NCBI RefSeq assembly: GCF_000003605.2
Contig: NW_003108090.1
Location: 108,797 to 169,867 of the forward strand
Direction: 5' to 3'
Length of the DNA: 61,071 nucleotides
Source: Saccoglossus kowalevskii
Taxonomy: Eukaryota > Hemichordata > Enteropneusta > Harrimaniidae
Position numbers and translations under genes: made by a program. The notes under the pieces were generated by a model. It was not told the origin of the DNA. It made no database searches and worked only from the letters and a program-made list of their open reading frames with translations. Below are positions 1 to 61,071 of the stretch, one piece after another. Each line of letters starts with the position of its first letter. Position 1 is the stretch's first letter.

Positions 1-1925
1 TGGCATTACCTACATAGATGCTAGACCTAGTCATAAGCTGACATTACCTATCCAGATGCTGGACCTGAGCATTACCTATCCAGATGCTAGACCTGGTCAC
101 AACCTGGCATTACCTACATAGATGCTAGACCTGGTCAACCTGGCATTACCTATCCAGATGCTAGCCCTGGTCACAACCTTGCATTACCTATCCAGATGCT
201 AGTCCTGGTCACAACCTGGCATTACCTATCCAGATGCTAGACCTGGTCACAACCTGGCATTACCTACATAGATGCTAGACCTGATCACAACCTGGCATTA
301 CCTATCCAGATGCTAGACCTGGTCACAACCAAACATTACCTACCCAGATGCTAGACCTGGTCACAACCTGGCTTCATCTTTCAAGATGGTTGACCTACCA
401 ACAATACCTACCAACATGGCTGGATTTGTACACAAGGATTCTATAAATTTTGGCCTTGAAAATGATGCCCTTTCAAGCCGAAACAAAACCCAGAACAATC
501 TACCAGGATGATAGACCTGGTCACAACCAGGCGTCGCCCACCAAAATACTAGACCTGGTCACAAACTGGCATTGCCTACCAAGACACTGGACCTGGTCAC
601 AAACCAGTATTTAAATAAGAAGTCCTGATTAGGCATTACCCACCAGAATGCTGGACCTCGTCCCAACCAGGCCTGGACATTGACTAAAAAGATTCTGGAC
701 ATGGTCACAGCCAGGTATTGCCTACTGAGATGCTGGACATGGCGACAGCCAGGCATTACTTACTGAGATGCTGGACTGGTGACAGCCAGGCATTGCCTAC
801 TAAGATGCTGGACCTGGTGACAGCCAGGCATTGCCTACTAAGATGCTGGACCTGGTGACAGCCAGGCATTGCCTACTAAGATGCTGGACTTGGTCACAGC
901 CAGGCATTACTTATTAAGATGCTGGACCCGGCGACAGCTATTGCCTACTCAGATGCTGGATCTGGTCACAGCTAGGCATTGCCTACTAAGATGCTGGACC
1001 TGGTCACAACCTTGAATTGTCTACTAAGATGCTGGACCTGGTCACAACCTGGCATTACCTACATAGATGCTAGACCTGGTCACAACCTTGCATTGCCTAC
1101 TAAGATGCCGGACCTGGTCACAACCTTGCATTGCCTACTAAGATGCTGGACCAGGTCACAGCCTTGCATTACCTACTAAGATGCTGGACCTGGTCACACC
1201 CTTACATTGCATACTAAGATGCTGGACCTGGTCACACCCTTACATTGCCTACTAAGATGCTGGACCAGGTCACAACCTGGCATTACCTACATAGATGCTG
1301 GACCAGGTCACAACCTTACATTGCCTACTAAGATGCTGGACCTGGTCACAACCTAGCATTGCCTACTAAGATGCTGGACCTGGTCACAACCTTGCATTGC
1401 CTACTAAGTTGCTGGACCTGGTCACAACCTTGCATTGCCTACTAAGTTGCTGGACCTAGTCACAACCAGGCATTGCCTACTAAGATGCTGGACCTGGTCA
1501 CAACCTGGCATTACCTACATAGATGCTGGACCAGGTCACAACCTTACATTGCCTACTAAGATGCTGGACCTGGTCACAACCTTGCATTGTCTACTAAGAT
1601 GCTGGACCTGGTCACAACCTTGCATTGCCTACTAAGTTGCTGGACCAGGTCACAACCTTACATTGCCTACTAAGATGCTGGACCTGGTCACAACCTTGCA
1701 TTGCCTACTAAGATGCTGGACCTGGTCACAACCTTGCATTGCCTACTAAGATGCTGGACCTGGTCACAACCTTGCATTGCCTACTAAGATGCTGGACCTG
1801 GTCACAACCTTGCATTGCCTACTAAGATGCTGGACCTGGTCACAACCTTGCATTGTCTACTAAGATGCTGGACCTGGTCACAACCTTGCATTGCTTAACA
1901 AGATGCTGAACCTGGTCACAGATTT
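1..1925. repeat. 38-bp minisatellite in the 3' flank
   Basis: Tandem array of a 38-bp unit with core CTACTAAGATGCTGGACC and TGGTCACAACCTTGCATTG. Copies are nearly identical between about 1000 and 1900 and more diverged before that, where variants read CTACATAGATGC or CTATCCAGATGC. It is interrupted by degenerate sequence around 380-500 and continues past the left edge. The period is not a multiple of three, so open frames in it are artefacts. Confidence 0.97.
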
Positions 1926-3711
1926 CACATAAGTTTGGTCTTGTGAATATTCTAAAATCACTAATATATCATGGTTTCAGAATGAACTTTACTCAAAAAC
2001 CTCATCACATTACTAGGTAGACTGCCAGTGAGCAATATTGAATCAAATCCAAGAAACAAATGTGCTTTCATGAAACTATTATGTCCAGCAAAAAAATCAA
2101 CACATTTTAAGTTGAGTACACACATGCGTAAAATTTAACAACATGGCCACCGATAGACCATTTTGAAACAAATTGGCCAACAAGCATTTGGAAAACTGGA
2201 TACTAAACCTTCAAAAAATTGGCAACCATTTTGAAACGCATTGTGAAACAAAATTAAGTTCACATTTTAGTGATTATTACCAGTAGTCCAGATTGAGCAC
2301 GATAGACTGTATGTGATATCAAAACACTATTTTTACGTAACCTGTTGTACTTCTATATAATTTAGGAATTTTGATGAACACAATATTTCTAGCAGTTGAT
2401 TTTCAAAATTTTGCCTGAAATTTTTAGAGAATATATGTAATTTTAACGAATTGTAAAGTATACATTCATACAACACTGCTCTGCACAGCATGGCATTATT
2501 CTACTAACCTTTTCTCGCATTACGTGAAAATTCAACATCAACATAGAGGCACAAATAATAACAATTTACACAGAATTTTTAAAAAATCAAAGAAAAAATG
2601 AACAAAATGCAACAAAGGCAAAATGTGACACAAGGCAATGGAGGAGATTGGCAGTGTTGTAAGGTAGCAATCAAAAACGAATACGATATGGAATTAATTC
2701 AAATTGGATGGACGTATTCATCAAATTTATTTTGGGAAATAACTACAATGTTTTAATCTACATGGAAATGGAAATTTGAAATTATCAAATGGTCGAGACA
2801 TGCCAAGTGAGATCTATGAATCATGGGAAATTCTGTACTATGAATCATGGGAACAATCATATGATGAGCACATGACTACTGAACAGAATGAACAACTAAA
2901 TAAAGTGAATACTTGCCTTCTGAGTGGTTTCCCTCCTGTCTTCAATAATAGTCCCCCCACCTACTCTTCCCAATCTCTTCCCCCCCTTCCCCTCCCTCCT
3001 TCGCTCTCTCATCAACCTCCAGCCAAATGCTTTCGTAAGGAATTTTTTACAGTTTGTGACTACATTAGTGAATGTAGATTAAACCAAAAGTAACAAATGA
3101 TATCGTTGGTGACTGATAGCGTTGGCGTGGTTTATAAAAGTAAGTTGTATATTGCCTCACTCTCGGAATGTTACATCCTGGTTATGATACAAGGTACTGT
3201 GGGTAAAAAGTCTAACTGACAGCACATAGTAATGTAAAGCTTGCAGTGAGAGTGCCGATTTATTTGAAGTAGCAGGTCCAAAAAAAAAAAAGAAGCAAAA
3301 TCAGATTTTAGCAAGTGATCAAGAAAACATGCCATTCTCCTTTTTTTTTAAAGAAGATGATATAAACTCAAATAGTTCATCGAATTTATGATTTTTATGT
3401 AATGGGATGGAATGATGGTCTACTTCAAACAAATCTTACTTTAAGCTGCAAATGCAATGAATATGCTGTCAGATAGTCTCTTTGGAAATGCAACACCCCC
3501 AATAGACTTGTGAAACAGGATATGACATCAGAGTTGCCATGATGATATCAGCCATGTCTGCATTACTGTCTCCATGACAACACAGTTGAGCTTGTCTGAA
3601 TCATCAATTCCAAGCTCAATGAGTTAGGACGCAAGCGCTCAAAGATCAAAAGCATTAAAGTACAATCAAAACTTGTTGTTGTTACATGTAACTCTTAACA
3701 TTGATCCGATT
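1926..3711. other. 3' UTR and downstream flank
   Basis: AT-rich sequence between the C-terminal exon and the 38-bp array. The 3' UTR probably occupies the part next to 3711. A pyrimidine-rich tract lies near 2925-3015. A 105-codon plus-strand frame at 2776-3093 crosses this tract but has no recognisable domain. The missing C-terminal mini-exon, if it exists, could be here. Confidence 0.5.
3259..3264 (-). terminator. Candidate poly(A) signal AATAAA
   Basis: AATAAA on the minus strand about 450 bases beyond the stop at 3712, a plausible 3' UTR length. Such hexamers are frequent in AT-rich DNA and others occur further on. Confidence 0.3.
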
Positions 3712-3926
3712 TCAAGAGTAAATCAACACACCCTTAAGGTCATAGGTCACTAATGTCTTAGAATGGTCAAGGTTTTTACTTATATAACCATTTCTAGACA
3801 TACCTCCTAACGCGCCTTGATCTCCACCTGGTGGAGGAGGCCCTGTTATTGCTCGATTTGGTAATTCTTCTACTTTTTCTTCTTCTCGTCTCTTGAGACA
3901 AGCAGCTTTAGGGTTAAGATTGCGTT
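3712..3926 (-). CDS. TCF4/TCF12-like: E-protein exon 17 (domain C and C-terminus)
   Basis: Starts after acceptor gtttatcccag in phase 1 and encodes (E)[19 protein letters not shown], the diagnostic E-protein element after helix 2. It continues [20 protein letters not shown]. Read through, the frame goes on for about 30 non-conserved residues to TGA at 3712-3714. A donor-like G|gtatgt at 3803-3798 sits just after GALG, where conservation fades. The true C-terminus may therefore lie in a small further exon at lower coordinates, as vertebrate proteins end in MGHM or MGQM. I could not find such an exon, so the stop is given as read. Confidence 0.9.
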
Positions 3927-6900
3927 CTGGGATAAACAACATTAAAATTAAGAATTTGCAAACAAATTTTGTTTTAATATTGAGTCAGATTTGGAAAATA
4001 TTGAAGACTACCTTATTCCAGCTGGAATTTACACAAGCCGAAAATCATAATTATGTAGTATTATTTGGGCAAAGAATTTTTGTTTTGTTTTATTAGCCAT
4101 TATAAATTTGTATTGGAAGTAATTTCCATTTTGTCATTTCTGCAATTTAATTAGCCGAGAAGTTTTTTTCTTGATTTGTTATTTTTTGTTACACAATATA
4201 TTCTATGTGGAAATAAAGTAATCTCCATTTTCACAAAATATCTGCTTTTATTATTTTTTTTATTTTTCAAAATCGAAAAAGGGTATTGAAACACCAAAAT
4301 GGAATATTTTATTATTATGCTACTCTCATGCAGAGGGTCCCCCCAGTCCCCCCCTAAATTAATCACCCAATTTCTTTCTTTCTTTGCAGAACAATTCATG
4401 CAATAGGGCGTGACCTCTTGACCTGTGACCTCCAACCTGCAGACACTCACCTCGGACCTGTTGCTCTAAACTCGTAATAACGCTAACAGCTTGATGTAAA
4501 ATAACAAGTTTTGTTTGCGCTTTATCGCTTTTCAGGTGCAGTGCACACATGCGGCCTAACTCCTTGAAGGCCTCATTAATATCCCTAACTCTAATTCGTT
4601 CCCTGGCATTATTGGCGTGACGTCTCTCCTTTTCCCGTACAGCTCGTACTTCTGGGGGTTCATCTTCTGGTGGTCTGGAGACGTAAAAAAACATTTAACG
4701 TTAACCGCTCATGAAAGTTTACATTTATACAGTGGTTAAACAGGTAAACACAATGCATTGTGGGTATAGACCTCAAAGACTGATTAATACTAAACAGAAT
4801 TGCATGTAGAGAAAAGAATTGTTAATATTCTGGTCCATATTTGGTTTCTGAGCAATAACAAATTGACGACTGCGTTTCAGTTCATTTTTCACAAGTTTAG
4901 TCAAATATGCATGCAATTCAACAGCATTACTGTCCTGAGGCGAACCCTAGGCACCAAGATGGTTGGTTTGTTGATTTGTACGAGTTGAACATTATATCAT
5001 ATGTATGGCATGAATTAGCAATTACCAATAGAATTAACCATTACCACTAACACCAACTATGCTACATTCAGACGTCACATGACTATATTCAGACATCACA
5101 TGACTACATTCAGACATCACATGACTACATTCAGACATCACATGACTACATTCAGACATCACATGACTACATTCAGATATCTGTTGAGGAGACTCACTTT
5201 CTTTTCTCAGCACCCATCTTTTCATGAACATCAAAATCATCCATTCTGAAAGCAAGTACAAAATATGATGCAAATGTTGACAAGAGCTAAGACTCCCTAG
5301 GCAAGTGAAAATAACCTGTCGGTACATGCCCAGATAAATGAACTCCCTAGGTGAGTTGACAGATGACATTAGATACTTGAATGAAATGTGAAAATGGGCA
5401 AGAATCTGAAAACTACTATGAATACGAATATCGAAGATTGACGCGATTCTACAAAAACAAGCAATAAACAATAATATGTCAATGTGATCTGTTCATAGCC
5501 ATCATATGTTCCATTCCACCAATGGGATACAATTACTAAATTTGATTTGTCAAATATTAATATCAACTCTAACTGGTGTGTATAATACATCAATATTTCC
5601 GCACCTCGACTTTTTCGATCTTCCCCCTGGTTGCCCGGATACCATACTTCCATCTGAATGCTCCTGTTTGCCATCTTTATTGCTCTTTTCTTTAGACTTG
5701 TCATTTTTGTCTTGATCTATTTTTTCAATTTTGATACCTTGAGATGGTGATCCATTCTGACCTAGCATCTCATTCTGAACAGCTGTTAAATAAAAACAAA
5801 TATTTTATCAACATTCTTAAATGCATACCCATGATGCAATGCAGGTCAATCCTTATCCAATCAAATTGTTTTGTGTATTACCAGTATTCCTTTAAGAAAA
5901 ACAAATATGATTAGAATGGGTTAAAACTCTGACTCAGCGAACACCTGTAAAGTAAACATTTGTACAAGACACAGCAATGCCTGTATTGTATTTGGTATTA
6001 ATGAATGATAGCAATCCAAAAAAAAAAGATGACTCGTATTTGACTTATCTAGACACGTTTCTAACAAATTTACATAAAATCAGAAGGCAGTCAAGAATTT
6101 TAATTACACTTGAACATTTTTTTTAGACAAATCCAACATCCAAATACGGTAGTTGAAAAGTAATTTCTTTACATTTTAGGGTAAGCAATCTGTGAAATAA
6201 TAAATCTAGTTTTTATTTAGTCGGTTTTATGCCTACAAGAGTAGTATAAAGCGGCAATATACAATTACGTTCGCTTTTTCGTGCTGTGAGTCACAATGAG
6301 AAAATGGAGAGGTATTCAGCGTATTTCGTATAGCGATGGTCCGGGAAGCAAAATATTGGATTAAAACACATACCAGCACACTTCATGTGTTCATTTCATG
6401 TTACTGGTGAAATCTGATCTGCCTATCGATTCTAATTAGATCTGAAACTGGTAAACTAACCCATTGTTTGTAGTTTACAAGACCTGGTCTTGATTAGCGC
6501 CAGGATCAGTGACCATGGCATGCATTAATTAATTGTCTTTAATACTGACAACATTTTACAAAATTAATTCATTCTGGTGACCCCCCTACTCATAGGAAGT
6601 CTGAACTTTCAAAGCTGAATGCGATAACAAGATTGAGCAAGAAGTATACAAATAATTATTTCAAAGAGCGGCCATGATATATTGATTTCTAACTTGTTGC
6701 CCCGTCCATTTGTTACCTAAAAACTTCTATGTGTAACCCCCTTTCCTAAAGTGTCAGAATATTTTTTTGACCAAACCCCTCCTGAAGAAATAGACACCCA
6801 CCCCTGATACAGAATGGTTTAACCAAGATGAAAAAGGTCAGAAAGGGTCACTACCAATAAACTACCAATAACTTCATCTCAAATAACCTAGCTTAGGGTT

Positions 6901-9381
6901 GAGCAATATCCAAACTTTTTACAAGAAGTTATCTGACTGCAATTCATGCGAAAAAATAGCTTTTTTTTTTTTTTCTTCTGAAAATTATCTGAAGCCTGTA
7001 AAAACTGTACCCTATTTTGCAGTCCCATCTCAATAAAACCTGTCTGAGACTGAATTGACTAAAACCTGCCTACATGAACTTTATAGCCACTGAAAGCTGC
7101 ACACAAACAATTTTGTAAATTGTGTTCTGCAGTTAACATTCAGGAACATTTTCAGAGAAAATAAGAAATTTAAAGATCAAGTGTAGCAATACCAACGATT
7201 AGTTATAGGTAACGATCAATACAGAATATTCGAACTTGTGATTTCAGTTAATTCTGAAATACGTAACAAAACCGTAAATCTTTGTGTTATGGATAAACAA
7301 AAACCATAGCAGTGCAAAGGATTGTGGGAAGGAGAGAAAAGCTTGGGAAAATAATTTGCGCAGACAAAAAAAAATAGCAGGAAAGGGAAAATTACCTTGA
7401 AAGCTGTGTTGGAGATTTTTCAGCGTTGACAATAAATGTAGCGATTCAGAGCCAGGCGAAGGTAGTTGATGATAAGTAGTCATAGAATGATCAGTATTTG
7501 GATTATCTGGGATCAGGGGTTTTCTGGTGAACTTTTCTGTAGGTTGCAATATGGTGTTCAGTCATGTCATCAATGCAGATGGTTAGCGTTTAGTTTGGTG
7601 TTCTGAATTTATAGTTTTAGTGGAGTGTTTAGTGAAGGTTTTAGTGCAAAGTTTATTGGTGCTGAAAATCATTAAGCAGTGTTAATTAGATTCAAGTGTT
7701 TAGCTGTCAACAACAAGTGTTCATGTTTACCAACAATATAAGTACTTGTACGTTTCCAAAAAATTCTAGCATATGTCTGACCAAAAATCATTTAAAGGCA
7801 GACAAATACTAGAATTAAATTGTAATCGAAAAAGTCTCACGACCGAATAACAACACTGTTGAAGCGACAGAAATGCAGAAGAAAGTGTTGAAGGAAAGCA
7901 AAGCAAGGTGGCATCGCCTAGTTTAGCACAAAGACGCAAGATTACAGAAACAGAAAGTGTCCCAGTCATTGCACAAAGCCATGTGAAAAATGTGCAGTGA
8001 CTGCGTCACCATGACAACTCCCAAGACTATCAACAGCTTGGTTAACATTGATAATGCCTTGCAAAAAAATAACAGTGTTTATTTATTTAAACACTCCATG
8101 TTTGATCCAATGGACTTCCAAGCTGCTAATAATCTTCATGTAAGTCTAGATAAGATAGAAGTACTAACCATTAAAAGGCTGCTGAGGTTGTGCAATATCA
8201 GGAGTTGTGGCTGAGCCACCAACAGGCACTGAGTTACGTAAACGTGAGTGAGGACTGGGCACTTCATCTGACATTGGTTGATGTGGTTGGTGACCATGCG
8301 AAGGCGGACCAGGCTGCAAATAAATTTAAACCCAGTGAATATATTCCTATTTACAGTACACTTACACAATCGCAAAAGAAACCATAAAGTTGAAAGTCTA
8401 GGTTAGTTATATCTGTACAGCAAGAAAGATGGTAATGAATCTGTCATCGCATGTGGATTACAGATAGTTCTAATGACTGTACTGGGAATAATGGCTTCCT
8501 GATTGCAAACATGTGTGTACAAACACAATCAACTCATCCATGAATACAACACTCTATATGTAAACATTACACAAATCTGTATAACATGCGCAATGCTACA
8601 CCATGCAAATAATACTTGCAATATCTAGAGGTCCAGATAGACGATATCAATAGCATGAAAATATGTACCGCATAAGAAACGCATCTTCAACAGAAGCGCA
8701 GGTAAACCAATTAAATGTACACTGGATGATTAAAATGTCACTTCTTTTAGAAACAGACACACCATTGTTATTCATATAAATTTAGATGTTACTAATGGAG
8801 TAAATACTGCAATTTAAAAAAGCTAATAAATTAAACAACTCTAGATTCCAACTGTACAATGTCATCAGCACCACAAAATAATCATGGCAGTTCTTTGGCA
8901 CCATACCAGGAAATTTACACTAGACTTGTGTTAGTGGCGAAAAACAATATTGCACCAAACATTTTGCTGTACTTTTATCCTTAATTCTACCAAGTGTGCA
9001 TCACTCAACCAGCCCAATATACCATAATGCACTAAAAGACACCACACCAATGTCTGTCAATATCACTCCATTACATATTCTGACCCATATCACTACTGGC
9101 AATAAATCACATCATGGCAGAGAAATTCCTAAACCAATTGATCAAATCCAATGCTTGTCAGTTCCTTGGCAAAGTGTTACAGTAAACCGATAACCGGAAC
9201 AGAACCAATCTTTGCCCTTACCCAACAATAGGACAAAAGCACCAAATCTACATTACTCATCTATACGACAGGCCCCAGCCCTAACCCTTTCCACCCTACA
9301 TAAGACAGGTACAATCTTGTCATACCCAGTTTACACATGGTGGTGTGAAATAAGAGAATAAACAATAAACGTGAGCTGGGA

Positions 9382-9418
<37 letters not shown>

Positions 9419-12400
9419 ATAAGCGTATTTATCAAATGTCCATACATCTATGGCACACAAAGATTTAGAGGATGATCCTCCAAACAGTGGAACAGTATCA
9501 AATCTTTTAAAAGACAGTCCCAATGGTAACAAGAAATCATTCCACTACCAAGAAAACAGAAATGGTGTGCAAAGATATTTCAATCACCCGAGATCATCTA
9601 CTCGCTACCTTGATAGCTAAAAGCATCTATTTCTAATTTTGATTAGACAAGAAACCAACAAAGACATTTAGAGACATGCAAGGGTGACATAAAAGTGATA
9701 TTATTGTAGAATGAAGCGAGTTTAATAACTATTTTCAATATTACAAAAGCAAGATTTTAACTGAAAGAATTCATTTTGAGTGGAGCCGAGTTTTTTGGGT
9801 TGAAATGCCTAAAGTATAATATTCAAAATTCACTTCGACAGAGCACTACATAGCAGCAGCATGTGGACTTGCATATAGTGCTGACACATGCTCAAACATT
9901 CCTATACTATGCCTAGGGTAAGAGTTGCATGACCCCAACGATATACACCTCAATGATAGAAACACTGACAATGAACTTGATAAAGATAAAAACTGATGAC
10001 AAAAAATGCAAACAGCAACAGATGAAAGCTATTGGTGGACAGCTATATAGCTTTACACAAGTGCCAAAGAATTATGTTCTGTAACCAGGTGGTAACCATG
10101 CCAACAACAGACAAGTAAAAAACTACTAAAGACGATTTTACTTTACCCAATAGTACGGGTGATAGTTGTAATAATGTAAGCGGGAACATGATGACGATGG
10201 CGATGTCTTCTCGTAGTCGCATTGAGAACACCACATTGCTCCTGAAAGTACTTCAAAGAGACTAACTGAGCAACGAGGTAAAGATCCTAAGGATGTATGA
10301 AGTTATGCTTTCCCCTAAGGCTTGCGCAGGAGTGTGATAAAGTTGTGTGAGTTCAACCAAGCTTCAAAGTATTGAACATGGTTGGATTCTTATAATTAGT
10401 GGCCAGGGAAGAGCTACCAGTTATAATCAACTGTAATGATACACTCTATAAACACACTGTAGCAAGTTACAAGACTGTTTCCAATTTCAGAGTGATGTTA
10501 ACAATCCCGGGGTAGCACTGTAATAAGGATGGTGCGGCACTGAACAGGTGTATACAGACCAACGCAGCCATCAATACCCACCCATGCCTTTATCTAAATA
10601 CAGTATATTAATAGTAGAATAAGCCGAGAGATCTCAAATCAGCAAAAAAATATTCCAAAGCAGAAGGTAATCATTACAATTTGAACATATTCTCGGCATG
10701 CTGCTGACTGAGTGTCGTATAATGGCTAGCTTTAATTGAAACGGCTTGTAAAAACTTTTCAAAAAATTCTTCTGCCAGGCCTAGTTGTTAAACTTCTAGG
10801 TTTATTTACAACTACAAAGCGCACGATACCGACTTGCTTATGTCACAGATATACATCATTTAACGCAGAATTCGGTAAAAGTCACATGTGGTTCCCACTT
10901 GAGACAAGCAGACATGTAAAGCCACATCCTAATTTTGTTCTTACAGCACGACACCGTGGTCTTTTACAGCCACAACGGTGTTGAAGTGGAACCACTACAA
11001 ACAATCTGATGCAGTCACTGACTGTGCATGAACGCATCGAATGGCAATATAAGCAAACAGAGAAATATCAGCTTACATCCTATGCTTGCACTATTCTACA
11101 CTAAGGCATTTTTACTTCTTGAATTCAACTACAATTATTCCATCTTTAGATGAACATCGCAGTATCATGGTATTGGTGTTATCCAGACCGTCCACCAGAA
11201 TATACTCACTCAGCTACATTGCTCAAGTGAGGAGACTAAATTGCATAGTAATAATACTGTGAAACGCTTCAATTTTCAAACTGATATGTTTTCGGACACT
11301 TAGAAATTAGATAAAATTTTGCCACAGTGAAGATTTCTTTCAGTCTTTTTTTTTTTTTACACAAAACTTCAATTGAAAAACCTCAATTTGGCCAAAAAAC
11401 AAATCCTGAAATTTTTGGCATATGCGAGCTATACTGATCAAAACCTGACGTAATGTTCAGTTCTGTTTCAAATTTTGTTTTAAACAGTTTATTAGTGATA
11501 ACATCTAAATTGCCTGTTAATTTAATATATCGATAACACAACTGACAAAATGTCAAGCATGATATTACTGTGGACAAGAATGATAAAACTGCCATGCTTC
11601 ACAGTTTTAAGAAAACAGCGCATTAAAGACACGTATCAAAATAGGTAAACTTGTGCAAACCATAGGAGTAGACAGACTTGTGTAGCAGAGTTGTGAAAAG
11701 TCTGAATGTTGATATGAATATAGAATTCGTCTTGACATCGCTGACATTGTCATCACAGAGGGATGGCTATATTGATCACATGCAAGGCATGTACTACTGG
11801 GTACCCAGTCACATGACACAAACATCTAAAGAATTTAGCAGTTGCTATCAAAGAACTTGTAGAAAAGAAAATGAATAAACTAGGCTCGAACTAAAACATT
11901 TTAAACAGAGCGGACAATGACAGATCACTGGTTTCAGAAAGGTTGATAACTAGATGATTAATCGTAGTTTAATCTTCCTGAAATTGACAAGTGAAAACGA
12001 CAACGTTCATATGGTTTTACTGACCACCCATTGAAATGAAAATAAACCAAAGACTACAATGGAACCAAACTATGATAAATCACTACACCCATAAACTGTC
12101 AAAGTCAAAGTCATTTCTCAAGAAACAAAACTGTTTTTCTTCATCTTCTTAGGATTAATTGACTGGACTGACGGAAGGTCATTTGAATGTAGACACCATT
12201 TATCGTTGAAATATAAACACACTAGGGCTTAGAAATGAGCACCAACACATTTTAATATAATTTATACGAATAGAGAGGTTTCTTTCTGATTGAAGCTCAT
12301 TTCACAATTACAGAGGTAGCAACAAAACAATCTTATGAAGTCTGTGTGGTGGTATCATTACTTGTAGCAAACTGATGTTAGCAAGATGTTGCTATAAAAA

Positions 12401-15400
12401 TGGTGAAAATCACCATGAATAAGTGTTCCAATTTGTTGAGTTACTCTATTAGACGACTTTAATCAAGTGTTGAATTGCCACGGCTACAAATTCTCACAAT
12501 TTGATAGCAAACTTAACTACACTGAGACTTTCTGCTCAAAGAACTATTCACTGACAATGTACATTTCAGTAGTAAATGTTAGTTTTCCTCTACTTTTAAT
12601 CACTAACAATTTTGATCAGGCATTTAAAATTTTGACTAATCCTTTAAGAATTAAAGAAAACTTAATTTTTACCATTCAAAATTTTTATATTTTTCAAAAC
12701 ATTTTGATCAAGGCTTATACAAAATAAAAAAGTATGTCTATTTAGTCCAAAAATAATTGGCATTAGAAAGTTAATTTATGTTGATAGTATATTCAACAAT
12801 ACAGCATGAAATCAACAAAATATGATCTTAACAATTCAGTTTTACTTCCACGAGAAGAAGCAACAAAATAAATCTGGACAAAATTAATCTCTCAGATTGA
12901 ACACAAGTTCGCTGAAGTGATTTATAGGAGTTTTTGTCATTTAAGGCTATTAAATAAATCTCAAAAACAGGTGCTCTTTCCTCATTGGGTAAAATGGCGC
13001 CCATAGGTCATGCCCTCATGGCAGATACATAGGACTACAGAGACAAGAAGAGAACCTGCAAACTATGTTACAATCCAAAATATAAACTTTAAAACATTTG
13101 TTGGTTTTGACTTTTAAATGATTATTGAGAACCATACCAACAATGATCATGGTAGCCACAGCAATGGGTAGCCATGGCAACCATGCCATAAAAATGTATA
13201 AAGTTCACAAGTCAAAAAATAAATTACTAAAAAAAAGTCTATGCACTTGTAATATCAGTCAAGAAAGACAAAATGACTAAAATACTGTCAGTACTTCATC
13301 CATTAACAGCAAACAGGAGAAGACTCAATAAAGCAAGTATCATTCGCAGTTCACCTTTGAATGTCAAAAACAATTTTTGTCACCATTCAAACATTAAATT
13401 TTTCGATATATTTTCAAAATTTGTATCAAAGAACTCTAAAGTTTATTTTGTTCAAATTAAACAATTAAAGAGAATACCAAAAAAGGCTGCACCAAATTTA
13501 GCAGGAGAAATTTTGACATTCAAAGAGTTTAACAATGCAGAATAAGTATGACAAGAGAACATCCAAAATAACAGTAACATTGGCTCTACATGAATGGGGA
13601 GTGACAAGCAACATCAACAGGTTAATCTTCACAAAGCAACAAGCTGACACACACCAGAACCTAAGCTATATAAATAAACAGTCTATTACCATGTGAAATA
13701 TTGTCCTGAATCAAATTTAATACATTTCGAGGTTGAGACAAATAGCAGCATCAAAACTGCCAGAAAAGGCGGGGACTATATTACCAGTAACTTGGCCATT
13801 AATTGCAAATAGGAGGGCAATACATTCTGTATGGAAAACATTATTATGATAATGTGATCATGCAACATTTAAGGAAATTAGAATGTTTAATAAGATGACT
13901 GAAATGTTTACATAGAATAATGACCAGACTTTTCATGGTAGGGCTATATTGACAATATTACCCAGGTATATATTGCCTTACCATATGTGCTTGAACCATA
14001 GGGTCGTATTGATTGTGGTACGTCATATGGGATTCCATGGCACCATTAGGATGCGTTGGATGATGTTGACTACCGCCCATACCACCACTGCCAATAATAG
14101 ACATGTTGCCGTACGAGACTTCGCCAGCGTGGTTACGTAATACATTGATTGCATCATCAAGTCTTTCTTCCATACGACTTTGCTGAAAACCAATACAGAT
14201 GAATTATCAGCCTTGTTCAAAAGTTGTACAACAGATCGACTGGTAGAGACTATATTTAGTGCATTTACTATGGCTACCTAGTGCTAACTAGGTACATAAG
14301 CTATCATATTAACGCAAATTAGTTTGTTTTTTTTGTTTAAAAGTGGCATCAGTTCACCTTGCTCACCCCCATATTGTTATGAATGGTATAGCCCATCCAT
14401 AGAAAGGCAGATACATAGCAAACTATGGGGGTGAGTGGGAGATAAGCATGTCATCCCAATTACCATTACAGCTACACCCAGTGTTTCTATAGTAACCATG
14501 TTTACCTGGGCTCTGTCCCTTAGTATATGTATTGCATCGTCAAGTCTTTCTTCCATGCGTGTTGGCTGATTGACAACCAAGAGAAAAAGAACCAACAAAC
14601 ATCACCAATTAATAACATGCAACTTAATAATAATTTGTTATTCCACCATTACACTAAATTCAAGATGGTTGCCCGGATTTTTGATGACTACCCTATTCTT
14701 TGCTGATGAATTTAAGATGGCTACCGCATCTGAGGTGAGGAATCCAAGATGGCTACCCCAACCTGAGATGAGGAATCCATGATGGCTACTCCAACCTGAG
14801 ATCAGGAATCCATGATGGCTACCCCAATCAGAGGTGAGGAATCCAAGATGGCTCCCCCAATCAGAGGTGAGGAATCCAAGATGGCTACCCCAATCAGAGG
14901 TGAGGAATCCAAGATGGCTACCCAAATCAGAGGTGAGGAATCCAAGATGGCTACCCCAATCAGAGGTGAGGAATCCAAGATGGCTACCCCAATCAGAGGT
15001 GAGGAATCCAAGATGGCTACCCCAATCAGAGGTGAGGAATCCAAGATGGCTACCCCAATCAGAGGTGAGGAATCCAAGATGGCTACCCCAATCAGAGGTG
15101 AGGAATCCAAGATGGCTACCCCAATCAGAGGTGAGGAATCCAAGATGGCTACCCCAATCAGAGGTGAGGAATCCAAGATGGCTACCCCAATCAGAGGTGA
15201 GGAATCCAAGCTGGCTATCTAAATCTTTGTATATAAATTGAGGATGGTCACCCAAATCATAGAAATACATTCAGAATGTGTTGAAAATCCTTGAATAAGT
15301 TGTGTTTAGAAATGAAAAAAAAATAATTCAAGCAAATGCATATATTTCACTTGTCAACCCCCCCCCCCATTAAATTGGTGAGAACAATGATGGATGGGGC

Positions 15401-18400
15401 ACCCAACAGCTAACTCGTTTACTCGTAATTCAACACCATATATACCATATAATTAATAACAGACACACTAAGTTTGACCTCTAAACAGTTTCATTATTTC
15501 CTGTCAGACTCAAGTTCAATACTTAACTCATTGAAATGTACGCATTTTTGACCATGAACCATGTAGTCAGTGACAATTTTCTCACTTACAATTCATGCAC
15601 TAATAAGTATTATTTGCAGACAAGAAAACACAGTATGCAGACTTACCAGAGAATGAAGATGGCTTTCCACATAGGGACCAGGTGACGCCTGACTGCTTGG
15701 TCTGGTCCATTGCCCTGCTGTTGTCAAATAAGTTAGACCAGAGAAAAATTAGAAAATGACATAAATCACCCAGGGCAACACAGGTTCAACTTTTGTTGCG
15801 AGTAATTCTGAGAAAATGTCACAAATATGACAATATAGTTTTACATTGTACAATCTTGAACAGATAAGATCTCAGTAACCATTGTAATAGAAAACGGAAA
15901 TGTCTGAAGCTGTTCCTCATTTAAAATGATTAAGTTTCTAAGGAAGTTGGTACCATTGAAGATGGGAGGGGTTGGGCAAAGTTTTTGAAGGACAAAATTG
16001 ACCAAATTAGCAATACTTCATACAGTTTAAAATATTGATCAATTTTAGTTGCCAAAAATGTTCAAGATTTGAAAAATTCAATATTAACGTAGGTTTATTT
16101 TGTGTGTTGACATTAGCGTTCAAAAGCAAGTATATAGCTCCAGAGTAAACAATGACAGTGAAAAGAAAACAAAAAATCTTCTTGGCTGTTCCTAGATTTA
16201 CCGGTACAGATAATATCAACTACTAATGTAGGAATAAGTGTTTCATTCATCTGTTACATTCTGTTCATCTTACCTGACATGGGTGCTGGAGAACCAACAG
16301 GAGTGGAAGTGTTCGAAGGATAGCTATTGTTAGTTTGGTCTGGTTGATATATCTGTAAATTCAAAAAAAAATATTTTAATACTTTTAAACTTCTGGTATG
16401 ACTCAAAAACATAGATGATATTTCATTAGTATCTATGTATTTGTTGGAGACAAAAAAATTGGCATGTTAGTATAATTTAATGTGCAAAAAATAAAATCAT
16501 TACAGAACCACTGTCTAAACTGCTTCAAAATTGTTTTCCTTTATTTTGACCATCATCCAAGCTGGCCACACGGTATCTATGTTTTCAACTTCATAACATA
16601 TCCCACTCATTTCTCTCCAGAACCATGTCAGTGTTGTTTGTTGAATTTTTATTCCATGCTGACCAGCTTCTTGGCTGCTTCATTCAACAGCCGTTACTTA
16701 AGTACCTTGTAAAATCCAGCGGGACAGAGACGGCAAGTAGACATACAGACAGACACACCAGCCAGCCTGCCAGCCAGCCAGCCAGCCAGCCAGCTTGGTT
16801 CTATTTTCTGACAACTATTGATTTTCCTGACTGTAACATTTATGGTGTGGTTTTCAAATTTCAATTACCAGATACCACTGTGGGTGTGTGATACTAACCT
16901 AACATGTATCGTATGCTGTGATGGTTACACCACAGATCACAGACACACTGTGGGTATTTGATACCAATATCCCATGTATCATACAGTGTGCTGTTATACT
17001 ACCATTATTTTCAAAAGGTAATTTCAAAGACTTGCCCCCTCCACTAAATTTTCCAAGCAAATACAACATTTTTCACAAATTGTACCCCCTTCTTGTGCCA
17101 AATGCAAGTACACTTTGCAAATAGAAGATTAATGCAGTTCTTGTACATGTATTTATACTTCAGAAATCCAGCTGTTAAGATCATTAAACTACCAAGACAA
17201 TCACAAAATATTTCAGTCTCTCAGGGACCCTAAACTAAACCTAAACTATTCAATTATCAGTACATAAGATGTCATACCATCATGACAATTTTTGTCAAAG
17301 TCGCACACATCACAGACAACCTACATTGTACTCTAAAACACTGAGATTGTCTGAATAAAATCAAGCTTAAATGCTAAACTCTTTGAAGTACAAATCCATG
17401 CCTTCCCCTGGGGACAAGTTTGAAGACAATTTAAAACTTAAGCAGTAGCATATCGGCTGTCCTTGTGTTAGTAAAAGTCCAAGGACCACCAACCTCTAGT
17501 GATAAGACAACAAAATAGTGAGGATTTGTATCGCTTGCAACATTTACACCGCAACATGCAAAATTTATTGCCGCAAATGTGTTCTGAACTCATTTGGTAA
17601 AACTAATACTTATATCCTGAAATTATAGTTTCATACTTTCCTGAATAAAATTTTTCTTTTTTAGAAAAACTTTGTACAAAGATGAACAAAGGCAAATTGT
17701 CATTTCCACACTAGGTGGAAACAATACTAACTAAATTATGAAGACTCCATCTTCAGCAAGCATGTGATGAACTCAGTTGCTGTAACATACCAAGCATAAT
17801 TCAAACATGAAATTGGTTTCACATCTGCTGGCTGAAACCATGAAAACGACACGATTCAAAGCTTATTCTCAAAACTCATCTGAGGCCAAGTAAGGAAATA
17901 CAACAAGCCATGTTTTCACTTATTAAAATATTGAACATAGAATAGTTAGTCAAATTCAAAGTTGGCAAAAATTTTAAATTCACTCACTCAACATGGTAAC
18001 TGAACTAGTGAGTTGGAATGTGAGTAGTGTTACATGATAAACATCGCTTGGGGATGTACACTGAATAGAAGTACATGTTATAATCCAGAAAAAACAAAAT
18101 TGATTGGCGGGAAAAAAACAAAAACCATTATGATCAAAATCGAAGAGATAAACTCGTCAGTTGAGTAAAGTGAAGTGAAAATTAAGTAACCATCGAGATA
18201 GCAGAATCTTACCCAAGGATAACGGACATGCCCGTAATTTGAAATATACATGGCTATGAATATTCCGTCAGTATTCCGGATATACAAAGTAAATCCAACA
18301 CACTATAAGAAGGATGTATACGACCAATGGACCACAGCAAGTACTGAAGGCAGAGGCAGAGACAGCTAACTGATTGAACACTACACACATACAGAAGCCA

Positions 18401-21400
18401 ACATACAAAGTTTTATCCCCATGCATCGACTCAATTACATCTAATTAAACTATGACCTTTCTTTTGCAACTTGAGAAGGATCTTGTATCCCACAATGCCT
18501 TGCAGGAACCCTCAATTTGATCTGATAAGTGCAAGTTGCAATCCAAAATACCATCTCCATAGCAACACAAAAACAAAAGAATTTTTCTGAGATGAAAAGA
18601 TTTGGGAGACCACTCAACTACTTGAAATGCTTAACCGTTACAGGGAAACCTTTTAGTGTTGTTTATAAGCAAAGAAGAAAGAAAACTAACAATTTCTCAA
18701 CTCTTAAAAACTCCAACTATGGATGGAACAGCTTTTTCACCACTTTNNNNNNNNNNNNNNNNNNNNNNNNNNNNNNNNNNNNNNNNNNNNNNNNNNNNNN
18801 NNNNNNNNNNNNNNNNNNNNNNNNNNNNNNNNNNNNNNNNNNNNNNNNNNNNNNNNNNNNNNNNNNNNNNNNNNNNNNNNNNNNNNNNNNNNNNNNNNNN
18901 NNNNNNNNNNNNNNNNNNNNNNNNNNNNNNNNNNNNNNNNNNNNNNNNNNNNNNNNNNNNNNNNNNNNNNNNNNNNNNNNNNNNNNNNNNNNNNNNNNNN
19001 NNNNNNNNNNNNNNNNNNNNNNNNNNNTCATGTCATAGTGATGGAAACCATACCAACGAGAAAGATGATTAATTTGGCAAGGTTTCAACTCAGTGGGTAT
19101 CTACAGATTTATGGTGCCCAGCATTTGCAGTTCAAATCACATGCCCCAAAACACGGTCACTAAGACAATCGCAACCACATGGCCACAGTACTGAACTCCA
19201 GTTTCACTTCACTTGCCCTCCATCATAACATACACAGCTTTATAGACGTCGCAATTTATTATGATGAAAGATGGTTAGGAGAATCCTAAAGGAATACAGT
19301 TTTATTTGTTTCATTTAACCAACCTTCTCCATATATAGTGTATAGTGGATTTAATAGGTGGATTATTATACTATTTCATCTATACAGTAGTTTTTGACAT
19401 TCAGAGAGTTAATTAATTAAACAATTGCGTTTTTTTTCAAGTCACAATGAATCTTTCAATAAGAGGATTTTCTCTGAAATATTGAGAATATGGAGTTAAC
19501 TCAATTTCTGCTTGCTTTCCCAATACTTTTTGATATTTCTCTTGCACGATTCATTGCTACAAAAATGTTAGTGGACTGGTAATAGAATTGGAAGTGTAAT
19601 TAAAAAAAAAAATATTTCCTTATTTCTCTCAAAAGGTTGTTTTAATCAATTCCAGCTGTTTTATTGTACTCTTGTCTTTGTTTGTTTATAATTTGCCAAA
19701 ACGATGGAAGGACAGCAGAGAGCCTAAAACACTGACTTATTTTGTGACCACACCCACTACACCACCATCTGCTGGGAGAAATGTGTCAAGTTAAAACTGT
19801 CACTGCATGGGACTATTGAGAACAACCAGGCCTTAGAAGAGTAATCAGGAAAGGGGGACAATTGATTCATCTGATATTCAGGAAGTGAAATCCAGAGTCT
19901 GGAGTTCATTTCACAAAGATTCATCCATTCTACTAAACTGATAAGACATAGGACTTCACAGTAGGGGCTCTGCCTGTAATACTAGCAATCCAAATTATAC
20001 CCATCTATGTGTAATTACTTACAACACACACTTAAGTTTGTTCACCAAGGAGCACATTATGTCAATCTTTAATTTAATTTTGTTAATTTCTTCTGAAGTG
20101 ACAAACAAGCCCTAGTAAAATCCAAAAGCCCTTAATGGGATACAGAAGTTCCCCATTAGAAACCCTGGAATGGCAGAAAAAAATAGTTTAAATTTTTTCC
20201 TTGACTTAGTTTTGAAATTGTTTACCTTTCAGTTTCATCCCTCAAATTTCTATGATTGATTTTTGTTATCTGTTCTAATACTTTTCTCACAAAACTACCA
20301 TCTCGTATTGTGGTACTGAGTGATTAATGTTGATGATTTATCAAACTCTCGGAAACTGCTTGACCAAGTGAAATATTCACGGCTACAAAATTTTGCAATA
20401 TTAATCATTTCCCAAAATTAACAAATTCACCTCTTGCGAAATCAAAAGGTTTTTAAGGACTTCAACAGTAAAACACCGAAGTGCTAGATACAAGGAGAGG
20501 ATTACCCTAACTCACTAAGAATTAACTTGAAATATAACCATCCCCAAAATTTTGAATTGCATGGCTTTAAGTAATAATCTAGTAATTATTTAATTAAGAG
20601 GGTACAAACAGTTTTGTCAAAATAAACAGCATAACAGTAATCAGGTTTACAGATTGCAAACATTCTGCCCCAAACTGTTCTAATTTAATTAGTTGCCTGG
20701 TAACCATATACCCTATCATCTCAGTGAGACTGGGTGTGGCTCAGTATCCTGTTTACTACTACATAGTGATTATGTTAACCTCATTTTCTGATTTCAAAAA
20801 CTTAAATTAATATTACGAGTATAATGAATATATTTTTTTTTATTTTTTATTTAGTTGAAAATGAGCTTCCACAAGCCCTGCCTAAATATGATATTGTCAC
20901 AAACACATAATTGTTTTTAACAAAAAAATGTATATATATACACAGAAAAAATAAAATAAACTGAATGTTTGATTTTATGTGATTATTAAATGCACAGAAA
21001 CAAACACCCACTGATGTATTTTCTAAAAATTGCTGCATATAGAAGCAATAAAATATAATTGTCAACTGTATTATGATATTATACAAGATCATTAATTTTC
21101 CCCCTTCAAATATGTAAAAATAGGCAAAATATTGCACCAACATTTTTTTTCTTCAAATTTTAAATGTAATTAAATTTGAATTAAATTCATATTTTGCATA
21201 ACATTTTGTGTAATAATAGAGGCATATAAAAATTGATGCAATGGATTATTCTAGAGTGGAATGCTCAGAATAAAGTTGTACAAATAAATTATTACCGAGT
21301 CCAAAATAACCAACTGGTGGCGGCATTATTAAGTGATACCAGAATAATCAGATTTTAGAGATTTCTGAAGTAACAGCCTGGTATTCCATTGCCATGACGA

Positions 21401-24400
21401 CAGACAAACAACTGCTGGACCAAATGTAAAGGTCAATAACCTACAAGAGCTGCATTCCTCATAGGAATAAAAACATTACACTTCCACTAAAACTAAGATA
21501 TAATCATAATTTCCAACAACTTTTATATAGCTTTCGGAGAGATAACCTGAACCCATAGAGACTATATGCAACTGCCCTCATGCCCATAGAGAATATGGAT
21601 AAGGGATGCCATATCGTGTTACAATAAATACATAGATTTAAAAAGCTTTTACATGTAGCATTTCAAGTTGGTATGTACATTTCTTGGTATATAAAATCCA
21701 CATAAGCATAACATGTAGGTCATATGTAATCTAACAAGATATGTTTGGGCATGTCATAGGAAACCTAAATGTTTTCATTTTAAAACTGAACCCATACTAC
21801 CCGAGTCACCATTTTTACACCTCTCTCACAATACCTCCATTTCCAGGCTTAACCCACAATACCCTATCCACTATTTCTACACTGCTCTCACAATACCTCC
21901 ATTTCCAGGCTTAACCCACAATACCCTATCCACTATTTCTACACTGCTCTCACAATACCTCCATTTCCAGACTTAACCCACAATACCCTTACCACTATTT
22001 CTACACTGCTCTCACAATACCTCCATTTCCAGGCTTAACCCACAATACCCTATTCACTATTTCTACACTGCTCTCACAATACCTCCATTTCCAGGCTTAA
22101 CCCACAATACCCTATCCACTATTTCTACACTGCTCTCACAATACCTCCATTTCCAGGCTTAACCCACAATACCCTATTCACTATTCACTATTCACTATTT
22201 CTACACTGCTCTCACAATACCTCAATTTCCAGGCTTAACCCACAATACCCTATCCACTATTTCTTCACTGCTCTCACAATACCTCCATTTCCAGGCTTAA
22301 CCCACAATACCGTATCCACTATTTTCACACTGCTCTCACTATATGTTAAGTTTGATGAAATGCATTGTGGGAACCTATTCCAAGACATCCATGGTCAGTC
22401 CAGGTTATTCACTAACAAGAAGCTTGTGAAATGCCCTATCACTTTGGCCTTTTCTGCATTCGCCATCACCCTGGCATTATCTAAGTTATGAGTGTTACTC
22501 ACCGACGCTAAAGCCTGTCCGAGTGCATCTCCTGTTTGTGAGCCACCCCCAGCACCACCACCACTGGATGCTGGTCCAGTACTACTTCTTCCTCCTGCTG
22601 GGAACAAAGTAAATATTGCTTTACAATCAAATCAACATAAGCATAACTTATAGGATAGTAAAAAAAAATTACAATTTTCAATTTTGAAGATTCAAGTAGT
22701 ATGATGACAGTCCTGCAATTATTGGAACTAGGAAGTCCTACAACACTTGGTTGACCACATACTTTTTAACACATTGCCGACAACTCCAGTGAAATTTGCT
22801 TCATTATAAGCATACCACTAATAGATTCAAATATATAATAAACATTGCATGTGTTACTTATGGCAAATGTAGTACATGCTTAGTAGCAGGCAAAATGGGA
22901 ATTTAAAGTAAAAAAAATTTATTAAATAAATCATGAAATCTAAATCTGCAAGAATTAGGAGCATTACAGATACGGAAATGTGCATTTTACGCATTAATTA
23001 CAAGTTAATAAATATGTTATAATATAAAGATTCAGATGAAATGTCATTCTGATAATTATAGCAACAAAGCTTTGTTGTGGTGCAGGAAGGTGTATTTTAC
23101 AGCATTACTTCACCACTAGAGGGCGCCACATACTAGAAAGCGTTATTAGATTAGATCATGACTTACGCATAATACTTTCAGAACCATTTAAAGGTGAAGT
23201 ATTCGACGTGTAAGGTGTGCTGCCGCTTGTTGGATTGCCATGAAATGAAGATATTGGTGGAAGACTCGGGCGCATACTAATAGTCTCATGACTACCAGGT
23301 GACATCGTGTGACCATAACCCTGAAAGTAAAACACAATAATATTAAAAAACTCAATAGTGGCATTAACTGGTTCATACTGGCTTGAACCAGCTTAAACTG
23401 GAATTAATCACTTCACTGTGGACTTTTCACATTGAAACACAAATGATATTGTTAATATGTATATGCATCTACTTAATGCAAGTTCAAAATAAGAAATTTA
23501 AACAACGATTTAACAAATTTTCTAAAATTCTGGTCTACCACCAGTTTTGAAATGCCATCACATGCAGAAATATCTTTATTCAAGATAAGTTTATAAAAGT
23601 CTGTTTCGATGGCAAGTTAGTTAACAATGGCGCCCTCTAGTGTTAGAAATGATGAATGAATAACCCGTGAGATTGTTCATTTATGACCCGAGGGAGCAAG
23701 GAAAGGATAGTCTGGAAAACATCAACATATTGTAGATAATTATCACAACACTGTTTAAAAGGATTCCCAACTTCATTAAAACATAGAGCCCTTCCCCCCA
23801 AGGTACTTGCATCTCGATGCACATACCATTTTATGAAGTTCACTCTTTTTATAATTGAGTTTCATGCTCGTTAATTTCCAAGTTAATGATCCAATTTGAT
23901 CATGTTTTCAACAAGCTAAAAACCCAAACCTGATACTATATTTCTTATTTTTGTAGTTTTCCTTCTAATTAAATTCTTTTGCAAGTACCTAATTCTAAAG
24001 TTATAAAACAAATTGCAAATGGAAGGTTTTTGAAAGAAATGATAAAAAAAAGCAGTGCACATGTATGATATATCCAATTAGCCATACAATTTAAACTCGT
24101 AGTTTAACTAGTAAATAGCTTAATCTTGGTTGCTAGGAATTGAGCGATTTAATGACGTTCTTTTTTTTTATGTCTGTCCAAAATGAATTTAATAGGTATA
24201 CAGTATTTCCATCGATGCGATAGTTCAAATTTAAATCTGATTCAAAATGTAAGTATTCAGTTATCACAGGTTCAGAAAAAATTTGATATTCCATTAAAGG
24301 GGGAAGGGGGTTAAAAAAAAATAGAAAAAAAAATAATAAAATTCAATTTTTTTATGAATCTTACCATGTGCTCGTGAGGCCGTTGGTGCACATTTGTATA

Positions 24401-27400
24401 ACTAGATGAAGTATTATTTAAGATTGCTGAAGAAAAACCAGTGGACGGAGGCATGCCGTTATTACTCCATGGATCGGGACTGCCATGTGAACCATCTGGA
24501 GAAGAAAAATAACAAACAGACATACTTCAATAAACAAATAAATATGGCCGCCACAATGCACTTTATACAAGATCAATTATCTTTGACCACAAAGTAAAAT
24601 ATGAGAAAGGGATCCGCTACAATGATTGTAGCATTTGTTTGATATTCATGGAATATTATATGGCGGACTTGACAGTGAATGACTGGGTAAAGTGGCGACC
24701 ACCTTGCACATTTCTCCCCGGAGACCATCTACACCATTGTATTCCCTGACACTTAATAACAAGGACACAGAAACACAAAAAAAAACAGATGGATTTGATG
24801 AAATAAAAACTGAATAATAGAAAATTAGCAAACTAAAATTGCCATGAAACAAAAACATTATAATGACTTGATGTCGCGAGAACCAGCCACACAAATTCAT
24901 CTGAATAATTCATTGTTAAATTGTTGAAAATATTTCCTCTTACCCATGAATTCTGGATACATGTTTGTAGGTGGCTTGGGTGAGGTGTATCGAGGTGAAT
25001 CTTGACTGTACGGATCATAGGACCCTGATGGCGAATCAACCTAAAATACACACAACAAAACAAACAAATTAAAATACAAAAAAATTAAATTGAAATTAAC
25101 ATAAACTCATACATCAATCGTCCATGTCAATTGTGCTCTGCAATTCAGCACAAAATAAATATCATTTGAAGACAAAAACAAATTTTATTTCGTTGATAAT
25201 TAGGTTTACATAGAGGACACAATGTGCTGGTAGGAATAGGAAACACACCAGTTTTACTTTTGTACAAACCCCACCAGTAGATAAGAAATGGTTTGTATTA
25301 ATTGTACTGGTACTACCTTAGTAGTTGCCACAGCGAGGGACGAGAAGACTGAATCTGTGTTTACTATTCACAACACTGCACTGGTAACACAGCATACATC
25401 AATAATTATTATTTTAATCTATCAGACTAATTAATGCAAGAACTAATTAAACCAAAGGTGTAAAGCTCACAAGTAAAATTGGGCTCTTGCTCATTCCAAT
25501 AATAAAGTTTAGCAAAACTTGCAGGGCAGTGAATGTTATGTAAATAAAGAATGTATTCGTCCCGCTTGTCTGCATTAGTATGAATACGGAACCCATGCTA
25601 AACATGCACACCATGGAGATCATTGTCCTTTTTACCAATAAGAATGTTTATGACAGTCGTGCATATTTATCACGGTGACAGTCGCATCATTACATGTGAC
25701 AGCAGACACGCTACTACAATTGCACTGAACTGAGTTGAAAAACCAAACTTTCCTGGGATCACAACTGTTTTTCGTCAACTCAACTTTCCACCTGCATTTC
25801 ATTGACGGTAACAATGCAATACAACAGACAATTTCTCACAGATATAGTGAGCAATCGGTGGAAATCATTGGAGAATGACAGCTAGGTATTGATTAGCTTC
25901 ATCAACCATGTCCCACAACGCTAGTAATACAAGACATTGGTCAGATTTGATAATATTCCACCTTTTATTCCATATACCTCCCCTGACGTAAGACATTGTT
26001 AATGTCATCCCAGTACACTGACATGGTAGTTCTTATTAGCGAGGCAGTCTATTACGGCGACATCGCCACTTAGTCTGTGTGGTAATACACTACTACCTTA
26101 CCATTTGTCCACAACCCTTTTGACATGAAATTGCAAGGATGTTTAAGAATAAGGCAATTACCGCGACGCAGCAAATGAACACAGCCATTTAGTAAGAACA
26201 CTCCCAAGTACCAAAAGCAGTAAAGTGCAACTATTATATGCGGATTGTCGACCTTCCAACCTTCACTAGACGTCCTTTACTTAACAAGGAAATAGACAAG
26301 CCTCATCAATTCCAAGCCGCTCTTCAATCACGGAAAGCGAATACTGAAGAATTAATTTTATTTCCCGGCTATTCAATTTTTTTTTCACTTGAATGCATGC
26401 GCCATTTCATTTGCATGACAATAGAGAAATGAAAAACACAACCACGACTCATCAGACTTCCACTCAGTGATTCACATTCACGCAAACATCTCCCAGTATT
26501 TTTTTTATGAAAGCCCAGCACATGCAGTAGATCATATTACCATGGCAATGCATGTCTACATGATCCTGGCTTAAGCATACTGAATTGAAAAATTTTTTTT
26601 TTAGATTTTTTATTGATCGACAACGGAAATTAAAACCAGCTCTCATTACATTAGCATTCTACCTACACAAGATTTTCATGAAATCAAACATTTTTATGAC
26701 AATTTTGGAAGTAATATTTTATTGCCAACATTCAGGCTGATATAGCATACATTGACCGAGATTCAAACTACGGTACTCAAACTGAATTTATGCCATGTAT
26801 ACAGAATCCCAGAAAACCACTCAAAAGTTTGTCAAGTTTCAAGGTCTTGGGAGATTGAACAATATGATGACCTTCATGTTAAACAAACTGTTAATTCGGT
26901 CATGTAATAGTACTAATGAGATAATAGAAGGTGCAAAGTGATAAATATGGCATCAAAATTGACTGCCTAACACGATGACTTAGCCGGTCCAGAGAGTACC
27001 ACGGCTGTACTTTTATTAAAGAGTCTTGATGGAAAAAATGCTTTCATAATTTATAGTGTGTATCTTTGTGACAAATGGAATTCCTTGCTGTAGATCCCTT
27101 TCTGATACGAGTTCCTGGAGCAGTTAACACAATCTTTTGGGAGCGTACTGATTCGTTAAATTTACTGACTCAACAAAGTCATAACATTATCAACAAAACC
27201 ATCCTTTCGGCAATAACAGTTTAACCAACAAGCTAGTCTCAAATTTACTACAGACTGCGTGACGCATTATCAGTCTACGCACGAATTCATTTTTATGGAC
27301 TTCCAAGAAAACTACTATTAATAAATAATAAGCATAAATTGTTAGTGTCGAGAGGAAAACTACTAAAACATAATCTTTGTGAGAAGATAAAATAGACTGC

Positions 27401-30400
27401 AGGGATACTGCAGATCCACAGACAAAGGAAATGAACAACAATAGAAAAGGCAACCCCCACTAAACAGGTCTGCATCTTACCTACACACGTGTATGGCACA
27501 CAATAATTAGCATGAGAATAACAAGTGTAATTGTGAGACTTTGAAAGGAAACAAGACGCATAGTTGAAATGAATCTATAGGGATTAGATGTACACCCTGA
27601 ACGGTAAGTATAAGTAATGTAATTAGGCGTTATAATAAAATGGCCGTCCTAGTGATGTTCACTGAAATATTGTAATTGGGGAAATTTCACCGCTGAAACT
27701 GTTTACATTAATATTTTATTACTTTGAGAGAGTTTGCAAAAAGAAAATTTGTTGAAGCATACAGCTCCATGGTTGAAGTATCTGACTGATGGCAGTGAAA
27801 TTTGGTACAGCATTTTCTGATATATACTTTTGGGGAAAGCGCTTCACGATTTGTCATAAAATTAAAGTTGCATAATACATTTGTGCAAGAACACATTATT
27901 GTGAAATAGTCATTCGAAGGATATAGTTATTATGCATGCAAAATATTCAGTCAAATTTTACGTGTCAAAGCTGTATACCACTTGCCTGCTGACGGCAATA
28001 CCAGGGAAATTGGGATATGGCACCAACAATGGCAGCGATATCAAAACTATCCAGTAAGATTGGGTGTAAAGTACATAGTAGTGGACAAAACACAGATGTG
28101 GTCAATTTAATTGCCACGAAGCTGTGTACCGGAGTATACCATTTATGTGACCAGATCTCAAAACACTATTACAGCAGGTTATTAACTAGATAAATTGTTG
28201 TAATAACAATGAATGCAAGGCAATGGAAATTCTCTAATATTTGCCAACACAGTTACTTTAGTTTTGCATTAAGTAGAATCAGTAGTGGAAACATGGTTTA
28301 TGAAATATGTTGTGATTTGTTGTTATAAGCGCTTAAAAAGGACAATGGTAACTCCACTAAGTGATCACTTTGCTTTCTGTGCACATCTACATTAAAATAT
28401 TCCAGTCACAATTAACAATAAATGGTTTTATGTTTTGATCTTACACTGAATACATGAACATCAGATCTGTGGCCGACTAGAAATCTAGAACTTAGAAGAA
28501 AAATATTCTTGTGGGTTAAGTAGAATTCAGATTTACTCTGTTTTAAATTCACTTGTTTTACTTTGAAACTATACATTTGATGGTTAGCTTTGCATTTTCA
28601 CTGGGTTTAAATTAGACACATTTATCTGCCAGTGAAAAAAATAAACAAAAATAAAAACCAAGCTAAATATTAAGCACTTTATAGTAGCAGTAGATGATGT
28701 ACGAAATGAAGTCATACAATTGTAACACTACCATGCTAAGATTGATTATACTCCACTCCACCATCATAATGTTACAAACACACACAAAACTATGTAAAAA
28801 CCAATTCCTCTAAAACAGCTGAGATTTTAAAGCAGCTTCTCAAATCTGCAACTAGTGTTTTTAAGATTAAAACAAAGGAAATGAAAATTGACTCAATTCT
28901 ATCATGGAGTTAGCAAGCGCTGATCCTTCTGTTTGAGCTGAGAGAAAATCCACTGAAAAGACCCCATACTACTACTAACCTCCACAGAAAGGCAATTCAT
29001 CCACATATTCCAACTTCGTTCAGTAGCATTCATGATGGAATCCGTTAGAGCTAGAGCTCTGAGTATACACACAGTACACTCGAGGTAAGCTGGTGCACTT
29101 TCCACTCACAGGAAGTTGAACCCAACTGTGAATGCTATAGCCCCCATTGTAATTGGATTTGTCAATCCTATTGTTGTCTTAGGTGTCAATGATAACTCTA
29201 TTCATGCTAACTTGCATTAAGACAATAGGATCATTCCATTAACATTTGGGGGTGGCACATGTAGTTCACATCATCAAATAACAAAATCAGATTGAATGTA
29301 ATTTTAAATTTACAATCAATAATTATAATAACTCACATTTTATTACAAATACAGAAACTTCATCAATTGTTAATTCCTTCAATTACTTTCTTAGTGCCCC
29401 TCCCCCTGCCACATAATTGACAATGGTATGTCCCATGGGCCTAAGGAATGGCAACCTGTTGCCAAAGTTGTTGTGAATGGGTTTAGCATCAAGATATCTT
29501 AAGTCTGAAAACACTGCTCATAGTAATAAATTTGTTACAACTCTTTCCCTGCGATTGTAATTGTATAGTCAACCAAGAGGAAGAAAACAGTGAAATACAG
29601 CATTTAGGATGGAGTCTGTACCTTAGGTAAGATCATTGTATTTTTGTTATGGTCATATAGGAGGTATGCACAAGTAGTGATGGGTTGTACCCAATATTAC
29701 CCCAACAGTAATTATTGTGAGAAGACATGTTTTAAAAACATACCTGAATGCAAATACACATCAGAATTAACCTTTTTACCACCAGTTCCCTCTTTTCATC
29801 ATGAATTCACAAAAAATTATTTATAGTCTGTAGTTTATAGTCTGCACTTTCTTTCAAAAGATTGAAACAAAAATAGCTACATTTTTTGAGTAAAAACCGA
29901 AAATTGGCTCAAATTTTGTCTGTTGGCTCAAAAATTAGGGTTCATTTCCATAAATATTGAGAAATATAAGAAAAAGTGCAGAAATATTTGTCTAGTGGTG
30001 AAAGGTTAAGAAAAGTTTTGTTTTTTCTTATTATGTGTATATATTATTTCAATTAATCTTGCTAAACACTGGCAGAGTCAGTTATATCATTTTACCAGAA
30101 TCCAGATGAATATGTACCCCCAGTGTAACCACACATTCCTCAAGTTATTCAGAAATGGTCTTTATATCTTTATTTAATTAGTTAATTGAAATAACACTAC
30201 AGACCAATAATAAAATGCTAGAGCCAAAGACAAAATTAGAAACCTACAATGTTAGTTTTGAATAAATTTTTCTATGTTTTTTCAACAAATTTGATCAGGA
30301 CCCATCAGCAACAGGAAAGGATATCGTTTTTTTTTTTTTGTTTTTTTAAATATATAAAAATAAGCATTATAATTGTTATCCAAAAATTTTGTGCAAAATG

Positions 30401-33400
30401 AGAAACTGAATCAAGATGAGAAATTATCAATGACATAGATGAGAAACTATCAAGTACAAAGATGAGAAATCAAGAAGACAAAATGAGAAATTGAGTCAAG
30501 ATGAGAAATTACAATGACAAAATGAGAAACTGAATCAAGATGAGAAATTATCAATGACACAGATGAGAAACTATCAAGTACAAAGATGAGAAATCAAGAA
30601 GACAAGATGAGAAATTGAGTCAAGATGAGAAATTATCAATGACAAAATGAGAAACTGAATCAAGATGAGAAATTATCAATGACACAGATGAGAAACTATC
30701 AAGTACAAAGATGAGAAATCAAGAAGACAAGATGAGAAATTGAGTCAAGATGAGAAATTATCAATGACAAAATGAGAAACTGAATCAAGATGAGAAATAT
30801 CAAGTACAAAGATGAGAAATCAAGAAGACAAAATGAGAAATTGAGTCAAGATGAGAAATTATCAATGACAAAATGAGAAACTGAATCAAGATGAGAAATT
30901 ATCAATGACACAGATGAGAAACTATCAAGTACAAAGGTGAGAAATCAAGAAGACAAAATGAGAAATTGAGTCAAGATGAGGAATTACAATGACAAAATGA
31001 GAAACTGAATCAAGATGAGAAATTATCAATGACACAGATGAGAAACTATCAAGTACAAAGATGAGAAATCAAGAAGACAAAATGAGAAATTGAGTCAAGA
31101 TGAGGAATTACAATGACAAAATGAGAAACTGAATCAAGATGAGAAATTATCAATGACACAGATGAGAAACTATCAAGTACAAAGATGAGAAATCAAGAAG
31201 ACAAGATGAGAAACTGCTAATGATGAAGATCAGAATTGACAAAATGTGAAATTGTAAATGACGAAATGAGTGTCCACTGATGTGGAGACAAAAGATACCG
31301 ACAATGAGATGAGAAACAGTTAATGAGATGAAGTAGGTGGGGAAGAAACAAATATGAGAAACTGCAAATGACATGATGAGAAATAGAAAAATAAAAACAA
31401 GGTGAGAATCATTGAAGAAAACTGAAAAAAGTCACAAACTCAAATGACAAAATGAAAGCATGCAAAGGAAATCCACACTGCCAGTAGTATATTACTGACA
31501 TTCTGTCTTATTAAGTTCTTTCTATTTCATACCTCACCAGCTGTCACACTCGCGAGCTTTTTATATTATGTAAATTAGGGATAAACCTTTACAAAAATAA
31601 TATTTGAAAAAATCTCTGACAACAAGTAAACAGTAATTCGATTTTGGAGTAAACCATTAACCTGTCGCTCACCAAAAAGCGACTTTAACCCATTTTCACT
31701 AATGTGTATTTTTAAAATTTATTTAAAATTTAAAGTTAATCCTTTCAACATCCAGCAAACAATTAATTTCAAATTCTATGCACGTGTTCTGTAACTAACC
31801 GTGTTAATTTTTGAGCACATAGGATATAATCTTGTCTATTTGTTGACTATTTGATCAATATTTTGAAGAATAAAAATAAAGCGAATGTAGACAGGACTAT
31901 TTTGCGAGATTTACAACAGTCAACTAATTTGACACTGAGTAAAAATGACTGTTGGGATTCTGGTGAAAAGGTCAAAGAAGAAATCCCACAATGCAATGGG
32001 ACAGGTCACATGGGTGGGTGTGATAGGGAAATATTTATCCAATGTTGAAATACAAACATGATACCCGCTCCATTTCATATTAAATTATGATAAATTGTTT
32101 TCCTCGTGCATCAAATAAAACTTTTGTACACTGTAATTTGCATTGTGGATGCGAGGCTTTCAAATGTCACAATATTGGTAGTTATTCATATTGATCAGGG
32201 ATGGATCTATGCATTACATAATATGCGAAGTATTACACGTGTATTGAAGTAGTCTGATAGGCTATCAACATTCCATGGAATTGTTGATACAAGGACTTGT
32301 TAGAGTTTTGGAAAGTTTACAATATACCGTGAATGCATTAATTATCACTAGTATCTAATGTCAATGTTTTAATATTTTGAGACTACAAGTTTTAAATTCA
32401 CTGAATTGTCTACAAAACAATGTGTTCTACTGTTACAGGATTTAATTTAGCAGATATCACTTATCAACAAAAATATTCAAAAGTATTCAAGTTGTAAGAG
32501 TCGCATGGGACCCACATCAAGCACAAAATGGTGTGACAACAAATTTCGCAAAAACCTGTTTAAATTACACGCCCCTGTAAGTACAACGTATCCTTGCAGT
32601 ATTACAGTAAGGCAGGTATGGCAGGCAACTCGTAATTCCGCTATTCATAACTTACTTTGGTTTGATAGTCATAACATTGATCACATCAAAAGACTTTTAA
32701 TCTGTGCACTCCGAGTGATACTGTACAAACACAATGTGGTAGCAGGCACGCGTATTTCAACCCACGCAGACAGACAGACAGACAGGCAACACACAGACAA
32801 TAGCAATGCACATTCTCTTATATTAGAACATGCAACAGTCTTAAAGCCAAAGAAACTTGGGGGGGGGGGGGGGGGAATAAAAGGACTTGGCGTCATAAGG
32901 ATACGTTTTTTACTTTTAACCGAGTAGCAAGGGCAAATGTCATCCATACTCTATGCAGACCAATTACATGTTAATGTACCCTCAATTATGGTTATTATTT
33001 ATCGTAATTACCCGACAATGACAGATAACTCTTAAAAGGAAAGTTTCTTTAAAAAAAAGGAAAACAAGAAACTGCTACAGCTAGAATTGAAACAATAAAT
33101 ATCATGTGCCTGCATCGCTAAATTCAGCAGCGGAAATATCCAACTGCAACCAACTGAACTTTACTTTAACATTACGTTAATTTGCTATATTTGAATGACA
33201 ATGTGATTGATTTGAATTCCCAAAAAAATACTGAAAGTTCTTACTTCTTTGTGATGATTTTTCCCAAAAAAAAGGATATTTCATTTGAGGCAGACACAAC
33301 TTGACATTACAAGATTGGATTAAAAGTTTTGAATATATATATTTTATAATTTTTTTTTCTAATTTCACAGGTTTTGATAAAGTTTGTTGAGATTTTTGAT

Positions 33401-36400
33401 AGAAATCAAGAAAAAATTATCCACAAAATTGAGGACTATTTCGTTAAATCTGATGCGAACATTTGCGATTAATTAATCATTGTTATTTGATGATTTAGGC
33501 TTTTATGTTAAAAACAATTTAATTGAAAAATCTGTGTTACAATTAGTGTGCTTCAATTGACTAAATCTGTACACCCTGGTCTTGACCTTGACTAGGTTAA
33601 GTGGAATTTGGTTGATGCGTTCCCTTGGGATCCATCAAGTATGTTGGCTACTATTAGTCAACATTGTTTCCTCTATCCTTTAAAATGTTTTATTCCAAAC
33701 ACAAGAAAAGCAAACACTTTCATTTGATTCAATTTAACGCAAAATTAAGTATATTTGAACTTTTTAATAATCAATCATGAGAAGGGGAAAACCTATTAAA
33801 AATCCATACCTTTAATTTTAAAATAACGCTCAAAATCAATCGTGATATAACAAACAATTCACACACACAAAAACAAAATTTGGATATTATTTTATGATGA
33901 TGAATGCTAAACAATTAATTCAACTAAAAGCTTTGAATTTTGGAATGTAACCAATTAAACAATTTCATAGAAACACTCTCCATTAATTTTCTTTTTCTTC
34001 TTCTTCTAAAAAGGCAGCCAGTGTGAAAGTGAACAGGCAGTGTATTCATATTTACCATGAACAATTGAGTTTTATAGCGGGATAGCTATGCAAATATTGA
34101 CAGGTTTTCCGACATGGTTGGACACGGGATAATATAAGAGATAAATTGAAACGAAGCGCATCACTGATGTCCACAGATAACCACCCTATCATTTTCAGAT
34201 TTACTTTCATATCTTTAGTAATCTCACGATAACATCATGATGTTTTTACTCTGTTTCTATGCTAATCAGTACCATTACAAGTGACTTGTTATTTTAAACT
34301 TCATAACAACTCTTTCCACAAAATTATGCATAATAAGATAAAATTTGACAAATTTGGACCTGATGTTCATTAAATTCACAGAAAAATTGAAAAGTAATTA
34401 TCGTATTTTGACCTTAAAAACTATCAACAATGGACATCAAATTGAAAACTTGTTTCTTTGGGATGTGAGAATTTGGAAGAAACAAATTTATTGTTTATCA
34501 TTCATAAAATGGTATCATTGGTATCAACACCAGTTCCCTATTTTCATCATAATTCATAAAATAGTCTGCACTTTCCTTCAGAAGATTGGGACAAAAATAG
34601 CCAAATTTATTTAGTAAAAACTGAAAATTTATTCAAATTTTGTCTGTTGGCTTCAAAATTGAGGTTCCTTTCCAGAAATATTGAGAAATACAAGAAAAAA
34701 GTGCAGGAAATTTGGGCAAGAAAGTCTGGTGGTCAAAAGGTTAACACTTCATTTAACCACCACCCTATAGTAAACAGTATCAATGTTCTTATTCTATCAA
34801 AACAAAAATCAGCCTCCTGACTTTGTTTATACTGTGAGCATTCATCTGTTACATAGTACTAATTAAAATCCACCATTATCGCAACTCTCAAAACATCTTT
34901 GATAAGTGATGTCGGTATAACAAACAGCACACAGATTGAAACCGCACGCCAAACACAATGTAACATGGGAGGGAAGAAAAGTAGCAGTGGATTTTTAAAA
35001 TAATTTTGATCCATTTATATAAATTTTAAAAATGCATATGATTGCCATGACTGCTCCAATAAAAATTGTATTTACATCTGACCGAAACAAGGTTGGAACA
35101 TATTTTTCATAACGAATTTACACAACAGACAGGTGATTAACTGAACGAAAAGACTAATTAAAAATCAGTGATGAGTTTGCAGCATAAACATAATTTGTGA
35201 TAGATAAGAGAGTAAAAAATGGAGATTTGGTTTTGGAGGATAATCCCATGGCAACAGGTGGAGAGAAAAAAATAGTACTCACTGGGAAGGCCCTATTTTG
35301 GAGGTACATAACCGGATTGTAGTATGCGTAAGTACAAAACATGGATGGTGATGACGAGGGTGGTGAACTTCTACTGCTACCCCAGTGTAGATACATACAT
35401 ACAGTACGAGGAGATATATAGATTGATACTTCCTGCAGTTATCCAAAAACGATTGACGAACACAACGGATGTAGCAAACTAAACTAAACTACCATACATT
35501 ATTACACTTCCTGACTGAAAACAGATCACAGTCGGGTTGATTTCACTTCACGATGACAGAGTTCGGCCAGCCATGGTATATATTTTTCTAACAATGATGG
35601 GAATACTGTGTTAACCCTTCGTAACCAAAGCACCATATGCCGCCAGCTACCAACCTCACTGCTCATTAATATTCATAAGTAGACCCCACTTTACAAGGCT
35701 TTCATGCATTCTACATACAACAAATAGGTGGCCGCTGTTATGCCGATCTACAAGTACTACGGTCAAGACTTTAAAACAAAACTTACAAGGATTAGAAAGA
35801 AAATAGCAGATACAGATACTATAAAAGTATTAAAATTTGTATTTTATCAAAATTATTTTAGAAAACAACTCTTTTAATACATTTTAAAAATTACAAATAC
35901 TGGTATCTGTGAAACTAAAATTTCTTCAAATAAAATTTTTTTTTTATTCAAATGAATTCTAATTTCTACATTAAAATATTTTTTTTTTCATTAAATGCAA
36001 TACAATTCCAATTATAATTGTCCTTTTTTTTCAAATGAACCAACAATACTGAAAGCATACTGGAGTCTATATTTTCACTTCTGCAGTGACCTTATTTAAT
36101 AGTTCTTCAGGCAACTACCGACATTTTAACACTTCTGAAAATGTAAAAAGATAGTCTGCCTGCAGGTAAAGCCAGATGGTGTGGTATAACTTGTTGCAGG
36201 CAACCAATAGCGGTAAAGAATCAACAACAAAAACCACAGCATTAAATTGTATGTTATAAAAGTCATAACAATTTGATTTCTTTTTGTATTTCAGACATAA
36301 ATTTGGCAATAAAATGTGAAATGGTTGTAAGAATGGGTAATTTTGTAATATCCCTCATTCTATTATCAGTCCTATAAATAAGTCCAGCTGTTACCACGAC

Positions 36401-39052
36401 AAGTACAGCATAGAACACAAAGATAATTACAAAGTTTACATTCATACTGCATTAATTATATTGTTGGACTTTTTTAATGTATTAAAAAACAGAGAGCGGT
36501 CACATGACAGGGAGGGGGGTGGAGCATGTGACCCTGTGAGTACGGTCAAAAGACCAGTCAGTTGTATTTGATTGGGGGGGGGTTCGGTTTAATGAAGGTT
36601 TACGTTCAGAAAGTACGTTTGTGCATACCAATGTGACCTCAACGTTACTAAAAATAAGAATTTCATGAAAGTGTGACTAAAGTTAAGTGAGTTTTGGAAA
36701 TCTTTCCCAGGTAAAATTAAAGCACTTCACAGTAGCACCCCAGTGTCAAAATTAAAGCGTTTTACAATATGTGGCATCTATCAAAGCAGCGGTGCAGAAT
36801 GAAAGCTAAACATCGTTTGTAGCGAGGTGGGTATTATCCATGGACTGGACGTTTTCTGTCATCAATTAAGTTGGCTTCTCTGCTGCTAATAGTCTATCCG
36901 GTAATGCTCCATTAGTTTTGTATCTACACTCTCAACGCTTCACTGATCATACCAAACTAGTTTCTTTTTGTCTTAAAATAATTATCAAGAACCAATGCAA
37001 TGCAGAGTTAAATATTCATAGCTCCTTATCTGCTGTATTGGATGATTTCATTTTCCCATGAACTTTAACCCCACTTAGCTGTCAATCAATCATATGTAAC
37101 CATGACATTGTGTCGGTTTTAGAATGTGTTCCATTTTGATGATTGAAGTCATCATGTTCAAAAATTGTTTTGTGTGCTTTATTTATCAGACTCAGAACTG
37201 TCTCAGAGTGTTCACTCATGATTTGTACTACGCTTTGTCATAATTTTATTTCAATTAACCAAGTGTTCTCATGCAATACATCAATTGGAATAGGCCGAAA
37301 TCTAAACAATACTAGCTTCTGCATTACCGCTGTCACTGACAAAGGTAGTGAACGTTAAAATAAACATTGCGGTAGGTGATTGTAATGAGGAAGAATAACA
37401 GTATGGTAGACTGGAATTAGGATATAATGCGACAAGCATTGTCTCATGGGTTTGATAACCCTGGGGAATGGTCAGCACACGAAAACATACCAGCTATGCA
37501 TGAATAAATTAACTCTTTGAACGCTATTATATTCCCCACCAACATTTTGCACATTTTTATATAATTTTGTGGTTAAATTTGAATCAAATGGATAGAATTT
37601 TATCTTGACCTCAAGTCTCAAACAAAAAATATGGAAGAAACCATGCTATGGAAATCCAGTCTAGGCTTGTGCATTATGGAAAACCAGTCCATGTTTGTGA
37701 ATTATGGAAAACTAGTCTGGGTTCCCCATCCTATGGAAAAACCCGCTCACATGTTTGTACATTATGGAAAACCAGTCTGGGTTAACATGCTATGGAAAAA
37801 CGCCCCACACTTTTGTACATAATGGAAAACCAGTCTGGGTTGACATGCTATGGAATTCAGCCTGGATTTGTTTGCTATTGAAATCCAGACTGTGTTTTTG
37901 CACTATGGAAATTCAATCTAAGTTAGCTTAGCTATTGGTAAGTCAGTTTTTATTGTTTTGTTGTTTTTGTGCACTATGGTGGTTTGAACTCTGAAGAGCA
38001 GTAGTATAGATAAACCATAAAAGACTGATACAAGTAGACAATATTGGATCCTATACATGCCATAGACAACAATAGATGCATATAATTACTGAAAGTGACT
38101 ATAAATGGCACTGTTCCTTCAAATGCACAGTAACTACCATTTTATTATTCAAATAAAGATAATAATCTAGACCCTGGAGAACGTTGATTCTCAGCAAAAT
38201 ACAAACAGCCTGGTAAATGGAACATCAGTGTGTCATTCTGATGTTTATAGATTTGGTGTTTGTTTCAAAATTGTGCAATTTTGAGTATGGCAGCCATTTT
38301 GTTTGCATCTAAAGCTTATTATAGGGATACCATACTCATGACTACAGGTACTGTAAAATACTTGATTGTAGCTGGAATTAATTTTAAAAAATTTTAGTGT
38401 TTGGATAGAATTTATTTTCTCTTATTTTTGATGAGTTGAATCTAAAATGGAAAAAAAGGTATATTTGCTGGATAGTATTTTAACTGAATCAGCGAAAATA
38501 AATACCAAGCAAGAATTAAGTATTTTACAGGAAGGTGTTTAATATGCAGTGTGTGGTTGTCTTTGTTTTATCAAAATCATTAAAAGTTCAATTCGGTGAA
38601 AGCAAATACACCCAAGCATATCAATCTGGGTTGCTGTTATTCAGTCTCCCAAACCGACCTGTCATCAGTTTCACCCACGATACTGCTATGCATTTTTGTT
38701 ATGTTTCAATTCCAAGTTTACCAGTAATGCAGTAGTTCAGATGCACAGTGTCTTTATATGATGCCTAATTTGATCTAAACTTGCATTTGAAGATGCCAGT
38801 ATCATAGATAAATAAATGAGGAGATGTAGTCAATGGTAACATCACTGATGACTATGTTCAAGATATAACATATATGTGCTCTGTAAGCCAGCCTATGATG
38901 TGGGCTTACACCCAAAATGCTGGTCTTTGCATTGTTGCCAGACTTGATAGTGTCTGCGTACACAAATTAATTTAGCCCAACACATTTAGCATTGCCAAAT
39001 TCAGCACATGCACACACATTTGCAGTTGATCATCTTCTATAACAAATGCATC

Positions 39053-39085
<33 letters not shown>

Positions 39086-42000
39086 TTGATGATTTCATGT
39101 TCATGCTAAATTCATCTCCCCAAAAGTACCAGGATGTTTGAACTTTAGGGGATTTTTCATAGAAACCAGGGTGACTACTTACCGGTGCTGCACTCAGACC
39201 TCTGGGTCTCTTTGCAGTAGGGCCTCCTGAAAATAGATAATAAAACATATAACTATAAACAAGAAACAGTGAAACAAGACAATAGTGTGAGAGGTATTAT
39301 AATGAAACAGCTTGTACGCATATCATTCAGTTCAGTGAACAATCCAGATTTCATTTACACTACCAATACAGCTTATATTATCTCAAGGCTGAACTGGTTT
39401 AAATTAGAGATATTTCAGGCGAAAAATTTGTACACGAATTTCAACATTTGAAAACCACAATGTTTTGTGATCATATCCATTACTAGTATTTTCATTATTA
39501 GCCAACCACTGACCCAACTCAGGTTTTTTTTTTGTTCGAATAAAAATCAAATAATAATCAATATACATGTATGACAATATAGGTTTTCATCAAATCATTT
39601 TTAATATTTACATCCACATTATTCTTGATCACTCCCTCCCCATTTAATGCCTGCCAACAACTGACATTACACATCCAGATAAGTAAAGCCCTATAGTGAA
39701 AGTTCCTATTGCACAGTGTCATAGTATACAATGCTAGCCAACAATCTACCATAGTCAATGCCAAGCCCTACAAAGAATGCGATCCTGAACTCGTATACCG
39801 GGAGATACAGAAACCCCCAAGGCAGATAAAAACATGGACAGTGTAAGACAATCACCAAGTCGCCAGGAAATGGAAAATTATTATAAATTCCACATACAGA
39901 TTACATACATACCACATGACAGCAAGACAGACATCAATGGCTACACACAGGTGCTGGTGTACACCTGTACATCCCACATACAGATTACACACATACCATA
40001 TGACAGCAAGATAGACATCAATGGCTACACACAGGTGCTGGTGTACACCTGTACATCCCACATACAGATTACACACATACCACATGACAGCAAGATAGAC
40101 ATCATCGGCTACACACAGGTGCTGGTCTACACCTGTACATCCCACATACAGGTTACACACATACCACATGACAGCAAGACAGACATCAATGGCTACACAC
40201 ATGTGCTGGTCTACACCTGTACATCCCACATACAGATTACACACATACCACATGACAGCGAGATAGACATCAATGGCTACACACAGGTGCTGGTGTACAC
40301 CTATACATCCCACATACAGATTACACACATACCACTTGACAGCAAGATAAGACATCAATGGCTGCACACAGGTGCTGGTGTACACCTGTACATTCCACAT
40401 ACAGATTACACACATACCACATGACAGCAAGACAGACATCAATGGCTACACACAGGTGCTGGTGTACACCTATACATCCCACATACATATTACACACATA
40501 CCACATGACAGCAAGATAAGACATCAATGGCTACACACAGGTGCTGGTGTACACCTATACATCCCACATACAGATTACACACATACCACATGACAGCAAG
40601 ATAAGACATTAAGCTACACACAAGACATATACATGGAATAAAGCAATGACAGACCCACACATATAAAAAACCCACACTTGGATATACCTTAAACATATAA
40701 TTCCTCAATTCAATACAGTATATCCTCAATTTTGCAACAGAGTGAATACGGGTACTAATATATTTGATGAAACTGAAGTCCAACTCTATACTCGAAATAA
40801 CTAAAACAACACATCTAACATACAGTAGTTACAGCCACTTTATATAAACTTTCTAGTGATTGATCTCATTTGCAAATGGCTGTTCTGGGAGCAAAAATCC
40901 ATCCATTTTGTTTTTACCCCCCAAAAATTGCCCCATTCTTCATCGCATTAACTGTTTCAACAGTGGACGCAGAGAATGAAACATTATTTGACAAGCAAAA
41001 ACTAGTCTGTGGCTCTCTCACTTACACCAAGATATTGGCAGATAAGGATTCCAAATCAGGGTGAATTATGAAACTTTGAAAACAGTAAACGGCTTGTTGG
41101 CTGTTAAAGTGAAATATAAATCCAGCTTATAAATCAATGAAAATTTTACTTTTTGTAAATTATTGGTAACTACCGTATTTGTTCTATTGGTGGCAGATGC
41201 ATACATATAAATAAATGACCAACATCTGCTAATATTATAAATATTTCATATTTTCAAGATGCAGTACACAACATTGTTTTAAGTGGGCTTCTAATAAAGG
41301 AAATACGTTATATATTTTTTTCTATTTTTAGAGAAGTTTCATGGAAGTTTTCGAGTAACTATGGTGAATTTTTGAATTGTGAAATATTAACAGATGAAGA
41401 CAAATTCACTTCTGATGTGACTGAGTCTCAACCAATCACATCATGCGTAACAGCTTAAGACAGGCTCACTTGTCATGTGACTGATCCTCAACCAATCACA
41501 GCATGCGTAACAGCTTAAGACAGGCTCACTTGTCTCAGATTCCTCAAAATTAACCGATGATAACTAGGTCAAAATACCACAAGCACAATTAGTATTTAGC
41601 AGAGAATTACAAATAGTTCTATTTTTATGTTTGAATGACAATGTTGAGTTCCTGTACGAGAAAAAATCAAACGAAAACCTTTGTGATGCAATGAAGCATG
41701 ATTACGACTTTGATGTTTGTTAATTTTCCCGTACAAATCTATCGCACCTGTGTGGTGTATCATTCCATTGTTTTGTTTCAAGCGCTAAAATCTATAATAT
41801 AAATTACAGATTCTCTCTTGAGATTCGGTATTGTTGAACTTTCTTAATTTTCATATAAAGTACCACGGTCGTTGCATCACATCATATTCGATAGGAGTCC
41901 CATGGGTCGTATACAAGGCAAGTAAAAACATCACTTGTTTATACAATATTTGAATGTATGCCGAGTGATGATGGGGATGCTTTAAGAAAGTTTAATAATC

Positions 42001-45000
42001 CAACATACTATGAACTACACCCGGCTGTTTATTAGCAGCCTGACAACCCAGATCACATTATCCTTTTTCTGGATATTTACAAAGAATTCAATATATTAAG
42101 TGAATTATCCTCTAACTTTGAAAGATACAATATCAAAATATTGCTCTGTCTCCCTCCCCTCCGCACCCAATCAAAGATTAAGGAATAATGCACAATTTTA
42201 ACAATCTATATAATGCAGAGGATACAAACATTCAACCGAGTTTCCAAAGTTCATCATATAGGTTTTACGCCCTTATTTTTATCTACTCTTGCTAAACACT
42301 ACATTCCTGACAGGTTTCCTTTCATCCCAATTAAAGTGTAGATAGAATAAAGAACTTTCACATTTGCGGTGATTTTGTTCTTATCTCTCTTCCCTCAAAC
42401 CCTTTTTCCTGGATTTCAACGAGTGAGAATAATGTTTCTTTTCGGGCGGATAATCCCGGCGTAATAATCTACCGTACCAACTAAAGTGAGGTAATCCGAT
42501 AGCGTTGGGAAACCTTAGATACCTTTTTGTGTATCTACGTTGCTCGAAGGGATCTAGCATTGTACAGCCGTAACACACAACACTAACAAGCTCAATCCAG
42601 CGGACTTAATTAGTAACAGTTCTCAATAGGGTACGTTGATTGGAATCGTCTTTTAAAGATATAATGTATCAGTAAGGGAAAGGAAATTGTTCGCCCACTT
42701 CGTCGGAAATCACAATTCTATCAGCGAACAGAATGAATACCAATGGAAAAAGAAGGATACAGGAACCTTGGCTTTAGAAAATTACTGTTTTTATCTTTTA
42801 TACCTTTTTGCAATTTTATACTCTTTATCACAAATATGCATCAAGAATAAATCGCAAAAAAATTAATTTTAAGTTAATGCATCAATACCCCAACAATCTC
42901 AAAAAATACAATGGCTTTCCATTTCGTCAGATATTGTAAAGTCATCGCAGTCACTTGAAATAAATTGTATGTTTTTTATGTTAATTTTGCATGATTGAAT
43001 TTTAGTTTTAAATATGTACGGCAACAAATGGTAACGCCGATTCATGGTTGATGTACAGCGTATAATGGGGCCAAGACAGTATACAGTTGTACATCTGTAA
43101 TGTTTCAAAGTTTGCAGAATTTCTGAAGTCCCTAGCGATACGAAATCCTTGGGCAATATCTTATGAAGGTAACCATCTGTTGGTTGGGACCCATCTTCGA
43201 TATAATTAGTTTTATTACGATGATTGATGTTGTGTATAACCGCTAATTTCAAAAAAGAGTCCACAAAGGATTCGTGGTTAATAACTTCTTACAAAAAGAA
43301 AAATTAATTTGTGGTTCAATCAATCAGGGGCTTATACTTTTTATGATGAAATCTTGATATATCTTGATGTCGTTTTACCGTCTCCTAAAACTCCTCATTT
43401 CCTATCTGACCAAATAGAATCAAGATTTCAAACTGTCATGCATGTTCACTTCATCACATCGTCATGGTAATCAATCGTTAACATTATAGCTATTTTATAA
43501 TTTCATTATAACTGATTTGGCAAACCATCTACAAATTTGATCAAAAATCCATGCACCTGAAATCTACAAACAGTCATTTACATCACACTACCTTATCACC
43601 ATAAAACAATGAAGAAGCCCCCCCCCCCCTCAACTTCTCAGTTCAATGTAAAACGATCTGAAATATTTTATTTTTTTTTTACAGATAAGCTTTTGTCAGT
43701 GAATTAAGAAACTTTCCCTTTTATTAGATGCAGTTCTTATTTCAAGTTTTATTCGCAATTACAAATTACTCTCCGTAATTGAAACTCTTTTTTTAAAGAA
43801 TGTCAACAAAATAATCATGTCCCATAATTCCATAGTGCAATCCTTAACAATGAGAAGCAGAAGTGTTGAAAGGGCTCTCTGACAGTGAACCAGAGAATTA
43901 TGGGACAGTGCTATTCAATATGGACCATGGAATTATGGGACAGTGCTATTCAATATGGACCATGGAATTATGGGACAGTGCTATTCAATATGGACCATGG
44001 AATTATGGGACAGTGCTATTCAATATGGACCATGGGATTTTGGGACAGTGCTATTCAATATGGACCATGGAATTATGGGACAGTGCTATTCAATATGGAC
44101 CATGGAATTTTGGGACACTGCTATTTAATTTTAATCATGGAATTATGGGACACTGCTATTTAATATACTGTTTACACAACAAGTTCGTCTTTTGAACAAT
44201 GAGGACATTTTTATAGTATACTGTTAATAGCATGCCTTATGAATGACCCTAAAAGGTCACACATCCTGGTACTTTCTGGGGGACTAATTCACTATTAATA
44301 ATTTCTAAATATTTTACCAATGAATTACAAGCCGTTGAAAATATTTCTGTTAGATAGTTATACACAAAGTGGGAAAAATAAATACAAACCAAAGAAGTTA
44401 CAGCAATCCCATGAAGATGAGTGGAATGTCAAGACTGATGTTGACAAGGAAGAGTAGAAGTCTAAGGGACGACGTCAAAGATCGATGTCAGGATAAAAAA
44501 CTTATTTCCTTTAGTTTGGGGGTGGGGGGTTTTGACTTCAAAAAGTTTCCATCCTACAAAAACGATTTTATTTTTTAATGAAGTCAAAAAAATCTTGGAG
44601 TATTTGTAGTTCGTTTTTTTTATATCCAGGGAAAAAGGGAAAAAACAGAAAAATTGTTTGGTTTGAGTGTAAATCTGTGCGTCAAATGAGATGCATTTGT
44701 AAAATCTTTTTACACCCACCCGACAACCAACTCCTATGCAATACTACTGTCCGATTATCAATTTGTATTTAATGGTGAATGTAGTCTGACGCCATGACCA
44801 ATATTTATCAATTAAGTTTCAGTGGGGGGTAGGGGGGTTTGGAAAAAAACTAAAGGAATTAAGTTTTTTATCCGACATCGATCGTTTGACGTCGTCCCTA
44901 ATGACATACCAATTACATACAGATAGCTTACAAAGTCACACCAAGTACATTATCATCATATCAAATACATACAACATTTAAGGTATCCCACTTCCAAGAT

Positions 45001-48000
45001 GCAGTTTGCCATGAGATGGGATCGGCTACAACAGTCAAGCTTCAGAAGGTGGATGTACCTTAAGGACAGACTTCCCTAAAATCACATGCTACCAAAGCAG
45101 TGCATCTCCTTCTCACTGACTAATCTTGATTAGAAACAAACTTGATTCTGTGACTCACCTGCTAGTCTTGAAGATTCAGGCACTAATGGACGTCGAGCAC
45201 TGTTATTGTAACCAAATGGAAATGGTGATCCCCTTTTACTGTGTGGTGAAAGGGAATTTGGACTTGATAGAGGCATTTCATTTGCCATTGATGACATACC
45301 CGCCTACAAATAAGCAGAAACTTAATTACAACTTAATACAGAGCAAAACTCTTGTTATTTGTTGTTCTGCAACCACCACATCTGGAAAAAATTCTTTAAT
45401 ATTCAAATGAGGGTACACAGGAAGTAGGTGCACAGGTACATTTCCATTGTGTCTAAGTTTTATGAACACAACAGGTAAATAAATGCCACTGTCTCAGACT
45501 CCAGGTGCACAATTTGCATAAGTACCCCTAGTTTGATAATAAAAATCATTCAGTCAGAAGTTTGAAACTGCCAGCGCATAAACACATAACACAGAGAAAT
45601 TCTTATGCTTCCCTTTGTAAAAACAGCAGATAAAATAAGCAAAATTTACCAATTTAGACATATCTGATATCTGGAGACAATATCAACAAAACTGTGGAAC
45701 AGAGTCTAGTTTTTGTGAAAGTGAAAATATGACATGTTTTTATCTAGTACCTTCAAATTTTAGGATGTATTAGATGCTAACTTCCACATACTCGTACTAA
45801 CATACAAGATAGTAGACTTCATATATATATATAAAAGATAAAAGACAGATTGCAACAAGATAACCTTCAATATTAAGGTCTGCCCCAACATTTCACTATC
45901 ATCATGAGTACAGATAACAATAGTTGCCTTGACAACACCACAAAGTTCTGATAAGAAATGAATCTTGATTGGATAGAATGCAGTCACATGACCAAGTATA
46001 ACTTACATAAAAAAAATGGTTGCTGTGTTTCAGTTTTATAGAATTCCTAGTGCTATTTTATTTATTTTTCAAAGATTTTAATTTTTCAAATGTTTTCAGG
46101 TAGTTAGTGGAATAGTGAGCATTACGCAATTGTACCTTTGAACTTTGAATAAAGCAGATTACAAATTTTAATCTTATTCAGAAAGATGACTTGACAAAAC
46201 TTAAATGATCCGTCAACCAAGACTTTTGCAAAATGTTGGGGCCGCATTTTGAACATTCTTGTGTATTTTTTGTTAATTTTCAACCAGACAATCACAAATT
46301 TCTGATTGACAATATTTTTTTTCCCTGACATTTAAAAAATATCTGAAAAATTATGCAGCAAATTGTGAAGGTGATGATAAATTTACTTTGATGCTGAAAG
46401 GATTAATCAAAATTTGTAATCTCTGATCAAAATCTGTTAGTGATTTGAACAATATTGAAAGTAGAGGAAATTACAGAAAAAAATCACTAAAATTAGGTTT
46501 GGTTGCAGATGATAATAATAAGATTGAAACCAGTCCAAATTTTGGTATAACATTTTACGTATTTTAATGTACTAGTATTTTTCTAGATGTTAATTTTGTT
46601 TGAATTTTGAATCAAAATGAAATAATTCCCTATTGGCTACAAATTTTATTGAAAATATCTGAAAAAAAATGAAAAGGTGACAAATGTTGACTTTGCCATT
46701 TAAAGGTTAAAATGTATGATAGCAATATTTCAATAGATAACTTTCAAAAATTACAAATATATTTTTTGTATATAAATAATTAATAAGTCAGGTTTGTCAT
46801 ATTGTATGGGAATGGACACCTCTAGTGAGCTGTGGAAATGTAATACACGCTGATGGAATCTACACGAGCAAGAAAACTCAAAATGTGCGAGTATGAATGA
46901 ACTTTGATAGTATTAATAACACGGGAGGAGAATCCGTCCCTAAGGGGGTCAACATCTTTAACAATAGTACCGATATCCTCTTTCAATTATACATAGAGAC
47001 CTTGTACAGAGAGAGGAGCTGTGGCTCTTTATAGCATGAATGCTGTGAAATTTTTTTAAATATTTAGCACATTATATGCATAAATATACAATGTGTTTGA
47101 ACAATTGTTGCTGAAGTGCAGTGATATCAGTGCAATACTAAGTTTCATATGTACATTATTTCTTCAAGCAACAGATATAATCAAGGAATGACCTGGATTG
47201 ATGATAGTTGCCTTCCAAGTAGCATTACTGACTAGAGTTAACTCAAAAATGTTTACATGTCCAAACTAAAACTGTCATCTGTTGTTCACAACAGCAATGC
47301 TTTAATGTTACCAGAGACAAAGTTTTATGAACCACAACGTGTTGTAACTGTGTAGATATTTGTTGTGGTCCTTAAAACAACTTCCGTGAGAATAGTTGTC
47401 ACAAATGCTCTTATACCCACCACAAAACAGACTTTAAGATGCAACCTGACTGTAATAAACCTGATAACAATTTGTGGTTGCCATGACTCGCAAAAACGAA
47501 CAGGCCAGTAGCACCATGCATAATGTAGTATATGATCTATTCCTCGTCTGCTGGTTTTAAAAAAACTAAATGTGGTACAATGTTAACATGAGACCTAATG
47601 ACAATGGTCAGTCATGACACTGCAGATACCCTCACTAGAAAAATCCATCATAAAATCTATCAATGTGCTCATCATCATTCAAAAGAAAAATTACAAAAAA
47701 ACGATAAAATTCATGCTTACAGGGACACAGTAGTAGATACTTGGATAAACCAAGACAGATCTCTGAAGGAGTGACATGATGACAGACGCCACGGATACCG
47801 CAAATATCTGCTCGAAATGATGGTGCACTATGGCAACTGGTTGATGCAGTTATCTGACCTCCAGAGGAGACAACTGGGTGTGAAGATCAGATATCAAATG
47901 GACGAGTAAATAACTATCTACAAATGATCATCCATCCTTCTATCTGGCATCTCAGCCAATAAAATCACACCACAAGCTCTTCAATAAAAAATTAAAGATG

Positions 48001-51000
48001 CTACTTTACAAAATACAGCTATCAAAGGGATCAATTGATCGGTATAGTCTTAAAGAAGAGTTTAACATGACAATGAAAAGTGTATCTTCTATAGATGAAT
48101 GTGATAAATGGCCAGAGTCATTTCCTTTTCACCCATCTAGCATTGATCACAAGTATACCTGAGGAAAGATTAAAGCAATTGAGTTATATTGACTCTAAAC
48201 TTCTATCTCATTAACGATGAAAAGCCAAAATTTGGGACATCTGAGCCACATTGTCGAAAGTGATTTCTGATTGGTAAAGCGCTTTCCCCTCTTCTGCATC
48301 ACATAGTTGGTTATGGGATCTCCTAGCAACCCATCTGTATCTAAAGGCGCAACATCCCCTGTATCCATGGAGTGTGAATGTGTGTCATTTCCAATTTGGA
48401 AAGTAACTGTAACTTTCTATACAGCTATATATCAATAGTCAGCAGTTGATTTTCCTAACCACTGGTGCCCACATTTTTATCCTTCCTTCAGTCTATATAA
48501 GCACATATAACTTTTCATTTTTCAAATCCTGTAATATTGAGCAATACAGATACCATGTATATCCAAATTATGATGACAAATACTATATTGGAATAACTTC
48601 TAATTATAAAGATTAAAGGTTGTTCTTTTTTAATCTATAAATGTGTATAGTTTGACGATGAGATTTTAAATAGAATATTAATGTTAAAGGTACACCACAG
48701 GTAGACAGCAAATCTATCACATTTTTACCAAATAAGGAGATTAGGACAACAACCGCTAGGAAGACGTACTTTTATCAAACTAAATCACCATTAATACTTC
48801 TTATCACTGGATAATGTCCATGTTGAACACATTAGTTTTTACGACTTGTGCTATCATTTTATTTTTATGGCCGTGGGATTTCTGTTGTTGAAATTATTTG
48901 TTGTATCTGTCATGCAAAATTCATTTAAACCATTTTAACCTGTATTTCCAGAGAATTATCCCTCATATAGAAACCTATGTTCTATACCCAATACCTTATT
49001 TTAGGTGAAATAGATAATGTACATAGAACTGTTAATTATTCATGGGACGCGAGTTTAATCAAGGATATGAAATTAGAATGGAGATATGGTTCCTTTATTC
49101 CATGCACATCATTAGACGGAAAATGTTATGTTAACATAGCAGCCAGCAATGACTCAACGTGCTGTTTGCATCGCATCAAACTACAGAAAACTTGTTGTCA
49201 ATGAAAGCTCCCATCTACAGCCATAATGGATTTACTAGCAGATTACTACAATCACAATTATTTGGTTTTATGCAATGCTGTATTGGATAAAGAATTAAGA
49301 AAACATTGATATCAGTAAAGTCGGTGGTCATCTGGACTCAGATGATAATCTGAACCATCATAGCCATATAACCACATGTTGAGCAAAACACACCATCATA
49401 TCCATCTAAGCTATCTCAAACCCATCACCACCAAAACACCACAATAATTAGTTTACTTACATCCCTGTCGAGAACCACTGTAAAAGCAGACATTATTAAC
49501 TACTAACGGTCACTACGGCGGACGCTTTATTAAATTTTACATTTCCTGTACTGAGAACAAACGCTTCACACTGATTTCAAAAAAGGATTAAGCCACCTCA
49601 TGAATATTCATGAGGATTATAATATTTAATAAATATTCAACAAAATGAAAACAAAAATTGAAAGATAAAATGAATATCATTCTGTGAATCAGAAATTGAT
49701 GCATGTTTTACCATAGCATTTTAAATCATAACACATAAAACAGAAAAGAATTTTTAAAATTTATATTTCATTTTTTTTTTTGGTTTAATTTGTGATTGTT
49801 TGCTCGCTGAACCATGTAATCTATTTAAAAGAAGCTCATTGGTTCTTCTAGTCAAAACAAATTATGATTTATTTTTAAAAAAATATGATTAGTGATAAAA
49901 AATAAAATTGGCACAAAAATGACAAAACTTGGTTTTTTATTCTTATTACTTGCATCAGCATTGAGAGGTCAAAACTGGTGGTTAATCAAACTATTATTCT
50001 GACGTTGATTGTTTTCTTAAAAGAAAGGGATGTTAGCGTGAAATCCATTAATTAGGGACTAATTATACAATTGTTAAGAAACACAAGTTCAAATGAGTAA
50101 TTAACTGGGAGACCGGGAAAACTTTATAAACCCCAAAAATATAATAGAAAAAATACTTAGAAAATACTGTAGAAAAATGTTTAGTAGATCAAGTTCTTCA
50201 TGGACATGAAATTTCAAGCGTATACATTCTGTGAATCTATTGCTTTTCATGAAAGATAAAATTATGTGTAACTCCATAATGAAATGAACAATATTTGCTG
50301 ATGTCAATGAGTATGTTTGACCTATGAGTAAACATCTAAATGTCATCAGTTCAGCACCATTCCGTGCAATACAAGTTTAACTTTAAACTCTGCATTTATA
50401 AAATCGTTGAAACAATTTCTAATATTAAAAAAAAAATTATCAATACACCAAAAAAACTTTTTCTCTTAATATTATTCAAATATTCTTTTTCCCGTGATGT
50501 CTGAAAAGCTAAATGCCCTTTGACCTCAAAATGCATTAAATAAAACTAAGTACTCGGACGAGAATGCTTTATGAATAACAATAAAAGCTAACAATTGCCC
50601 CAAAAATGAAACGCAATGCAGAGCAATAATTGGCTCTAGCTCTTTAGATAATAATATTCAACTGAGTAATGAGAAACTAATGGCTGAATCCATATGGCTC
50701 CTTTGTCGTAACCCCCCACCATCTGTTACTTCGGGATTATACTTTTCTCCTCCAATCCACATCGGTACAAATGACTCCAGCCATACATCACGAAACACAC
50801 TCCATCTTCCATTCTCCTATTACTATGTCGTTGTTTTTAAAAGCACTATGCTCTTTGTAAACAAAAAAAAATGTATTACAACAAGATATGTGACCGGGCA
50901 ACCACTACTCTATCCTGACTATATATAAATACATACCTAGGGGATCACACTTTCAATTAATTTTATTTTCAATAATTTATGAGTTTAATAATTCACATAT

Positions 51001-54000
51001 TTTGAATCGTTGCTTATACAGAAAAAAATTAAATACTTTATCAACTGTAAAATACTTTATTTTCGGTTGGAATTAATTTTTGCTGAAGAAATAATTCCGT
51101 GAAAATAAAATCCAGCGAATATACCCGTTTTCATGTATTTTACATTCAACTTGTCAAAAATCAGTGAAAATAAATTGCATACAAAACATCTAAAAAGTCT
51201 TTTCAGCAAAAATTAATTCCAGCTAAAATAAAGTATTTGACAGTATATGACTGAGTTTCATCATACAGTGATTCTACTAAATTTGTAAGCATTAAAGACA
51301 AAAAAACATAAATTAAGATAAAGTATTCATGAATATAAAACATAAAGTAGTGTCAATAATATCAGGAAATGGGTTTCCACTTGTTCACTGAGAACACTTC
51401 TGACTTCGAATCACCTCAACAAAACGTGACAAATGAAATTTTTTGAATAATTATTGTCAAGCAATTTTTTTTTCTCTCAATCTTTCTGATTACTGATCTC
51501 ATTTTAGTTTCCAGTATAAGACAAATATGAATTTAAATTCTGAATAAAAAAAATATGTAATATGAAGATTGGAACTTTGTTAAGAGTACCGTTACTTCTT
51601 TTTTTTAGTGTGCTGAGATTTGCTATGCTCCAATAGATTATCGGATTCCCCATTTTTTAAATGATAACTCAAATGGTTTACAGCATTTTTACATTGCCTA
51701 TTTTACTTTGATTTACTTGGTAGTAAATCCAATGATCCAAATCAGTTTTCAATTTTACTGTCTAGACTTCGGTAAAAGCACTAAATGTATTGTCATAAAA
51801 TAGGCAATACGAAAGGAGATTGAGTCTAGTAAATTTAGTTTAGTTTAATATAAACTTTCATTCATTTTTGCTGCATGCTTTTCACTTTCCTTCAAATTCT
51901 CCCTAGTTTTTATTAATTTTTCAACTAAAAACAAATTGTTGAGGCCATAAAAAAGTTGATCCTAGTCAGTGAGCACAACTATATGTACTTAAAAAGGACC
52001 ACTAACAACCAATTTTTATAGTTTTTTGCAATTGCAAAACAGAAGGGAAAAAAATTATTTATATAAAAAAAAAAAAATTCAAATGCATCATTTCATGACC
52101 AGAAACAAATCTTTTTTTTTTTTTTATGCTGATCGAACATTAGTTACTTCTCTTCAAAATAAAACTCAACAGCCAAAGCTTTCCTCAATTGACCAACACA
52201 CCAGCACGAGAGCTACAGCTATTAATAGAAGGCAACAAGTAGTCGTTTTCTCAACCAGTTAACTTGTAGTTGCTAGAAGCCGAAAACAGCTCATGCCCTA
52301 CTGGGTCACCATGGTAACTAAACTTCCCCAACATACATTGCAAATGCGATTAATATTGCAGTAACACAATCCTTTGTAAGCGTAAATGTCTTTCTTGCTT
52401 CGAACATTGTTTCTCAAACACGTCCACTGTTTTACAAGCAGGATTAGTCTTCTAAAGAACCAGAGATTCCTGGTATTAGAAATACAATCTTTAGAAGTTG
52501 TTCGGTATCACTTAGTGTATTTCAAATTACAACAAACACAATAGTGAATTAAATAAATGTTATGACACAAATTTAAGTATTTAATGTTTAATTTTGGTAG
52601 TATATCCAGTGGACAGTTTCTATAGCCTATAGAGGGCAGTAGTAATATTTGGCAGCCATGTTGGATTACCGGTAAAACACTTTGTGAAAGACACAAATGG
52701 GACTCGTTAAGGCATGAAAAGGGCAGTTTCATTGTATTTCATAACTGCAAAATTTAAACTATGCTAAAAAAATGTTGCTATATATCACTCACATAGTGGT
52801 GTTGTTTTGAAGTGTGTACTAGAATAAATAGTACCAAAAAATTCTGTAGTACATTTTTTCTTCAATGTCAATAAAAAAAGATAATAGTGAGACTGAAAAT
52901 AAAAAATTGCTACAGCGCATGAAATAAGATAAAGACATTTTCAACTTTAATTATATTACTGTAAGCGATGACTTTACAGTGATTTGTTGTGAATCGTTAA
53001 TAAATAAACTCTTTGCGAAATTGTTTCAACATCACAGCTATAAATACATTCTATTTTTGTTTCAGTTCTCACATTTATTTGTCTGAGCCAAATATCGTGA
53101 TAAATAATTAATTCCCACGTTATGATGCTTAGTGACGTCGCTCAAAATAAACGTTATTGTTCGCGAAATATTTTTTCAAAATTTTATTCAAAATCCCCTA
53201 TCAGTAATGTTGGCAATAGTACACTTGTAAGCAAATCTAAACTGACTTCAAAGAAAATTATCTGTAAATAAATTTTGGCGGGAAAAAATGAAAAGAGTGT
53301 TTTTTTGATATTCCAACCTTCAACAATAGACTGGACCAGTTAAAATAGCTGAAGATAACTATTCTCAGAAAAAATTCAAAATAAATTAGAGAAATTTCTA
53401 CTTCCAGATCAGCTAAATAGAAAGAATTTTTACCATCTGTCTGTGTGTCTTCTTTGTTCTGCTTATTACAATTGTGCAAAAATGGTTTCACTTAAACAGA
53501 ACCATTAATTGACACCTACGTAACCTCCCTGCATGACCTCATTTCATCAAAACATCTTTACGATTACTTTTTCATCAATGTGATAAAAACTGTAATTTGT
53601 GAAATCATATACTAATTTACTCCCTTTTGTCATCCAAAATTATTCACAAATTGAGAAAGAATTAAGCTCGTGAAAAATCGGAAAAAATCTGAAATTCAAT
53701 TTATGGGGCTCATTTAGATGCTTGATCTTATCAATCTGGTTGTCATGGGGACCAAATCACTCCCCTTTTTTCATCAGCAAAGAAAATGGAAATTTTTATA
53801 AAATGTGTTCATTGAAGTGCAAGAATATTATCTTTTTATGTTGTTTCACTTTTTAGAATTGCACTAGCGTCATTATTAAAGGGTGAGTGAAAGAACGCTA
53901 TATCCACACATCAGTGTCGAATATAATACTTAGAGAAAATGGAATTGACGGTCGAGTGACAGAAACTAAAAGACTTCTGGGACTTCGTCTTGTATTATTT

Positions 54001-55871
54001 GTACCCAGAGGGAGTTGTGAGACAGCTACCAACACACATGCTGACATCGGTAATTGGAAAGAGACAGTATGGTGGAAACGAAGTAATTCAGGCAACTTCT
54101 AACATTGGTTATGTGACTATCTTAATTCCCTGTAGTTTAGGAAGTGATAATAACGAGCACTGCCGAGACACTTTGTGTTAAACTAACGACGAGTACGGCA
54201 ATCAAGTACTAGAATAGCATTTATTATATGAAAGTCAATTTTAATATCAGAGTGAAGTTTTGAAGTCCTGTGTACAATTATATTAAGATAGCATGGAAAT
54301 ATACAGGTTCCGACACTCTATAAACAACACTGAGAGACCAATTCCCGCGAGGCAAGAGGAAAACAAAACATTTTGTAGCAGTAAACATTTTAGTGGGATA
54401 CTTAGAACACGAGAATCTCTGTGATATCTACAAAATTTCATCCCTAGGTTGGTGGTCAAAATAAGGGAAGCTCAAGATACTGCTGCTCCTAGAATTTCCC
54501 CCAGGCTTCTAGCTTCACTTGCCAGAGCTTACTTTGCTCCCTGTACCTAAAGTTGTGTATTCCACTTGGGTCTAGTATTTTAAATTTTATTTCTACTTGT
54601 GTGTACTCTCCTAAACCACCACATCATAAATTGTCATGGTGAAAATTTTACGATTTAACATAGTATTTGAATTTAAACATCATATGCAGATTCTGAAGTG
54701 CAAAATTCCACATATCAACAATTTATTGTTGCTATTCCCACATAATCTTCAACATTACCACATACAATGTTGTTCACACAGGTGCTGTGTTGACTGATTT
54801 TTATAAACAAATATAATGCTGAAGTCAGCCACAAAACTGGCAGAAGGCTGAATAAAATGAGATTTATTTGCAGCATCTTGAAAACTCACCAAGACACAAC
54901 TGAATCATCCTTTTTTCATATTTATTTTAAAATGCCAAAGTCAAGTTTTATAACGTTTCACAAAATGAACCTGCATAATATTTTTTCCTTTTCTATCAAC
55001 ATTTTGATCAAAATCTATATCCAGTGATAAATTACATGGACTTGCTCCAAAATTAACAAGGAATTTGTAGAAAAACATTTTTAAAATGCGCAATACTTTA
55101 TGCCAAAATGTTGGCAGGAAAAACAGGTTGAAGAAAATGCTGTTTTTCTATTTTTTCATGATTTTTCATGAAAGGAAATTTAAAAAATACTATTTTTAGA
55201 TTCTCATTTGAAATTTTTAATGCACACCAAACTAGTTTTAAAGACAAATTTAGTTAAAAAGTTAGTAATATAATAAGTAACTAACATAGTTGACCTTGTC
55301 ACTTCAGTGGTTTGTCCTCTTATATGTGAACAATAGAGGATTAATAATAGAAAAGGAAAGTGATGACATAGATACGGATGATGTCATCAATCTTTTCAAA
55401 ACAGGAAGTAGAATTGTGATGCATCATGGGACTTTAACACACACAAACTGAGAACCAGATATTAATTGTTGTTTTTAAATCATCATGACATAAACATAAT
55501 TATAGTGCACTCTTTCCTCAATCCTCCTCTGTCAAAGTCACCTTTTGACACAATTCACAATGGCAATTTAATCACAATAGAAACATATGTCCATTTGCTT
55601 CAAAATTATCCAAAAATTTGAAAAATACATAAAAATGGCAAAATATTGCATCAAACTTTGAAAGGGGGAAAATGTGGCACTCAAAAGTTAAATGAGACAT
55701 GGTCTCGGAGGGCAAAATAAGAGTCAGTACTCATAGATGCATATGCAGGACATAGTATTCTTTTTGCTGTTTACAATTTAAGTAGCTCGACACTCACCTG
55801 ACTTGGCGGCATTTCCCTATTGGGCATGGTATAAGGCATCTGGTAAGGTTTACTACTGTCTATGGGTTTAC
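3712..55871 (-). CDS. TCF4/TCF12-like: E-protein (class I bHLH) transcription factor gene, 17 coding exons, 5' end missing
   Basis: E proteins bind CANNTG E-boxes in the nucleus, as homodimers or with tissue-specific bHLH partners such as MyoD, achaete-scute or atonal types. The joined exons give 699 residues plus stop. Numbering from the first full codon in the window: proline/serine-rich N-terminal region (1-163), a [13 protein letters not shown] motif (about 234-246), AD2 loop-helix region (274-336) with the helix exon duplicated, acidic/basic linker with IKIE (480-553), bHLH (about 565-628), then [19 protein letters not shown] (from 629). All junctions are GT-AG and phase-compatible. Similarity to vertebrate TCF4/TCF12 is continuous and intron positions match where I remember them. 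The start codon and activation domain 1 are not seen and probably lie upstream of 61071. I cannot say whether TCF4 or TCF12 is closer; invertebrates usually have one E protein. Confidence 0.95.
3927..4450 (-). other. Intron between bHLH exon and C-terminal exon
   Basis: 524-base GT-AG intron (gtgagt to cccag). AT-rich, with no further exon or repeat recognised. It splits the protein at QVR|ERNLNPK, as I recall for vertebrate E-protein genes. Confidence 0.9.
4451..4674 (-). CDS. TCF4/TCF12-like: E-protein exon 16 (bHLH DNA-binding and dimerisation domain)
   Basis: 224 bases, phase 2 in and phase 1 out, acceptor ttttacgtctccag, donor gtgagt. It encodes [18 protein letters not shown], then the basic region [13 protein letters not shown], helix 1 [11 protein letters not shown], the loop [11 protein letters not shown], and helix 2 [18 protein letters not shown]. 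The E-box-contacting glutamate and arginines of NARER are present, so DNA binding should be intact. Unusual residues relative to vertebrate E proteins are H before ANNARER (M or V there, Q in Daughterless), A in CALHL (usually Q) and A in DKAQ (usually P). Only one bHLH exon was found, so there is no sign of the E12/E47-type exon pair of TCF3. Confidence 0.99.
4675..5197 (-). other. Intron between exon 15 and the bHLH exon
   Basis: 523-base intron. Its 5' end holds the 21-bp E-box array (5066-5180). The rest is unremarkable. No second bHLH exon was found in it. Confidence 0.9.
5066..5180. repeat. 21-bp tandem array with one E-box per unit
   Basis: About 5.5 copies of a 21-bp unit, core ATTCAGACATCACATGACT. 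CACATG occurs at 5076, 5097, 5118, 5139 and 5160, always exactly 21 bases apart. The array ends 17 bases from the donor of exon 15. Confidence 0.97.
5198..5245 (-). CDS. TCF4/TCF12-like: E-protein exon 15 (48-base symmetric cassette before the bHLH)
   Basis: Forty-eight bases, phase 2 to 2, acceptor cttgctttcag, donor gtgagt. It encodes [15 protein letters not shown], flanked by split codons for R and K. It occupies the acidic position before the basic region (NDDEDLTPEQK in TCF4). Skipping it joins KKSR directly to PPEDEPPEV in frame, so alternative use is possible. A 21-bp E-box-containing tandem array starts 17 bases beyond its donor. Confidence 0.8.
5246..5604 (-). other. Intron between exons 14 and 15
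   Basis: 359-base intron, gtgcgg to ctttcag. The sequence CTCCCTAGG occurs twice (near 5291 and 5343). Nothing else recognised. Confidence 0.85.
5605..5782 (-). CDS. TCF4/TCF12-like: E-protein exon 14 (SUMO-type IKIE motif, charged linker)
   Basis: 178 bases, phase 1 in and phase 2 out, acceptor tatttaacag, donor gtgcgg (a weaker GT donor). It encodes [20 protein letters not shown], then a lysine/glutamate-rich stretch and [12 protein letters not shown] fits the SUMO consensus (hydrophobic-K-x-E) and lies where TCF3 has EIKREE and TCF12 has EIKTEN. RSKKSR is a basic cluster shortly before the bHLH, like the RGRTS or RSR region of vertebrate proteins. Confidence 0.92.
5783..7395 (-). other. 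Intron between exons 13 and 14
   Basis: 1.6-kb AT-rich intron with short poly-A and poly-T runs (near 6019 and 6960). No exon-like frame or tandem repeat recognised. Confidence 0.8.
7396..7536 (-). CDS. TCF4/TCF12-like: E-protein exon 13 (linker, symmetric)
   Basis: 141 bases, phase 1 to 1, acceptor ttgcaacctacag, donor gtaatt. It encodes [20 protein letters not shown], then [20 protein letters not shown] and LQHSFQ. I do not recognise a specific vertebrate counterpart. The boundaries and phase fit exactly between exons 12 and 14, and skipping it would keep the frame, so it could be lineage-specific or alternative. Confidence 0.7.
7537..8168 (-). other. Intron between exons 12 and 13
   Basis: 632-base intron. 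It has a low-complexity stretch rich in TTTAGTG near 7600-7650. Nothing else recognised. Confidence 0.8.
8169..8313 (-). CDS. TCF4/TCF12-like: E-protein exon 12 (Pro/His-rich linker)
   Basis: 145 bases, phase 0 in and phase 1 out, acceptor tttatttgcag, donor gttagt. It encodes [20 protein letters not shown], then [19 protein letters not shown] and IAQPQQPFN. It sits where vertebrate E proteins have a proline-rich linker (NPPQDPYRGMPPG in TCF4). Sequence similarity is weak; the call depends on splice sites, phase and position. Confidence 0.82.
8314..13981 (-). other. Intron between exons 11 and 12
   Basis: 5.7-kb AT-rich intron without obvious tandem repeats. An exon-like block at 10146-10240 has good splice signals but a frame-breaking length (95 bases), so it is not called. 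Scattered short open frames show no family resemblance. Confidence 0.75.
13982..14182 (-). CDS. TCF4/TCF12-like: E-protein exon 11 (AD2 helix, copy B, plus His/Met-rich tail)
   Basis: 201 bases, phase 0 to 0, acceptor gttttcag, donor gtaagg. It begins [20 protein letters not shown], the AD2 helix, which in TCF12 reads [20 protein letters not shown]. AD2 recruits transcriptional co-regulators in vertebrate E proteins. The remaining 47 residues are rich in G, H and M (for example [20 protein letters not shown]) and match the loosely conserved post-AD2 region of TCF4 only in composition. Confidence 0.95.
14183..14505 (-). other. Short intron between the duplicated AD2 helix exons
   Basis: 323-base intron from gtaaac to gttttcag. 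It is long enough for both flanking exons to be spliced into one mRNA, so strict steric mutual exclusion is not expected. Confidence 0.85.
14506..14565 (-). CDS. TCF4/TCF12-like: E-protein exon 10, duplicated AD2 helix exon (copy A, probable alternative cassette)
   Basis: Exactly sixty bases (phase 0 to 0) between acceptor gttgtcaatcag and donor gtaaac. It encodes [20 protein letters not shown], a diverged copy of the first 20 residues of the next exon ([20 protein letters not shown]). The helix core [10 protein letters not shown] is identical, with conservative changes after it. Because its length is a multiple of three and both ends are phase 0, including or skipping it keeps the frame. It lies between HSL and QSR, the place where vertebrate TCF12 has an alternatively spliced 24-residue insert. 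Its codon use differs from copy B at synonymous sites, so it is not a recent duplicate. Whether it is always, sometimes or never included cannot be read from genomic DNA. Confidence 0.85.
14566..15646 (-). other. Intron between exons 9 and 10
   Basis: 1.1-kb intron, more than half of it the 33-bp minisatellite (14661-15255). It also has an 11-base C run at 15358-15368. The array ends about 95 bases before the helix-exon acceptor. Confidence 0.88.
14661..15255. repeat. 33-bp minisatellite with YY1-like core
   Basis: About 18 copies of a 33-bp unit, core AATCCAAGATGGCTACCCCA and TCAGAGGTGAGG. The centre is nearly identical and both ends are diverged. It lies in the intron between exons 9 and 10. 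CAAGATGGC occurs exactly in 12 units. The period is a multiple of three and lacks stops in several frames, which produces long spurious open frames on both strands (up to 210 codons). Confidence 0.97.
15647..15717 (-). CDS. TCF4/TCF12-like: E-protein exon 9 (start of AD2 loop-helix domain)
   Basis: Seventy-one bases, phase 1 in and phase 0 out, donor gtaagt, acceptor ttgacaacag. It encodes [20 protein letters not shown] then HSL. Vertebrate TCF4 has [23 protein letters not shown]. The phase-0 end after HSL lets it splice to either of the two helix exons that follow. Confidence 0.95.
15718..16273 (-). other. Intron between exons 8 and 9
   Basis: 556-base intron, gtaaga to caacag. AT-rich; nothing else recognised. 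Confidence 0.85.
16274..16352 (-). CDS. TCF4/TCF12-like: E-protein exon 8 ([15 protein letters not shown] motif)
   Basis: Seventy-nine bases, phase 0 in and phase 1 out, donor gtaaga, acceptor aatttacag. It encodes [20 protein letters not shown] followed by SPAPMS. The vertebrate exon is [20 protein letters not shown] then SPPSLS, a very close match at the same splice position. Confidence 0.97.
16759..16794. repeat. (CCAG)n microsatellite
   Basis: Nine units of CCAG/CAGC type with one interruption (CCTG), preceded by a short GACA-like stretch. Confidence 0.95.
18747..19027. other. Assembly gap (281 N)
   Basis: Run of Ns inside the intron between exons 7 and 8. Open frames that cross it are meaningless. 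Confidence 1.
21788..22341. repeat. 62-bp minisatellite next to exon 7
   Basis: About nine copies of a 62-bp unit, with blocks CTATTTCTACACTGCTCTCA and CAATACCTCCATTTCCAGGC. Most copies are over 90% identical by eye. One copy has an internal expansion of TATTCAC near 22175-22200. The array ends about 160 bases from exon 7. Confidence 0.97.
22503..22597 (-). CDS. TCF4/TCF12-like: E-protein exon 7 ([13 protein letters not shown] motif)
   Basis: Ninety-five bases, phase 1 in and phase 0 out, donor TCG|gtgagt, acceptor ttgttcccag. After a glycine/serine-rich stretch it encodes [15 protein letters not shown], almost identical to the vertebrate [15 protein letters not shown]. The exon ends after ALAS, as I recall for the vertebrate genes. 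A 62-bp minisatellite begins about 160 bases downstream in the intron. Confidence 0.97.
22598..23166 (-). other. Intron between exons 6 and 7
   Basis: 569-base intron. It contains a CTCF-like motif at 23113-23126, 41 bases from the exon 6 boundary. Otherwise AT-rich. Confidence 0.85.
23113..23126 (+). promoter_or_regulatory. CTCF-like motif
   Basis: CCACTAGAGGGCGC fits the CTCF core CCASYAGRKGGCRS at every position. A motif match alone does not prove binding, and AGAGGGCGC also occurs in some animal interspersed repeats. Confidence 0.4.
23167..23320 (-). CDS. TCF4/TCF12-like: E-protein exon 6
   Basis: 154 bases, phase 0 in and phase 1 out, donor gtaagt, acceptor ttactttcag. It encodes [20 protein letters not shown] and then [15 protein letters not shown]. 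Vertebrate TCF4 reads [20 protein letters not shown] then CTPPANGTDSIM. The exon is flanked on both sides by CTCF-like motifs at 23113 and 23630. Confidence 0.95.
23321..24364 (-). other. Intron between exons 5 and 6
   Basis: 1.0-kb AT-rich intron with a near-consensus CTCF-like motif on the minus strand at 23630-23643. Nothing else recognised. Confidence 0.85.
23630..23643 (-). promoter_or_regulatory. CTCF-like motif, opposite orientation
   Basis: The minus strand reads ACACTAGAGGGCGC, one mismatch from the CTCF core. It faces the motif at 23113 across exon 6. Confidence 0.3.
24365..24495 (-). CDS. TCF4/TCF12-like: E-protein exon 5
   Basis: 131 bases, phase 1 in and phase 0 out, donor gtaaga, acceptor cttctccag. 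With the split aspartate it encodes [15 protein letters not shown] and ends [12 protein letters not shown]. Vertebrate TCF4 has DGHHSSDPWSSSSGM and CSLHPHERL in the same order, so this is a confident match in the central transactivation/repression region. Confidence 0.95.
24496..24943 (-). other. Intron between exons 4 and 5
   Basis: 448-base intron, gtaaga to tctccag. No repeats or exon-like frames recognised. Confidence 0.85.
24944..25040 (-). CDS. TCF4/TCF12-like: E-protein exon 4 (common exon, joins long and Alt forms)
   Basis: Ninety-seven bases, phase 0 in and phase 1 out, donor gtaaga, acceptor tattttag. It encodes [20 protein letters not shown] and then MYPEFM. The vertebrate counterpart is [20 protein letters not shown]. 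In vertebrates this is the exon to which the HEBAlt/TCF4-A first exon is spliced. Here it accepts either exon 3 or the Alt exon at 35283-35342, both ending in phase 0. Confidence 0.95.
29781..30010 (+). repeat. Interspersed repeat, copy 1
   Basis: Similar to 34528-34745 in the same orientation. Shared blocks include CCAGTTCCCT, CAAATTTTGTCTGTTGGCT, AATATTGAGAAATA and AAAGGTTAA, with scattered substitutions and short indels. Strand is arbitrary. I found no terminal repeats, so its class is unknown. Confidence 0.85.
30390..31220. repeat. 124-bp higher-order minisatellite of about 20-bp GATGAGAAA subunits
   Basis: The phrase AGAAACTGAATCAAGATGAG recurs at 30401, 30525, 30650, 30775, 30876, 31000 and 31124. 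Spacing is 124-125 bases except one shortened copy (101). Each unit has six subunits built on GATGAGAAA or AATGAGAAA. After 31220 the pattern decays into looser GAGAAA repeats to about 31400. Confidence 0.95.
32859..32875 (+). repeat. Poly-G run (17)
   Basis: Seventeen consecutive Gs (C on the transcribed strand), preceded at 32766-32786 by a short CAGA microsatellite. Length may be unreliable in sequencing. Confidence 0.95.
34528..34745 (+). repeat. Interspersed repeat, copy 2
   Basis: Second copy of the repeat at 29781-30010, direct orientation, about 4.5 kb away and slightly shorter. It ends about 540 bases from the Alt exon donor. Confidence 0.85.
35283..35342 (-). CDS. TCF4/TCF12-like: Alternative internal first exon, Alt-type N-terminus (HEBAlt/TCF4-A-like)
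   Basis: Sixty bases from ATG to donor CCA|gtgagt, phase 0, encoding [20 protein letters not shown]. Vertebrate HEBAlt and TCF4-A start MYCAY and then have LMYYYNGKAVY. Shared features are M-aromatic-C-x-Y at the start and N-x-[VL]-M-Y-x-x-N-[RG] near the junction. The exon lies in the intron before exon 4, as in vertebrates, and phase 0 fits exon 4 (starting GTT GAT). The resulting protein would lack everything encoded upstream, including AD1. An in-frame upstream ATG at 35396 would add 18 residues, and an ATG at 35400 opens a 7-codon upstream ORF. I prefer 35342 because it aligns with the vertebrate start and fits a TATA-like element at 35413-35420. Confidence 0.82.
35413..35420 (-). promoter_or_regulatory. 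TATA-like element of the Alt promoter
   Basis: The minus strand reads TATATATC here. A start site about 25-30 bases downstream, near 35388, would make the ATG at 35342 the first start codon and exclude the ones at 35400 and 35396. This is positional inference; AT-rich DNA contains many such strings. Confidence 0.35.
36498..36533. promoter_or_regulatory. Inverted pair GGTCACATG / CATGTGACC
   Basis: A perfect 9-base inverted repeat with an 18-base G-rich spacer. Each arm holds a CACATG E-box in the TCACATG context that MITF/TFE-type bHLH-zip proteins can bind. It lies about 1.1 kb upstream, in gene sense, of the Alt exon. Function is inferred only. Confidence 0.4.
37631..37930. repeat. Degenerate tandem repeat (TATGGAAAACCAGTCTGGGTT)
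   Basis: Seven or so diverged units around a core ATTATGGAAAACCAGTCTGG, with spacing of roughly 35-45 bases. An old array, unlike the homogeneous ones elsewhere in the window. Confidence 0.85.
38351..38530. mobile_element. MITE-like element, copy 1 (CTGTAAAATA termini)
   Basis: About 180 bases bounded by inverted CTGTAAAATACTT. The left arm continues to GCTGGAATTAATTTT. Interior motif TCAGCGAAAATAAAT is shared with the element at 51045-51243. No coding capacity. The target duplication is unclear. Confidence 0.7.
39054..39079. repeat. Poly-T run (26)
   Basis: Twenty-six Ts, about 100 bases inside the intron from the exon 3 donor. It could be the tail of an old retrotransposed insertion, but no body was recognised. 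Confidence 0.9.
39183..39226 (-). CDS. TCF4/TCF12-like: E-protein exon 3 (short basic motif exon)
   Basis: Forty-four bases, phase 1 in and phase 0 out, donor gtaagt, acceptor atttTCAG. It encodes [14 protein letters not shown] after a split glycine. AKRPRG takes the place of the vertebrate TKKVRKVPPG nuclear-localisation-like motif. Transcripts starting at the internal Alt exon would not include this exon. Confidence 0.88.
39891..40621. repeat. 84-bp minisatellite rich in E-boxes
   Basis: About 8.6 units starting at 39891, 39975, 40059, 40143, 40227, 40311, 40396, 40480 and 40565 (period 84, twice 85). Each full unit has three E-box positions: CACATG, then CAGGTG, then CACCTG or CACCTA. The last two form an inverted pair, CAGGTG-8 bp-CACCTG. 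By my count position 1 is CANNTG in 9 of 9 units (CATATG and CACTTG variants included), position 2 in 8 of 8, and position 3 in 5 of 8. The period is divisible by three, so 196-codon frames open on both strands; they are not genes. Confidence 0.97.
41399..41534. repeat. 60-bp direct repeat (2.3 copies)
   Basis: Two adjacent 60-base copies plus a partial third, sharing TCAACCAATCACA and CATGCGTAACAGCTTAAGACA. Each copy holds a CCAATCA motif. Confidence 0.95.
42381..42578 (-). CDS. Unrecognised small open frame in intron, CpG-retaining
   Basis: From an ATG at 42560 the frame encodes 59 residues, starting [20 protein letters not shown] and ending [13 protein letters not shown]. An upstream TTG-initiated extension of six codons reaches 42578. 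It is rich in basic and aromatic residues. About ten CpGs fall within 180 bases while the surroundings are CpG-poor. I see no domain, signal peptide or membrane segment. Possible donors inside it are out of phase with exon 3, so it does not fit as an E-protein exon. It may be chance, an unmethylated regulatory patch or a small gene. Confidence 0.2.
   Translation of the reverse strand: MCYGCTMLDPFEQRRYTKRYLRFPNAIGLPHFSWYGRLLRRDYPPEKKHYSHSLKSRKKGLREER
43893..44165. repeat. 35-bp minisatellite
   Basis: About 7.7 copies of a 35-bp unit, core GGAATTATGGGACAGTGCTA then TTCAATATGGACCAT. A single unit-like stretch in inverted orientation lies at about 43819-43845 (minus strand CACTATGGAATTATGGGACA). 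Confidence 0.96.
44465..44899. mobile_element. MITE-like element with about 55-bp terminal inverted repeats
   Basis: Left arm AGGGACGACGTCAAAGATCG continues ATGTCAGGATAAAAAACTTA and TTCCTTTAGTTT. The right arm is the inverted complement with a few differences. The 435-base element encodes no transposase. The DNA just outside is TA-rich (left CTA, right AAT), consistent with a short TA-type target duplication that I cannot confirm. Confidence 0.8.
45159..45303 (-). CDS. TCF4/TCF12-like: E-protein exon 2
   Basis: 145 bases, phase 0 in and phase 1 out, donor gtgagt, acceptor ttatttgtag. It encodes a serine/proline-rich segment including [13 protein letters not shown], then [10 protein letters not shown]. 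In vertebrate TCF4 the matching region reads [23 protein letters not shown], so order and key residues (LSP, N-N, RRPL) are kept. Phase 1 pairs with the next exon to make [12 protein letters not shown] across the junction. Confidence 0.9.
49461..49493 (-). CDS. TCF4/TCF12-like: Candidate second alternative first exon ([11 protein letters not shown])
   Basis: Thirty-three bases from ATG to a strong donor GGGAT|gtaagt, encoding [11 protein letters not shown] and ending in phase 0, as needed to join exon 2 at 45303. An in-frame TAG lies three codons before the ATG, and A is at position -3. The preceding 50 bases hold several CpGs in otherwise CpG-poor DNA, a MYB-type TAACGG (plus strand 49504-49509) and an AT-rich TTTAATAAAG stretch. 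Vertebrate TCF4 is known for many short alternative first exons. I know of no vertebrate peptide matching this one, so it stays a candidate. Confidence 0.4.
51045..51243. mobile_element. MITE-like element, copy 2 (CTGTAAAATA termini)
   Basis: About 199 bases with inverted termini of roughly 45 bases: CTGTAAAATACTTTATTTT and GGAATTAATTTTTGCTGAA on the left, and the complement with CTGTCAAATA on the right. Shares termini and TCAGTGAAAATAAAT with the element at 38351. No coding capacity. Confidence 0.8.
55798..55871 (-). CDS. TCF4/TCF12-like: E-protein exon 1 in window (N-terminal region)
   Basis: Seventy-four bases between an acceptor (ttattgcag) and the donor gtgagt. It starts with two bases of a split codon and ends in phase 0. 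It encodes [20 protein letters not shown] then PPSQ, a proline/methionine-rich stretch. This corresponds to the poorly conserved region between activation domain 1 and the LSP motif in vertebrate TCF4. The match itself is weak; the call rests on splice sites, phase and position. An upstream exon ending in phase 1 is required but was not found in the window. Confidence 0.8.
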
Positions 55872-55914
55872 CTGCAATAAATGAAAAAAAAAAAAAAAAA
55901 ATATAAGAATCATA

Positions 55915-56040
55915 GACTGGGCAGCAATTTCACATGACAATATGATATGGACTGGGCAAAAACTAGATGACTATGTGATGTGAACTAGGCAAAAACTGTA
56001 CATGACCATGTGATATGGACTGGACAATGGTCTAGGCAGC
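55915..56040. repeat. Degenerate repeat of about 36 bp
   Basis: Three to four diverged copies around GACTGGGCAAAAACT and CATGTGATATGG, adjoining the exon 1 acceptor side. Confidence 0.75.
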
Positions 56041-56090
56041 ATTAGTCATTTCAGACTCCTGTTAAAACAGTAGTGTAGATTTGTTAAAAT

Positions 56091-56158
56091 CCATCCATCC
56101 ACCCATCCATCCATCCATCCACAAAACCCACCCACCCACCCATCCATCCATCCATCCA
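56091..56158. repeat. (CATC)n/(CACC)n microsatellite
   Basis: CATC repeats, interrupted by ACAAAACC and CACC units. Confidence 0.95.
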
Positions 56159-56444
56159 CACAGACACTTACACACAGTAAATCATAAATACTCAAACATA
56201 AGTTTTAAACTATCTTGTACATCTACCACAAAACAGTACCATTGTTGTCTTGTCTTATTAACTAAAGGCTTTTGCGTAACACCGAGGCCAGGAAGAAAGT
56301 CTACTTTGGTTGAACATTGAAACTGAAACCCTAAAAATATATTTTTTCATATTGAATGTGGGAAATGATTGAACCTTCCTATTTTCTTGTTGTACAATGT
56401 TTAAAAAGACAAGGCCCTATCCTCGGAAAACCAGGCATTCTTCA

Positions 56445-56458
56445 CCTCCAGAGGGCGC
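56445..56458 (+). promoter_or_regulatory. CTCF-like motif
   Basis: CCTCCAGAGGGCGC, one mismatch from the CTCF core consensus. Isolated motif, function unproven. Confidence 0.25.
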
Positions 56459-59256
56459 TGTTCAACATACTCACTGTTAGACCTTTTCAAATACCTCAAT
56501 TGAGAGGATATAATAGAAAACATTGCGCTCAGATAGTTCTGTATAACATTTACATTTGAATACAACTTGTCACTCATTATGTGCGGGACATAGGATGGTG
56601 GTGACATAAGAACAAAGAAAACATAAAGCAATGCATTTCTACAATATACCTCACTAAGTAAATTATTTTCTGTTTGAACAAATTCTGACATTCTATGACA
56701 AGTATTTTACAGGTCATACATATTGTTTAAAAATTCAATAATTTCACATGTAGTGCATGAATAGATTGTACGGCCGATAGAAGCAGAGATCGTGATAAAA
56801 ACAGCAACGTTTAACTTTTTACTCGTCTTTCAAACTAAACGGTACAATAAAATTTAACACCAACAATGCTGATTAGAAAATGATGTAGACTTTTAGACAA
56901 CAGACAATGTTGCTGATTGAGGTACGACATGGAAACTACTCCTGTCGCAGTCATAAATTGACATCCCTAATCTAATTAATAGTCCCAAACTTAATTTAAA
57001 AAGTGGATTTATTCTCAATCTCCCAAAATGTTGTATAATGAAAATGCTATAAATCCTTAGTTAATGACAAGTGTTAGGGTCCGCCTACTCACACAGAAAT
57101 GAGAATGTTTCACAGGTTTACTATTAGTTGTTAATTGCTAATTTTGTATGATAATATTGCAATCAGAAAGAGGGGAAGGGTCATCCCCAAACCTGTTGAA
57201 TAATACTGTTCCACTGACACATCTGACCATCTGGTAGATGTACCAATAAATTTCTAGTGCTGTTTTAAGTTGTTTTTTAAAGCAATTTTTTCTGCTTTCT
57301 TTTTATTTTAATATATATGTTGTTGTTTCATTTTTTTCCTTTCCCCTTTTTTATAGTATTCGGGGATGATATTTAAGTTTAGTAATATTTAATGTCCTTC
57401 TGTAATTAAAAAAAATATTAAAAAACTAAATTTATTATGAGGAAGTAATGGTTCTTTCTATTTTTTTCCTTTCCAATAAAAATATTATAAACATTGGATC
57501 CAGATTTATGGGAGGTTAAAGGAAAATATTTTTCACAATTCATTATTATGATTGATTGGGAAGTCGTGGGAGAAAAAAAACATTTTTGTCATATTATTTT
57601 CACACATATTTATTTTGGGATGTTTTTTCCCCTGTTTTTCAATTAGTGCAGATATAGGCATTTTCTGCATTTATTCGCAAACTTCAAAAGATTGAAAAGA
57701 GATTAAAAAAGCACCTGCTATCTGGAGAGAATGACTTGCCAATTAAATTCTGAAAATTATTCAAGACGAGTCAATCAAGAGTAAAATTTGTCGTGATCAA
57801 AAACGACGAAAGAACTCATTCCTTTTTCGCCAAATCGTAAGTTACACCATGTGACCTGTCAATTTGTTGTTGCTTTTCGAAAAGTTGTAATTGGTTCGAT
57901 CATAGCAACAGTAACTTTTTTTTGTACAATACTTTGATGGATAGCATGTCGTGGCAATACCGGGTATATTGCAGTTCTTTCCGAGCAGCCATTTTGAATT
58001 CAAAAATGTTAGTTATTTCAGACACTTTTTCTGAATAGCACTTTTAGCCGATAATTTTCCACAACAAATAAATACCATGAGAGCGTTTCGCCCAAAAAAT
58101 TTACCTAAAATAGATCATTTTCAGCAGAGACGCCCACGCAGTCATATTCTACATTCTTGGTATATAATATACCCTTTGAGTGACACATATTTTTTCAGCC
58201 CAAAATTTAGTGTAAATATTTTCACAATTTGTAAAATTTTCACTAAAATTCACATTATTTTTGACCATACTAACAAGTTCAGATATTCTTTTTAGTTTTT
58301 GATCAAAAGGTTCGTAAATTTTTATGTACATTTCATATGAGGAAGAGCAGACTATAGAAAATTATTTGTAGATGGTGGCAAAAGTTGACAATGGTGTTCA
58401 TAGAGTTAAATGGTAAGTCACACCTGCAAAGTTGAGTTTACAAAAAGTGAATATAGTGTTACTCTTTCAGAAGCAAAAAACTTAAAAAGTCTGATTAAAA
58501 GTGTATTTATAACAAACTTGATTCTGAACAAAACGTTATTCTTCTTAGATTACTGGTAGTGATGAAGTTACGATACTCTTCATGCTCCAAATTTACTCAA
58601 AATATTTCTCAATTCAGAAATTTGTCAATGTCCATTGTGGAGAAGTGAGAAATAGCAAAATGGCAGTAAATAATATCCCTTGATATAATGTTGCCGCCAG
58701 AAATGACCAGAAAGTGTTCTTAGTCACAGGATTCAGAATGATTTAATTTTGCTCTACCACAAGCTCTCGTCAAAAGTGGGGAAAAAAACCAATAGAACCA
58801 CTAAAACGGAGTCAACTTTCATTCAAGAAAGAAATTTCACATTTCAAATTTGAATAATTGACATAGATGAGAAAAACGGCCAAGCAGACTAGAAATGGTA
58901 CGAAAACCCCATTTAGGACTACTTTGTCATTGTACAATTATTGTCGAAGCACTGCTGAACAAATATTTCATAAAAAATGATCATTCATTTTTTATTTTTT
59001 ATTTCAAAAAAGTGGAGTAGATTGACATTTTTATAATATTTTACTAGAGAGTGCTTGAAAGGTATGTGCAATAATTGTTGTTTGATTTATCATCTGACTT
59101 TCAGGCATAAATCAGACTTAATGCATAAAACACAATTATTTTGACATCTGATGAATTTTTTTTTATTGAACCAGTATTTCCATTTTAGAATGATTCTTTC
59201 TTTTTTTCACAGTCTTACTTCTAGATGGCAACTTTTGTAATGTTCTGAAATAATTT

Positions 59257-59338
59257 GATGGATGTTTGTAACGCTGTGTATGATTGGTGGAAAGACAGAT
59301 GGATGTTTGTAACGCTACGTATGATTGGTGGAAAGACA
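59257..59338. repeat. 41-bp tandem duplication
   Basis: Two adjacent 41-base copies (59257-59297, 59298-59338) differing only at GTGT versus ACGT. Each has GATGGATGTTTGTAACGCT and ATTGG. Confidence 0.97.
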
Positions 59339-61071
59339 GCAAAATGTGGGAGGCAAATTTCTATATATATTTTTTTAAAGTTTGGTATCATAGATTCAAT
59401 CGTATCGAACACTGCTATATAATCTCTCGTAGTATCAGACATTAAAATACTTTATACGCAGGTAAGAAATGAGATCAGTCAAAATATCAACACTGACATT
59501 TTTACATCTGGTGTGACCATTGAGAGCCATAGAGCAAAAACTATTATTAGAGAAACTATGTATTAAATAAAAGCAATATAACTCAAATATGGGGTATTGT
59601 CATGTCATACAATATGGCCTCAAATTAAAAGCCAAACACACCAACATGGAATTGTATTAAACCATATTGGCTAGCTGTCCTTCAAACTTGCATACTAATC
59701 TTCTTTTGTATTATAAAAATAAATGTTTGGCTTAAATAATTTCCAAAAATATAAATTGTTTTTAATTTCAGTCATATTATTTTAATCAGGATCATATCAA
59801 ACAAAAAATAGTATTTGAACTGTGTGCTGAATTAAATAGTGTTTTTATTATATAGGTTTAAAGCATAATAAATTTCAAAAAAATAGAATACTATTTATTG
59901 AATATTTAGATTCCTTTTTCTCTCACACATATGTGAACATAAATAATTTGTAGAATTTGAAAACAAATTACCGATACTGAATTGGTACATTGAATGGAGA
60001 AAACAACCTAGTCTTTTTTTTTATAGTTTAAAATATGTTGTATCTAATCAGGGTGGCTAAAATAAACAAGGAATACATTATCAACAAAGAGAACAAGTAG
60101 ACAACAGGTGCACCAAGTCTCATGGCGATAAAATCCCACTTCGCAACACCACAACATACACCGCCATCAAGACTTTGCCTCACTTACAAGTGAAGAAATC
60201 TGGTCATGTGACAGCCTGCACCTGGGTGCTCAGTGCGGCACAGATGCTCGTGCAGAGGAAAGTTTTCCTAAACAGGTGCAAGGAAGAGTTGTGTGGACTG
60301 AGGCATCTGTTTCTTTATAAAGTACATATGTAGAAGTTAAATACACTAAATACAGTGTCAGCCTGCCAATTTCCGACACCTGACCTAGGATAATTTCTCG
60401 GCCAGGGCACATATTGCAGCAGGACATTAGACACATCTGCTGCAAAAATTGCACTGCATTCAGCTGCTGATCTCACACAAGGATGTTATATTTTTTTTAA
60501 TTGGCTCTGAAAATATATGCTGTGACTAATCATCCAATCAGAAAGCTTCTATTAAAAATGCAGCAAAAGTATGTTAGTATTTTTTTTTTCAAAATTTATG
60601 GTGCGACTAAAATCAACACTATACTACTTTTTTTTTACTTTCACAAAGGGGAAAAAATTGTTATACAAAACCAATTCTGGGAATAAAATTAAAATACACA
60701 GCACTAGTTTCCCTTCCAGAAAAACTTGTGTATCACATTGATCTCTTCCTCTTTGTTACCATAGAGACACCAATATGGATGGCTAACATACCATCTGTAT
60801 TTTGTTATAGATATCATATCATATTTACTTAATAATTTTCCATATTTCAGTTTTTCTATAAAAATAAAATCCCCCGGATGGTAGATGGACTGTTATATAT
60901 AGGGGAAAAAATGAGGTGTTTAAATTTATTTTCAACAATGTATCTCAGCGATTCACTTTGTGCTGACCAGATGGCTGCCAACATGGTCTCCACATTTAAC
61001 TGTTTAATGTGAATCCATTTGAAAACATAAATAACTCTTCTTCACTCTAAATTTAGTGATTCAACAGAAAA

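Follow-up and report, generated by a model that had tools for sequence, protein, structure and literature searches.

A candidate Alt-type first exon in an E-protein gene of a probable invertebrate

An intron of a class I bHLH E-protein gene quite probably contains an Alt first exon, homologous to the Alt exons of TCF12 and TCF4, in an animal that is probably an invertebrate. The gene lies on the minus strand of the stretch of 61,071 nucleotides analysed here (the window). We establish the identity of the gene, the order and phases of its exons, and a peptide match that exceeds chance when the place and donor of the Alt exon are taken into account. An earlier note on this DNA had proposed that an E-protein gene here has an Alt-class N-terminus, and the intron, phase and recipient exon are indeed the same as in vertebrate HEBAlt.

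Identity and exon chain of the gene

Exons were located by tblastn with a provisional human TCF4 sequence and by reading of splice sites. The gene is, by its sequence, a class I bHLH E-protein gene, because its bHLH region, its C-terminus and its upstream exons match E-proteins. The bHLH region matches Pfam HLH and, together with the C-terminus, matches PDB chains of E2A and TCF4 (E 5.2e-43 for E2A); the conserved C-terminal block of 18 residues is present. The upstream exons align with residues 127-444 of full-length E2A (E 2.3e-15; the composition correction was large, at 47.3 bits), and the AD2 helix region (ERLDDAI.VLR) was found.

Ten exons running from 45303 to 13982 on the minus strand form a single open frame of 359 residues, with agreeing phases and GT...AG borders. 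The chain opens with the equivalents of canonical exon 7 (45159..45303, located by tblastn, phase 0 to 1) and canonical exon 8 (39183..39226, 14 residues, phase 1 to 0), followed by the shared recipient exon, equivalent to exon 9 (24944..25040, 32 residues, placed by tblastn and phase). The remaining members were placed by tblastn and the joined frame: shared exons at 24365..24495, 23167..23320, 22503..22597, 16274..16352 (26 residues) and 15647..15717 (22 residues), an extra AD2 helix exon at 14506..14565 (20 residues, phase 0-0) and the AD2 helix exon at 13982..14182. An eleventh exon (8169..8313, minus strand), also shared and placed in the same way, continues the chain. The bHLH exon (4452..4667 for its matched part) and the C-terminal exon (3820..3926), both on the minus strand, were placed by tblastn, the latter being partly matched and its start taken from the sequence.

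Upstream of exon 7, a scan for composition and splice sites, with the other exons as its training set, gave a candidate canonical exon of 24 residues (55798..55871, minus strand), which alone lay outside that set. It has strong splice sites, its out-phase of 0 fits exon 7, and it has no homolog match; it is probably a further coding exon of the long form. Neither tblastn over 44-61 kb nor a motif scan above 24 kb found AD1 (LDFS helix). Among LDFS strings, those at 30-31 kb were rejected as AD1 because they lie inside tandem-repeat DNA, and one at 40783 because the surrounding stretch is otherwise devoid of E-protein likeness. The gene may run past the end of the window, beyond the range of the AD1 search.

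The AD2 helix exon thus occurs twice in tandem, and its first copy, of phase 0-0, could be a cassette. This copy stands at what we take to be the position of the HEB 'ankyrin-like' exon, and may be the equivalent of that exon or a lineage-specific duplication. The exons at 22597 and 15717 open with tandem CAG/CAG acceptors, giving one optional residue each; a comparable optional CAG is described for human TCF4 in PMC3137626.

The window has a GC content of 34.6% and a CpG observed/expected ratio of 0.42, and no tRNA or Rfam match reached the gathering score. Relatives of the bHLH region were confirmed in none of 11 pattern stretches from viral contigs and none of 123 from prokaryotic contigs. 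The motif CCACTAGAGGGCGC, which we take to be CTCF-like, is found three times with 0-2 mismatches (23113-23126 and 56445-56458 on the plus strand, 23630-23643 on the minus strand), compared to 0.02 expected by shuffling; two of these copies are oppositely oriented and about 500 bp apart. Long minisatellites occupy introns and the low end of the window (1-1920, 14714-15217, 21789-22343, 30394-31213 and 39890-40622), and the large ORFs at 14.6-15.3 kb and 39.8-40.4 kb traverse minisatellites.

Position and donor of the Alt segment

The Alt coding segment (35283..35342, minus strand) encodes 20 residues, four of which are tyrosines. Translation from 35342 to 35283 reproduces the 20-residue peptide reported earlier, and the canonical phase-0 donor reported with it is GTGAGT, starting at 35282. 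This donor ranks 49th of 4011 minus-strand GT sites when scored with a hand-typed donor matrix.

The first codons of the exon 9 equivalent, from 25040, are GTT GAT (V D), in phase 0, and ...GTGTATTTTAG precedes them. Since the exon 7 equivalent ends in phase 1, direct joining of exons 7 and 9 breaks the frame, and the exon at 39226-39183, running from phase 1 to phase 0, fits the gap. This exon 8 equivalent was picked on its splice sites, its phase and a basic stretch resembling the vertebrate NLS, and it lies opposite the KVRKVPPGLPSS stretch in the E2A alignment. By similarity alone it stays below the top, with a score of 22 (23 with a later donor) compared to 24 among the best 40 matches. 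It is fifth among the 25 listed in the composition scan, a rank that is not independent because the scan matrix was trained on exons 7, 8 and 9 too. In the rebuilt chain the Alt exon is located between the exon 8 (39226-39183) and exon 9 (25040-24944) equivalents, and exon 8 and Alt each splice into exon 9 in phase 0. The proposal that intron position and recipient exon are those of vertebrates is therefore borne out by the flanking exons and by the donor phase. In mouse Tcf12, according to PMC9385190, the Alt exon likewise lies between exons 8 and 9.

Similarity of the Alt peptide to vertebrate Alt domains

The motif agreement claimed in the earlier note holds in part. The M-aromatic-C-x-Y start and an MYxxN block are present, but the similarity is thin and the YYY motif, a regulatory feature of vertebrate Alt, has no counterpart: MYLQN stands at that place, with two of the three tyrosines substituted. 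YYY was not used to define the Alt exon class. The similarity that was found is modest, short and gapped, and was scored against provisional vertebrate Alt letters.

Taken by itself, such similarity is weak enough to arise by chance, in an untranslated intronic stretch that happens to hold a short open frame with an ATG and a good donor. A tblastn search at E up to 50, using a provisional TCF4-A N-terminus as query, recovered exon 9 and not the Alt exon. With any GT accepted as donor, the Alt peptide was third of 602 minus-strand candidates, after two that overlap each other, and one of 305 plus-strand candidates outscored it. Candidates were also filtered to those that start with ATG, encode 15-35 aa and end at a phase-0 GTRAG donor, a filter that 15 candidates passed on the whole minus strand and 3 within the Alt intron. 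Shuffled vertebrate queries reached the Alt score in 1.0-3.5% of cases for the 3 intron candidates and in 1.7-6.4% for the 15 minus-strand candidates of the window.

Among these 15 candidates the Alt peptide is first, with a 22-point lead at each of three gap costs. In order-2 random sequence (50 Mb, 8260 candidates), 7, 3 and 0 candidates were equally good at the three gap costs, corresponding to 0.002, 0.0008 and 0 equally good chance matches expected per intron. The coincidence of right intron, phase, consensus donor and peptide match, expected at most 0.002 times per intron, argues against chance, as does a non-vertebrate precedent for the Alt class in the sea urchin, known to us by title. 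We therefore regard a chance origin as quite improbable. The peptide letters alone are weak evidence; the letters together with place, phase and donor are good evidence, and the Alt exon is probably real and functional.

The provisional vertebrate Alt sequences have 23 residues before VY, in agreement with the published length, and differ between TCF4 and TCF12 at 4 of 23 places; the vertebrate long forms, taken equally provisionally, contain the same VY as NGKAVY. Since the long forms share this VY and the published Alt domain has 23 aa, the VY probably comes from the shared exon 9, and the vertebrate V would then align with the V that opens VDSPSG here. NGKAVY, which had been placed as a whole before the junction, thus probably loses its VY to exon 9. 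The length of 23 aa is given in PMC9385190 and PMC3346973, of which the former counts two differences between the TCF4 and TCF12 Alt domains and the latter reports 80% identity.

First exon or cassette exon

The segment had been described as an internal exon. The reading frame upstream of the Alt ATG is open to 35438, with an additional in-frame ATG at 35396, and the segment may be a first exon. The Alt ATG itself has a poor context (T at -3 and +4). Upstream of it, on the minus strand, lies an Inr-like CTACACT (35384..35390, A+1 at 35388), and 32 nt further upstream, counted from the A of the Inr, stands a TATA-like TATATAT (35414..35420). Both are consensus matches. The putative 5′ UTR, from the Inr A to the Alt ATG, would measure 46 nt (35343..35388) and contains no ATG; two others, at 35400 and 35396, both lie above the putative start at 35388.

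The TATA/Inr pair was first spotted by eye, and a scan of the 308 nt upstream of the ATG then gave one pair. Such pairs occur in 0.5% of random 100-nt stretches and 1.2% of random 200-nt stretches, and 8 of 1418 minus-strand ATGs, counting the Alt ATG, have one at most 100 nt upstream. The find was post hoc, and a fair chance is nearer 1-2% than 0.5%. The pair hints at a promoter belonging to the Alt exon itself.

The same stretch could also be read as a cassette exon of 150 nt (35432..35283, phase 0-0) between exons 8 and 9, adding 50 residues and turning the Alt-like ATG into an internal methionine. The frame is open, and an exon starting at 35432, right behind the acceptor CTGCAG, would continue the frame from the phase-0 donor of exon 8. 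However, this acceptor is weak: it scores 4.5, and among the 11 accepted exons, whose acceptors range from 3.3 to 11.5, one alone is lower. The acceptor for an exon start at 35428, in frame directly from exon 7, scores -3.0. Moreover, the TATA/Inr pair lies downstream of the 35432 acceptor. That the likeness to vertebrate Alt starts at the methionine also points away from a cassette, a weak argument because scoring ran over the whole query, starting at its own methionine. We consider the cassette distinctly unlikely and retain the first exon as the preferred reading.

Discussion

In the mechanism that we propose for this first exon, transcription would begin within the intron that follows exon 8, and the Alt exon of 20 codons would be joined to exon 9 in phase 0. 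This would yield a short E-protein with AD2 and bHLH and a tyrosine-rich N-terminus, in which AD1, the basic NLS-like stretch and the half of AD3 encoded by exon 8 are missing; these losses would be as in vertebrates, because the exon order is the same. By analogy with vertebrates, the short form may rely on longer partners to enter the nucleus and, in selected cells, serve as a weaker activator that can be switched. The JAK mechanism is not transferable here, because the YYY motif is not kept.

For the mouse, PMC9385190 describes separate starts for HEBAlt and HEBCan, an Alt form without AD1 and the first half of AD3, and a JAK-dependent increase of HEBAlt activity upon YYY phosphorylation. 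According to the same paper, complete removal of Alt lowers activity about 3-fold, and a construct carrying only the last third of Alt, with a natural methionine start, is as active as the whole Alt. According to PMC3137626, TCF4-A lacks the NLS of exons 8-9 and reaches the nucleus through partners. By measurement, it counts among the main isoforms in rodent tissues.

The exon described here shares with HEBAlt of mouse and human TCF12 its place between exons 8 and 9, its phase fit to exon 9, the methionine start, the M-aromatic-C-x-Y opening, the MYxxN block, several tyrosines and the predicted loss of AD1 and of the exon-8 half of AD3. With TCF4-A (E2-2Alt) it has these likenesses in common and, in addition, the absence of the upstream NLS-like stretch. 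It differs from both in its length (20 residues compared to 23) and in the loss of YYY, which is MYLQ here. Furthermore, TCF4-A is a measured isoform, whereas expression and promoter of the present exon are predicted.

The abstract of Schrankel et al. reportedly describes an Alt homolog in the sea urchin. The title of that paper (Schrankel et al. 2016, Dev Biol 416:149) speaks of a 'conserved alternative form' of HEB/E2-2/E2A, and PMC6433000 cites it for an HEB/E2-2-like ancestral locus. Compared by title only, the sea urchin form resembles the present exon in being a non-vertebrate, conserved alternative form. Further related literature comprises PMC9666405, PMC8199221, PMC6494969, PMC5660111 and PMC6783274. 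The view that Alt is mainly a vertebrate TCF12/TCF4 feature gives way before the sea urchin report, as far as its title tells. The claim that Alt predates vertebrates agrees with the alternative form and ancestral locus in print for the sea urchin; it had thus been made for deuterostomes before and is not new. The Alt exon found here is therefore an added example and not a new kind.

No protostome Alt form was found in the literature searched; as the search was poorly aimed at protostomes and covered few subscription papers, this negative is no proof of absence. We suggest tentatively, with somewhat less than even confidence, that this DNA comes from a protostome, such as a mollusc, annelid or brachiopod. 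The Alt exon and the long/short design would then be ancestral to bilaterians, the JAK-responsive YYY having been added later, in vertebrates, to an older tag rich in tyrosine. A protostome source would also extend the known range of the Alt form.

By alignment, the methionine-tyrosine block that appears to survive here is part of the last third of mouse Alt, and its function would therefore be testable in an invertebrate. The comparison suggests that the old parts of Alt are the M-aromatic-C-x-Y opening and MYxxN, and that YYY may be a vertebrate addition. The Alt exon of this gene supports an old origin of the long/short E-protein switch.
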